From Ephemerocybe angulata (Eukaryota > Basidiomycota > Agaricomycetes > Agaricales > Psathyrellaceae), in assembly GCA_013368325.1 (NCBI GenBank), contig JAACJK010000004.1:372001-436000 (forward strand): DNA of 64,000 nt, in the 5' to 3' direction. The position numbers and the translations under genes were made by a program. Numbering within the stretch: position 1 is the stretch's first letter; every line of letters starts with the position of its first letter. Of this stretch, positions 1 through 64,000 are shown one piece after another. The notes under the pieces are model-generated. The model was not told the origin of the DNA, made no database searches, and saw nothing but the letters and a program-made list of their open reading frames with translations.

Positions 1-498
1 TGTGCCCCGTCAAATCCAAGACCACGAAGATTTGGAACTATTACTGGAGTCCTTCTCGAAACAGGTCGAAGAAATCGTCAACGAGGCTGAGAACATCGAG
101 GTATGGAGGAATTAGCATGGGCGCTTAAATTTTTTACTGACCACACATGTCAGGCGAACGTTCAATCGACCCAAGAGATTGTAGAGCTGATTCTGGACTC
201 AAACCGCAACGCCCTACTCACTCTGGACCTCAAGGTGTGTGTTTGTCGGTCAGATTTCCTGTGGTTTCTCATAGTTTATCAGGTCTCTATTGCGACGTGC
301 GGTATTGGCACTGGAGCCCTCGTTGCTGGCCTCTTTGGAATGAATGTACGAGCGAGGTTTCTCTGTACTTTTCGATGACTGATGATTCTCGAACAGTTAA
401 CTAGTCATCTGGAGACCAATCCGTACGGATTCTACGTCCTGTCAGGGGTAGCCTCAGGACTTGCCCTTCTAGTGGCGTTTGTGGGACTTCGGAAGTGA
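1..498 (+). CDS. MRS2: Mitochondrial Mg2+ channel MRS2/LPE10 family, C-terminal part
   Basis: This is the 3' end of a CorA/Mrs2-type magnesium channel of the mitochondrial inner membrane; the 5' part lies outside the window. Exons read 2-100, 154-234, 283-345 and 397-498, with 48-53 nt GT-AG introns. The spliced protein has an acidic helical stretch, then the first membrane segment (VSIATCGIGTGALVAGLF). It ends in the GMN signature at about 337-345, the family's pore motif. A short loop with NPYGFYV and a second hydrophobic segment (LSGVASGLALLVAFVGL) follow, and the frame closes with TGA at 496-498. GMN followed by a second TM is diagnostic of the family. Whether it is MRS2 or its paralogue LPE10 cannot be told from this fragment. 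Confidence 0.88.
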
Positions 499-3400
499 GT
501 GGACCTTCGGCCTTGGGGTACCCTAAACTAATCAATGCCCCAGACTTGCCAAAATCCGAAAGGTTGGGCTATCATCATCCATCCCAACTGGGCAATCCCC
601 AAAGTCAAGAGGGAAGAAGGGATACCTTCCTTTGCCACTTCGAAAGCGTCACCTTGGCGGGTGGTCGTAAGAGCCGACCCATGCTACCGCCTCTCCCTCT
701 CTTGATGTCGACATTCAACTCGCTACAACGTACCGGGTTAGCGTCGCATTCCGAGCTCCAACCCCACCTCACCAGGAAAGTAGCACTCATACCACTCCCC
801 GACAGCCGCCGTACGCGCTCTAGGTCCAGCTCGCGTGAGTCCAACGCCGCATGGCTCACGGGCAATGTGTATCAGGCGAGCGAACCGCGTCGTCCCCTTC
901 TGGCGCCGATTTCGGTGGTATGCGAGGACCGCACGACTTCCGGGCATGATAGATAGGATAACCTTTCGCTTCGAACGAGATCCGAGAGCTTCAAACAGGC
1001 GGCCCTGAAGGGCGGTCGTCAGCAGGCCTAGTTGGTTGCCTCTTATGCTTGGTATGTTCCTAAAGAGAACCAATCCATCTCCGGACTCTATAATTTCCCC
1101 TGGCTGGGACATTAATTACATTACGCTGCTGTACTTACCCCCGCTCTTCCGCATAAACAGCAAACTTTTCTGGCCGTCTCGTCAAGCAGGTCACTTGATG
1201 GTGCCATCTGTCCTTTGTTCTGCAAGTTTGGTGGTCTTTGGAGCTTAGCTTCGGGGGATGCTAGGATAGGCGTAGGAGGCTACGCAACTTTGAAGGCCTG
1301 GCTGGTGATTTCTGCAAGGGAGGCAGGAAGCGTCGTCACATTAAATTCTCCTGTATCCACCCATGACTGTAGGGCCTCGTCATCGTGCTTTGTAGGTGAG
1401 TCCTTGTTCTCAGAACCTCTGACCCATCTGCCTCCGCTGGCACGCCATCATAATACTGACTCGGTTTTGTTCTAGGACTCGTCACAAATGAACCCGGAAT
1501 GGTTGAGGATACTGACGTCGGGTCTCTATTCAACGTCATGGGCAGTATGTTGGTACTTTTCGTTTGTGGCCTGGAGAACGTGAGCTCAGATCAAATGCAC
1601 TCTCATCACGCAATTCTGGTGCCACTGTAGACGCTGCCAGGTCCTCTGGGAGGCTGAGTACGCGTCCGTGGACACGACAGCACTAGCGCTTCTTTGACAA
1701 GATCAAGATCGTTCGAAAATCAGCCTCCCATCTGGTGCCATTTAACGGAAAGGGAAGGTCGAGGGCGCGCCAGTGGAGACGTCATTACAAAGGCTATCAG
1801 CTCAATCGCCAGGATCTAGCGACGCTGGCTGACCAGACTGCCGGTACGATCGACTCTGCTACTAATAACCGCCACCTTTATGCTTCAGCTTGGAGACGAA
1901 CCTTTCTCAGTTCCGTTTGCCTAACGGAGGCTTATTCACCAGCAGCGCGGTTAAGCTCGGATTGCGGGGTAGTGGCGTCTGTGACAGTCAACCCCAGGTC
2001 AACCCCATGCATGTGTATATGGAAGTATGCTCGAACGGTCAGTCAGTCAACCTTTTTCCTTTCATACATCTATGTTTGGCTCTGCACCATCCTAATTTGG
2101 TCTGATTGGGAGTCCAGGTTTAGATATGGGTGTGGCGAGTATGGACGCCATTGAGTTTGTTCATCCGACGCAAATCCGTGCTGCAGCGCGGTAGAGATGC
2201 TGCAAAGCCCGAGATTATCTGAGGTACTATCAGCAGATCCGGGCTACTTCGAGTTTGCTGATATATCTATCGTATCACGTTCGGTGTATCGTGCCGATGG
2301 CAGGATTGGGAGAGGCGGAGATTCTTGCAACCCCTCAACATCTGGGCGAAGCAGTTGATGAGGCGGCGGATTCTTGTATCGGGTGGGGGGCGATTGGTCA
2401 ACCATTTCTCTCCCTATCGAACAATGCCCATCGTCTTCCCCTGTCCACAAATTCCAAGGGAGCAATAAAGCCTTAAGAGCTATGGCATGTTTCTACGAGG
2501 CCGATGAAGGCCGACCGGTCAGGTGAGCAACACCACCCTCGCCGTGCTTTGCGATGCCCTTCGGATTAAACCTTCTTTGTTTTCAGGGTGTTTATGAAAT
2601 TGAAAGCCGACGAGGTTGTATGAGGGACCTTTAGAGGAAGGAAGCCATCGAGAGATTATGGCGAGGCCATTCCAGACCGAAAGGATATAATCGAAGTAAG
2701 ATCCGGAAAACCTGTAACTATCGGTTATTGCTGAAAGTCAAGGGCAGGATGGTTTTCTCCTGTGGGGACCATCGCGAGTTTCGCGGACGTTGATAACTCA
2801 TGGGATGAGTGGAATGTAGCCCTCAGGTCATTTTAGTGCGATGAACTTTACTTTCCGAAAAGTGTGGTGCAAGTAAGCCTTTGGGGATGGGATGGGTGCT
2901 TATATTCATGAGATTACAGGATTTAATGTGATATGGTGGAGTTATGGGTTGGTGGGGGTGACGAACTGCCTCGAACGGACTGTGAGTCGAGTCTAATCCA
3001 ATGAAGTTTTAAACGTCATCACTGACAACAACAACGTAGCTCTTTCATCTTCATCTTCCTCGTCATGATAACCTTCGCCAGCGCTATTGTTTCTGATGTA
3101 CGCTCATCCCACCTAAGTTACGCGGAACTCACTCCATCCAGCTATTTTCGCGCTTTGTGGGGTGAGTTTGAGTGCGATCGGGAAACAAACTTACCTGTTG
3201 TGCTCCTTCTTTGTCTGACCGAACAGATTTAGGCTCTTCCGAGGCCGACATGAATATACAATCCCATTTGCGCCGGCGCCTCTTCATGAATTACCGGGCA
3301 GGGCGCCGAGCGCTGGTTAGTAAGTACGACTGGTGGCCCGACCATATTAGGCTATGGCGATCCAAGGCGGACCTTGGGGGGCACGTACGGGGTCTCAAAC

Positions 3401-5351
3401 CGCCTGACATCCGAAGTCGCTCGGAGTGCCTTGCAAATGACAGGCTCGTGGCCGCCACCCGCGGCTAGTTCGACGTTCGAACGGCCCTGCAGCAGCTTCA
3501 GCCCCTTTCTCCGTCGTCTGCCCTGGGCTGCGCTGGGCCCTGTACCAACGCCGCCGCAGATGGATCTGGGGTTGAAGGTACGTACTACAGTAATATTAAT
3601 GCTTCCAGTTTCTTCCTCCTGCCAACTTTCACTGCCTTGGGCTACTCTGGTTCCTCCTGGTGGATTCAAACGCGGGATATGTGGACATTGCTCCGGAGTC
3701 GTCTTCCGAGCTATAGTGGCGCTATTCAGATGCTGGATGGAGCCATCGCACCGCAGCAGAGGGAAGGTGCGGTGTCTGGGCGAATCATTCCTGAGAATGT
3801 AGCAGGTAAGGTTCCCCCGAATATGGACCAGCCATTCGTCTCCCAGTACCCAGGGTAGTGGGATTATCTGAAGCAGCTCTCAGACTGCACCGTGCACACG
3901 GTATTGTGCCCCTCCGAGGCCTCCGATATCACTCTTCGAATCCTGAGCACTCTCAACGTTTTTGTTATCTATAATAACCCCTCCCGCGATTAATCGAATC
4001 GCCCACTCTCTTTCTCAGGTCCGTTATCTGTTCCGCTTATCTCTCAATAATTCACCGCCGGAGCTTGTTCTAGTGGACCTGGGGTGCATGTGGGAAGGTT
4101 GCGTGAAATATGCGGGGTTGTAGAGCGGGTGCAGGGTCCTCATACTATTGCACTTCGGGATCGCCACTGACTTCTAGTCGCTTAGCTTAAACAGGACAAC
4201 TCACGACGAAGTAAGGAGGAAACGGCGATCGACCGAGTGGCACTTGTCGTGTGCATGCAGTAGAGGCTGCGAGCAGCAAGGTGGCGGCGGCCCCCGCAGG
4301 CCTGGCTGGCTTTGAGGCATTTGCACATATGGCAATACAAGCTGTCGGTTATAAAGACTGATTGTCGTGAAGATAGACTTATTCCTCTTTGGGTGCGGGG
4401 AAGGCCTGTGGCTGAAACTGTGCCCAGGCCTCACCGCCGAAGTGTTCAATCGGCACACTACCTATTCAGAAGGACCACCGTCGCTGAACGGCTCCGATTG
4501 AAACCGCTTTTGTTCGGTGGAAGTGTGCGTAGGCTCGGTGGTTTAATAATGTGCGTCTGTGCACACCGGCGCTTGTCGTGTGGCCTACTATGCGTGCCTT
4601 CCTGCTGACATCCACTGGGACGGTCGAGGATGTGCTGTTTGAGCTCTCTTCCAGGATATCACACCAACCTGCAGTCCGATCCTCTTCGGAGCATACGCTG
4701 GAGGATTCTGTAGAAGGGAACCCGGGCTCCAAGAATGACATGAGGGCTTCCTAAGGTCTTTGGATCACAGGACGTGTATATCATAATCGAACTCGGAACC
4801 GGGAAAGCAAAGTTGGGAGTAATTAGAAACCATGAGTGACGGAAGAGTTGGTAGGTCCTACAAATACAGGGTAAGAGATACAGCACAGAAAACCAATAAT
4901 GTAGCAACAACATAATCATAGAACGTTCGAACGAAGTGGCGAAGCCGCAGCCAGCAGTACGTACGCAGCATGCAGCACGGACACGCGGATGTGTCGTGCA
5001 GGTTTCCGGATCAGCCACAGAGGCTTGTACGCCGTAAGATCGACGCAGCAAGGAGGAAACACGAGAAGCCACCAATGAGCAAGCAGAACTGAACTGAGAG
5101 AGAGTACGGCAACCGGAGGAGACGGAACCAAAAACAAAATTAAGCACGGAGTCGGAGGGGTAACCAGCTCGCCATCCGGCAACATACTTACATACCAACA
5201 GAACAAAGCATCAAACATCTGATCCCCCAAACCCACTCCTTCCATCCCTCCTCGCCAAGATATCCCCTGACACTGGACCAGTACATTGTGCCCCTGCGAT
5301 CCTTTTCATCGCCCTCCATTCATCCATTCAGCCAACTTCATGCCCGCGAGT
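499..5351. other. No secure gene; eroded or intron-rich sequence
   Basis: No open frame here exceeds about 180 codons and none matches a family I recognise. On the plus strand there are plausible splice pairs, for example a 65-nt intron at about 2521-2586 and introns at 3098-3141 and 3162-3226. The last two join a hydrophobic stretch (FIFIFLVMITFASAIVSD, about 3044-3097) to a basic segment ending in APAPLHELPGRAPSAG. Another plausible exon pair spans 3480-3570 and 3610-3716. These could belong to an intron-rich membrane-protein gene or to a decayed one. Between 3.9 and 5.35 kb I see only AT/GC-mixed non-coding sequence, presumably including the 3' flank of the gene on the minus strand. Confidence 0.4.
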
Positions 5352-7024
5352 TTACCTCCGACTCTGCGTCTGGGAATCTGGCGGAAGATCAGGCATCAAG
5401 TAATGAACTGGCTTGCCCTCGACCCCGAAGCTCGTCTTGTGCAGCAGCTCGCTCGAGTCCGTCGTGTTGGGCCGCGAGATCGCCGCGCCGCGTGTAGAGT
5501 AGTGGCCCACGGTGCTGGGGTTCTGCGGTTGTGGATGCCGCAGCTGCAGCTGAGGCTGCTGATTGGGAGATCCATGGTAGCCCTTCTCTGAGCCGGTGAG
5601 GTGCGCTTCGGAAGCCATGGGTGAGGGAGGGATGGGAGATGCGGGGATGGGCGAGGCGGGGGCCTCGCCGTCGTATGCGGGGACGGGCTTGCGCTTCCGG
5701 CCGAAGGACTGGCGGTTCGCCCGCTTGGCGTCGGATTGGGGCGTGTGCGGGTCGGAGGGGGGCATGGGGTGGGTGGCTTCGGATACCCCGCCGAAGGAGG
5801 AGGTGCGGGAGATGGTGCTGTTGCTGGATTCGATGGGAGGGAGGTAGAGCTGCGAGCGGGTTTTCGCGTCTGTGGATCTCCGTCGCGCTACATTCGCGCC
5901 GACGATGTCGGGATAGGATCCTTTGCTACGCCGGCCGCCGGCTTCGTGCTCGGAGCTATGAGGCAGAGAAGGGAGGGCAGCGAGGGCCATGGAGTCGTAG
6001 CTCGCGATGCTGTTTTTGCGGCTACCGTAGCTGGCACCCAGTTTCTCTTCGGAGAGATCCCCAGTGACAGTTTCCTCTGTGGGTCCCAAGGAGCTGCTCT
6101 GGGAGTAATTACGGCGTTGAGCCTGAGAGTGCCGCCTCATCCGTTCGCGAGGGTCCTTATCATTATTAGCGCCAACAGCGGCCATGATGCCGGCCCTGGA
6201 ATCGGTGGAGTTGAGTGCATTCCACTTCTTGCTGCTCCCCTTCTTTCCTGCGCCAATTTGCCTTTGCTGTTTGCGATGGCGCAGGAAGAACCACACGGCG
6301 AGGACGACCATGATCAGGGCCAGAACCCCGAGAACAATACCGACGATGGCGGAGGTGTTGATGGGTTTTGATGAAGCGCCCGAAACGGGAGCTGGAATGG
6401 ATGGCGAGCCCCCTGTGGGTACGGAGGATGGGGTCGTACTGGTGGACGACGCAGGGAGGCAGGCTGTGTTGGGGCCCTGCAGTACGTAGAAGACGTCTGA
6501 GACCTTGAGGTAGTTTTGCGATATGATCAGGGCTTCGAATTGGTAAGAGCCGGACGTAACGTTGACGGAGGGCCACTCGAACGTCAGCGAAGCTGGGTTG
6601 ACCTTGGTGCTGATCACCATGTCAACGACTTCAGCACGGAGCTGCCGGTTTTCGATGGGGGCTCGGGTGGAGGTCGAGGTCGAGCTGGTCGAAGGAGCTG
6701 GGGGTAGAGATACTTGGGTCACTCCGATATTGGTGACCGACAGGGTCATATTGATCGGTGCGCCTGCGTAGAACCATCGTATTGTGGCGGGCTCGCAGGT
6801 CGTGAGGTTGCCTATGGTGTCGAACGAGAGTATTGGGCTCACTCCTACCGTTCCTGGGCCTGTGCACCATTAGCTACGGTACTGATCTTTGGAGGTTATC
6901 AGCCCTTGGACATACCTTGACGTCTGTTAATGCCGTAGGCACCGTTCCCGGAACTGACGCTGGCTGCGTTTATCACTCCAGTGGAGATAGCCAGGGCGGC
7001 TGCCCATGTCGAAAGGCGGCCCAT
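5352..7024 (-). CDS. Secreted/single-pass type I membrane protein, basidiomycete-type
   Basis: Two exons, 6916-7024 and 5352-6859, are joined across a 56-nt GT-AG intron and give 538 aa. Residues 1-22 form a signal peptide (MGRLSTWAAALAISTGVINA). The extracellular part to about residue 210 has several N-x-S/T sequons and a beta-rich region, then a Ser/Thr/Pro-rich stalk. One transmembrane segment lies near residues 217-239 (IVGIVLGVLALIMVVLAVWFF) with a basic stop-transfer RHRKQQR. A cytosolic tail of about 300 residues is rich in Ser, Pro and basic residues and ends near VHYLMPDLPPDSQ. The layout matches a common Agaricomycete class of surface proteins with unknown ligand, broadly reminiscent of Wsc/Mid2-type sensors, but there is no WSC domain. 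Function is not assigned. Confidence 0.75.
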
Positions 7025-7927
7025 TAGAACTAGTCCAAGGTATGCGTGCGTATCTGCGAAGTCCAATCGTCAGCCAAGCGATCGGATACGACCTTCAAGC
7101 TGCCTGCAAGGAAGAGCGCAGCAGGGACAGCTCTTGCGCCTCGAATCCGGAGGTGGGGGAGCAGAAGAAAGAGACTCTCAGAGCTGGAGCCTCTGCTTCG
7201 CTGTCGTTTCCTCGGAAGCACGATGGTGGATGGGAACAACGAATCGGTGGTTGGGAGGCTGTAACCTTCGGCTTCTGTACCCACAGGCATAGGCCACATG
7301 GCTGAGGCACGTCACCAACACAATCAGGACTGATGGATTTCTTCCGAGCTTGGGGCCGCCGGGGAAGAAATAAAAATACGAAATGAGTGTTGTACTTAGC
7401 TCTAAAGCTCCAGAGCGAGCAGGAGGGTCGTGGTGGTGGCTCTGGAGTGGAGTACACTACGAGGTTTCTTCTCTGGAGACGGGGAGCGTAGGAATTTTCT
7501 GTCACCCCGGGGAACTGATTAAATATGTATTGAAGGTCCTTGACAATGGAAGCTGCACCAAGGTACAGATAAGATCGTTAGTGAAATACGTTCTCGATAA
7601 TACTCGATTCCAGGGTAACTCTTACAAGTCGAACTTTGGGAACACACCAGATCACTATCTGTTTCGGAACCATCGACCTCAGGAGTCAGGATTGCGAGCG
7701 GGGAGGTATTCCAGTCCGGAATGCTTGACAGCATTCTAAGGCCTCAGGGGGCTGCATAGTTGTAAGTTGGCAAGCTTGAATAGCAATGCCCAAGCTTAGA
7801 TCTACTCGGTCGAAGTCCAGGCTAAGGTGATGGTCGCTGTGCAAGCGATGGAACCCCTCGCCGGCAAACAATTGGCGGAGGCTACGACTTGATTGGATGG
7901 ATGGGGCAGCCTCGCTCGGGCGAGTAT
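7025..7927. other. Intergenic, 5' flank of the membrane-protein gene
   Basis: Non-coding sequence between the start of the minus-strand membrane-protein gene and the tRNA. I see short random frames only and no clear repeat or RNA gene. Confidence 0.5.
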
Positions 7928-8000
7928 GGTCCTATGGTCTAGTGGTTATGATTTCTGTCTTACACACAGAAGGTCTCCAGTTCGATCCTGGATGGGACCA
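7928..8000 (+). tRNA. tRNA-Val(UAC)
   Basis: A 73-nt cloverleaf without intron. The acceptor stem GGTCCTA pairs with TGGGACC, followed by discriminator A. The D-arm contains TGGTCTAGTGGTTA (A box). The anticodon stem TCTGT/ACAGA encloses loop CTTACAC, giving anticodon UAC (valine, GUA codons). The T-arm carries the B box GTTCGATCC. A T-run (about 8003) can serve as Pol III terminator. The 5' half is nearly identical to tRNA-Val(CAC) at 43.6 kb. Confidence 0.9.
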
Positions 8001-8483
8001 CTTTTTACACTTTCTAAGAAACGGCTCATCCTCGCCGCTGCCCGCCGCTGCCAGCAGCACGCAGCTCGGTCTTGCTTGCCCGGCGCCTTCCCAACGGGCT
8101 AGATCGGTGTGCCCAGTTACAAGTAAAGTTCCTCAAGAGTCGTACGTCGGTGCAACTCTCTGGGGTATTTGTATTCAGGAATTCTCTGGCCTTTGGACGG
8201 TGTGTTCTGAAGAGTTGCAGAAATACATTCTCCCCAAAAACCTTGTCGTTGGAGAATCATAGGACTTTCTCGAGCTTCAAAGTGGCCTCTGAATACATCT
8301 AGAGCCCTAGGCGATAGTGCCTTTGGACTCAGAACCGACTTCAAAGAACTCGAAATGTCGACGGCAGTTGAGGCGATAGCAGACAGGGGCGTGAGACAGA
8401 GTTCCCATTTCGAGTTATTACATAATCCAAATTTCATTAAGGGTTCATGACATTCCCTTGGGTTCCCTTCCACCACCACGGCA
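8001..8483. other. Intergenic, 5' flank of BUR1-like gene
   Basis: Non-coding sequence between the tRNA and the kinase start codon; presumably holds the kinase promoter. I could not pick out a specific promoter element. Confidence 0.4.
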
Positions 8484-11400
8484 ATGGTGACAACCCCTCG
8501 AAAACGACAGGCGTCGAGCTCGCCTGCGTGGAGCAGGGCGAACAAACGTCCGACGACGAACTATACTCCTGAGGAGGGCGAGGTCGATGATGCAGGCACT
8601 TCATCGCAGCCAACCATCCAACTTCCCGCGACGCTACCCTCCAAACCCGTCATCTCCAAAGTACCACTCCCTTTCAAGAACAAAAAGAAAGAAACCAAGG
8701 TGCAACCGATCAACGTCTTTGATAGCCTTCCGTCAAAACGACCAGAACCACCGAAGAAAGAGAGGGAGGAGGAGCCGCTCAGGAACGGCACAGGAACACG
8801 GGGTCATGACCAAAGTGCGAGGCTAGGGGATCACTGGGTGCCACCATACGAGTCTGGAGATCGCGAACGCAGTAATGTGCGAAGTCATAGTCGGTACTCC
8901 CGCTCAAGGACGCCACCCAAGCATCGTTCACGTTCACGTTCACGTTCGCGTGATCACAGGGCGTCTCGCCGCAAATCCAGAAGCCCAGTTCCCAGTTTCA
9001 GTCCACTCTCCAACTCTCGAGAGGATGATCGACCAAAGGATCGACGAGACCGCTCGCACTCTAGAGACAGAAGAAGCTACGACTACGACTACGGGCACCG
9101 TAGAGAGCATGGGTTCGGGGGTTATAACAACGACAGACATTACCGCCCTGCACCAGCACGGGACACACGGCACGACAGCGAGTGGATGCGAAGAGAGCAG
9201 GAAGAACCATATCACTTCAGTCGACCAGAGACATATCGTCCCCCGGCAACTCCTCCAGGAGTTCCCGAGCCATCGTCTCCTGTTCCTAGACAGCCTTCAT
9301 ACGCCCCGCCACCCCCACCGTCATCCGAAGCACCACCCCCACCCCCTTTGCCTCCTCCACCTGAGCCCTCAGTACCTATGCCTCCAACAGAAACACCACC
9401 TCCTGCACCTCCACCTGATTCTCGGATAACAGCAGGGACACAGCTTGCTCCGGTATCCTTTGCCGTGAAGAAGCCGCTGCCTCTTGGGCTCCCTCCTAAA
9501 CCGATGTTTACTTCGGCGGGACCACCGGGACAACCGCCACCACCACCCATTGCACCACCGGCTTTGCCGCCTTCTCAACCGCTTCAAGCACCTCCGCTTT
9601 CGCAAGGTCCCCACCAGGTTCTTCCTAAACAGCTCACCAAGAAACCGTCCTTTGTCAAGCCGAATGAGCCTCCCAAGATTCGCATCGTGCGGAAAAGGGA
9701 GTTTTCGAAACGTAAACCGAAGCAGGATGTGGAGGCCTACGGTCGCGCATTCGTGGGCTGCGGAGACCAGTCGGACTACGAGGTGACCAAGAAGCTGGGC
9801 GAAGGCACCTTTGGAGAGGTCCACAAAGCCATACGGAAAGGGACGAACGAGGTAGTGGCACTGAAGCGTATCCTCATGCATCACGAGAAGGAGGGCATGC
9901 CTGTTACCGCCTTGCGAGAGATTAAGATCTTGAAGGCATTGAAGCATCCTTCCATCGTGGACATCCAGGACATGTTCGTCGTGAGGAGCACGGAGAAGGA
10001 CCCACTCTCCGTGTATATGGTTTTCCCGTACATGGACCACGACTTGGCCGGATTACTGGAGAACGAACGTGTTACACTTCAGCCGAGTCAGATCAAGCTC
10101 TACATGAAGCAACTCCTGGAGGGTACAGAGTACATGCACAGGGTGCGTTCAGTCTTTTTGTCCCTTGTTTATCGCTGACCATGGCTCTAGAACCATATCT
10201 TGCATCGAGACATGAAGGCCGCGAACTTGCTGATATCAAATACTGGAACTCTCCGGATTGCTGATTTTGGTCTTGCGCGCAGCTTTGATGCCAACGTCAC
10301 TAAGGGCGGCTCGAGCAAGAAGTATACTAACTGTGTCGTAACTCGGTGGTACCGCCCCCCAGAGCTGCTTCTTGGTGCGCGGCAGTACGGTGGGGAGGTG
10401 GATATCTGGGGCATTGGGTGTGTTTTGGGTGAGATGTTCCAGCGGAGGCCTATCCTGCCTGGATCATCGGATCTGGATCAGCTGGAGAAGATCTGGTTCC
10501 TTTGTGGGACCCCTACGCAGCACTCGTGGCCTAACTTTGACGCTCTTCCTGGGTGCGATGGCGTAAAGCGGTTCAATAACTCTTGGCCTCGGCGGCTCAG
10601 GCAGTCGTATGAAAGGTATGCGCACAACTTGATGTGCGCTGACTGTTCTGACAGGATTTTCCAGTGTTGGTCCGGAGACCGTGGATTTACTTGATAAACT
10701 CCTTACTTGTAATCCCAAAGAACGGATCACAGCTGCCCAAGCGTTGGAACACGATTATTTCTGGACCGAACCTATGCCCGCTGATCCATCGAAGTACGTG
10801 GATTGTTCTACTTGTCATGTTTCCTTACTGAAGATTGCTATAGGCTGCCTTCGTACGAGGCTTCGCACGAATTCGACAAACGTGGGCACCGGAATAACCA
10901 CGTCATGCCAGGCGGTAATCCCCCTATTGCCCCTCCCAAGCCCGACTTCCAGATGGGCATGCACCCCCCACGCAACAACATGCTTCCTCCTGGCCAGGGC
11001 CCGCACCACGACCGCCGGAGTGGCCCTCCGTTCCAGGGCCCCGGTAACCAGAATTTCCATTACAACAACCCCAGCAACTTCAATCGGAGAGGAGGGGGAG
11101 GAGGGGGAGGACCGCCGCATGGGCAGCATCATGGCCCAGGGATGCATGGTGGTGTGCAGGTTCCGTGGAATGGTCCCCCACAACATGCGCCGTCGGGTCC
11201 GGCTGGGTTCAGAGGAGGTCCACCGCCGAATGCGCCTTTAGGACCTGGGGGAGGGATGCAGCCGGGTCCGGCTGGGTTCCGAGGAGGTCCACCGCCGAAT
11301 GCGCCTTTAGGACCTGGGGGAGGGATGCAGCCGCCGCCGTTTAGGGGGCCTGCGGCGCACCATGGACGTCCGGGTAATCAGGGTGGGGGACATCATGGAG

Positions 11401-11732
11401 GAGGGGGATACCCGCAGTTGCCGCCTCATCCGCCGCCTCATGGTGGTGGTGGTGGTGGTGGGTTTGGAGGGGGTCGGGGAGGGCCGCCTGCATCTGGGTT
11501 GCCGCCGCGGCCTCCAGTGCCGTTGGGGCCTGGAGGGATGCACCATGGTGGTGGTGGTGGTGGTGCAGGCGGTGGAGGGGGAGGGGGAGGTATTAATAAT
11601 TGGAGGCCGAGGAATCAGCCACCGGGGCGCGGGGGTGGTCCTCCCAGGGGTGGAGGGGGAGGTGGGAGGTGGAATGGAGGTGGCGGGGGCGAAGGCGGGG
11701 GCGATGGGGGAGGAGGGTTGAATTATGGTTGA
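8484..11732 (+). CDS. BUR1: Cyclin-dependent kinase BUR1/CDK9-like
   Basis: Four exons (8484-10142, 10191-10615, 10665-10793, 10844-11732) give 1033 aa. The N-terminal 430 residues are Arg/Ser-rich (RS-like), then strongly proline-rich. The kinase domain starts near residue 432 with GEGTFGEV; the VAVK-type lysine is K461. MPVTALRE (from 472) is the PITALRE-like helix. HRDMKAAN with catalytic D560 and DFGLAR with D578 follow, then the [12 protein letters not shown] activation-segment end. PITALRE plus HRDMKAAN points to CDK9/BUR1 (P-TEFb type elongation kinase acting on the RNA polymerase II CTD and Spt5) rather than CTK1/CDK12. The C-terminal 290 residues are Gly/Pro/His-rich low complexity. 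The long RS-like N-terminus is larger than in yeast BUR1 and recalls CDK12, so subfamily assignment rests on the kinase motifs. Confidence 0.88.
11196..11333 (+). repeat. 69-bp tandem repeat, two copies, inside BUR1-like C-terminus
   Basis: Two head-to-tail 69-bp units (11196-11264 and 11265-11333), nearly identical, encode two copies of a 23-residue block beginning [14 protein letters not shown]. The frame is preserved, so the duplication lengthens the disordered Gly/Pro tail without disrupting it. Confidence 0.9.
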
Positions 11733-13169
11733 GGGTTGTCCTAAGGATGGCTCTTGACTACGATTTGGTTCCTTTCCTTCGATTTTCTTCTATATCCTTG
11801 TGACGTTTCAATTTCCCGCACGTCTTGGTTTTTTTGGGATCATACATCATAGAGATGCTTCCCTCCACTCATTGATCATATAGTTTACTACCGCTATTGT
11901 CTTTACAGTATACTCTTAGTCTTGCATGCGTGCCAGCATTTTTGGTGCTTTATAGGCTTCACGTTTTTGCTTGCTGTTGTAGCATAGGCCGTTTTGCTTT
12001 CTTACTACATACCGGATACCGGCTACCCCTCACCTCACTTCTCCTCCTCATCGATCATCCATCCTCATGTGTTGTTTGTCTGTTGCTTTGCCAATCATTC
12101 GTCGTTGCCTATACATACGTTCATACGTCCACACACACACACATACATTGTCAAGTACATTTGTCTGTCTCCTCATGTACATGTTGTCCGTCTTTTTTTG
12201 CCATTGCTCATATACACCGTTTGTTTTCCTGGTATGGTTCCCATTTATTGAGGGATTGAAGCCGGGCTCCATGTCCTCTTGCCGGTGGCTGCGGGGACAG
12301 GTAACATGTTCCTAACATAGGCATTGAGCCCTGAGCAAACCTCCGAGCCCACAAAAGCTCCAACCAATATTGCTTCAGAGCAGAAAGAAGCTCCTGTCGA
12401 CAAAGTCGAACTACGAGTACCACGAAGGACGAAGCGTGTCAGACGGACGAGGAGGAGGTTGGACCGGCGCCTACGCCAGCATCTGAGGCCAAGAAGGATG
12501 CCGGCGCATCTGAGTGTGGGTTGGCTGAAGGTTGGTACATTTCACATCGTTTTGTACTGCTTGGTGGGCGCTTAAATTTTGATAGGGCGGAACCAGGGCG
12601 CTATCGATTGCTCTCTTCTGACTTCCAGGAGGCTTCGCTAGGTATTTCCTTCAGGGTCCTAATCCAGGCACACGTTCGCGACATTGTGAATAGGATTGGC
12701 ACGCTTCTATTCACATTTGAGATTGTACTAGTAGATGACTAATGATTATCTCTAAGAACAGGGGCAATATAGTCGGTGGGCGCCCCCTTCTGGCGCTTAA
12801 TCGGAGGCAATAATCGCCTCTGGAGCCGCCTCCTCCTCAGAGTTCAGAGAACAGTGGCCATCCGCTTCGCACTAGAATATCAGGGTGAACGGGCTACATG
12901 CATGCTTCCGGTGTACCTCTATCCCAGCGACATGAAGGTTGCCGAAGGGAACGGGACATTATCTAAATCCGCCACCACCGACGTATCAAGTGAAAGAGTG
13001 GATCTGGGACATCTTGACCATATATTGGCCAACCATGATGAAAAGCCTGTGCAGGGTAATCTCTACGAGTTCTCCTGGGGTCCAAGTCAGTAGGTTGGCT
13101 ACCTAGATTTATGTCAAGATTTCCTAGATAGGCTAGCTCGGGGGCCAACACCAGGGATATTGATACTTC
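11733..13169. other. Intergenic: kinase 3' flank and unassigned frames
   Basis: The first 550 bp are the AT-rich 3' flank of the kinase, with a CA-rich microsatellite near 12130. From 12.27 to 13.1 kb the plus strand has three short frames that look partly coding (12324-12530 basic, 12580-12742, 12776-13093), with intron-like signals between them. I could not join them into one convincing protein and recognise no family. Confidence 0.35.
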
Positions 13170-14390
13170 ATGGCTTCCACGTACACACATCGTACCTACA
13201 CCGGTACACACGGACATGCAGATAAGGGCAAAACTTGAGCATAGCCTTTGAATAGGCCTTCCTATCCAGAAGCATGATGGCATAGCTTCTCTCGGCTCGC
13301 AGATATATAGTCTGGTTAGATGCTAGTTCTTGCTCCAAGTTCCAGCCTTTGCCTTCCCTTTCACCATGAGAAAGCGCAAGAGAACAGGCTTGGACTATGG
13401 CCCATGGTACAGGGATGGTAAGTCACCACTCACCCACTCAACTCTCCCCTTTGGCGATGAGGTCAGCATATGTATCTGAGCTGATCGCTTTCTTTTAGGG
13501 CCGTCGATGTTCTCTCAAGCGTCAAATTTCGTGATTCATGACCTCGATGCGTACAACGCCGGGGGAGACATTACAGTTAACCACGTCCATTATCATTATC
13601 ACCAGTCGCAGGTAGGCTTCTTCCATAATATAGACAGCATCTGCAGTCCGTGCTAACGAGCGATTGTAATTATTCAAGCAGGACGTCACTATTCGCCCTT
13701 TCCTCGCTGGAGTCGTCACAGGCGTCGGTTTATTTTGAGGCCCGGGTCACAGCTTGGGAGCTTCTGAGATTGGTGGGACTGGGAAGGCTTGGCACCATCC
13801 TAATCTTGCGAACATCAAATAATCTCTGAAAGTTCTTGACTGTGCACCAGGGCGGGAACGCTCAAAAAGTCGCCGCCTACTATTTATTGCCAGATCCTCG
13901 TACAAAAGAGGCTCAGTCTGGCCTTCTGGTACCTCTTCCAACTTTCAGCTACTACTGTGTGTGCCGACACCAATGCATGTAGCGTCGTTATGACGGTCTG
14001 CCTCGTGTTTCTGCCTCGGTTGGTGGCAAGGGTTCCCCTTCGGACACCTTCTCGGGCTGGAACGCGCGAGGGTGGACGCTCATTTCTGGCAGATCTTTTT
14101 TGACTTTGACTTTGATTTTCTAAACATACGGGAAAGCACAAGGCAGCTTAAAGACACATGTACATCGGATACTCTGTACTTCTATAACTGTATGACAGGC
14201 GAGATTTCGAATCTACCAGGATGACTTCAAGATGGATTATATAAACCCGCTATACTGGTTCCATAGCTCCCCCTGCTGCAGATTCGGATGGGAGACAAGC
14301 TTATAGTCCATGTGATAGAATTTTTTGAGAAATTTGATGGAAGTACGTAAGTGGCGGGCGCTTAATATCTCAAGCGCGCTTCGAGTGGAA
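13170..14390 (+). repeat. Tandem segmental duplication, copy A
   Basis: This holds the 5' flank, small gene, 3' flank (to about 13880) and a downstream block (13940-14390). It matches 14540-16338 plus 39330-39800, which is copy B. Shared landmarks include GCAGATAAGGGCAAA upstream, CACCAGGGCGGGAACGCTCA after the gene, and GGCGGGCGCTTA at the far end. Confidence 0.75.
13366..13738 (+). CDS. Small conserved protein, 73 aa, copy A of a tandem pair
   Basis: Three exons (13366-13417, 13499-13611, 13682-13738) give 73 aa. The protein starts with a basic MRKRKR cluster, then YGPWYRDG, then a block with NFVIHDLDAYNAGGD and the His/Tyr-rich VHYHYHQ. It ends in a hydrophobic FLAGVVTGVGLF tail. The FVI..L..YNAGGD part resembles the short motif that opens many Agaricomycete proteins of NACHT, kinase and hypothetical type (a GG-x-F/GD pattern near the N-terminus). 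That resemblance is from memory and weak. Exon lengths and phases match copy B at 14710 exactly apart from one extra codon there, which supports a real gene. Function unknown; the basic N-terminus and hydrophobic C-terminus might suit membrane association. Confidence 0.68.
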
Positions 14391-14709
14391 TACTCCTTCC
14401 TCTTTCAGTCCTCTCAAAACAGGTTAAAGGAGCCAGACAGGCGAGATAAAGTTGGAAGGGAGTAGGGAAATAAAAGGTGGGGAGGGGAATGAATTATTGT
14501 GTACCTTGAGAATGTCAGAAGCCTGTCGAACTTCGTGATGCACACACTGTACTACACACACGCAGATAAGGGCAAATTGTAACCATAGCCTCTGACAAGT
14601 CTTCTCATCCAGATGCATGACTGCACAGCTCCTTGATCTCGAATTGGGAGATATATAATATCTTAGATGATGGTCCTTTTGTTCCCTTCCAGGCTTTCCC
14701 CCCTTCGCC

Positions 14710-16204
14710 ATGGGGAAGCGCAAAAGAACAAACTTGGATTATGGCCCTTGGTACAGGGATGGTACGCGTATGGCAAGTATACTGGGCAGTATTAGAGGTG
14801 AGAATCGGGTTGTTTTTGGTACATATTTGGGACTGGGGTACATTTAAATGAAGGACATGTCCCCGGGGTGCATCTTGGTACTATGGTACATGTACATCTG
14901 GATATCTCATACACTTATGGACCCAGTCAGAATATGTGGCACACCAAGAGGTTGAAGTGTCCGTGTTTGTTCAATTGCGCGCGTCTTGCCTCTCGGCATT
15001 CATTTGTGCCCCTGTAACTGCTCTCGCTGACCAAGTACGGATGGAACTCGTTTTGGACAATGGGTATGGAGGAACTTGCGCAGGTGGATTAGGCTTGATG
15101 AGGAGTACGATGGTAGACTCGGTGGAGTGTGAAGTGAGAGGTCTGGGTACGTGCCAAACGAGCTTCTTCAGATGCCTCACACTACGTCATAGTCCTAATG
15201 ATGGTGAGGGCCGGCGTAGGGGTCGGTTGAGGGCGCGTCACGGGCGCTTGCACAAGCCGGCCAACTTCTAACTTCGGGGCATTGTTCGTGCTCTGTTTAC
15301 GCGCTGGGGCTTTCTTGGCGCAGAGTAGGACCGGAGGCAGCCGTACCTCTTAGAGATTGAAAAGGTCCGCTAATATTCCGGATACGCTTCAGTTTGGCTT
15401 TGGTGGTGGGTGTGGGTGAGCTCGGGACCTGCTCGGGACTGCACTCATCTTGAAAGTGACTTGTTCAATGACCATCCAGATCTGATATGGCTATCATACG
15501 CCCAAACATCCCTGAGTATACAGGAGCTTGCCTATCGTCTCCCTCCCAGTCACCCATATCGCATTGTCAGCTGTCAGTTAGGCCGGTTCAAGCGGAGGAG
15601 ACTCAATAGGGAGGGAGAGGGAAGAGGATAACGGATAGAAGTTGGCTTCAAATCGGACGCGCCAAGCGACTGGCTTTAAAGATCATGTACCAATATCCAT
15701 TTTTCACATGTACCAACTACTTTGAGGTGTCCAAACTGTCAATTTCTGGGAGTGTACCATTCACATTAGCCCAATATGTACCATTTCTCATGCGATAGCC
15801 TCTCTTCGTCCCAAACATGTCCCAAAAACAATAGGTTTTATAAGGGATGTACCGCATTTCTAATACTTCCCAGTATACTTGCCATATACGCGGAATCTTC
15901 TTCCCTTTGATGATGAAAGTGACCTAGCTTGAGTAGCCTCTGACCCGAACGCATTCCTTTCAGGGCCGTCAATGTTCTCTCAAGCGTCGAACTTCGTGAT
16001 CAATGACCTAGATGCCTACAATGCGGGGGGAGACATTATCATCAACCACATCCATTACCATTATCACCAAACACATGTAAGTTTTTCTTGCATGAATACA
16101 TCATTTGCGGCTTGGCATGCTGACGAGTAGTTATCAACACATAGGACACTCTGCGCCCATTTCTAGCTGGAGTCGTCACGACTGCAGGCGTCGGTTTATT
16201 TTGA
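14710..16204 (+). CDS. Small conserved protein, 74 aa, copy B of the tandem pair
   Basis: Three exons (14710-14761, 15964-16076, 16145-16204) give 74 aa. The protein begins MGKRKRTNLDYGPWYRDG, has NFVINDLDAYNAGGD and IHYHYHQ, and ends FLAGVVTTAGVGLF. Exons 1 and 2 have the same lengths as copy A (52 and 113 nt) and exon 3 has one extra codon. The changes are mostly conservative (HVHYHYHQ versus HIHYHYHQ), suggesting purifying selection. Intron 1 is 1202 nt here against 81 nt in copy A because a TIR element sits just behind the donor. The donor is now GTACGC instead of GTAAGT, so splicing may be weakened. Confidence 0.68.
14765..15892. mobile_element. 1.13-kb TIR element inside intron 1 of copy B
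   Basis: The ends are imperfect inverted repeats. The left end reads CGCGTATGGCAAGTATACTG and the right end, reversed, has the same word with an extra AT (CGCGTATATGGCAAGTATAC). The similarity continues through AGTATTAG and, more loosely, through a GGTACAT..TTTGGGAC block for about 70 bp. The paralogous intron in copy A lacks the entire stretch, so it is an insertion. If the inverted repeat starts at TGGCAAG, it is flanked by TA on both sides, as in Tc1/mariner-type elements, but the exact boundary is ambiguous. The interior has no transposase frame, so it is non-autonomous. Confidence 0.7.
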
Positions 16205-16395
16205 GGCCCGGGTCACAACTTGAGGACTTCTCGGATGGTGGGACTGGGAGGGTTTGGCACCATCCTATTCTTGCGAACATCAAATAATCCTTCGAAGTCT
16301 TTCAGTGTGCACCAGGGCGGGAACGCTCAAAAAGTCGACACCTCTACTTCTCGAATCCCATAACACGCGCTGCTATCGTCGAACTACAGGGCAAC

Positions 16396-17013
16396 ATGGG
16401 GAGTCTCCTCCCGTTGAAGGATACCACGTCTGCGTACGGCGAGCGTCTCCTGAAGCTGGAACTGGCCTCGCGTGGCCCTCCCGGCCCCGTCGTACCCTCA
16501 AAGCGGGCTCTCGAACCGGATGAACCCTTGTTTTCCTTTACGAGCCTTGATGGAGCCCCGTCTAGGCCGCCCGCGTTCACACCTCCCAGAGGCCCGACCA
16601 GACCGCTCCCGTCGCGTGTAGGACCTCCTGTACCTCCGCCGTTCCGCCCTGGTCCTCCCCCACCTGTTACCCCGCCCAACTCGCACCCTAGCCACCGGCG
16701 CTCCGGTGTGAAGGTCGTGCTCGTCCGTATCGGCCCTGTCGACACCAAGTCTGTAGGCGAAAAGGCGGCTCTGTCTGGATGGATTCGAGCCGCGCGGTGG
16801 ACGTCGGGCTCTGCAGTGACGAAGAAGCTCATGGTGGAGTCTATTGAGGATGTGTGGTTCTCTCCGGAGCTCACGCACCTCATGGTCAAAACGAAAATGC
16901 TCGCATCGGCTTATGATCTTGCCCAGGTCTGGAACGAGCATGTCAGGACGTCCGTGCCGGTGTGCGCTGCGGCGTCAGCAGAGACTTCCGAGCAGGAAAA
17001 CTGGGTGGAGTGA
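16396..17013 (+). CDS. LINE-like ORF1, 205 aa
   Basis: An intact frame starting MGSLLPLKDTTSAYGERL, located at the 5' end of the retrotransposon and overlapping the ORF2 region. The N-terminal half is Pro/Arg-rich and disordered. The C-terminal half (from KVVLVRIGP) looks folded. No CCHC knuckle is visible, so a gag-like RNA-binding role is only inferred from position. The start is the first ATG after the inferred 5' boundary. Confidence 0.55.
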   Translation: MGSLLPLKDTTSAYGERLLKLELASRGPPGPVVPSKRALEPDEPLFSFTSLDGAPSRPPAFTPPRGPTRPLPSRVGPPVPPPFRPGPPPPVTPPNSHPSHRRSGVKVVLVRIGPVDTKSVGEKAALSGWIRAARWTSGSAVTKKLMVESIEDVWFSPELTHLMVKTKMLASAYDLAQVWNEHVRTSVPVCAAASAETSEQENWVE

Positions 17014-18531
17014 GCCGTGCCCCTCTCCCTCGTGCGCAGGATAGACGGTCTGTTAGCGGTAACTCAGCTCAGCGTGTATCTATTCGGTCTTGGAATATCC
17101 ACGGCAACTTTGCGTTACGAATGGCTTGCTCTGACTTCCTGGAGGAGATTCTTAAGTATGATGTTCATTTGTTTCAAGAAACACACATGCACTCGGATTG
17201 GTATGGGACGGTGGCACCGGTTGAGGGGTATACGAGGTGGTCGGTGGAGAGGCAGTATCACGAGTCGGGGAGGCAGGATGGAGGGGTGGTAGCATTGGTG
17301 AAGGATGGGATCGGGTTGGTGAAGTCGGAGGAGCTGTCATCGGTGGACATTTTAGTCCTCGAGTCGCCGGAGCTGGTACTCGTTGGGGTTTATATCCTTC
17401 CTGAGGGCAGCCGGTGGGACACCTTCACGGATGTCTGCCCGTTTGAGCGTTTGAAGGAGCTGATGGTCGTGCTCAGCATGTCGCAGAAGCGGGTGCTGCT
17501 GATGGGGGATTTCAATGCGAGGACGGGTGCGAGTGGAAGGAGGCTGTCGGAGGATCGGGTGGCGCGCCCGTCGGTCAGAGGGAGGGAGTTGTTGCAGGCG
17601 TGCGAAGACAATGGCTTCGAGATCTGTAACGGTCTCCCCCAGTTTGGGGTGGACAGTCAGTGCATCACCTCGCATCATCGGGGTATTGGCACAGCGGTGG
17701 TGGACTATGTTATTGGGAATGAGAGTGCGGTCGCCGGTCGATGCGATGTCGAGCATGTCGGTGGGATTGGAGCGCATTCGGTTCTCGGACCATGCAGAAT
17801 TGTTTGTGGAGCTAGGGAGAGGCGGAGGTGAGGGCTTGGAGGAGATGGAGGCGGAGGCGATCCCGGTTGTGAACAAGGGTGTGCCAAGGCACCGAAAGCG
17901 GCAGGTCCGCTTGTCGGAGGAGACCGAGTTGGATAGGCTGATGCTGGCGGCGATCGAGTCGAAGGCGGGGCCAGATCAGGCGCTCTGTCGGCTCTATGGC
18001 CCCGTGTACCTCAAGTCCAAGGAGGTTCATGTCTATGTTGACGGGTCTAGCGTTGGTAATGGCACGCCAGATGCTCGGGCAGGGTCAGGAGTGTACTTTG
18101 GGCCGGGAAGCAGCAAGAACATGGCCGTGCGGGTCCCTGACGAGCAGTCGAACAACAGGGCAGAGATTTACGCCATCCTGTGTGCCCTCCGGGCTGTGAA
18201 CAAGCATCAGTCACTTGTTCTCTACTCCGACTCTGTGTACGCGATGGGGATGCTGACGGTGTGGGCGCATAGGAAGGCTGCGATTGGGTGGAGAGTGACG
18301 AATGGGGACCTCCTGCGGGATATCGTAGGACTCATCGAGGAGAGGCCGGCGTCGGTCACGTTTCGGAAGGTGAAGGCGCATAGCGGGAACGCGCACAACG
18401 ATGGTGCGGATGAACTCGCGAAGGCGGGCACGCGGGAGCCGGCAGTTCGCCCGTATGAACCTGTGGATTGGCGGGCGGCCAAGTCGGGAACCGGAGTGTG
18501 TCGATGCGATCCGTGCAGCTCTCGTGGCGCA
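16962..18531 (+). pseudogene. LINE-like ORF2, 5' part: AP endonuclease and RNase H
   Basis: The endonuclease of the EEP fold reads from about 17085: WNIHG (Asn), QETH (catalytic Glu), GDFNAR (Asp/Asn), VDYVIGN, then SDH at about 17790 in another frame. A one-base frame change therefore lies near 17740-17780. The RNase H domain follows directly (18030-18450): YVDGSS (Asp), NNRAEIYAI (Glu), YSDSVYA (Asp), KVKAHSGNAHNDGADELAK (His/Asp). The RNase H lies upstream of the RT, opposite to the usual EN-RT-RNH order of I-clade elements. The frame continues across the MITE (18532-18928) and reaches the KDZ insertion at 19039. Confidence 0.85.
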
Positions 18532-18928
18532 TAGACTGTCCGCGGTCAAGTTCGGAACTTTCCGAACCTGAACCGAACCTGAACCGAACCTGAGGTTCAG
18601 GTCCAGGTTCAGAAAAAATCCAGAATTTGGCCGAACCTGAACTTTTTTACGGGCACTTATTGAGCGCTCGGGTCATTGGGCAATCTGACGGGCCTCATTT
18701 CTCAGCGTGTATCTATCCGTTTGGCTTCGTTCTTTTTGCGTTCGAATAGCGTTTTAGATTACGATCCAGAATATATAAAAGTTTTCACCTAAAATTCAAA
18801 ACTGGCCGAATTAGGAAATTTTGAAAAAGTTCAGGTTCAGGCTGGTCCCCGGACCGAACCTCAGGTTCAGGTTCAGGTTCAGGCCAAAATAGGCCGAACC
18901 TGAACCGAACCGGACCCCGGACAGTCTA
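18532..18928. mobile_element. hAT-like MITE, 397 bp, with 8-bp target duplication
   Basis: Terminal inverted repeats TAGACTGTCCG are present at both ends, with degenerate continuation (GGTC..GTTCGG). They are flanked by the 8-bp direct repeat GTGGCGCA (18524-18531 and 18929-18936). An 8-bp duplication with a TAG-type terminus fits the hAT superfamily. The interior is dominated by short inverted GAACCTGAACC/GGTTCAGGTTC words near both ends and has no ORF. Excision with one repeat copy keeps the host ORF2 in frame. Confidence 0.8.
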
Positions 18929-19029
18929 GTGGCGCAGTGCTGGAGGCGGATAAGGTGCAGTGGTGGATAGGGGAGCGGCGTGGTCACGCGTTGCCGAAGA
19001 TGACGGAGACTGAGGCGGAGGCAGAGAGC

Positions 19030-19038
19030 GCGCTGACC
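19030..19038. repeat. Target-site duplication of the KDZ element, left copy
   Basis: GCGCTGACC precedes the left terminal repeat and recurs at 36817-36825 after the right terminal repeat. Because the neighbouring bases also match, the duplication can be read as 7 to 9 bp depending on where the TIR is taken to start; 9 bp with symmetric TIRs is the simplest reading. Confidence 0.85.
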
Positions 19039-19118
19039 ACCTTAGTCACATGGGAAAACTAACCTCTTAGGTTAATGAATTCTATAGAAAATTAGACCCA
19101 AGAGGTTAGGTATTTCCC
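19039..19118 (+). repeat. Left terminal inverted repeat of the KDZ element, perfect part
   Basis: 80 bp, identical to the reverse complement of 36737-36816. It contains a small internal dyad (AACCTCTTAGG versus CCAAGAGGTT). The weaker inverted similarity extends inward to about 19300. Confidence 0.9.
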
Positions 19119-19569
19119 ATCCTTTCCCTCTTCCTCTTTTCCTATTCCCCTTTCCATATTTCCTTATTCCCTTTTCCCAGTATTTCCTCCCATGATTTCC
19201 CCCTAACAATTTCCATACCTAATTTCCCTCTTCCCTTTTCCCTTTCCTTATTTCCCGTCACGGTCACGGGGTGTCCGGGGTCCCCCTCCCTTTTTTTTCA
19301 AAAATTAGCTGGTTCATTGCCTCGTCAGTCTCTGGGTGCTACAACATTCCTGCACGCTAGCTTCAGGATCACTGCCATTCTAATATGTTGTAGGTAATGT
19401 CTCAAAGCTGCTGTGATACAGTTAGTTCGATTGGACTTCTCACTCAGGCAACACAGAATGCCTGTTGACTCCGCAGCTTGAGTAGAGTCGAAATGTCGCT
19501 AATGAATGAGTATCTCAGGCAGCACGGGATAGGAATGTGACTCTGCAGCTTGGGTAGAGTAGAAGATAT

Positions 19570-19990
19570 GATATCTTGTTCTTCACCACATTTCCTTTTT
19601 TATATTTCCCTCTTCCTCATGTATTTTTCCCTTTTCCTTGTGTGCCTTTCCCTAGGAAGGTTTTCCCTTTCCCTTTTCCTCTTGGCTCTTTCCCAACACA
19701 CATTTCCCCTTTCCTTATATACATTTCCCAACACATATTTCCCTTTTCCCGTCACACATTTCCCATCACACATTTCCCGACACACATTTCCCAACGCACA
19801 TTTCCCAACGCACATTTCCCAACACGCATTTCCCTTTTCCCTACATACGTTTCCCAGCACATATTTCCCATTTCCTCATATATCTTTCCCTGGTGTACTC
19901 GTCTTTTGAAGGACATGTCTATCTATATACCTCTATCCCAAAGTACTATATTTCCCTTTTTCTCATATATCTTTCCCTATCTATGATACA
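19570..19990. repeat. Left subterminal array of TTTCCC words
   Basis: About twenty TTTCCC hexamers occur in roughly 420 bp, many as irregularly spaced CACATTTCCC units. The reverse complement array lies at the mirrored position in the right arm (35940-36300). Arrays of this sort in large DNA transposons commonly act as transposase binding sites; that role is inferred here. 19120-19300 is also TTTCCC-rich, and 19300-19570 shows nothing else. Confidence 0.75.
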
Positions 19991-20002
19991 TCTACTCCAA
20001 AG

Positions 20003-20757
20003 CAGGGACCCAAAAAGGCAGACAGGCTTACCAAAGCTGATGGTTCCCGCGCGCGTACAGCCACTGCCTCTCGCCCAACTGAATGAAAATCTGCTAAGTT
20101 ATAGTCAAGATGACTAAATAAGAAATAGATAGGTATACAGCACAGTAGTGAAGGAATAAAAGTTATTAGGAGTGTCTCAAAAGATTTGAGCCAAATACAA
20201 TGAAGGCAAGGCCTTCAAAAAAAAGAGAAAAGAAAAGGGAGTAAAGGGAATGGAACTCCCGCCTCGGCGGTGGTTCGGAATTGACACGCAGACAGAGATG
20301 CGAACCACTCCGCTACGGGAGCTCGAAAATACATGGACGGCATGCCGTCAAGCTCACCCACTCTCCCACCCAAGAAAAAGGCCTAATGTACTAACTCAAA
20401 TGGACTACCGAAGGGGCTCGTCGCGCAAGTGCGGGACGAGGCAGCAGGCCCGAAACGGGAACCATCAAGCTGATGGTTCCCGCGCGCGCGTACAGCCACT
20501 GGCTCAGGCCGAAAATACAGCCAAGTCCGCCAAATATGTCCTCCTGTAAGGCCGGAGTACTTTTGGAGGTCTAAAGAAAGAGATATAAGCAATCAGTAAG
20601 GTATTTAGGGCCGATTTGGCGACTCAGAATTTCTTACCCAAGTCGAGAGGGCCGAGGAGACGAGGAGGAGAGGCTGGAGGAGGAGGAGGGTACCGAAAAG
20701 GGTAAGCTTACCAATAATGATGGTTCCCGCGCGCGCGTACAGCCACTGGCTCCCAAA
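20003..20757 (-). repeat. Left copy of the internal inverted repeat with tRNA-like core
   Basis: This matches 35172-35860 in inverted orientation at high identity with small indels. It includes three copies of GATGGTTCCCGCGCGCG joined to TACAGCCACTGG, and a polymerase III-like core (reverse strand): GTAGCGGAGTGGTTCGC resembles an A box and GAGTTCCATTCC a B box, followed by a T-rich tract. It may be an inverted pair of tRNA-derived SINEs or a second pair of subterminal repeats of the transposon. Confidence 0.75.
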
Positions 20758-20973
20758 CGAAATCAGACAAGTAATTCGTAAAATCAGGAAGAAGAAGGGA
20801 GAGTAAGAACTGAACAGAGGTTGTTGCATTCGTAGAGCTAGGGATACACGATGTCGGAAGGAGTACAATACTTTTGGGACAAGCAAGATACACATAAGTG
20901 AAATTCTACCTGCGAAGAAAGGAAATTAATACCATGGCCCTAAACTCCTGCTTTTCAGAGGCACGAAGACGCC

Positions 20974-23900
20974 TCAATGACGACGCCAACTGTGAGGGCG
21001 AGCCCGAGGGCTCTCATTTGAGAAAGACGGCGACCTGTCGTGGCGGTGCCGACGAGGGGGAGAGGGAGACCGGCGGCGGCGGGAGTAAGACCGGCGGCGC
21101 GAGTAAGACCGGCGGCGGGAGTAAGACCGACGACGACTCCGTCCCCCGTATGCTCGAGACCCCGATGGAGAGCGGCCCCGCGACACACTCGGAGAGCGCG
21201 AACGATCCCGAACAGATCGATCCCGAGAAAAGTCCCGATGACCCTGTCGTCCTCTGGAAGACTCTCGAGCCCGAGTATTGTTGGTGACGTTGGCGACAGG
21301 AGGGCGTACAGGAGGAACAGGTTGAGACGGGACCTTCTTGGCAGGAGGGGCGACGTTGGAGTGGCCTTTCTTTGCGGGGGGAACAGGATGAAGGGGGGCA
21401 TTCTTAGCGGTAGGGGCTTCTCGAGTGACGTTGGCGTCGGAAGACACAGGCGGACGTCTGACGTTGGCGTTGGCAGACACAGGGGGACGAACCGGAGGCG
21501 GCACAGGACCGGCTCGGGGGCGAGGGCGAACCGAAGGTCGTTGGACAAGACCGGGCATTGACAACCCTCCCTTGAGGACATTGGTGAGAGGCTTCTTCGA
21601 CGATCCTTCTAAGAACTTGGGCAATGGCTTGTCACCGAGAGATCCACCATTCCCATCCTCATTCCCATCCTCGGCATCCCCAACTGGCTTCCTCGCATAC
21701 GCACGAACACTCTCCTTGATCGCCATTCGCGCCTCAGCTCGTAGAAGAGGGGCGGCAGTGCTGCCGGCGTCGTTACTCGCTGCCCAACGGCTGGCGAGCT
21801 CCTCCACAACTGGAGGGCAATCGCGCACCCGGACAAGTACAGACTCGTTACCGAACCGCGAGATACCGTGCACCAACCCGATGTCCATATAGGCCACATC
21901 GTTTCGGGAGATAGCTAACGTTTCTGCGAAAGTAATTTCAGTAATTACAGTTGCCAGCAAATGAAGCATAACATACCTTTGTCCCACAATTCAAAGTAAG
22001 GGATACTAGACTTATCCGAATCAGGGTTCTTCCACCCTTGGTACAGCTCCGTGACGAAACGGAGGCTGAGCTTGTTGACTTCGAAGCCCTCCGTTCCCGG
22101 GGCAGCAATTTCGGTGGGCCAATCGCGAAGGCAAACATGATACTGCTCGCAGAGGCACAGGATCCTCTTCCAGAAGTTCTTGAAGTTCGCGACATCCACC
22201 AGTATACCTGAGATACAAAGCAATCAGAAAGGAGAACAATGGCACTGTAGCAACGGAGATACTCACAGAATAGAACTTGCCACATCAATCTCACATTACG
22301 ACGATAATGGTCCTTCTTCGATTCGCCGTGCTTCTGTACCCAGTCCTCGCCATGAGGGAAGGTGGCCGCGAAAAGTCTGTAATCCCGCCCACCGATCCCG
22401 TCTTCTACGCCGGTACGAGGCTTCTTCTTCATCGCAGGTCGATATGGGGGAGGGGCCTGGGGATTGTGGGACGATGAAAGATCTTCATCCTCTTCACCCT
22501 CATTCCTCGAGCCCAGCGATGATGAAGCAACCGTCCCCGCGAAGATCCTATCGAGCGAGACGTCATTCGGCTCCAGGAGTCCCATGTCGAATGCCCTACA
22601 AGTACGTCAATCAGAATATGGCTACGAAGAAGCTATAAAAGAATAAAACTTACTGCAGGGCAGTGATATACCGCTCAAGTAGATTACGGACAGAGACCTC
22701 CTGATTCTCCACGATGGAACGCACGGTATCCGAAGACGCGAAAACTGAAGACAGCTGGCGAGCCGCGGGGTCCCGAGACGTGAGGATGCATGTCAGGTCG
22801 ACGTCGGTGCAGTTCCCAACACTATGGGTCTGTGACAAGGAAATCAGTCATATGGTTCGTTCAGAGCGCGATGGTACTCACAAGATCCACCAATTGGCCC
22901 GACAACTTCTTCATGTCGCGAACGGCCACAGTCGACAAACTACAAGGTTCGTCTATGACGATCCCCCGATCCAACAGTTCCTGCTCCCAGATGTCAACGT
23001 TGTCGTCGATCTCTTGCTTCGACATCAGCCTGTATTGAGCACCAGCCCACTGGGCGAAACCAGGACCCCGAGGAACTAGGAAAAGGGATGTGTTAGTGCA
23101 TTGATCGAGCATCAGGAATGAGTAATGGAAAACGTACACTTCGGCGTATCGTCCTGCTCAGCCAGCCACTTCTGATAAATGTTAAACGGGCTGACGTCCC
23201 TAGCCAGCCCGATATGAAAACCCGCCGCCTCCAAAAGCTGTCGAGAGGTACAGGTGTGTTTCTCAGCGAGCCGATGCACCGTCCCCATCAGGCCGCGGAG
23301 TTCTTCTTTGTCGGCGTCAGCGAGCGTCAACCGTTTGAACTTGGGAGCGGATGCGGTCTTGGGTTCATCCTCATCGCGCTGTTCATCCTCATCGCGCTGC
23401 TCATCCTCCTCACCACCGTCAGCGTCCATCTCAGACTCCTCCTCATCGCGCGGCTCATCCTCAGCACCATCCTCGTCCATCCCGCCATCCTCGTCCCTCT
23501 CCCCGTCCTCGTACATATCGCCGTACTCGTCCACCACACCGTACTCCTGCTGGTCGTTGCCAGGAGGAGGGGTGGGACTGCGAGGTGCACGACCTTTCCC
23601 CTTGTCCACTCGGATGGGCGCCTCTTCCTCCTCTCCGTCTTCTTGAGGACCTTGAGCGACGTTGAGCGATGGAGGGGGAGGAATGGCTGGAACTCGGCTG
23701 GAACGGCGGTCACGACGCTTCCGACGTGGAGGGCGTTCCGTTTCATCGCCGGACTCGTCACCATCGGGAGGTGGGCTGTTGCTTGCCGAGGCACGACGCT
23801 TCCCCCTTCGACTGTCGGCGCGGGCGCCTGGGACGTTGACCGATCTTGTCTTGTTAAGTCGAACGTCGCGAACAAGCTCGTCGTCGTCACCATTCCCGTC

Positions 23901-25917
23901 GCCTTCATCCTCTGAAGATTCGTCCGAAGGACCATGCATCTCGAAGTCCTCGTCACGATGGTCGCTGGCATCGCTCTCGGAAACTTCCCCCTTTGCCAAA
24001 GCACCGGCCAGTCCCGCGGTGCTGTGCGCCTCAAAGTCGGCGAGGTATCCTGGCAGGCGGCTGGCGCGGCTGGGCCTGCCAGATGCACGAGGAGAAGCTG
24101 CGGCAGGAGGGTTTCTGGCAGATATCGACAACCGTGAACTAGTCGGGGGACGACTTCTGGATGTGGACGTGGAGGGAACGACTTTGGATTGGGCGATGGA
24201 GTTGGCAGGGAGAGGTGTTCTCGGCGTAGAAGAAGGAGGAGGGGACTTGGGGATTGAAGGGACCTCGCTTTCTTTCTGCTTAGCATCTCGAACTTCGATG
24301 AGCCTCGTTATGGCGGCATTCCAGTCTTGATACACGTCCTTTTTGACCTTCGGAAGGGGGATGGACCCCCACTCTGGAACCCAGCCCATGGGAAGGTGCT
24401 CCCAACGCTGAGTCTTGGAGTTCCAGAACGTCGTGACCCGGAGAAGCCATTCATGGTCGCACATGAAGTGGTAGTCGCGGGGCATGTGAATCAAACGAAC
24501 CCAGTGGCTCGCGTGAATGAGTCTCATACCGGGGGCAGGACGACCGTACTGGACCCAGTAGTACCCATCATCCGGCGACTCCTTCAACTGACAAGGACCA
24601 TACGCATGGATTGAGTTCGGCGGGCACTCGGGAGGGTCAGGAGGCGGGACCACAGCCGGTCGAATTGGCTTCGGCTTCGGCTTCGGCTTCGACGCCATGT
24701 TCGCGGGGACTTCGACCTGAGGTGCAGCGAGGTCCTGGGGGGTGGCATCACTGTCTCGAACAGGCGCTGAGCTAGTGTAATGCAATTGTTAATACATAGG
24801 TCACAGTAAAGGATATGCCAAGGCGAACGTACCTTCCGGATGGTGTAGCGTTCCGAAGAGCTTTGACCCCTCGAACTGGCGCAGAGCTAAACAAGCGACA
24901 TGTTAATAAGCGGCAGGAAGAACAGAGAAGTACGATGGACGTACCTAACCTCCCGCTGAATGGCGTCTGGATCTTGGAAGGGTTGAGTTAGACGTCGGAG
25001 GTCTTGGGTGACATTGGATGCCTTTCGAATGAGGGTGGCGATGGCCGGATTAGTCGCTGTCGCCGTATCGGGAACACGACGGGGCGAGGGCAGTCCAATG
25101 CCGAAGGGGATCAGAGAAAGGTTTGGCGTCCGTTGGGGAGTCCGTTGAGGAGTGAAGAGATCATCGCTGCTTTCGGTAGCTCCGCGACGAGCAGGCGGGA
25201 CCCGATTGTCGGGCGTGAAGAGGCTACGAAGAGGAGGTCAGTGTTAAAGTTCTATCGGAGAATATGAGATGTAGACGAACCTTTCTATGGGAGGGATGGG
25301 TGGGGATGATCCTTCGCTGTTACGCCCAGACTCCTCGTCGCCGATATGAGGTAGATCATGGCTAGAGAGAGTCAGCACACTGTCGGAAACGAGGCGATAG
25401 AGACGTACCTTTCAGTGGGGGGTGGAGAAGACTGTGGCTCAGGTTCCCCAACGCTTCCTCCACGAGAATGGTCGGAGACACCGCCATGATCAGATCCCTC
25501 TCCGTCAGCATGGGGGGCTGGGGCTGGGTCGGCTGGAGGAGGATCGGCGGCTGGGGCAGGGACGGCAGGAGGGCCAGGAGAGCTACACGGAACGATGGTG
25601 AGTGGACTGATCAAGAAACATTGAAATGAATCCCAGAGCGACCAAAGAGTCAAGCTCGGGCGAATCAGCGTTCAGTGACCAAAGAGTCAAACTGAAAACT
25701 AGGCGACCAAAGAGTCAAGCCTAGCGCGCTGAAGGAAGGGTGGAGGCGGGGGTATTGGGGGGAGGAGACTTACTATGGGGGTGGGGGCGAAGGGGTAGGA
25801 GGAGGGCCGGCAGGAGGACGGCCGCGTCCGCGACCGCGTCCACGTCCACGTCCACGGGGCTTTGGATCGGTCGCATCAGCCTACGGTGACAGAGATGACA
25901 ACGAAGTCACATACCAT
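20974..25917 (-). CDS. KDZ-element cargo gene A: 1403-aa protein of unknown function
   Basis: A twelve-exon model: 25915-25917, 25774-25880, 25409-25582, 25281-25361, 24945-25223, 24833-24886, 23138-24771, 22882-23075, 22654-22829, 22267-22595, 21977-22207 and 20974-21923. Every junction keeps phase and the sum is exactly 1404 codons. The N-terminus is MADATDPKPRGRGRG. The next 400 residues are Pro/Ser-rich. A folded core follows (ECPPNSIHAYGPCQLKE, then Trp/His/Cys-rich to PEWGSIPLPKVKK). Then come an acidic/basic disordered region, a helical part with SLDRIFAGT and FKNFWKRILCLCEQYHVC, and an RS-type tail (RRRSYSRRRSYSRRR). I recognise no catalytic domain. The first intron would be only 34 nt, so the exact start is the weakest point. 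Position suggests a transposition accessory protein. Confidence 0.7.
25635..25720. repeat. Three GACCAAAGAGTCAAG words in a cargo-gene intron
   Basis: Three near-identical copies of CGACCAAAGAGTCAAG lie within 85 bp, inside intron 25583-25773 of cargo gene A. The same word, in either orientation, recurs nine more times between 28.07 and 28.83 kb. No copies were noticed outside the element. Confidence 0.8.
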
Positions 25918-26722
25918 TAATACAACTAACAAACGCTGGCGAAGAAAAGAGGTCGAGATCGGAAAAGAAACCGATGGAAGAGACGAGAAGAGACGGAGAG
26001 ACGACCTCTTAAATCGCGGCAAATTTCCGCTGAATAATCAGCCCCCAAGCTGTTATTGCCAAGGCACCCCAGGACACCCCCGTTCTCCCCTGGCGAATAC
26101 GAAGGCCAGTTTCGAGGGTGCACAGCGGATCAAACATTGCATAGGTACTGTGTGGTGGTAAGTTAGCCGACGCGCCAAAACGATAGCCCAAACGGTGACA
26201 TACGATGCGGAGCCCGCCTTGACTTCATCCCTCCACCCTACTTTCGCAGTCCACAGCCCCAGAATTTGAGCAAGAGAAAGGGAGAGGATTGCCGTGTTGC
26301 TGTACGTGGTGGACGTGGTGGAAGGAAGGTAAGTTGAAGATCAGGTGTCAAAGCGTTCAGGTGCCCAGCCTGATTGCCGAATGCCGAAGCTGCCGATCCT
26401 GCCGAAGGCGGATCAGTCCTATTGGGGACGCAGGCTTGGAGCCCAAAGACGCAAAGTCATCCTGGCCAAGGTATTTCTGCATATCAGGATGAATCTATAC
26501 GTATTCAGCCTAATGTGTAGCAGTTCTGTTTTTCAGACCAGACCTGATGTCCCCTGACGTCCCCCCGCCCTACCTTCGATAGGTTCAAGTCGGCGCTTAT
26601 CTCGAATGGGTTATAGGCGCTGACCTCCACCGGTCAGAGCTCAAGAACTTGTGGGAGAGGATCGCTATGCGTTCTGGGGTTCATCAATACAAATTAGTCA
26701 ATGCAAAATTGTCATTAAGTAG
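25918..26722. other. Intergenic inside the KDZ element
   Basis: Sequence between cargo genes A and B. Plus-strand splice-like signals occur near 26330-26530 but no protein can be assembled. Treated as the 5' flank of gene A and 3' flank of gene B. Confidence 0.4.
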
Positions 26723-27423
26723 TTAATTACGCTGGAATTTCAATGCTCCCCGCCGGAAGTCCTCTACAAGTTGACCAGGTCCGATCATCGCCTCACCGGA
26801 CAGCTCAAGCACCTCGCTGAGGCCTGCGGCAACCCGAGCTTTCAGAGGTTCCCATAGGCGCCAGGAAGGACCGTAGCAGTCGAGATTCAATGCAAGGCTT
26901 TGACACTCATGGACAGTTTCGGACAACTTCGTGAACTTCTCCTCCTCCCTATCAAACACCGCCGCTGCTGCGTGAAGGTCGGTCTCCTGGAGCGCGGCGA
27001 AGCGTTCGCATAAGGAACGAAGGTAGTCGTAGAGACCCTTGTGCCCGAATGCCCTGGCGATACGATTTTCGACTTGTGGCAGCCGATCGGCGAGTATCTC
27101 AAGGTCGGTCCGAGGGGGCCTGCACCAGCCATTGAGTTCGACTGAGAGAGCTGATCACATACAACGTACCTCTCTACTGGGGTGGCCTTCAATTCCACGG
27201 TCTCCTTCTGTTGTTTCTCACCACCCGACGCCCTCGTCCTTCTGCTACGTCGCTTTCTCTTATTGATTTGTTCCTTGTGACTGTGAAAGCGCATATGTTA
27301 GTGAAACGGTGAGGCAGAGCGCTTCAATTGTGCGTACCGGTCGTAGTACCGCTGAGCCTTAGCACAATCTGCTGCTTTTTTCTGCTCATCGGTGTGGTAG
27401 AGCTTCGGTCTCCCAGGCGGCAT
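26723..27423 (-). CDS. KDZ-element cargo gene B: 197-aa basic/helical protein
   Basis: Three exons (27338-27423, 27170-27280, 26723-27119) give 197 aa with consistent phases. The N-terminus MPPGRPKLYHTDEQKKAA followed by a run of Lys/Arg (HKEQINKRKRRSRRTRA) matches a short basic module seen at the start of many Agaricomycete proteins, probably nucleic-acid binding (from memory, not searched). The remaining 130 residues are predicted helical (LEILADRLPQVENRIARAF, then coiled-coil-like VFDREEEKFTKLSETVHECQ). The upstream 200 bp plus part of exon 1 are duplicated at 27590-27770. A DNA-binding accessory role in transposition is plausible but inferred. Confidence 0.7.
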
Positions 27424-27775
27424 GGTGGACGAAGAGGTCGAAGTGAGCTGTTTGATGGAGACGTTAATAACTGGGTCATGTTGGGGCCGCGGTCTAACTT
27501 TTATTCCCCCCTGCGGTCCCCTGAGGTCCTCTCGCTCCCTGAATGGGCTCGTTCGAAAGCGATGATTAACCTGAATATAGCTATGTAAATTTTCTGCTCA
27601 GCGGTGTGGTAGAGCTTCGGTGTCCCAGGCGGCATCAGGTCGAATTGAGTTGCTTGATGCGAAATGTTAATTAGATCATGGTCATGTTCTGGCAGCGGTC
27701 TTACTTTTATTTCCTCTAGCTCCCTGAGTAGGCTCGTTCGAAAGCGACAATCCACCTGAATATGACCATGTGAGT
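27385..27775 (-). repeat. Partial tandem duplication of gene B promoter and first codons
   Basis: 27385-27590 and 27590-27775 are diverged direct repeats of about 190 bp. The second contains a decayed copy of the first coding block (MPPGTPKLYHTAEQK) without the downstream exons, so it is a broken gene start rather than a second gene. Confidence 0.7.
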
Positions 27776-28882
27776 TTTATGTCGGCGAAATGAGTTTGTG
27801 GCCTACCGTCGGACCGACAACATTACGGCGCAGACGGAGCGCCTGATCAGGTCGTATTGTCCACAATCGTGCGAGGCCGGGGCCTTAGAGAGGGGGTTGA
27901 GGCTGAGTCAATAAGGATTATGAGGAGGGATGGAAAAGGGGTGGTATCGCCTCACGGACGTGTCATCTGTTGAGGGTAGGGTCAGATAATGTTCGTCATG
28001 GGCGCCTATTTAGGTTTATCACCGCATGCTGACTGGTGTCCACAACGACGAGATCGGTTCACAGGTCAGAGACATTGGCGACAAAAGAGTCAAGCCAGTC
28101 CAGATAGCCGACCAACGAGTCAAGGCTAATGGCATACCACAGCAAGCGACCAAGGAGTCAAGCAGCTGCCACCAGAAGAGAGAACACGAAGAGAGAGCAC
28201 GATGGGTCTAGAGGAGGTAGATGATGGGACTTACGGACAGCACTGAAACATAATCCAAGTGTAGCTAGTCTTGAACTAGTGGGACCTGCAGTTGGGCGCG
28301 GAGTGGGGGGACTGGCATGAGTTGAAGCCAAGCCCCTGTATCGCGAACCGGCCGCACGTGCCGCGTCAAATCACCCGTGGGACTTTTACCTTTTACCACT
28401 GTCGCGGTCGCGTCTCGAGCCTTCCATCCTACTACAACATCGACCCCGGACTCCTTTTCAGGTGAGTAACGTTCATAGCCCCTTCCTACTTCTTCACATA
28501 CGCCGGGTAACTTGACTCTTTGGTCGTTACCCTCGGACTTGACTCTTTGGTCGTCCGACGTATGAAGGACAGCTTGACTCGTTGGTCGCGTCCTAGTACC
28601 TCTTGAAGATAATGTGTGACGTGAACTGACTCGAGTTGTAGCCGTCTCGAGCCTTCCATCCTACTAGAACATCGACCCCGGACTCCTTTTCCAGGTGAGC
28701 AACGTTCATGACCTCTTCCTACTTCCCCACATACGCTGGGTAACTTGACTCTTTGGTCGTTACCCTCGGACTTGACTCTTTGGTCGTCCGACGTATGAAG
28801 GACAGCTTGACTCGTTGGTCGCTGTCCTAGTACTTCTTCAAGAGACTTAATGCGTGAACTGACTCGAGTGTAGCCGTTCACT
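27776..28882. other. Central divergent promoter region of the KDZ element
   Basis: About 1.1 kb without a gene lies between the leftward gene pair (A, B) and the rightward pair (C, transposase). It contains nine copies of the CTTGACTCTTTGGTCG-like word (three near 28.07-28.16 kb in one orientation, six at 28.50-28.83 kb in the other) and a 232-bp tandem duplication. It probably includes the start region of gene C. Confidence 0.55.
28410..28876. repeat. 232-bp tandem duplication upstream of cargo gene C
   Basis: Unit 1 (28410-28641) and unit 2 (28642-28876) share almost all bases, from CTCGAGCCTTCCATCCTACT to CTGACTCGAGT near the end of each unit. Each unit contains three of the CTTGACTCTTTGGTCG-like words at the same spacing. 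Confidence 0.85.
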
Positions 28883-31414
28883 ATGTCCCAACCCTCCTCC
28901 GAAACGACCGCTCCCCAGATGTCTGCTAAAGCATCGGTACAAAAAGAGCCGGCCTCGATCCCAATGCGCTATGGCCCCTTCCCCCTACACTCGAGCTCGA
29001 TTGAGCAACATCCAACAATATCGTTTCCTCCATCCTCAAAACCCGATGCACTCGATCCCAGTATGTTTGACTTTCTCTCCTCTCCCGTGTCATTCTGAGA
29101 AGATATTACAGGTACCTACCGGGCTACAGACGCTCTTTCTTACTTCGTTACCACCATCCCCGTCCGGGCTGACGAAGTGTTGGACGACAACGGTCCTCGA
29201 CTCTCCGTCCCGGAAGATGCAGTCTGGGCAATCTCCAGCCCCAATGTACCATTCATCGTCTTCCCCCCCACCGGCATACGCGACGCCCACGCCTTTGCAG
29301 ACGGGTGCTACGGATACGACGACCGTGCACGTTACCCACAATACGCGACTTCGAAGTTCGAGTACATCGCTTGCTCGCCTCGCCGCAACGCCGAGAACGA
29401 TCTCCTCTTCAAGAGGATCGGACGCGAGGACTGTCCCACCATCCCTACCGCCATTAACAAGGAAATCCGGATCCTGCGCCCATCCCTTGTCGCAGAGTTC
29501 AAACGGTTTCAAGACAAGTACTACCAACAAGTCATCCAGCTCCTGAAACGAGGACAGTACAGTCTCCCCGCCCTTCTCGTCACCCACATGTGCCAAACGC
29601 TGGAGCGTCTAGGGTTGGGGATGACCTTCCGCTCGATTGTTCAAAATGTCGCCGAGTTTCAGCGCACCTGTTTAGACATCGACGCCTTCATAGCCTATAT
29701 CACCAAGTTCGCCCCTCGAGCCCACACCCTCCCAGAAACAGGCCTCCTCATCCACTATCCAGTCGACAACACTATAATGGGTGCCTTCACACACGACGTC
29801 GGCGAGGCGCAGCGGTTGCATCATATGGGGATCCCGGTCTGGCTTGTCAGACCAACATGCGATATCACCCCCGACATGACCGTCCACCCAAATGCCAAGG
29901 TTCTCAAGATCCAAGACACCATCAACGCTGGCGACTCACCGATCGTCACTGACGAGTTCTACGCCGAGGAGATGGGCCAGAGGACGATCTACCCGTTCCC
30001 TCGACTTTATAGGGGCCTCCCTGGCACTCCTCTCCAGGAGGCTCTCCAGCGGGTAGGGTGCCGAGTGGCCGGCCGTCATGTTGTGTCGACTATGGGTGCT
30101 TCATCTCAGGCCCAGGAGGAGAACGACGGTTACCGACACATCCGCTCCGTCGAGCTCATGCCTTGTGAGTCGCTTACATTTGTTATCTTACTCATTACTA
30201 ACCGCCTCTCTTCAGACGTCGTTTATCAACTCCCATCGGGGCCGGGTACTTCGACTGTGCCTTCAGTCATCGAGCCAAAACCCGTCCTTTCGTTGAGTGG
30301 GGCCCCGACATCGCTCGCCGGGCTCCCCGAGATACCTTCATGGAAAGATGCTCTGTCTAAGCTGCCTCTCAAGCAAGGTTCGCCCAAAAGCACCACTCTC
30401 GCCGGCTCCGTCGCCCCGTCCCCGTACATCTTCAAGAAGTCTGGAGGGAACACGAAGCTCTACGCAGGCGGCTGGCTATCGTGCAAAGCTGCTCACATAG
30501 CAAATCTGCTAGACGATTCGTTCAGCGCCGAGTCTTTCCCTAATCGTCAGGAGTGGAGGAATTTCTTGAACAACCTCCGCTACCACTTCGACGGGCTCAT
30601 CCCCCCTTGCGCGATATCATCTACGACAACTGCACCATCGTCTTCGACAGCGTCCGCGACAGCTGGGCCTTCTTCTACGGCTGGTGAGCCCTTGCAAAAG
30701 CGCCGCCGGGTCGAACCGTCCACCTCGACGTCCAGCAAGGCGAACTCTCGGTCTGCGAAGGGTCGGGTCGTCCCAAGGATCCTCGATAATCTACCTTCTC
30801 GTACCACCAGAATCTCAAGGATCGTCTGGCTTGAGAGGCAGATCATTCTTGGGAATCGAGAGAAATTCGAGCGCGAGATGTCCGATGAAACTGTGGACGA
30901 CATCACGTACGAGCTGCACGAATTCAACTTTCGCACCGAGCTCTACATCCTCGATAGGGAGCTGCTCCCCAACGTCTGGAAAACGGCCCCGGATCTGAAG
31001 GTATCCAAACAGGAGAGGGAGACGGCTCGTATGCAAAGGGAGCTGGTACTTCGACGGGTGTTCCCCGCCGTCGATGGCGTTCATGATGGGTTCTTCCTCC
31101 GCGCGATGCCCAACGTCGACAAAGGCCTCGCATCATTGGACTGGCGAGAACGCGGCGTGCACGTACTCGCCCTTCGATGTGTAGTGACCTGCTGGCCCAA
31201 CTGCCCTGACTCGATACGGAAAGGGTCGTGGGAGCTGAAGGAGGGTCGGATCGCGGAGTTGGAGCGCCTCGTCGTTGGCTTTTACTGCGAGACATTTCAG
31301 GCACAGTACGGCCGACCTCCCATCCCTCCTGTCCGTCTTCCTCGCGCTGCTCTTAATCGAACGGGGCCTGCATCTTTCTATGGCTCACTGTTCTCTGGCG
31401 GGCCTGCCGAATGA
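28883..31414 (+). CDS. KDZ-element cargo gene C: 809-aa protein of unknown function
   Basis: Three exons (28883-29060, 29112-30164, 30216-31414) with 51-nt introns give 809 aa. The second intron is a multiple of three but has clear GTGAGT and TTCAG sites. After a short Ser/Pro-rich N-terminus there is a folded block of about 340 residues (TYRATDALSYFVTTIPVRAD, then aromatic-rich CYGYDDRARYPQYATSKFEY, and IGREDCPTIPTAINKEIRIL). It ends near HHMGIPVWLVRPTCDI. A disordered linker and a C-terminal helical block rich in Arg/Glu follow (ISRIVWLERQIILGNREKF). I recall similar hypothetical proteins in mushroom genomes but no named domain. Its codon-level integrity beside an intact transposase suggests it is part of the element. 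Confidence 0.75.
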
Positions 31415-31719
31415 GAAGGTGAGTCGCATTCTTGATTCGGCTCCTCCTCCTCCTGCCCCGATAGACTGACGAGGTTTATAGGGGTTGGTTCTGTTCTTGC
31501 TGTCAGTAGAGTGTTGATTGTCGTCTCCCGCATATCTTTCCGTACGTGAGGACATTCAGATCATTCATATCGCCAAAGATTTTGCTAACATTGCCCCCAG
31601 ATGTTCGTAGTTTAATGTTCTTGCTGCCCAATGTCACGTGTTTCGATAGCGTCCGAGTTTGGTAATTTTTTAGATCGTTGGGGATCGACGATCCATCAGG
31701 GTCTGGTACGTACTATTAC
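31415..31719. other. Spacer between cargo gene C and the transposase
   Basis: About 300 bp with no repeat or gene seen; presumably the 3' end of gene C and the promoter of the transposase gene. Confidence 0.5.
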
Positions 31720-34700
31720 ATGTCTTTCAGCTTACCCTCCAGCATCAAGTATAGGAGCAAGGCGTCTAACGCGGAAGGGCGGGGTCGATGGAGCAGTCCG
31801 TCCAAAACCTCGACCCGCCGGCCCTACGGGTCGTCTCACATCAAGTTGTTCCCGAAGGTGGACCTCCGAACCCCGGCAGGGAGCTTTACTCAAATGTTCG
31901 GCTCCTCCCCGTCTACATCCCCGACACGCTCTGTCAGAAGAGACGATTCTCCCCCGCCCGCATTCACCCTGGGTGCACCGCCAACCCCTAGGAGATACAA
32001 GGATCATAGGAGGGCCCAATGGGAGCGATGGACGCGGGAGGTTATACCTGCACTTGTACCAATCCATCTCGATGTTCTTCGCTCCTCAGAGAATCTTCGG
32101 AATATCGCACGAGACGTGCCTGGCTGCGACTGCCTCCCAACGGTTCGCCGTTGTCACGTCACGTTGGTATCTTGGGAAGGTTAGTCCTCGGCTGCTTCGG
32201 GGGGACACGTCTAACTTACGATTTCACTAGGTATCTCTACTACTTCGGTATGCTCATGCCAGCCTGTGCTCCAGCTCTATCGCATGGGGTATCTCTCCTC
32301 TGTCCCGCTTCGGCCGTCGTATGCCTTCGACATCGGCATGCTTGATTTCGTTCGTGAGCTACACCTGCGCTCGCCGCCAAACAAGACCGCATGGACTCTT
32401 GCGCTGGAGTCGTTCCTACGGGCTCGAGGCTATGTGATTACGGGTCAGGACGTGATTCGGCGGAAGTTTACGGCGAGCCTTCGGTGGTACACGTACCTCT
32501 GTATCCAGACCGACGTGACGGTGCGCAAAGCTATCGCGAAGGCTGTGAGTCGAGTATCCGATGGAGGTCTCGTGGAGGATGTCATAGAAAAGGACGATGA
32601 GGAGGAGGCGGGGTTCTGGGAGGACGAGGAGGAAGACGCCTTGGAGTACTTGGCGTCTTGCTGTCCAGCGTGCTTTGGTGGAGGTGAGGCGATGGCAAGA
32701 GGAGGTTCTGCGTGAGTGACATGGTCATTTTAGTCTATTCATTCGCTTACCGTCTCTGCAGGCCTGACGTGATTGTATGTTTGGATGCCTGCTTTACCCA
32801 GAAGCGACGGAATCCCGTCAGGGGAAAGACAGCCGATCCACCGCTTCGTCACCCAATGTCCGCGGTGCTATCGCGAGAAGAGGTTAAGCGTGCGGAGGAT
32901 TATGTCGAAAGATTACGACCGAGTCGGCCAAAAGCACGGAACAAGGAGGCGACAGCTGGGGCCGATGCAGCAACTGGGGCTGACAGTTTGGAGAAGGGGA
33001 TGAAAGTACCGAGATCGGTGCTGGATGCGTGCCAGGAGTCTTTCAAGGCGGCTGACGAGAAGCGGACAAAGGCCAGCACAAAGTACTTTGCCGATACCGG
33101 TCTCATGGCTCTGCTATGCCGGCACGACAGAGTCCTCTGGCTCGCGAACATGACGACAGCAGGGGAGCGACAGTACTTCGCAATCGCACTGATCATGAAG
33201 CTGTTCGAGTACCTTCCAGAGCATGTCACGGTCGGCATCATGTACGACATCGGGTGCCAGCTAGAACGCAGCTGTCTCAAGTCGCGCCTCATACCTAGCT
33301 TTATGCCGAGGATCTCGTGGGCGGTCTCGGTCTTTCATGCTTACGGGCACCAGTGGGCCTGCCAGCTGATCTATCACCCCCGAAAGCGCGAAGGATTTGG
33401 ACTCTCCGATGGCGAGGGATGTGAACGGTTTTGGAGCGCGATAGAGTTTCTTATACCGACGCTTCGGGTCTCCGGAGTGCGTCTACCTCCCTTATCCCTT
33501 CCCTTCCCTTACTAACCTCCTTCTAGTTCCATCAGCGACTGTTCACGCTGGACGTTCAAGTCTCGCATCTTCGCGATCAGTCACTCATTAATTTGGGTTC
33601 TTGGCTGAAGAAGAAGTATGCCAAGTGCCAGGGAAAGCGGACGCTCGCGATCGACATCCTCGGAGATCTTACGCATGGCGAGGACGAACTGCGAGCGCAA
33701 TGGGAACTTCAAGTGTCAGCGCAAACGAAGCCTCTTACTCGGGCAACAGGGGGTCTCGCCAAGAAGAGCATCAAGGCTATCCTCAGCTTGATGGACTTCA
33801 GATCTCAACTCCAGAGCGACATTCAGAAGATAGATAAGAAGGTTGCCCGGATGCGGACGACAGATGGCTTAGACGAACTCATTGAATCCCGCAGTCTATT
33901 GGCGGCTAGGAAGGTAGAGGTCGACGAGCAAATAGCTTCGAAGCGTGGCCTTCTTGGGGTGCGGGATAACGAAGACTTACAGAGGCTAATGAAAGATAAG
34001 TATCTAGAGCTTCGACTTAAGGCTCTCGCAGTCAAGGAGAGGCTGCGGGCGAAGCTTCAGGCACGGAAATTTGAACTGGAGCGGGTCGACCGGGCGTACC
34101 AGCAGGCATCTGCTAACGGTGAGTGGCTTATTGTGAGCCTGGCAACCGGAGCAATACTGACAATTCCATTAGAGACTCAATTACATACGCACATCCATAA
34201 GCAGGTCGGGCGACACCAGGGCACGATCACAAGTGTGATGAAGAAGTTCAACGACATGTGCGGGGACCTGGATAGACTGATCAAGGAGGGAAAAGCGCCC
34301 ATCGGGGCCGTTAGCCCGCGTCCTATTCCCAAGGAGGATCTGTATGCACTGCACGTCGACGCCCCGATTTGGGACGACACGGGTTTGAATGATTCTGCAG
34401 GCGACTTGGATGTACCTGGGTGGCTCGGCGATGATGAGGTGCGAAAGGGTATTATCGCGTGGTTGGATGTTGAGCGGTGTAACGAAGAACTTGTAAGGCT
34501 GAAGGAAGAGTGCTTGAACATGCAGTCGTGGGCGCGACGCGAGTTGGACAACCTCGGGACGGCGTTGCAAGTAATTGGTGCGTGGTGTTTCCGAGAAGTA
34601 AACGTACCACTAACATAGCGCGGGTCTAGATGACGAGGCCATCAGATATCAAGTGTCAAAGCGGGAGAATGCTCTGGCAACTGTTGTTGGAACTTGGCGA

Positions 34701-34994
34701 AGCCAAATTCGTGAGGTTTCGCCGGAGGCGTATGCGATGGACTGGGCCGCTGTATCTCTCGAGGAACCGTTCGATCAGGGTACCAGTGATTCCGAAGAGA
34801 GTGTTGGGAGCCAAGGCTCTGAACTCGAGGCCGATGATCGGGTTCTACAAGCTATGGAGTCGCTGAACCTCTTAGGGGAGGAGGAGGAGGAGGGGGTAGA
34901 GCCCGATGGAGATGGGGTCCTTGGCATTGAAGAGGGTTTTGAGGACGTCGAGGTTACCTCAGAGATGGGGTCGCCGAGAAAGCGGAGGCGTTAA
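31720..34994 (+). CDS. KDZ transposase with N-terminal CxC1-like Cys cluster, 1005 aa
   Basis: Six exons (31720-32179, 32231-32711, 32762-33476, 33527-34118, 34173-34577, 34630-34994), all phases consistent. Residues about 130-320 form a Cys-cluster region (GCDCLP, RRC, VCSCQP, LASCCPACFGG) of the type associated with KDZ transposases. The RNase H-fold transposase core follows: VCLDACF with D322, the conserved ANMTTAGERQYFAIALI, MYDIGCQ with D476, a WAVSVFHAYGHQWACQ block, and GEGCERFW with the acidic residue at 532/535. Coiled-coil helices follow and then an acidic tail with a basic PRKRRR end. This family is known from fungal genomes, where its transposons are often large and gene-bearing. 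All candidate catalytic residues are present, so it may be active. Confidence 0.9.
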
Positions 34995-35171
34995 CCTTAC
35001 GTGAACTAATATATCTGTTGACCTGCCCTCTCCCGCATTCAAGTTCCTTGAGAAATATTCATGCTCATCGAGACCCTGAGCCAGTGGCTGTACGCGCGCG
35101 CGGGAACCATCAGCTTGCTAAGCTGATGGCTCCCTTTTGGGCAGCTTCCCTTTTCACGAATATTTTCTTTT
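34995..35171. other. Transposase 3' flank with one inverted-repeat word
   Basis: Short 3' flank. At 35079-35130 it holds one copy of CCAGTGGCTGTACGCGCGCG followed by a hairpin (CATCAGCTTGCTAAGCTGATG). Confidence 0.5.
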
Positions 35172-35860
35172 GAGGGAGCCAGTGGCTGTACGCGCGCGCG
35201 GGAACCATCATTATTGGTAAGCTTACCCTTTTCGGTACCCTCCTCCTTCTCCAGCCTCTCCTCCTCGTCTCCTCGGCCCTCTCGACTTGGGTAAGAAATT
35301 CTGAGTCGCCAAATCGGCCCTAAATACCTTACTGATTGCTTATATCTCTTTCTTTAGACCTCCAAAAGTACTCCGGCCTTACAGGAGGACATATTTGGCG
35401 GACTTGGCTGTATTTTCGGCCTGAGCCAGTGGCTGTACGCGCGCGCGGGAACCATCAGCTTGCTAAGCTGATGGTTCCCGTTTCGGGCCTGCTGTCCTCC
35501 CGGGCCCATCGCGCAGTCGCGCAACTGGCGCTTGCTGTACTGAGTGCCCTTTCGTAGTCCTTTGATTTAGTAATGTTATTGATTTCTTGGATGGGGGGAG
35601 CGGGTGGCCTTGGCCGCTCGTAGTCACTACATTTTCGAGCTCCCGTAGCGGAGTGGTTCGCATCTCTGGCAGCATGTCAATTCCGAACCACCCCGAGGCG
35701 GGGGTTCCATTCCCTTCACTCCCTTTTTCTTCCCTTTTTTTTAAGGCCTTGCCTTCATCATATTTGACCCATACATTTTGAGCACACAATTGGTATCCTT
35801 TCTATTCCTTAACTACTTTGCGTAAGCCTGCCTACCTTTTTTGGTCCCTAGACAGGACAT
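35172..35860 (+). repeat. Right copy of the internal inverted repeat with tRNA-like core
   Basis: Inverted partner of 20003-20757. Two CCAGTGGCTGTACGCGCGCG words lie within it and a third just upstream. The polymerase III-like core is at about 35640-35720 (GTAGCGGAGTGGTTCGC as A-box-like, GGGTTCCATTCC as B-box-like), followed by T-rich tracts at 35725-35745. Confidence 0.75.
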
Positions 35861-35939
35861 TGGGTTGGATGAGAGTTGTTCTGTTGGTCCGTCTCTGGTG
35901 TCTATCTATCAGAGATAGATGGATGATTCTTACTAGCTG

Positions 35940-36300
35940 CCCTGTCAATAGGGAAATGTCCTCTAGGAAATAGGGAAATGGCTTCTGGGAAAGAGGGAAA
36001 TAGTGTTTGGGAAAGAGGGAAATGGTATTTGGGAAAGGGGGGAATGTGTATTGGGAAAGAGGGAAATGTCTATCAGGAAAGAGGGAATTGTCTATTAGGA
36101 AAGAGGGAATACCTCACTAGGAAATCGAGGAAATGCTTACCAGGAAATGGGAAAGAACAAGGGGAAATCGGGAAATCCTTTGTGGGAAGGAGGGGAATCC
36201 TTGATGGGAAACAAGGAAATGACTATTGGGAAATGGGGAAATCAAGTAGGGGAAGTATTGTGGGAAATAGGGAAATCGTATTCAGGAAATGGGGGAGGAT
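35940..36300. repeat. Right subterminal array of GGGAAA words
   Basis: About twenty GGGAAA hexamers in 360 bp, the mirror of the TTTCCC array at 19570-19990. The interval 36300-36590 has no recognisable gene. Confidence 0.75.
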
Positions 36301-36736
36301 GAATTGCAAAATTGGAAATATTCTATGGAATGTCGAGAGAGAGCGCTACATATGCAAAGAGAGCTAGAATCACTGGCTATAAACAGTGGTCGCATTGAAT
36401 AGTAGTGGATGTCAGATATGAAATAACATTTGCGCAGGGTAACAATAGAGCCTGAAGGAAGTATTGAATATGCTGGTGGAATAGATTGGCGAGGGGAGTG
36501 CTTGATGCAGTTGTCGCACTAATAGTATGGTATATGGTACTATAACATGCTTAAATCGATAGTGTGATATGGGTGCAAAATAATAAGAAAAAAATAGGGG
36601 TAGGACCCCGGATACCCCGTGACCGTGACATGGAAAAGGGAAATAGGAAGGGGAAATGGGAAAGGGATAGGAAAATAGGAAAGGGGGATGAGGTAATGTG
36701 GAAAGGGAAATAGGAAAGGAGGAAGAGGGAAAGGGC

Positions 36737-36816
36737 GGGAAATACCTAACCTCTTGGGTCTAATTTTCTATAGAATTCATTAACCTAAGAGGTTAGTTTT
36801 CCCATGTGACTAAGGT
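36737..36816 (-). repeat. Right terminal inverted repeat of the KDZ element, perfect part
   Basis: 80 bp identical, inverted, to 19039-19118, followed immediately by GCGCTGACC (36817-36825), the right copy of the target duplication. Confidence 0.9.
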
Positions 36817-36825
36817 GCGCTGACC

Positions 36826-38995
36826 GAGGAGCACGACCGGGTCAGAGCTAGGCAGAAAGAGCTGCGTATGGAGCTTCTGAATGCGCCGACTGACCGGGAA
36901 TTCTGGAGGGTCTTCAAGCGCCTCTGGTGCGCGAGCTCGTTCGAAACGGTGGACTTCACGGCGGAGGAGCTGCGGGTGGTGTTTGAGGCGCGGATGAACC
37001 CGATTGTGCCGACGCCGTCGAGCTTTGACTCGGAGCGGCTCAGGCTCAATCAGATCGCGGCCGCGGTCTCACTCCAGGGCACTACGCCTGACGACACGCC
37101 GCTGCAGTCGTTCTCCCGCTGGCTGGTGCTCGGCGACATCGAGAAGGGGAAGCTTCGCATCCGGCAGAAGCTCGATTCGGCGACTGGAGAGGACCAGGTG
37201 TCTTACCGGGACATCTTTGACATGGACAACGAGTGTCTTCTCGAGCTGTGTAATCGGTGTTTGGAACTGGGGGGTGCCCCGTCGTCGTGGCTGCGTAAAA
37301 GGCTATCGGACGAACAACAATGTGTTTGTCCTCCAGGCGGCGGTGGATAAGGCAGTCTCCGACCGGCGTCCTCTCTATGCAGCCTTCGTCGACCTCACCA
37401 ACGCGTTCCCGGCGACAGAGCATTCCACCCTTTGGCTCAAACTTCGACGGCTTGGTGCGGGAGGGCGCATGTTCGACTGGCTCCGATGGTTGTATGGGGA
37501 GATGAGCTATGTGGTCTCTCACGGGGGAGAGACGTCCACTCCCTTCAAATCGTCAGTGGGTATCTTGATCGGAGACATGTGCTCCCCGGTGCTCTGGGCA
37601 CTATATATGTCGGACCTCCCCCAGTTTATCCCGCAGGATGGTGATGATGTCGAACTGAGCGGCGTAGCGGTGACGAATGTCGAGCAGGCAGATGATGTCC
37701 TGCTGATGTCGACGAGTGAGGAGGGGCTGCGTAAGAAGGTGGAGGGGATATACAGGTGGTGCAGCGTGAATTTCATGCTGTTCAATGAGACCAAGTCGGT
37801 GGTTCTGGTGTTTGGGCGATCGGCGAAGAAGGAGGTATTTGAGTGGGGAGATGGCGGTGAGATGGCGATTAGGGACGAGGTGACGTACCTCGGATTCCAG
37901 CTATCGACTAGGGCAGCGGCGCGCTCGAAGTTGGGGACGGGGATTTTCCGGAAGCATTACGACGTGAAGGAGAAGGCGGCAGCGCGGATTGCTGGGGCGA
38001 TATGCGGGGTGGAGCGACTCACAGGCCCGTTGCCGGTTGCGATCGCCACTCGTCTTTACATGGCACTCATTGACCCTCACCTGACGCACGGGGCCGACGT
38101 GGTGGTGGATAACAACGCAAGGGCAGTCTCCAAGCTCGTCGAGGTCCAGAAGCTGTTTATTCGGCGCACGATGGGCCTTGGACCACGTAGCTCGGCCAAT
38201 ATCCTTTTTACGGAAACGGGTCTTATTCCCCTGCGGGTTCGTCGTGTCTGCCTGCTCCTCCGGTACATCCTTTATGTCCTGGAAGCACCGGCGGGGCTAG
38301 TGAAATCAGCGCTGCGAGAAGCCGTCGCACTGGACTTTGCGGGCAGGGTCTCGTGGGTTACGTCCCTGCGGTGGGCGGTGTCAGCTCTACCGTTTGAGTG
38401 CACATTCCCGGACCCCAACGGACTGCTTCAGGTCGAGGAGATAGCCACGTTGTTGGAAGAGGTGGAAGGAGGTGTAGGGAAGTGGCTTCAGGGAAGGCTC
38501 GATGCGAACCCGAAGTTGAGTCTGCTGCACGGTCGGCGGGAACCTGATGTGGATGGCGCTCTTACTGTCAAGATGCCGTTGAAGTTACGGTATTACCTCA
38601 GGGTAGCGCACCCTGGCCACCGTCGCGCCTTGACACGGGTTCTGTTGTCGGAGCATCGGTATGCGGTGGAGGCGCTACAGTGGACGCGGCCGGTTGGGAG
38701 ACGTTTATGTCGGTTCTGTGGTGCGAAGGTGGAGACAGTTGAGCACCTGTGGATGTGGTGCATGAAGCGGCCGGAGCTTTGTGCAGCACGCAAGGAGTTC
38801 ATGAGTGATGTGTGGAGAGCGGCCACGGCGGCGGAGCGAGCGAGGCTCGTGGAGCTCGACATCGATGCCGGTGCTCAGCTGGTATGGTTGCTTACCTCGC
38901 GTGATTGGGTTTCGATTGTTGCGTCGTTTGCGTATAGTATTGAACGGCTTGTAGAAAAGGTTAAGATTCCGCCGGAGCCTCGGCGTCGTGGTTAG
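36826..38995 (+). pseudogene. LINE-like ORF2, 3' part: reverse transcriptase and Cys/His knuckle
   Basis: Continues the ORF2 interrupted at 19038; codons on either side of the target duplication join in frame. A linker (FWRVFKRLW, SYRDIFDMD) precedes the RT. Near 37290 the sequence jumps from GAPSSWLR to KGYRTNNNVFVLQAA with a change of frame. By comparison with related elements about 60 residues holding the first RT motifs appear deleted. The remaining RT has FVDLTNAFPATEH, GILIGDMCSPVLWALYM and EQADDVLL (the x-x-DD catalytic pair). A C-terminal CRFCGAKVETVEHLWMWC knuckle is typical of LINE tails. The stop is at 38993-38995. Confidence 0.85.
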
Positions 38996-39329
38996 TGGCT
39001 CGTGCGGTGGTTTAAAATACATTTGTGTTTTGTTATCTATTGTTTCGTGGTTTGAGGGCTGGTTGACTGGGATCGTGAACTGTATGACATCCGCGCACTG
39101 CGCCTGAACCTACGGCACTGTGGCTCCCCAAGGATGGACAATGAGACGGCTTGCCGGACTTTTCAGTCGCCTTGGGTCCTGCACGTGTTCCAGGCTTGGC
39201 AGGAGTTTCCACGGGTTCTCTCTACACGCCATCCTGGGGGGCGGCATGCCTTAAATGGCGAGTGCATTCTCTTTGGGGAGTGTATTGCCGTCCTTTGAAA
39301 ACTACACACACACACACACAACTCCTGCC

Positions 39330-39800
39330 TACTACTACAATGTTGTTTCGGTGCCGGCAGCAGCACATGTAGCGTCGGGATGGCGTCTTATGGCGGTTCA
39401 GACCTCTGATGATGGCGGCAGGGGTTCCCCCTCTGTCATCCTCTGAGGCTGCAACGCTGGACTTCATTTCTGGCAGATCTTCTTGGTACTTTGACTTCGA
39501 TTTTTCTAAACATAAGGGCAAGCACAAGGCAGCCTAAAAACACATGTACATCAGATTATTTACCCTGTACCTTTATGATAACAACTGTATGACAAGCGAG
39601 GTTTTGGATGACTTCGGGATGGATGTAATCGTGGGGTCATGGGCCACCCTGCCGCAGACTCGGATGTTCATCACGAGTGACATATCGTTGAATGTATGAG
39701 GTGGAGAAAAGCCTATAGTTTAGGTGACTAGGAATTTGATGAAAGTACGTAGGTGGCGGGCGCTTACTTGTATCGCAAGTAGGCGCACGCCCCGCATCAC
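39330..39800 (+). repeat. Downstream block of duplication copy B, displaced by the insertion
   Basis: Matches 13940-14390 of copy A, from GCATGTAGCGTCG-like sequence through TTTCTGGCAGATCTT and AGCACAAGGCAGC to GGCGGGCGCTTA. In copy B this block should lie right after 16338; the LINE/KDZ nest has pushed it 23 kb away. 39061-39330 is unassigned, with a CA microsatellite at 39303-39320. Confidence 0.75.
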
Positions 39801-40148
39801 CACTCCCGGTGGACTACCCCTCTTCCAATCCGATAATCAGCACCATCGTTAATCATATGTGACTAGTACTTATTCAGTCTTATCCTGTCTTATCCCAAAG
39901 CACTCAAGCCTCCCATTCACCCGGGTTAGGTGGCTCCAACGTAAACAATTAGACGACGGGAACGATGTTCCTGGCCTTGTTCCTGATCTGCACCGTCGGT
40001 ATATTTACCTCGCCGATCGTTCGACGTTCAACTGCCGCGTTAGGCCCCGTATATCCAGTGATAAGCTATATAGTGCCTTCATTCATATGTGCTTGCAAGG
40101 TCAAACCGCTACGCCATCCCCCACGGGACGCAGAGTCTATCGCCAAAC

Positions 40149-40458
40149 ATGTCATCTGAACAACCCCCAGCGTTTGTGAACAGAATAGATATCGACAAGA
40201 TTCTCGACAGCCATGAAGAGGAAGCGATCAGGCAGGCAATCGTACGAGAACCGGTTGCAGCAAATGGTGAGTGGTCTCCCCCAGTTCGCTGTTCCGAAGT
40301 CAGTTGCTTCAGTAGGATTGGCGGTCTCCACGGCTTATATTTCTCGTCTACTAGTTACTACCAACACAGGGCAAGCACTTCAGGCACAGATACAAGCGGC
40401 GGCGGCGTCTAATACAGAACCAACTCTCTCGCCAAGGATATCATCAAGAGTGTCCTAA
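40149..40458 (+). CDS. Small hypothetical protein, 68 aa
   Basis: Two exons (40149-40266, 40370-40458) joined over a 103-nt GT-AG intron give 68 aa, starting MSSEQPPAFVNRIDIDKILD and continuing with EEEAIRQAIVREPVAANGQA. An alanine-rich helix and Ser/Pro tail close it. The acidic-amphipathic first exon and good splice sites support it, but there is no recognised domain. An unspliced 81-codon reading from 40213 is the alternative. Confidence 0.4.
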
Positions 40459-41175
40459 AGTTGGAGCGGGCAGGCATGGGGAGAGGTCCAGGATAAGAAA
40501 GCGAATGGCAGAAATTTGGCAGGCGCGGGGGAGTGAGCCGAAACGCTGGGACATGTACATTTAAAGCAGAACAAGATGCCCCGAGCTCCGCTCAGGCGTG
40601 AAAAACGGAATTCTCCGTCCCAAGTTCCTACAGCCAGCGTTTCTGTCGCTAATAGTATTATAACAAAAGACTCAAGCTAAGCAGTCGTGAGTTATGTGCC
40701 AATTGTGTAGCCTGTTTCCGATTGCGAATTCAGGACATGACTGGATTCGAGCATGCGAGGTTGATGCCGCAATGATGCTAGGGGAACGATGAGGAGACCA
40801 GTCAACCACAACGAGAAAAAAGAGATGGGAGGACGATTGAAAATGAAAGCGGGGAAGAGCATATTTAAGCATTATAAGAAGCCAATAATAACAATTACAA
40901 AATCAGAGACAGGACCATGGTGAGGGCATCGAAAGCGGAAGGCACGAGCAAGGGGATGGAGGCAAAAGCATAACAATTGACAATGTGCTGCTGACCAACG
41001 TCATAGACAGGGTGAAACTGGTCAGAGCATAAACAACTATTCAAGGAGCAGAAGAGGATTCAGTATATAGAGAGACGGGGAGAAGCAAAAGAACCTAGAG
41101 AGGGCCAAAAGATTATGTGCAAACAGAGACAAACGAAATGGGAGCAAATGGTTAATATAGTAGGGATAGTAGGGA
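40459..41175. other. Intergenic, convergent 3' flanks
   Basis: AT-rich sequence between the small gene and the minus-strand hydrolase. It probably contains the hydrolase 3' UTR. No gene or repeat seen. Confidence 0.5.
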
Positions 41176-42714
41176 TTAGCTCTCAACTATGGTTTGCGTG
41201 TCTCTGTAGATCCAACCCGGATAATAATCGGATTCTGAGTCAATGTCGTCGTCAGTGTCCGGTGGGCCAGGTAACCACCCGAATCTTCTGAAGTTGTCCG
41301 TCCATGGCGTCCTCATTCTCCCACAAGGAAAGTCCGCTTGCGGCAGGGGTGTTTTCGGGTCAGCGACCTCGAGGACTTGGTCACGAAGGATGGCGTTGAT
41401 TCTATAAGAGTCATATCAGTCACCCTCTCACATTCAGGCAGGAGAGAGGAAGGAAGAACTCACTCCTCTCCATTCGTCAACACGCCGTAGTGTGCTCCAT
41501 GGACTTGCGAGAGCGATACGCGCACGCCGGCATCTTGAAGAGACTTTTCCATTTCTTGCGCGGTTTCGTAGGGGTATCCGACGTCTTCTGAGCAGTGGAT
41601 GATGTGTACCGCGCATTGCACCTGAAAGTAGATGAAGGTGAGTTTGGTTGAAGCAAACTGAGTGATACGGCGTGCAGTGGTTTAGTACCTTTGATAGCGA
41701 TTCCTGTGTAAGCCAGGAGCGTTCTGTGAACCACCGGAGTGAAGCGTCGAAGCACTGCTTGAGCTTTTCTGGGGATCCCCACCAAATATCCAGATCCCTT
41801 CGAAGAGCGTATTTTCGGAGGCTATAATTTGAAAGTGCGATCTAGTCAGGCCCGTTCGAGGTGCTCGAGGTAAGGCAAAGATACGCACGCTTCCTGGAGG
41901 GGAGTCCGGTCGAAGCCGAACAACAGCTGCATCGCCCCCGTCGCCACTTCATTCACCATTTCTTTGCGAGCCCTTGACGCCGCTTCTCCCAGCGTGGAGT
42001 CGGGTGCTTCGCCGTGGGCTTCGACCCAGTGGTCAAACACCTCCATGCGCCCCGCAATCATTTCCTCCGGCTACATATAAATAAACACAGCGTTAAGATA
42101 CACACGCATCCAAGTGTTGTTCTGAAGACGCCACGAACCTCAGTTGGGGGTATAGGCGAGCAGATTGTGAGGGAGAGCACGCGTTCCGGGTAAGCGCTTG
42201 CCAGCTCAAGCCCTATCGTGCCTCCATTTGCCAGGCCGAATATGTGGACTTTGTCGATGTGCAGTGCGTCCTAGGTAAGGAGGCATTCATTACACAGGTT
42301 TGAACAAAGATATGAGTTCAGAAGGGGCTGGGTATGAAGAGGGTGTGCTCACCAGGACGAGGCGTAGATCCTCGGCGGTTTCTTTCGTGGCGTAGTGCTG
42401 GTCGCCGATCGTGCCCTTCGTCCCACCGTGGCCCAGGGAGTCAATTCCGAGGAGGTTAAATTGTCGGAGGCGGGGGTCGGAGAACTGGGCTGGGGAAAGC
42501 GCGCGCACGCTGTGTCAGTGGGACATCCGCAACTTGGGGATTGGGAAAGACGAGACCCACCCTCGAAGGTCTCTGAAGCGCAGTACCCAGAGTGGATGAA
42601 GAGGACGGTGGGGAGTTCGGGCACTATTTGTTTTGCGTTGGGCGAGGTGGGGGTGGAGATTGAGTACCAGAACTCGTGGTTCCCAGAAGGGCATGAGACG
42701 GGTATGTGGGGCAT
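41176..42714 (-). CDS. Alpha/beta-hydrolase-fold protein, 373 aa, nucleophile Ser replaced by Ala
   Basis: Seven exons (42561-42714, 42353-42489, 42139-42270, 41889-42070, 41689-41821, 41464-41621, 41176-41401) with matching phases. The N-terminal part has the strand PTVLFIHSGY (oxyanion-hole side) and the NLLGIDSLGHGGTKG loop. The nucleophile elbow reads FGLANGGTIGLELA. The Sm-x-Nu-x-Sm pattern puts Ala111 where Ser is expected (codon GCA). YPERVLSLTICSP follows as usual. The acid D259 (CSEDVG) and histidine H287 or H290 (QVHGAHYG) remain. A 75-residue acidic C-terminal tail ends the protein. It is therefore likely a catalytically dead or non-hydrolytic member. The gene is otherwise intact, arguing against decay. 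Confidence 0.8.
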
Positions 42715-43626
42715 GGTGAGTCGAGGTTAGGTGCGTTACGATTGAGCGGCGTTAAGTCAGGTCAGTCACTCTGCAGCTCTACGCTCACTGGCAGTCGAGT
42801 GGGGGGAAAAGAGGAGGGAAGGTAAGTCGCGCCTACGAGACTAGGATAAGTAGTGGCGGTTTCGGTGAGCGCCCATCTGAAGCCATCTGATCGACAATGG
42901 TCGGCGTCCAAGCTTCTGGAACCTTTTGGACTAGTCCGTGAGAGTGGGCTTTGTTGAACTGCGGTTCAGCTGCTGCCAGCAGGGTTCAGCGGCGAGCGCG
43001 GTGTCCAAATTGATTAGCCGAAAGAAGGGTTTCTGCTCCATTGCCTCGCGCTCGGATGGGGAGGATGGCGGGAATGGGAGCTCAAGCTCGAGCCTCGCTC
43101 GTTGGGCACGGTATGGTAGATATCGCCAGGGTGGTCTAGCACGCTGGCATCAAGGCGCGAAAGTGAAGCTCCTGCCAGTGGGCAGGGCCTCTCGGGAACG
43201 ATGATGCATCTCTGCATAAAGCTGCCACGACAGCTCATGGTCGTCGGCAACTAAACCGGCTCGAACGATGCATCCCTTACATAAAAGGTACCAGAAGCTA
43301 CACACCCAAATAACAAAGTACCCGTCGTTCCTCACAACGCGTGTAGTGCAGCGTATGGTCCAGGTCAGCAGACAGCTACGGGTGCGAAGAGAAGGTCGAA
43401 TTTCGAAAGAACATCGATCGTCATTTGAATAGATATCCCAGATGGTCCCCGTTCTTCCATAGCGGTCGTCCATGGCCTACACCATGAGCTTGTAAATTGA
43501 GACTAGAAGAGAAGGGGGAAAAGGACGGCCAACATCATGGGAAGAGAGAAGGAGGAGTCAACGGTTGGCAAGAGCTATGCTGGAGTAGTGTCAGGCCCTG
43601 GATACAGGCTTAGGAGAATATATAAC
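42715..43626. other. Intergenic, 5' flank of the hydrolase gene
   Basis: No gene seen; short frames on both strands lack coding character. Confidence 0.5.
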
Positions 43627-43710
43627 GGTCCAGTGGTCTAGTGGTTATGATTTCTGTCTCACACTTCGAGTGTCCACAGAAGGTCCCCGGTTCGACCCCG
43701 GGCTGAACCA
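43627..43710 (+). tRNA. tRNA-Val(CAC) with intron
   Basis: 84 nt. The 5' half GGTCCAGTGGTCTAGTGGTT is shared with tRNA-Val(UAC) at 7928. Anticodon stem TCTGT/ACAGA. The loop CTCAC gives anticodon CAC. An intron of about 11 nt (CTTCGAGTGTC) sits after position 37, the canonical place. T-arm CCCGG/CCGGG with GTTCGACC. The acceptor stem has one C-A mismatch. A T-run follows at 43713. Confidence 0.88.
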
Positions 43711-44744
43711 ACTTTTTCCCCTTCCTGACGCTACGGCGCGCTGGATATGGTAGTGCCATGATATTGATTCTGATACTCGGCATCTTTGTGCCGAGATTAG
43801 TAAGCGCGCGAGTTCGAGCCCCGGTGGCCGCACCAAATCCAAACCAAATCTTACCTTGTACATGGCAAGCTCACTATCTTGTGTTGCACAAATGCGATAG
43901 ATTATGGTAGTATATATACTAGTTTATATACACTTGGGTGATGTGCAGAATCTGTGGGTGCAGAGCCAAGACATCCTTCATACACAGAATAAACAAAACC
44001 GCGCGCGCACTGCGCGCGCGAGCTCATCACATCATCCAGTGAGCAGTTGAGCGATAGTCTGGCGTGAATGGTAGTCTAGTCGGTCACTGATGGTATCTAT
44101 CTCTGCTTTTTAGCACTCTCATTAGGCTGTGGACTTCACTCACAAGTAGTGAAAGCGAGACCTGCCGCTCCTCCCCTGGTAAGCACACTCAGGTGCTCTG
44201 GCCTCCCCTCGGCACCCAATCTTATCAGCCCGAGTATCAGAATTCATCCCGAGTATCATATTCTGTGAGCCAATCAAAAGCCTCGCAGAAATGGGAGAAA
44301 TTGAGCTATCACCGGGCAGCCGCCGAGTATCAGAGGAAAAATCAACAACAAATAGTTAAAATTCCTCATCACTGCTGTCATCAGTCACTGCCCGCATCGC
44401 GGCATCGGACTCCCAACGCAGAAGCCATCCTGACGGTGAGCAAATGGTGAGCAAGCCAACCTCTGCTGAGCCCCTTTCCTTCCCTTTTCCTTTTTCGTCT
44501 TTTCTTTTATTTTCTTTTCCCTTTCCATTTCTTGGCACAACCACCGCCAGCGCGCCGACGCTACCTCCGACGTCACCGCGTCCCGGAACGACCGGTGCGG
44601 TTGTCGGAAGAAGTCCTAAAGGCTAACGAGCTTGAACGGAGGTCAGCAGTCTTCCTTTTTGCTCTCTACCACCACAAGCGTTCTTCAAAGGCGATCTTGC
44701 GCCTTGGACACCCACAAGGGCTTTTACACGTTCCCCACAGTATC
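43711..44744. other. Intergenic and 5' flank of the coiled-coil gene
   Basis: Contains a GC palindrome (GCGCGCGCACTGCGCGCGCG, about 44001-44020). A pyrimidine-rich tract at 44465-44530 could be promoter sequence of the downstream gene. CCCCACAG at 44733-44740 could be a 5'-UTR splice acceptor. Confidence 0.4.
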
Positions 44745-46118
44745 ATGTCTCATTCACCGGCGATTAGGCGCTTGTCGACGGAGGCGAGCAGCAGGGAGGA
44801 ACTCATCAATGCATATGAGGCGGAGGAAGAGCGTATCATCAATGTGTTATCCCGAAAACTCGAGCAGGTGAGCCATTTTGTCGTATCCCTAGTATACCCG
44901 GTGCTCATGGATATGAATGGACCTGTTGAACCTATCCCACTGGCTGACCGCGATGTTGCCTTGGCAATTACGGACCCCTTCTGCAGCTCAGGCAAGAGAA
45001 GATCGGATTGGAGAACGTTCTCGAGGCAGAGTCCGAGTCGCATGTGAACCAACTGTCTCGAGAGCTCTCGGCGTTGCGGATAGCCCAGCAGCAGCTGCAG
45101 CAGCACCACTCCCCGGGGGCTAACGGGGCGAGCGCCAGTTCCGCGGAGAGCACTGGCAATGGAGTGTTCAGCCTTTCTCCGGAAACGAGATTCGGCGTCC
45201 AGCTTCTTACGCGGAGGGATAATCCTCATGAACTTAGCCCGGAGGTTATGCTCGATGCCATGCGACGCGAGAACGAGCAGCTTCGGAGCCGGCTGACCGA
45301 GACGGAGCGAGAGTTTATTCGCATCTCCCGACTGAACGACATCTACCGGGAAGAGCTCATCGAGCACAGACGGCGGGTAAGCACACCGTCTACAATGGTG
45401 ATCCTGGCTGACCTCTAGGTAGACTGGGGTGTCTGTGGATGACCTGATAGGTATGCCTCCGTCGGACCCACTATCCCAGCCGACGCACAGGCGAACGTCA
45501 GTATCCTTCTCGAATGGCTCCTCCCCGTCTACCTCCGTGTACCACGTCTCGACCCTCTCCCGCCCGCCACACTCAAACGGCGTCCCCATCCCCCGACCCC
45601 CCTCACAGCCCCACCGTCCCTCGAGCCATGCGCCTCTAGATCTAAACACCCCCCTCTCCCAATCCCCCGGCTCCTCATCCGACGCGCCCTTCCCCTTCTC
45701 GCCCCCCACCTCAAGGTCCAGCGGGAACCCCGCAAGCTACGTCAGCACCGCGACGAACGTCACGAGCCCGCTCTCCCCCGCGTCGTTCAACCACCAGCAG
45801 CAGATGGCCGTCGCTGTCCCGCTGGGCCGCGGGCTGAGCTACCCCTCCGTGCCCCCGCCCTCGCTGTCCTCGTCGTTCGGATCGCCCAACATCCCGTATC
45901 ATATGCCTGTGCGCGACCCGTCGGCGTCGCCCATCGAGCCGCTTAGCCGGCGGAACTCGAATGCGAGGAGGGGGAGCATTGATAGGTCGCGCGGGGCGAG
46001 TCGAAGGGCGAGCTTGGACTTTGGTGCGCGCGTGGCTGAGACGGGGACGCTTGTCCCGCGGAATAGGGGCGGGGAGTCAGAGGGTGGTGGGGCGGCTAAC
46101 GGGAGAAGTCAACGATGA
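44745..46118 (+). CDS. Coiled-coil protein, 402 aa, basidiomycete hypothetical
   Basis: Three exons (44745-44867, 44987-45376, 45423-46118), all phase 0. The start MSHSPAIRRL is the first Met of the folded part; the frame stays open upstream to 44532, so a longer N-terminus is possible. Residues about 15-170 form two coiled-coil stretches (INAYEAEEERIINVLSRKLE; MRRENEQLRSRLTETEREF) ending in NDIYREELIEHRRR, then GVSVDDLIGMP. The rest is Ser/Pro-rich and disordered, with RRGSIDRSRGASRRAS-type possible kinase sites near the end. No catalytic domain. A cytoskeletal or scaffold role is only a guess. Confidence 0.72.
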
Positions 46119-46787
46119 CGGGAGTGACTGTATGAATACAAAAACTCGTGTTTCCCGAGTCAGATATGTGTTTCTTCGTTCTTCGTGCGTGCATGTGGTT
46201 CTTTTATTCGCGCCGTATCCCTAGCCTTTGTATTACAATGTATTTCTACGATCCCTGTTACCCTGTCCAAGTACTATTTATTCATGTCCTAGAGTAGCCT
46301 TCATGTATGTACATTATAATCCGGCTCCAAGAATGTAGTACGTATCCCGCCCCACGATGCCCGACTCACCGCCTTCCCGCCGAGTCTATCTGGCGTGCTC
46401 CATTCACCGCGCCCGCTTTCCCGGCACAAATAGCGCACTATCACCCAATACAGCACAGCCGCGCGCCAGGACCCCAGAAGCGCGGCGGCAATAGGGCGCG
46501 AAGGCGGGATGCATCCGGGGTCCATTCCCATCAATCCATTGTTCCTGCCCAAATATGGGCAACAGTGCGGCTATGGGGGCTCGATAAGGGAGGCGTGAGT
46601 CAGAGTGAGGCCCGCCCTATATAAGGCTGCGAGCGCGAAGGGGGCTGGCTTCCCACATGCGGTTGTTGTTGTTGCCTTTTCAGCTCACTACTTCTTTCAG
46701 GTTTTTGCTGCCCTTGGTGTATGATACGTGTTGACTTGCGTTCAAGTTGGCCATAGGAGATTCCGAGTTCGTTCGAGTGCAGCGAGT
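46119..46787. other. Intergenic, promoter side of the HSP20-like gene
   Basis: 3' flank of the coiled-coil gene followed by the promoter of the next gene. Nothing else recognised apart from the TATA box. Confidence 0.5.
46618..46626 (+). promoter_or_regulatory. TATA box of the HSP20-like gene
   Basis: TATATAAGG lies about 160 bp upstream of the start codon at 46788, in a GC-rich context, which suits a TATA-driven and possibly stress-inducible gene. Confidence 0.5.
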
Positions 46788-48640
46788 ATGGCGTATCCGT
46801 ATAGCCAGTTTGCGGCGGGCGGGGCGGGTGAGGGGTATTCGACGCCTTCGACGCCGCGTGAGGCGTTTCCGCAGTGGGATACTATAGAACACGAGCAGCA
46901 GGATATGCAGCAACAACAACAACAGCAGCAACAACAGACGCAAGACCAGCAACAGCAACAGCAAGTTCAGCAACAGCAACAGCAACAGCAGGAGTATGTT
47001 CAGCCGAGCGACTTGCATTCGCCCGGGCTTCCGGGAAGTTTTCCGCAGACTATACAGCTCGAGCAGCATCCGGTTGTGCCGTCGCAGACGCATGACGATT
47101 CGCCGGTGCATCTGCACCCTGTGCAGCAGCCGCAGGAGCTGAGGTGCGTGTGCGTTCCTGAGCATCCGTATGCATCCTGCCGTGTCGCTGACGGACGCGC
47201 ATTTCGCCACCGATAGTCTGGATACGCAGGTTCAACAGCAACTGCCTCAGGCTGGGACGACGGCAGTGATAAGGAGTAACAGAAGGGGCCACCAGCAGGC
47301 GCAGCAACAGGCTCACCCATATCGACGAGCTTCAGCTTCTGCGTCCGCATCTGGATCGGGAGCCCCGCGCCAGCCACACCCGCATGCGTCGCAGATCTCG
47401 GTCTTCCAAGTCCAGCCCCCGCAGGTGCAGAGAGAACAACGTGTGCATTTTGTGCATCAGCATCCGATGGGGAGGCAGACGAGCAGCGGGGGAGGTGGGG
47501 CAGGAGGAGGAGGGGGCGTTGTGGCTTCGGCGGTGCCGTCGACGTCGTCCGCGAGACAGTCGCCGTTGGTGCCGTCGCCTGGGAGTAGGGTTATGAGTTT
47601 TAGTTCGTCTGTTAGGTGAGTGGTCCTTTCATTTCGTTGTCGTCTTCGTCGATGTTGTTGGTGGTGGTGGCGGTGATGTTGGTGTTGCTGTTAATGTCGT
47701 TGTTGGTGTTGGATGGTTGAGTTGACTGGAATGTGTGTTGTGAACAGCAATTCGCCGGTGACGAATAACCCGCCGCTCCTTGGGACGTCGAGCCTCTTCC
47801 GGACGTCGCCTGGCAGCATGGACCCCCCGCCTCTGCCCATTCCGACTCCTACAATACACACACCGACAGCCCACACACCCACAATCCCCACATTCGCCTC
47901 CACTTCCACAGCACCAAGAGGAATTCCAGCAACGTCAACCTCAACCTCAACAGGAACAGCGATGGGAACGGGAACGGGAACGGGAACGGGGAAGACCCCG
48001 CGGTACATAATCCGGATGGACACGCACTACGACGCAGAGTCGCACCTGCTGACGGCGGTGCTGGAGGTGCCGGGGGTGAAGCGCGAGGGCCTGTCGGTGC
48101 GCCTGTCAACGTGCGCGTATAACCGCGTGAGGCAGATTACGGTGAGCGGGGTCGTGCTGCCGCCGTTCGGGTTTCCGTTTCCCGGGTCGTCCCTTTCCCA
48201 GTTGCCCATATCCGGATCCCAGATGCCATTGAGCAGCCAGCACTTGACGCCGACGCCGACGAGTGCTGCTTTGGGTGCGTTTGAGATTGCGGGTTCGAGT
48301 GCGCCTTGTGTGAGAGAGCGCAAGTATGGGCTTTGCCAGAGAGTTATACCTGTGCCGACAGAACTTAAAGTGCGTACCTTTTCTCTTCTCCGTCTCTCTC
48401 TCTCTCTATGTCATCTTCCCCTGCGTTGCGGCGCCCCGCTTTGGGCTCCCTTGGCTCCTGCTCCTGCTCTTTTCCTTGTTCCTCTTCCTCCGTGAGACTT
48501 GAAGAATCGAGATTTTGACGCGCGATTGTGCTACATAGCTTGACGACATTGAGGCACATCTGGAAGACGGCGTCTTGTTGCTGAGGTTCCCGTGCGGCGC
48601 GCCGGGTGAAGAAGACGGCGAGGACGTTTATGTCCGGTGA
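46788..48640 (+). CDS. HSP20/alpha-crystallin-domain-like protein with polyQ N-terminus, 492 aa
   Basis: Four exons (46788-47143, 47217-47615, 47748-48369, 48539-48640). The N-terminus MAYPYSQFAAGG leads to glutamine-rich runs (residues about 38-70), then Gln/His and Gly/Ser/Thr-rich disorder up to about 370. An alpha-crystallin-like domain follows: YIIRMDTHYDAESHLLTAVL, EVPGVKREGLSVRLS and QITVSGVV. It resumes after a Pro/Ser/Gly insertion of about 50 residues with ERKYGLCQRVIPVPTEL and, in the last exon, LDDIEAHLEDGVLLLRFPC. That is the usual order of small heat-shock protein strands, but the domain is split by a loop and embedded in a protein about three times longer than usual. A chaperone role is possible; prion-like aggregation is an inference from the polyQ. 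Confidence 0.75.
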
Positions 48641-50350
48641 TTGAGATATTACCACTATCCTGCTTGCTGAGTTGAGTCGTCGCCCAATCATCAAGACTGT
48701 GTGATACTCAACTGCGGTCCTCCAATCTCCAGAAGCGTTATACCAAGCCCAAGACCTCCAAACAAGACCAAGAACGCCGACACCACCACACCACACCACA
48801 CCACACCTCAAGATATCGGAATCGTTAGGACACCGAAGAGTTGAAGACCGCGCCTGTAATAACCAACCACCCCCACTGAAAATTAGAGTCTCGAATGGTT
48901 TGTATGAGAGGAAGGACGTACCGAACTCAACCGCTGCTCCGACCCAGACTTTATGACTCGCTTTCTCGCTCTCTTTCTTGCACTGTACCATCCATCCCAC
49001 CTCAACGCTCTCCAACTGCCTGTACATCTTAGCACCTCGCTCGCATTGCTCTCTAGTTTAGTTATCGTATACTGTTGTTTATTCCGCTACCTGTTTATTT
49101 TTCTTCGTCTTAGCATCGCATCGTCACCGTATTTAAGTATCCAGTCCCGTACCATATATGACCGACCGTCTTGTCGCGTTTGTTTTCGTCTAGCTTTCTC
49201 GTCCTCGTAGATGGCGGTTCTGCCGGCCGTCGCTCTTGCACTATGAAACCGTTCAACATGAGTCACCCCGAGCGTGCAGAGAATAGCGTAAAACAGGCCC
49301 AACAAAATCAGGCGCTTATCCTGAATGTTTTACGGGGCTCCGCCAATGGGAGCCCATCATTGATCCCGTTTTACGCTGCCGAGATGCCGACCCGGAGGCT
49401 CGGGACCACGTGCCCCGGACGCTTCCGGCGCGCGCGCCTGGGCGCGAATGGGGGGAAGGCAAGCATCTACCCGTCGCGCTGGGTGGGTGCATGTAGCCTG
49501 GTACTGTAGTAGTATACAAATAATATACAAATGATCATATTATATTGCCTGGCGCTGTCCGTCACTCTGTTTATGGCTAATGTCTGTATCTTGTATGGCA
49601 GTGTATGCAGGCGCGCACTCGGAGTGATATTTTTGTCCCTCACGCTGCAGCCAATATTTGTTGCGCTGCGCGCGCGCACACACAGGCTGTAGATATACTG
49701 TGGTGAAGCAAATGAGTAGGGTGTGGGGCATGGGAGAGTCTCGTGAGTAATGCAACAGGGGAAATAATAGGCGCCCAACCGCCACACGCTCCCAAGGTAC
49801 TCCTGGAGGAGAAAATAAGTGAAATAAGTGTGTAAGTAACTTATTCTGAGCATTTTACCGTAAAACGGCTCGATTTACGAGCCGAACCAGGTTATTTTAC
49901 GAGACAAGCCAGCAACCGCACGCAAACCGCACGCAACTCGGTTGCGATGGCAGGCGGCGCAGCGCCCGTAGGTAACACCATCACTTGGCGACTTCCGGCA
50001 CATCGGCTTGCTTCCTCCCCTGCGCTGAGCATCCTTCCCTCCACCAGTGAGTTCTTGGTCTATCCCTGAATAGCAGATAAATTATGTACTACATTCTATA
50101 CATGTATGAGGGTCTTTAAAACTGTCCAGTATTCTACACACCATTAATTGCAACACCAGTCCCCTGGTGTATATAAAAAACTTAGCTATGAGCAGAATCA
50201 CCTGCGCCAAGATCCCGGTTGCGCTTCCAGAGAGTCCCATCCCTCAAAGCCAGAACCCAGCGCTCGGGACCGTGTCCGGCCATCGTTCCCAAAACGATGG
50301 CCTTTTCCCTGCCGGTAAAACGCCCTGTAAAACAGGGCGAATAAGGCCGC
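48641..50350. other. Intergenic
   Basis: No coding exon recognised. There is a CA/CCACA-rich tract at 48780-48810. Short self-complementary words (TAAAAC/GTTTTA) lie around 49290-49380 and 49855-49900. Purine/pyrimidine mixtures otherwise. Confidence 0.45.
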
Positions 50351-50464
50351 TCAAAGGGCGGCCGGCGCACAAACAAAGGCGCCGGCATACAAATAGAAGG
50401 GCGCACGTGACTTGCCACGAAGAAGCCGCCGTCTGCCGTCACCGCCAATCCAGGTTGCCCGCGT
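50350..50464 (+). repeat. 110-bp direct repeat, left copy
   Basis: CGCTCAAAGGGCGGCCGGCG through GGCGCACGTGACTTGCCACG to TTGCCCGCG recurs at 53868-53991 with a few small indels. The right copy is the promoter-proximal sequence of the NIPA-like gene. Confidence 0.85.
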
Positions 50465-50465
50465 A

Positions 50466-50899
50466 CTCTCCCTATGAGACTTTCGAGCTAACAAGGAGCT
50501 CGCAAGGGTCTCGAAAATCCCCAGATCCTTCACCACTTCACCTTTCCCCTTTACCGTCGCCCACTCCTGATGCCGATCGCTCACCCACTCCGCGGCCGCT
50601 TCCTTCCAGAGAGCTTTCTGTTCGATAAACTTCGACACCTCGGTCCAGTAGGTCATTGCGTATAGAGGTAGGCGGTCGCACCCGTCGTTGTATCGAGGAT
50701 CACTGACTGAGCGGCGTCTGTTTTGCCAGGCGCTCTGCAACTCGCTCACATAGCGACTCCGTTTTTTTGGAGAAGCGACGGATGGATAGCTGAGACTACT
50801 CCGGCCTCTTAGGGGGATAAACGGGGGTCCTTCTGAGACAAGCCTACTTAAAGCACGATCAAGGGACCTTTTGAAGCTTGCTCTCAACCACACCACCAC
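50466..50899 (-). pseudogene. Orphan coding fragment
   Basis: An open minus-strand stretch with coding character: SRYVSELQSAWQNRRRS, then YNDGCDRLPLYAMTYWTEV and SKFIEQKALWKEAAAEWV. Its frame runs straight into the 110-bp repeat, where it loses meaning, so the 3' end of the original gene seems to have been cut off at the repeat boundary. Family not recognised. Confidence 0.4.
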
Positions 50900-50944
50900 C
50901 CGACACTGTAACTCTCTGTCATCGTCTTAGCAATTCTTCACGAA

Positions 50945-53726
50945 ATGAAGCCTCACTTTCCACCTGAACTGCTGGATCTAATAATAGACGAGGCTGAAGA
51001 CTCGCTGCCCACGCTCCATTCCTTGTCTTTGGTATCGAAGCAATGCGCTTTTCGAGCAAGGCGGCACATATTCAAGCATATTAATCTCGGATACAAGTAT
51101 GTTGGCGGGATGATACCGATGGAACGGCTCAGAAATGTCCGCCGATCGACGGAACGGCTCAGAAATCTCCGCAGATTATTCGGGAAGAACGAAACCCTGG
51201 CCTCCTGCGTCAAATCCATTAAAATCCGAATGGACCTTTACGACGAGACAGACTTCATAGAAAATCTACCGCTCGTACTCCAACGCCTCACATCTCTATC
51301 GTCCGTTCAACTTACCGACTCTACACCCCGTGGCTTTGACTGGGAATGCATCCCGAAGCAGGTTGCAGATGCGATTGCGGAGTGTCTCTTACAGCCCGGC
51401 ATATACGAAGTAGTCATCAAGGATCTCTGGACCGTCCCAAGCCAAGTTATTTTCTCTTCGCCGTCCCTCAGGAGCTTGCGTATAGAGGGCATGCTGGGAG
51501 GACCTGGCACAGACACAAGAACATTTGCTTCTACCACCACTATAAACTTCAAGGCCGGGAAAAAAGCCTGTACAGGTGACCTGGGCATACCAGGGAAACT
51601 TCCCTGGATATACCAGGTAGAATACTTGGAATATCCAGGTATACACCTGGGAATCCCAGGTACGATTATGTCCAGGTACAGGCCAGGTAGAAAACTTGTG
51701 ATATCTTCCGTTTACCTGGACGGCCAAAATCGTGGTATCGCCAGGTATTTGACTCGGAATCGACATGCTTTCTCGCCTGGTACAATACAAGCGCAATACC
51801 AGGTATATCCAGGTTTTCTCACTGGTTGCTCCAGGACAAATGTCTGCCCAGCGCTCGATGAACCGGGGGCATCACACGGAATAGACAGGTAAATAAGGTG
51901 TATTTCATAGGTACATACATTGGTCTACATACTACGTCGTACGCGGCAATAGGGGATAATATGTGATATGTAGGATAGAGACCATGTACAGCCCGGAGGA
52001 ATAGGTTAATTCACTACCCACTGAGAACTATATCCGGACCAGGAGGGCGGCCATCATGGTACGCCGAAGCAAACTGTCGCAGTGCAGGGGGAAGATGGCG
52101 AGCAAATGGCGAGATCTTCAGGCGCCATACCTCACAGAAACAGCTGTGAGTAATAATATGATAGCGGCGGGACAAGAATACGCACCTATAGGCTGTCACC
52201 ATTGCTGGGTGCCCTTTCTCCTAAGTCCTTCACCTAATACAGCGCTCCATGGATAATACGCACCTAGAGTAATATCGCCATTGGCGTAGTCCACCATGGT
52301 CCATACCTCTCGCCCTGCCGAAGCCCCATTGGCGGTCGCCGTAACCCGTTTGTGTGAACTGTGTATGAATGGCGATAAACGGGCGGGAGTGGCGTCAGTA
52401 CAGTCTAGGGCGATGCGAGAAGGAAACGCTTAGGCGATAATGGAAGGCGTACTCCTGCTTTATGCTCGAGTCTTTGTCCTAAAGTCGATGGGAGATGGTG
52501 GAGCAAAGGAAAGGATGACGGTGGCCGATCTCTCAGGAGTCAGTTCCGATGATTATACCCGCACTTAAATCTCCGCTTGAATGGACTTCGTTGTTTCGTC
52601 GATCGATTTAAAGTGTACCATGCCTTCCTGCCCCTCACATCGCCAGCACATGCATAAGACAGTGCCCAATCTGAAAAAACTGAGAAAAGAGTAGCACACT
52701 ATACACCCTGCCTGCTAATATGGACTTTATCGATGTTCACCACTTATTTTCCCTGGACTTACCGGGTACTTGAATTTCGCGTACCTTCCCAGGTACCAGG
52801 GTGTGGTTACGTGGACTGTACCTGGCATTTATGTTTACCTGGACATTCCCTGGAAATTTGCTTACCTGGAATTTCCAGGGAACAGGAATAAAGCCCGGAC
52901 ATTCCAGGTACGTCCAGGTGCGACCGGGTTTTTCCCCCGGAAAGAGGTTCCATAGTGCACCAAGTTGACTGAGCTAGTTGTGGTGACTGAGGGTGCAGGG
53001 TACATTCATACCCTCGCCCTTGCAAGTCCAAGCTTGTTTTCCCACCTGAAGACATTTCGAATGGACTGCTGCGTCTCATCCGAAAGTTGGATTACGTGCA
53101 GAGAAATCCTTCGTGCATGTCGTGGGACAGTGGAAAGAATCGTACTTCGTGTGCACAATAGCCCTGGTAAGTCAAGTAGTCCCTCCCTCTGTTTCTCCTT
53201 GGCGATGGAATTACTTACACAGAGTGCAGCTGATGAAGATGACATATTTTTGCTTCCTCAAGTCAAACATCTCGACATTGGAGTGGTTTCCTACAGTTGC
53301 GGGGCCATCGGGGAGCCTCTCTATTTCTGCTGCCCTGGGTTTGTGCAGCACACGAGAATGACCCTTTCCAAGTACGGGACGAATAATTTGGAGGTCTTAG
53401 AATCGCTGTCCCTGCAAATCAACATTGTCACAGACACCTGCAAACTGGCCAATGACCATTCTCTTTCCATTCTCCCAGAGACTGAAGAATGGTCGTTCCT
53501 TGACGAGTACCTCTCCGGCCTAGGCAATAACCGACTTCAGGTCAAGCTCAAGTTCATGATTCAGGAGGATCCGGAGGCTCACGAATTGGAGTTATTGGAC
53601 GCGCGCGAGGAAGAGGCAGTCATCAATCAGCTCGCTGAGGAAGCATCCGCTAAACTTCCTCGGACTGGTCAGACAGGTCGATTACTAGTAGCCGTATTGA
53701 TAACATTTCCCGTTTATGATATCTAA
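50945..53726 (+). pseudogene. F-box-like protein gene interrupted by a TIR element
   Basis: The first part (50945-51554) begins MKPHFPPELLDLIIDEAEDS and continues LHSLSLVSKQCAFRARRHIF, the usual basidiomycete F-box-like opening. LRR-like segments follow (VLQRLTSLSSVQLTD, SSPSLRSLRIEGM). A 1.4-kb TIR element follows. The second part (52953-53726) continues in LRR style (LASPSLFSHLKTFRMDC, LPQVKHLDIGVVS) to FPVYDI and a stop. The second part opens right after CATAG, a fair splice acceptor, in a phase that fits the end of the first part. The element may thus have landed in an intron at its donor site. Without a usable donor the frame would read into the element and stop at 51892. Expected role: substrate adaptor of an SCF ubiquitin ligase, if expressed. 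Confidence 0.55.
51555..52940. mobile_element. 1.39-kb TIR element rich in CCAGGTA words
   Basis: The left end starts CCGGGAAAAAAGCCTGTACA. The right end read backwards gives CCGGGGGAAAAACCCGGTCG, then CACCTGGACGTACCTGG. Both arms carry many CCAGGTA/TACCTGG and CCCTGGAA words over about 200 bp each. No transposase frame in the middle. No clean target duplication could be identified, so the borders may be off by a few bases. Confidence 0.65.
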
Positions 53727-53867
53727 ACTATCAATTTTTAATTGCCCCAGAGTCTCGGTCAATGCTTCACGATTCAAATGCAATTGCTACATACCATCAG
53801 ATTGCAATTCACTAGGGATCCCAATCTTCCAAGGCAAACGCAAACGTAGCCGCTCACATCAACGGGC

Positions 53868-53991
53868 GCTCAAAGGGCGGCCGGCGCACAAACAAAGTCT
53901 AAAGGCGCCGGCATACAAATAGAAGGGCGCACGTGACTTGCCACGAAGAGCCGCCGTCTGCGATTGCCGTCACCGCCAATCCTTGCCCGCG
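53868..53991 (+). repeat. 110-bp direct repeat, right copy (NIPA gene promoter)
   Basis: Partner of 50350-50464. It lies 60-180 bp upstream of the NIPA-like start codon, includes CACGTG, and is therefore probably the ancestral copy. Confidence 0.85.
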
Positions 53992-54046
53992 ACACCCACG
54001 CACGATTTCCGTCCTCCCCCTGTGATCGGTCAGGACCGAGCGCACC

Positions 54047-55738
54047 ATGGTCGAAGACAAGTACATCGGCCTCGCCCTCGCTGTGTCCAGCTCGGTGGCC
54101 ATCGGAACTAGCTTTATTATCACCAAAAAGGTACGCATGTGCACCGATGGATGGATGGAGAGAGAGGCTCATTTGGATTGGGACTTGCTTGTGTTGCAGG
54201 GATTGAACGATGCTGCGAATAAATCGACGTATGGGCAGAGTGCGTCGGAGAGCTTGTCGTACCTCAAGAATCCGATATGGTGGGCGGGGATCACGACTCG
54301 TGCGTATTCTCGAATATATATGGGTGGGACGAGCGCTGATATTTGTTTTCTTATCCAGTTGTTCTTGGGGAAGGTACGGAGGCTACACCACATATCTAAT
54401 CCAAAATCTCACCAATTCGTGCAGTCGCCAACTTCGCAGCATACACATTCGCCCCCGCCATCCTCGTAACACCCCTGGGCGCGCTCAGCGTGATCATCGG
54501 CGCCGTCCTCGCCTCGCTCCTCCTCAACGAAAAGCTGGGGCATCTCGGCCGCCTCGGGTGCACGCTCTGCCTCCTCGGCTCGCTCATCATCGTCCTGCAC
54601 GCGCCCTCCGACAAAGAGGGCATCGACAGCGTCGAGGTCTTCCTCTCCTACGTCGTGCAGCCGGGCTTCCTGCTCTACTGCCTCACGGTGCTCGTGTTCT
54701 CGCTCGTCATGATCTTCCTCGTCGTGCCGAGGTATGGACGGAAGAATCCGCTGGTGTATATATCGATATGCTCGCTTGTGGGCTCGATTAGTGTTATGGC
54801 GATTAAGGGGTTTGGGATCGCGGTGAAGCTGACGTTTAGCGGGAATAATCAGTTTACGCATTTTACGACGTATATTTTTGGGGTCACGGTTGCGGGGTGC
54901 ATCCTTGTGCAAATGAACTACTTCAACAAGGCCCTAGACACCTTTTCCACCAACGTGTACGTCCGTCCGTCCGTCCACCACCCCCACCCCCAGCGCACGC
55001 ACCCTTGCTGCAAACCCATACCCATCCTGACATTCGATTGTTTTGAACAGGGTAAACCCAACATACTACGTCGGCTTCTCCACCGCGACCCTCGTCGCCT
55101 CCATCATCCTCTTCCAAGGCTTCAACACCTCCGACACCGCCGGCGCCGTCTCCCTCCTCACCGGCTTCGTCGTCACCTTCCTCGGCGTGCACCTCCTCAA
55201 CCTCTCGCGCGCGCCCGAGCCGCCCCTCCACCACCACCACCTCCTCCAGGACCCGCCGCACTCGGCGTTGGAAGGCGGGCTTATGAATCCGAGACTGAGT
55301 TTGCAGGGACGGATGTCGATTGATGGGTGGGCGGGCGTGGGGGTGGCGCCCGCGGGACCGAGACATGGGCATGGGGGGAGTGGAGGGGGAGGGGGGCATG
55401 GGAGGCAGAGTTCGCTGTATAGAGCGCAGACGGGGACGCTGTTTAATGCGTTTGATGAACATGAGCCGGGGCACCCCGAGCATGTGGGGCTACGGAATCT
55501 GCGCGAAGATTCGCGGGAGGGTGATTCAGAGTCGGACGAAGAAGAAGAGGATGATGATGAGGATTTGGCGCTCAAGTATGATGAGCGGAGTCGGTTGACG
55601 GCGGCGGCGGCGGCGAAGAGGAATGGGAGTGGGGGGTCGATACCGGGGCGGAGTCCGGGGGGGTCGAGGGGTGCGAGTCGGTCGCCTGTGCCGGTTGGGA
55701 ACCCGTCGTTTACGGATGTACGGATAGCGTCTAGATGA
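54047..55738 (+). CDS. NIPA/DUF803-type Mg2+ transporter, 472 aa
   Basis: Five exons (54047-54130, 54200-54299, 54359-54373, 54425-54956, 55051-55738), including a 15-nt microexon that encodes VLGE. The protein starts MVEDKYIGLALAVSSSVAIG, with GTSFIITKKGLNDAA, YLKNPIWWAGITT, VANFAAYTFAPAILVTPLGA, RYGRKNPLVYISICSLVGS, IKGFGIAVKLTFSGNNQF and VNPTYYVGFSTATLVASI. These are the consecutive signatures of the NIPA family of multi-spanning (usually nine TM) membrane proteins implicated in Mg2+ transport. The C-terminal 150 residues are a cytosolic Gly/Ser/acidic tail. Its promoter contains one copy of the 110-bp repeat. Confidence 0.9.
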
Positions 55739-56332
55739 TAGCCCCCACCGGCTGGAGGCTTGGTGTTCCTTCTGGATGTTTGTTTTAATGTATTTTGTTT
55801 TCACTTTTATTTTACGACGGCGACGCTGGACTTTATTTCTTCCTTTCTTCCTATCTTTCTTTGTGGTTCTCCCTTGATGTTGGTTGTGCCTTGATGTTGG
55901 TTGGTTGGTTGGTTGGTGCCGCGCTTTCCGAGTTGTTGTTGTTGTTGTTGTTGGTTAGATGATATACCCCTTCACGAGCTACCTTAATCTATTCAATGGC
56001 TAATCAGGTCCTATCGTAGATTTTTCGCCTCTTAGTTTCTTTACATGGAAAAATGCCAGAACTTGCTTGGCTCTCCGTTCTACGTACTGTATGTACTGGC
56101 TTGAACGGACGCAGTGGTTGTTCCAAGAATCCAAGGTGCTCTGTCTCTATCATACGGCCGGCCAGTGACTTCCAGCTCTGCGCTGTTGCTGGAGATGTGG
56201 GGTTGTCCGTTGAATGACTACTCGAATTTTATCTGTCGTTTAGGTGTTTGAAGGCATATGTAGGCGAGCCTGCACAGCTCTGCCTGCCGTTTACCCGCCA
56301 ATATAGACCACGTATATTAGCCTTGAACACAA
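55739..56332. other. Intergenic, 3' flank of NIPA-like gene
   Basis: T-rich 3' flank with a GTTGTTGTT microsatellite (about 55934-55952); nothing else recognised. Confidence 0.5.
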
Positions 56333-56420
56333 GCCGTCGTAGCACAAAGGTAGTGCGTTGCTTTCCTAAGTCACGTGACAAAAGAGGCAGAGGTTGTGGG
56401 TTCGATTCCCACCGTCGGTT
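56333..56420 (+). tRNA. tRNA-Arg(CCU) with intron
   Basis: D-stem GCAC/GTGC, anticodon stem TTGCT/GGCAG, loop TTCCTAA giving anticodon CCU. An intron of about 16 nt after position 37 contains CACGTG. T-arm GTGGG/CCCAC with loop TTCGATT. The acceptor GCCGTCG/CGTCGGT has one T-T mismatch and a terminal G-T pair. A T-run follows at 56421. The acceptor mismatch lowers confidence slightly. Confidence 0.78.
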
Positions 56421-56869
56421 CTTTTTTTATTTACGTGGGTTCAATCCCCATCCCCCACCCCCACAGCACAGTGTAGCGGTTAAGAGTGTGTATGAAGCCG
56501 CAATTACTTTTGCTTTAAGTCCGAAATGTCACGTTTTGCACCTCCCTGAGCAGTCCCCTGCCCAGTAAGTCTAGCTCAATTGAAGGGAACTTGACTACAT
56601 AGGCCGGAAGCTTCGTTCTTTGGGGTGAATCCCTTCTGGTACCTTGTGAAAGAAGCATCTTTCCTTCCGATTTACTCGTGTTTTCCATGAACCATCTCGG
56701 CAGGCTTGGGCAGAAATGCGTCCCGATTCCGAAGACAGGTCGACCTGCTCAGGACCTCGCTTCTGAGAGCAAACGTAGATCCAGGAAGTCCCTGGCCATA
56801 TGGAATTCCAGTGTTTGTATGATGTTACAATTTGGAGTAAGTAGATAGATAACCCGTGATTGAGTGGGT
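56421..56869. other. Intergenic
   Basis: Between the tRNA and the 3' end of the oxidoreductase gene; no gene seen. Confidence 0.5.
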
Positions 56870-58639
56870 TTACGCGGGGGTAATAGGGTACCAACGGTTG
56901 AAGATGTTCTCGGGATCGTAGACCTTCTTAATCTGCTGTAGCTTGGGATAGTTGGAGGCGAACGCCAGGTCCGCCCTCTTGGCCCAATGGTCGCCCGTCG
57001 GGCTGGCTATACTCGCGGACGGGATGTCGATATCGTCTAGAAGGGAACATATAAAATCAGCACCGAAAGGCATATGAATGTGCAACAAAGGGTAATTCAT
57101 ACTCACCGTGATCGTAGTTGGTGTACCCAGATTTCTCCGCATCGTCGAGAGAGTTACCCTGCCCCCGTAGGACGATATCGACGAGCTCCTTCGCGATCTC
57201 CCGCGCCTCAGCGGCCTTGTCGACACCTTCCTCCCAGGCAACGTTTGTCAGGATGTTCGAGGATATTTGACGCCTGAACGCCGTTGCGGATACTGGGACT
57301 GAGTTAATTTTGGCATTGGGGCAGTACTCGTGCAGTATCGCGGGCTTGAAGACTCCGCCTTTGGCGATCTCAGCCACCTTTTGGATGAGCTCCATTGTGG
57401 CTTTGTAGTTGGGGGAGGCCTGTGAGACGCCCTTCAGGTAGTAGCACCGCCCGTGACTGGCTTGTGGATTCTATATATGAGATGGCTTAGATGAACGTGC
57501 AGTTAGTGAAGGCACGAATTACATTACCTGCAAGGAGTTGAGCTGTTCGTACGGGATCTCGCGCACATTGTCGACCACCGGGCCTGCAAAGGATCGTCAG
57601 AACTTGAACAGCTCAGTAAGGTCAGTGCACGCACCAACGTCGAAGAATTCTTTATAATGAGCTCGGCCCTCCTCCTCAGACCCATTATAAAAGAAGATAA
57701 CGATAAAGGCGGCTTTGCCGTCCGGAGTGGCAGCAACCACGTGAATCATCCCCTCGTCCTCCCCGACGTTATCCAACCACTTCTTAGTAAGATCGACGAG
57801 CTTTTCAACTTTGTCTGGGGTGTATACGGCGTTACCTGCGAATACGGTCTTTCTTTGGGGGTGCAGCTGGTAGACCAGTTCGGTTGCGACTCCGAAGTTG
57901 GAGCCACCGCCGCGGATGGCCCAGAAGAGGTCCGAGTTCTCGGTGTCGCTGGCGGTCAGGATTGAGCCATTGGCCGTGACAATGGTCGCCTGGTGAGGGG
58001 GTTAGATTCGGCCGATCGCTTGGGAATGAAGTATGTACTACCTGCTTGAGGTTGTCGATGGTGAGACCATGGCGTCCGGCCAGCCAGCCATAGCCACCTC
58101 CAAGAGTTAGGCTGTCGCGAAAAGTCATAAGAGAGGAGCCATGAGTATGCGCACTACTATCACTGACCCTCCGACTCCAGTCTGAAAAATGGTAAGGTTA
58201 GCAAGCCAATTTCATCATGAGGTAGGAAATCGGGCTGGCATACATGGTTTACAGTCCCTCCGACGGTCGCGAGACCATATTTGATAGCCTCCTGGTCAAC
58301 TTGGGCCCAAATGGCGCCCCCACCTACATACCCCAGTTTCTTCTCTGCGTCGATGCGAACGTAGTTAATGTGACGCTTGAGGTCAATTACCAGTCCACCT
58401 TCAACGGAGGATGCACCAGCAGCGTTGTGCCCCCCGCCACGAATGGCGATCGGGAGCTTGTGATCCTTGGCATAGGCGATGGACTTGACGACGTCCTCGG
58501 CGTCTTTGACGTGCACGACGACTTTGGCGTTGCGTTCGGCGTTCTTGGCCCAGCGCGCGATGGAGTTGGCGTAGTCTGCGTCGTCGGGCGTGACTACGTC
58601 GCCTTTGATGGTTCTGGCGAAAGATGATATATCGGACAT
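56870..58639 (-). CDS. FAD-linked (BBE/PCMH-type) oxidoreductase, 473 aa
   Basis: Seven exons (58244-58639, 58168-58181, 58042-58111, 57635-57989, 57528-57583, 57107-57470, 56870-57036), including a 14-nt microexon; phases agree throughout. The PCMH-type FAD domain has IAIRGGGHNAAG, where His71 is the expected covalent flavin attachment site. YVGGGAIWAQVDQEA, TVGGTVNHTGVGG, LTLGGGYGWLAGRHGLTIDN and WAIRGGGSNFGVATEL follow. The sequence lacks the Cys of bicovalent enzymes (GTVNHTG in that place). The C-terminal BBE motif is YDPENIFNRWYPI. There is no signal peptide, so it resembles cytosolic 6-hydroxynicotine-oxidase-like enzymes rather than secreted oligosaccharide oxidases. The substrate cannot be predicted. 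Confidence 0.9.
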
Positions 58640-60181
58640 TTCCTGCGAGGCAGAAATTCAGAGGTGGGCACAGGGAAAGAAATGGGGGACTGAGTGAGGA
58701 AGGGTGGGGGTTAGATCTGGAACCAAGATGTCGAGGCGAGGATTGGACCTTGCTCCTTATAAGGTCCACCGGCAAGGTCCCTTGTGTTTGGGTATATTTT
58801 AAGAAGGTCAAGGCCTATGCCCGCAATACCCGGAAGAAGCGACAGTGCTCTAATGACCATTACGAAGTCTAATCGAACGGCAATGGCTTTTAGTGTCTGC
58901 GAGGTGCTTCGTTAGATGCGAGTATCTGTTTGTGAGATGAGTATCACTCACCAGGACTCAACAGTGATCCATATATGATTATCTGCCTGCAGCTTTGTCG
59001 ACGGCGTCCATTATCCCGTGTTCAGGGTTCCCAACGTGTTATCCTTGGACACTTGACAACTGCATCACATCCCAGTCAAACCTGGGCGGCGAGGGATAGT
59101 CGTTGGGTCTCTAGTCTAGTCAAGGTGAGCTCTCCATATTCATGGTTGCGGCGAATTACTGACCTCATCGTTCGTCCGGCCCCGCCGTGTTCGAGACCTG
59201 TTATAGTTTGGGCGACTGGACTGATGAATTTGTGTATCGACTACGGCTGGGACGACTGGCAGGCAGGGTGAGCAAGTGAGGGGTGCGCCGTAGATGCTGC
59301 AAGCATCGGGTTGCCCATGGTAAGCTTGGAGTATGGATGACTAGAACGATTTACTGACCTCTTCTTCGACCTATAGACTCGTCTCGGCAGTCGATCCAGT
59401 ATTATCGGGTGTTATGCTGACCTGCTAGAGTCGTAGACCTGACTCTGTGTGAACGATGGTAAGCCTTTGTGCTACATGCTTCAAGAACGGTGACTGACGT
59501 CGTACTTCGCCCGTATGGCTCGTCGTTGTTCGGAGTGGCAGCGCGATGCCGTCGTGATGAAGGTGAGTATTCCTCTCGTGCGTGCAAAACGTCCACATTG
59601 CTGACATCCCGTTGTGTGCTAGGCTGGGAGTGCGAAGGTCAGTAAATCCAGTGATGGAAGATTGGGGTCGTGCTCACGCATTCATGTTGTAGTCTGCCGA
59701 GTCTTGACTTCAGGGGCGCTGGCAGCCCGTCAAGCATCGAAGAGCTGAGATGTGTGCGAGTCTGTTGGTGTATAGCTACTGTCTACAGGATATGGTGAGC
59801 TTCTTCGATGAGAGAGAACATATCGAACTTGCGTACCGATTCGTTCTGCCTATCCATAGCGACGCATGCGGCTCTCCCCCACCAACTCAATACTTGGGTT
59901 GCTCCAGCCTTAGTGCGGCTGCTCGCGTGCATTTCGAGGCAGAATAAAGGTCAGTGGGTGTCTTATAAATGTATCTAAGATATACTGACCTGTTCTGCAG
60001 CTGTGGCGCGCCGGCTGAGATTCTTGTTGTGTCGCACTCGCGGCGCCGCACGCATATCCGGCCCACCAACTCGGTCTTCGCGCTCAGGTCTTTGCCTTTC
60101 GTCCATGTCGTTTGCATGTAAGGTTATGGAAGAAGGACGCACCATACTCCAAAAACACCTCCAAATGCCCCTGCGCAGCCT
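58640..60181 (+). other. Gene-poor stretch with serial intron-like signals; candidate spliced non-coding transcript
   Basis: From about 59125 to 60005 the plus strand shows a series of GTGAGC/GTAAG/GTCAGT donors. Each is followed at 40-60 nt by CTGAC-type branch sites and TAG/CAG acceptors, for instance 59321-59376, 59460-59500, 59562-59622, 59638-59692 and 59949-60000. The exons between them are 15-110 nt and share no open frame. Either a multi-exon non-coding RNA or a gene with very short, undetected coding exons. Confidence 0.3.
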
Positions 60182-62146
60182 TCAATGGTCGCGATGCCTC
60201 GCACGCGTGATAACCACAGGATTTAGCTCCGTCGCGCGCCCCGCGTCGTCCGCCGTCGCTGAGAGACCGTAGTGCGTGTTGAGTGCTGTGGCGAAGCCGG
60301 TGAGGAAGGCTTGGGTGCTTGTGCCGCTTGAGAGGCTTGTGAGCCAGGCTTTGGGCTGCTCTTCAAGTGGGTCGGTGGGGGACGCTTGAGGTTCGGAGAC
60401 GGACTCGATGCCTTGAGGTGCGGAGACGGGAGAGGGGGAGGAGGGGAAGAGGGATGCGAGGAGGTGGTTGGGGTCGAGGGAGGAAGAGGAAGGGGAGGGG
60501 GGAAGGAGGTCTGATTTGTTGAGGAGGAAGAAGGTGGTGGGGGAAACGAGGGTGCGCCAGTGCTCTGTGTCTGTGGAAGTAGAGGGCGGTGAGAGGATGT
60601 CGGGGAGGGAGAGCACGCATATCGAGATGTCGGCGCTTTGCGCACTGTATCATCAAGAAAGGTAGGGGGAAAGGGAGGCTGTCAGCGTTTTCGGTTAACA
60701 GTTCGAGGGAGGGTACGCACGCCTGCTTCGCCCGCTCGATGCCGATCTTCTCTACGACGTCCTCCGTCTTGCGCAGACCCGCCGTGTCGGAGATGATAAC
60801 GGGTAAGCCCCCGATGTCCAGGGAGAGCGAGAGGATGTCGCGCGTCGTGCCTGGGATGGGGGTGACGATGGCCGCTTCGCGCTGTGCTGTGTTCCAAAAA
60901 CCAAAAAGCCAAAGTGGTAGAGACGTAAGTATCATATGTAAGTGTTAGTTAGTGAAAGAGATGAAGGGGTGTAGGGAGGCTGGGACGCACCGAGGAAGTT
61001 GAGGAGACTGCTTTTGCCTGCGTTGGGGGGGCCGAAGATGGCGAGCTTGATACCCGAGCGAAGGAGTTCGCCGCGGCGGTGGTCGTCCAATTATCCGCGC
61101 ACCGTTTCTAAAACCTTCTCCACACCCTCCCTCGCTATCGCATCGTATTAGCGCCCATTCACCCCACCCAACTTTGAAGCCAGAACAACAACAAGAAAAG
61201 ACTCACCTCCCTCAAACACCCCCTCCTCAATCTCCTCTCCCTCCCCAAAGTCGATGAGCGCCTCCACCTGCGCCAGCGCGTGCACGACCTCCTTTCTCAA
61301 GTTACTGAGCTGGGTGCGGGCCTCGCCTTCCGCGGCGCGCACGGCGAGGCGGCGTTGGCCTTCGGTTTCGGCGTCGATGAGGACTTTGAGGCCTTCGACC
61401 TGCGTGAGGTCGAGGCGCCCGCCGAGGAAGGCGCGGCGCGTGAATTCACCGGGGGCAGCGGGGCGGAGGGTGGAGAATGTCGGGGTCGGGGTTGGCGGAG
61501 GCGCTGAACTCGAAGAGGTCGTCATCGGCGTGGAGGACGTCGTTGAGGATGAAAGCGCGGAGAGAACGGCGGATATTACGGCGCGGCCGGAATGGAGGTG
61601 TAGCTCGAGCGTGTCTTCGGAGGTGAAGGACTTTGGGCCTTTGAAGAAGACTGCGAGGCCGTCGTCGAGGGTGTTGGACTCGTCGGTGGGGTGTACGATG
61701 CGGCAGCGGTGCAGCTTCCAGGGCGTTGGGTTCGTGATTTGCTTCCCTACATAGCACACGTATCGTGTTTAGTGTTTAGTGCTAACTTGGATGGGGCTTG
61801 TGGACGACGACGTACCCTTTGAGGTGTGGGGTTTGACCATCCTGTGCCATACTTGGAGCGCGTCGGGGACTGAGATGCGGATTATGCCTACACCTCCGCG
61901 CCCTGGGGGCGTCGAGAGGGCGTACATTGTGCTTTTCTGCGCGTCGGAGGTGGGGAGGGTTGGGCCACTACTTGTATGAGCGCTTCGCTGGTGTCGTCGG
62001 AAGTTGGAGCTACATGGCGAGCGAAGGGGACTCGTCGTTGTCGTTCTGCGAGTGCACGATGATGGGGAGAATGTGAGAGTATGAAGTGGGCGAGCCTTTG
62101 GGCTGCGGTGGAGGAGGGAGGGAGGAAGGCGGTTGAGGGTGAACAT
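60182..62146 (-). pseudogene. MSS1: Mitochondrial tRNA modification GTPase MSS1/MnmE, with stop and frameshift
   Basis: Five exons (61816-62146, 61207-61746, 60991-61134, 60721-60886, 60182-60644). A basic N-terminal presequence precedes MYALSTPPGRGGVGIIRIS (start of the MnmE N-domain), then APGEFTRRAFLGGRLDLTQVEGL. The G domain has GPPNAGKSS (G1), PGTTRD (G2), DTAGLR (G3) and NKSD (G4). The C-part reads VVITRARHRDH. Two lesions are visible. An in-frame TAA lies near 61090 between TVRG and [14 protein letters not shown] one-base loss lies just after RHRDH (about 60184), since the next frame continues plausibly (LKAAQGHLEVFLEYG). The FCIGK terminus of MnmE was not found. Either a decayed copy or consensus errors in an essential-for-respiration gene. 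Confidence 0.8.
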
Positions 62147-62499
62147 GAGAATCCGTATGTGAGAACTTTTTGATGAGGTGTAAGCGCTAAGCGCCGGCGA
62201 TCACTCTGGGAGGATGTTGCCGCCGTTGGACTGGGAGTTCATCGAGCTTCGTCGAAGACTTGTTTAGAGGAGAGAAAGGTAGATTATAGAATATGTGACA
62301 TAGGACATAGGCATAGTATAGCGGGATATAAGAAGGAGTGCATAATGTGAGAGGCCGATGAAGAGAAATTCTGAGAAATTAGTACTGTAACTATGTATCA
62401 TATAGAAAGCGAGTGGGCAGAAATAAAAAGCCAGCCCGAGAAGAAGCAAAAACCAGAAGCAGATGAGGATAAGCGCATTCCGCACCGCAAGCTTGACCC
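62147..62499. other. Intergenic
   Basis: AT-rich 350 bp between MSS1 and the HMG-box-like gene; nothing recognised. Confidence 0.5.
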
Positions 62500-64000
62500 T
62501 TAAGTCTCCCAGTTCAAGAAGTTGTTGAACTCAGCACTTAATGGTGAAGCCATGATCGCCTCGGGCCCTTCAGTCGAGAGGAGGAACTCAAGCACCCATA
62601 CGACAGAGCAGTCGAGCCTGAGTGAAAGAGCCTCTCTCAAAGCCCTGTGGTACTGCTCCGCACTATAAGTGGCACCCCACGAGGAAACATAGGTTCCGGA
62701 GGCGTTGAGACCGAATTGAGTGGGTTGGTTCCGAGCCTGGGGGTGCTGCTCGGCACTCGAGCTTACACCAGCCATCGCAGGAGTATGACTTCCATGGATG
62801 TTCATAGGCACAAACATAGCCGTGTCGGAATACATGATGGAGCCTGCCTGAGCGTCAAGGAGGTTCGCACCAGCATGCACACCCGAGCCCGGTGCATTAC
62901 CCTGGTTGACAATGTAGTCGTGCACCTCAGAGATGGGCAAGTCGAGGCCGAGATCAATATGCTGGTGTCCCTGCCAGGCGTTGAAGCTGGGTTCCGGGAT
63001 GTTCGACGTTGAGGCATAGTTTCCGTCAAAGGCTTGGGGCTGAGCGGAGTAGTGAGGCATGGGCTGAGCTGCGATGTTAAAGCCAGTCGAATCTTGGGGT
63101 ATGAATGCAGGTTGAGCGATGTTGCCCCAGGTCGAGGGCGTGACATTGCTCGAAAAGTTGCCAGAGCCCGAGGCCAAAGCGGTTTGGTTGTGAGTCGATG
63201 GGCCCAAGCCGGAGGCGTAAGGGAAGGAGGAACTGCCAGAGCCCGATGCAGAGGAGGACGAAGTCGCTGAGCCCGATCTGGAGGCGTATGAAAAGGAATT
63301 CTGAGTAGCGGCGGCCTCAGCATGATGTCTCCTCGACTCAGCCATTACACAGGTGAGCCGTACGCCCTCCAAAGCCATGATGGTTTTCTCATCGAGTCGG
63401 AAGAGTGGCGTGAAGGGGATGCGTGGAGATTGCACCTTCTTCAAGTCGCCATTGCCCTTTCCCTTGCCCTTGCCTTTCCACTTGGCAGACATTTTGGGGC
63501 TGAGGCGGGATTTGGCATTGAGCTTGCGAGCCGCGGCTGCTTTCAGAGCGCGAATCTTTTTGTACGCGACCCCGGGGTGCAGAATTTCAAACTCCTCTCT
63601 CAATACAGAGGCTCGCTCTTCATATGGGACCTTCTGCGCGGCGGTCAGCTTCTTTCCAACAACTCCAGAGAGCGTGCTGATATGTCGTTGCTGGACGGGC
63701 CTCCGGTCTTCTTCTTCTGGCCTATTCGACACTACAAGGTTGATGAAACCGCTGAGCTGTTGCCTGAGAAGAAAAACCGAAGTGGAAGGTTCCGTCGGGC
63801 CGTTGTTTTTCCTTTTGGGGAATTCGGTGTCGGCAGCGAAGGGAAGTGGGTACTATCGTACGGCTATGATGAGCAAGGCCATCGGTGCGGGAGCAAATGT
63901 TGCACCTACCTCAAGCGAAAAGTTCTTTGGCAGGCCGTCCTTGCCATTATTCCTGCGGATGCTCTCATAGACCATTTCGACAGTCCAGATGTCCGGCTCT
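62500..64000 (-). CDS. HMG-box-like protein, 5' end outside the window
   Basis: Two exons are visible: 63910-64000 (continuing beyond the window) and 62500-63852, joined over a 57-nt intron in phase 0. The visible N-terminal part contains an HMG-box-like stretch: a TEPSTSVFLLRQQLSGFINL helix, then STLSGVVGKKLTAAQKVPYE and ERASVLREEFEILHPGVAYK, i.e. the spacing of the second and third HMG helices. It is degenerate against canonical MATA_HMG boxes. A lysine/glycine-rich linker and a long Ser/Ala/Gln/Asn-rich tail follow, as in fungal transcription factors. Probably DNA-binding; target unknown. Confidence 0.65.

Follow-up and report, generated by a model that had tools for sequence, protein, structure and literature searches.

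A four-gene KDZ transposon in Ephemerocybe angulata with conserved hairpin arrays near the starts of its three accessory genes

The window, a 64,000-nucleotide stretch of the Ephemerocybe angulata genome, contains at positions 19038-36817 a complete DNA transposon of the KDZ superfamily, about 17.8 kb in length. Repeat and junction comparison places its terminal inverted repeats (TIRs) at 19038-19177 (+ strand, beginning CACCTTAG...) and 36678-36817 (- strand, ending ...CTAAGGTG), and the two are about 140 nt long and 93-94% complementary (137 nt by ungapped count). A preliminary description had proposed a complete KDZ transposon flanked by a 9-bp target duplication, of which the first part holds. 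The 9-bp sequence GCGCTGACC is literally present on both sides of the element, and ACCTTAGTCACATGGG corresponds to ends at 19039 and 36816; however, a 7-bp match holds for 11 of 11 insertions, and the full 9 bp agree in just three of the 11. In all junctions compared, the base adjoining ACC is C and the base adjoining GGT is G, which puts the ends at CACCTTAG...CTAAGGTG and makes the duplication CGCTGAC, found at 19031-19037 and 36818-36824 (unstranded, junction comparison). Only one of ten same-copy duplication pairs (E117) mismatched on its own, and the right side of E117 matches the left side of C16. The sole site found without the element is a diverged paralogue (81%) that is uninterrupted across the junction.

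The 58.7-Mb genome contains 11 exact matches to the 16-mer of the element ends and none to its reversed control. Two-mismatch matches to the TIR pattern (12 of 37, with 19 from the reversed control) were left unused; one of these, C128, was inspected and its sequence is unlike an element end. Across the family, the TIRs span 71-313 nt (ungapped, nine copies measured). Farther towards the middle than the TIRs lies a 289-nt inverted subterminal repeat, whose left (20466-20754, +) and right (35174-35462, -) copies match at 100%. The symmetric subterminal repeats described earlier are also present: TTTCCC-type repeats on the left (19115-19980, +) are mirrored by GGGAAA-type repeats on the right (35947-36740, -), with 33 TTCCC in the left 1.3 kb and 29 GGGAA in the right 1.3 kb, against one or two per 1.3 kb in mid-element. 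The left repeats are likely a transposase-binding region.

Four genes lie between the TIRs in two divergent pairs, as described earlier, with T and A on the + strand and C and B on the - strand; in each, removal of GT-AG introns leaves a single open frame. Gene T (31720-34994, +, five introns) encodes a KDZ DDE transposase of 1005 aa, and gene A (28883-31414, +, two introns in the coding part) a protein of 809 aa without a known domain. Gene C (26723-27423, -, two introns) encodes 197 aa, predicted to be all-helical, with a basic N-terminal part forming a predicted long helix. Gene B (20974-25917, -) encodes about 1403 aa with an RG-rich N end and an RS-rich C end; its length is 1403 aa when the initial Met is left out and 1402 with an alternative splice, and the putative intron directly after its ATG is 34 nt here and 51-57 nt in four other copies. 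A Pfam search of A, B and C at E 0.1 gave no match, TET/JBP dioxygenases included, and the predicted structure of A is poor (pLDDT 49). Distant PE-type enzymes (TET/JBP) have been recognised through structure, according to the accessible part of one account (PMC12730594).

Assignment of T to the KDZ superfamily rests on Pfam family PF18758 (2e-61, 207.9 bits; cut-off 26.6). The N-terminal CxC1 cysteine cluster exceeds its cut-off of 26.9 bits in two relatives (34.6 and 34.3) and, at 26.6 bits, falls just below it in T itself. The motifs CLDACF, YDIGCQ and DGEGCERFW, whose D, D and E we take to be the KDZ catalytic triad, retain these acids in the nine T proteins compared. The genome holds 170 KDZ domain matches, some of which are two exons of one gene.

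The accessible part of the literature describes duplications of 8 bp for Zisupton and Dileera, which share the transposase superfamily of this element (PMC12730594). This 8-bp feature was not found here, and the contrast with Zisupton once drawn from a 9-bp duplication falls along with that length. Since duplication length varies inside the KDZ superfamily, 7 bp does not exclude the element from it: Kyakuja of Laccaria bicolor has, in the portion of the report available, a 7-bp duplication, CA..TG termini and an extra gene inside (Kojima, 2025; PMC12730594), and resembles the present element in all three respects as well as in its KDZ transposase. However, Kyakuja-1_LB and Kyakuja-2_LB are stated there to have no TIRs, unlike the nine measured copies of this family, and the extra gene of Kyakuja is a TET/JBP dioxygenase, a Pfam match that A, B and C do not give; neither four conserved genes nor hairpin arrays are mentioned in the accessible text (PMC12730594). 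The elements KDZ1-KDZ3 of Cryptococcus neoformans, which are demonstrated to be mobile, share with this family a KDZ and CxC1 transposase, long TIRs (139-241 bp) and large size, with duplications of 8 bp (KDZ1) or 4-8 bp (KDZ2, KDZ3); they differ in that only a transposase gene is described for them, as far as the consulted part of the report goes, and in spanning 9-11 kb, compared to 15-19 kb in the four-gene family (PMC12810828).

The 1403-, 197- and 809-aa proteins had been proposed to be element-encoded, and two findings bear this out: they recur in other copies within the same TIRs, and they are under purifying selection. In the seven copies that carry T and have both ends, C and B are always present and A in five, so that co-occurrence of the three non-transposase genes is complete for B and C and partial for A; a weak fit to A in E146 (score 51) was excluded from these counts. 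Gene order and orientation are constant across the seven, including copies that are only 37-69% identical at the protein level. The dN/dS ratios between subfamilies, where dS could be computed, are 0.08-0.12 for T, 0.10-0.32 for A, 0.12-0.20 for C (four pairs) and 0.19-0.30 for B, values that are rough because dS is near saturation and from which near-identical pairs (up to 1.24 from a handful of differences) are excluded. On these sequence comparisons, A, B and C are integral genes of the element under purifying selection, not cargo.

That the three are ordinary cargo with no role in movement or regulation of the element is a very improbable alternative. It would accommodate the full-length copy E146, which keeps B and C and lacks A, and the non-autonomous copies of 9-26 kb, which carry none of the genes in cis; yet it fits poorly with four genes whose order and similar introns have been kept despite near-saturated synonymous divergence. 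Moreover, all 57 B matches listed in the genome lie at nine elements, with none elsewhere among the matches listed, and arrays of hairpins (below) are common to A, B and C only. Copies whose boundaries exclude the three genes do exist (E152, E115a and O134), as the preliminary description had anticipated for a refutation; however, they lack the transposase too, and therefore look like non-autonomous derivatives and are not proof that A, B and C are external. Also against cargo, C has four weak relatives, each 3.5 kb from another KDZ transposase and in divergent orientation. C is an old partner of KDZ transposases and probably a nucleic-acid-binding cofactor. Two-component DNA transposons are known in Harbinger, with a Myb-like protein, and in En/Spm, with TnpA and TnpD. 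Similarly, Nuwa carries a Myb/SANT protein, in the accessible part of its description (PMC12730594). These systems pair a transposase with a second element-encoded DNA-binding protein, to which C may be equivalent; they differ from the present element, which has three accessory proteins and RNA hairpin arrays.

The element in the window bears 12 hairpins in four triplets, all on the sense strand of A, B or C, with none for T. Each hairpin consists of variable complementary arms, a 2-nt bulge and a GACU-loop-GGUC core. Two triplets lie in predicted 5'-UTR introns of A: A1 at 28462-28641 (+; hairpins 28506-28531, 28533-28558 and 28568-28593) and A2 at 28695-28873 (+; hairpins 28739-28764, 28766-28791 and 28801-28826), the latter with donor GTGAGC. 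A third lies upstream of C at 28074-28234 (-; hairpins 28142-28167, 28104-28129 and 28074-28099), with a GTAAGT donor at 28234 and an uncertain acceptor, and the fourth in a 191-nt coding-region intron of B at 25583-25773 (-; hairpins 25699-25724, 25671-25696 and 25634-25659). Splice signals are the sole basis on which 5'-UTR introns were predicted for A and C. Of 21 arrays, 19 (all but E67 A2 and E115b C) have a GTRNGT donor 46-82 nt upstream, compared to 11% at random, and six of the 21 have one at that distance on the antisense side. Whole-intron folding gave z scores of -2.8 and -2.4 for the A introns (antisense -1.9 and -2.2), -1.2 for the B intron and +1.5 for C.

Arrays were counted as clusters of three only, with a pattern hand-widened to known variants, and model R1 was applied to the window and 28 of 43 loci. 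Six elements carry 63 hairpins in 21 triplets; with two further triplets each in C28 and C147, the total is 75 hairpins in 25 triplets from eight elements, in one of which A is only 31-38% identical. Lone hairpin-like matches (E117 1015; C28 488712; C147 310802 and 310976) were dropped, and C16 and C37, which also bear arrays, are near-identical to E117 and went uncounted. Arms of four or more pairs (range 2-10) occur in 59 of 63 hairpins, compared to 2.2% of random positions. Across 50 of the 52 distinct hairpins from six elements, the covariation score is 0.488, where shuffling gives 0.152 and sliding at most 0.105, with compensatory change in six of ten pairs; the counts of compensatory-change pairs and of pair types in this set were not above shuffles (82 and 234 of 500). 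The mirrored architecture and central motifs do look like a coordinated system, as suspected earlier.

Alternatively, the arrays could act as DNA: as inverted-repeat clusters close to the A, B and C promoters, they could be bound by an element protein such as C, or form cruciforms, in transcriptional autoregulation. This alternative is unlikely, although the arrays sit just upstream of where A and C begin, within the region between these divergent genes, and C has its basic, helical N-terminal part. The arms vary freely yet keep pairing, which a reader of duplex DNA would not need, and one array type lies within the coding part of B, in an intron. Each of the 21 arrays shares the strand of its own gene, and E146 retains C but has no arrays. 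In addition, the four arm pairs beside the bulge include six G-U and no A-C which, together with the U-G pair of the core, points to the sense strand; in the two outermost columns (five G-U, nine A-C) the wobble is not skewed to that strand. Conserved hairpins near the starts of the three extra genes suggest that RNA-level control of its own genes is built into the element.

The candidate most likely to act with the arrays is A. E146, without A, has no arrays though B and C are kept, and the outgroup C147 has both A and arrays. This link is based on the one loss in E146, and E217, in which A is gone by deletion, retains its hairpin arrays.

We lean, slightly beyond even probability, towards an autonomous cut-and-paste KDZ transposon with permanent genes A, B and C, whose arrays are bound by an element protein in an RNA feedback circuit. 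T would recognise the TIRs and the mirrored subterminal repeats and cut at CACCTTAG...CTAAGGTG, duplicating 7 bp. An element-encoded protein, most likely A, would bind the hairpin triplets within the pre-mRNAs of the three accessory genes, partnered by B (SR-protein-like, with an RS tail), and in this way would control how those mRNAs are spliced or exported. The outcome would be RNA-level feedback with a hairpin core that differs by subfamily. The fuller version, a self-contained and subfamily-specific splicing or export circuit of A and SR-like B on leader-intron triplets that has evolved together with the element from a time before C147 separated from the others, is tentative and falls somewhat short of an even chance. 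Viral autoregulatory pairs such as Tat-TAR and Rev-RRE join bulged hairpins near the message 5' end to arginine-rich, self-encoded proteins. They offer a works-like analogy only, as the arrays here are in threes and in introns, and their binding is putative.

The arrays could instead be anti-silencing or decoy RNAs, for instance by serving as targets of fungal RNAi or of nuclear surveillance, or by inhibiting either. Compact, repeated intronic hairpins could be released as stable RNA, and the 15-base core pattern is confined to these elements (59 genome matches, every one at them; control none). Nevertheless, this is distinctly improbable: the arms are short, the core varies between subfamilies, and the link to A, B and C and the absence from T would be left unexplained.

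In the accessible literature, KDZ elements are described with the transposase only, plus a TET enzyme in some; the present family shows a four-gene element kept over deep divergence. Should the arrays have such a regulatory function, the element would stand as a eukaryotic DNA transposon encoding its own RNA-protein circuit, and as a possible source of orthogonal RNA-protein pairs. The arrays themselves form a strongly covarying RNA motif that had no Rfam match in 19000-36900 at E up to 1; the only Rfam match in that interval is a sub-threshold RsmY at 20168-20276 (21 of 57 bits).

The 17.8-kb element in the window (19038-36817) encodes a KDZ transposase (T, 1005 aa), recognised by Pfam search, and three further proteins, A (809 aa), B (~1403 aa) and C (197 aa), none of which matched a Pfam family at E 0.1; the CxC1 cut-off is also passed by two relatives. 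In the genome searched (58.7 Mb, 232 contigs), the exact 16-mer at the element ends occurs 11 times, against 0 for the reversed control, and a further 14 times with one mismatch allowed. Both ends, correctly oriented, are present in ten copies: E67 (the window copy), E134, E152, E115a, E47, E115b, E117, E146, E217 and O134. Gene presence and introns were called with a purpose-written spliced aligner. Seven of the two-ended copies carry T; all seven also have C and B, and five have A, which is missing from E146 and from E217, the latter having also lost the N-terminus of T. The layout is invariant: A and T share a strand opposite to that of C and B, and A and C diverge from the middle of the element. 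Part of the same gene set is found in two copies named after their contigs, C16 (truncated by the contig end) and C37 (rearranged), and C, A and T are present at C28:486-495k.

Intron number is five for T in 6/6 complete copies, two for C in 7/7 copies and 7-10 per copy for B; A has two in E67, E47 and E117, and one in E134 and E115b, whose alignments begin past the first intron. One frameshift was required in the alignment of T of E47 and of B of E134, E146 and E217. The splicing model of C is supported by independent annotation, as the E. angulata database protein D9611_006047 equals the C protein of E47 save for two extra C-terminal residues. In the copies examined, the ATG of B stands directly before an intron, of 51-57 nt in four copies and only 34 nt in the window copy (ATG and putative first intron, 25881-25917), a length that may impair expression of B from this copy.

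The preliminary description gave the element a 9-bp target duplication, which is to be corrected to 7 bp: the shorter duplication is found in 11/11 insertions, and the whole 9 bp is identical in only 3/11. The 7 bp outside CACCTTAG/CTAAGGTG are identical in nine of the ten two-ended copies, the exception being E117, whose flanks are mismatched to each other and whose right flank matches the left flank of C16; C37 has two ends with flanks matching each other. These swapped partners indicate recombination (or inversion) between element copies, or misassembly. Exchanged flanks among near-identical copies lie at C16:714227, C117:1507032, and C37:14198 and 43339, where the 7-bp duplications pair only between different ends. 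At C28:567000-583000, close to a partial T gene, there is a local duplication: two right ends with the same flank, ~5.2 kb apart. The window insertion is bordered on the left by LINE-like endonuclease and RNase H frames (16917-18531) and on the right by a LINE-like reverse transcriptase frame (36998-38992), and an uninterrupted paralogue of the site, with 81% identity, is found at C13:164916-165238. Internal to the TIRs is an inner inverted repeat of 289 nt. Each side also has three copies of a 35-nt repeat with a CGCGCGCG core, in or near the inner inverted repeats (20036-20752 and 35078-35457), one left copy being diverged.

Three copies, E152 (9.3 kb), E115a (10.2 kb) and O134 (~26 kb; C134:666780-711718), have the same ends as the full element, and searches of them for T, A, B and C matched none of the four. 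O134 contains an internal tandem duplication of ~9 kb, and E134 sits inside it, ~140 bp from its right end. In all ten copies the outer 1.3 kb holds 8-33 TTCCC on the left and 6-29 GGGAA on the right, compared with 0.3-2.6 and 1.0-3.8, respectively, per 1.3 kb in the middle; enrichment is weakest on the right side of E217. From these three copies and the shared subterminal repeats, we infer that the element ends are probably the requirement in cis, and that T, A, B and C can work in trans.

The repeats of the central motif region in the preliminary description are hairpins whose variable arms of 2-10 pairs keep their complementarity, with a 5'-side 2-nt bulge (TT, TA, TC or TG) followed by GACT - loop - GGTC. 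A script retaining only groups of three detected 63 hairpins in six elements as 21 such arrays, four each in E67, E47 and E117 and three each in E134, E115b and E217. Every hairpin is on the strand of its gene, upstream of A and C and within B, and in E217 an A array stands ahead of the deleted A. Spacing within groups is gene-specific (27-28 followed by 33-37 for A, 28-29 followed by 30-38 for B, and 35-43 followed by 26-30 for C), and loops have 4 nt in E67, E47, E117 and E217 and 5 nt in E134, E115b and C28. Arms of at least four pairs occur in 59/63 hairpins versus 2.2% of random positions. Across 50 distinct hairpins, 92.6% of cells are paired versus 75.1% when shuffled (reached by 0/500 shuffles), and the covariation score is 0.488 versus 0.152 shuffled and at most 0.105 with slid partners. 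Compensatory changes occur in 6/10 pairs; neither this number (82/500) nor the number of pair types (234/500) is above shuffles. Beside the bulge (columns 3-6 with 22-25), wobbles are G-U in six cases and A-C in none, and the core has U-G in 49/50, both signs of a sense RNA; the two outermost arm columns have no sense-strand wobble skew (5 vs 9). In 9/15 A- and B-type arrays, we read the predicted fold as placing hairpins 1 and 2 inside an additional stem.

The B array lies in a coding-region intron of 190-210 nt (E67, E47, E117 and E217), other B introns being mostly 47-70 nt, and the A and C arrays are predicted to lie in 5'-UTR introns. A GTRNGT donor precedes the first core by 46-82 nt in 19/21 arrays, versus 11% at random positions and 6/21 in the antisense control. 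Acceptor-like sites are found 3' of most arrays, and neither A array of E117 has one within 160 nt. Whole-intron folding energies give weak support for structure, with no strand preference.

All 59 genome occurrences of TTGACTCNTTGGTCG, a pattern covering only the 4-nt-loop subfamilies, are at these elements (reversed control, 0), and Rfam had no match at the arrays. Scanning 308 kb (28 loci plus the window) with a single-hairpin covariance model yielded 86 matches: 80 in array-bearing elements, five in C147 and one weak (E 0.53) in E152, with none in E146 or C214. C147 encodes an A of 31-38% identity with two triplets upstream, their core altered further to GACTCYCTGTC or GACTCCTTGTC. The C147 transposase domain shares 66-67% identity with the domains of E67, E146 and E134; among themselves, these three share 76-78%. 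Most simply, C147 would be an outgroup, and E146 would have lost A and the arrays together while retaining B and C. The link between A and the arrays is suggestive, given this single loss and the arrays kept without A in E217.

Identity to the window proteins is 61-69% for T, 50-60% for A, 42-60% for C and 37-46% for B, and all four genes have dN/dS values below 0.35 in those comparisons between subfamilies that allowed the computation. E117, C16 and C37 are near-identical, as are E47 and E217 by comparison of gene C, which argues that movement or copying of the element is recent. E134 and C28 have near-identical A genes (dS 0.10) and distant T genes (dS 1.7), pointing to exchange of the A module between elements. 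Among the matches listed, 57/57 for B fall at nine elements; those for A are at elements or adjoin T, except a 60-aa fragment on C18. Four matches to C, all weak (24-31% identity; C214, C152, C196 and C202), lie outside these elements, each divergent to a KDZ transposase ~3.5 kb off. At C214 (194300-198700), the 4.4 kb read contains a two-intron C-like gene and a KDZ protein with a different Cys-rich N-terminal part, with no A match between them. This recurrent arrangement suggests a KDZ core of two genes, transposase and C-like, and argues that C is a long-standing partner of KDZ transposases. A second E. angulata assembly has A and C homologues on consecutive locus tags (DFP72DRAFT_1078100 and 1078099), and Pleurotus ostreatus has a distant C relative (23% identity).

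In the portions of the open-licence literature searched (including PMC12730594, PMC12810828 and PMC7473861), no account was found of a four-gene KDZ type or of such hairpin arrays. Regarding proteins that might bind the arrays, C has a predicted long basic helix, the start of B is RG-rich in E117/C37 and the window copy, and its end is RS-rich in 8/8 copies examined, where the final 160 residues contain 19-39 RS + SR, more than composition predicts. The preferred candidates are A, for its joint loss with the arrays, and B, for its SR-like tail.
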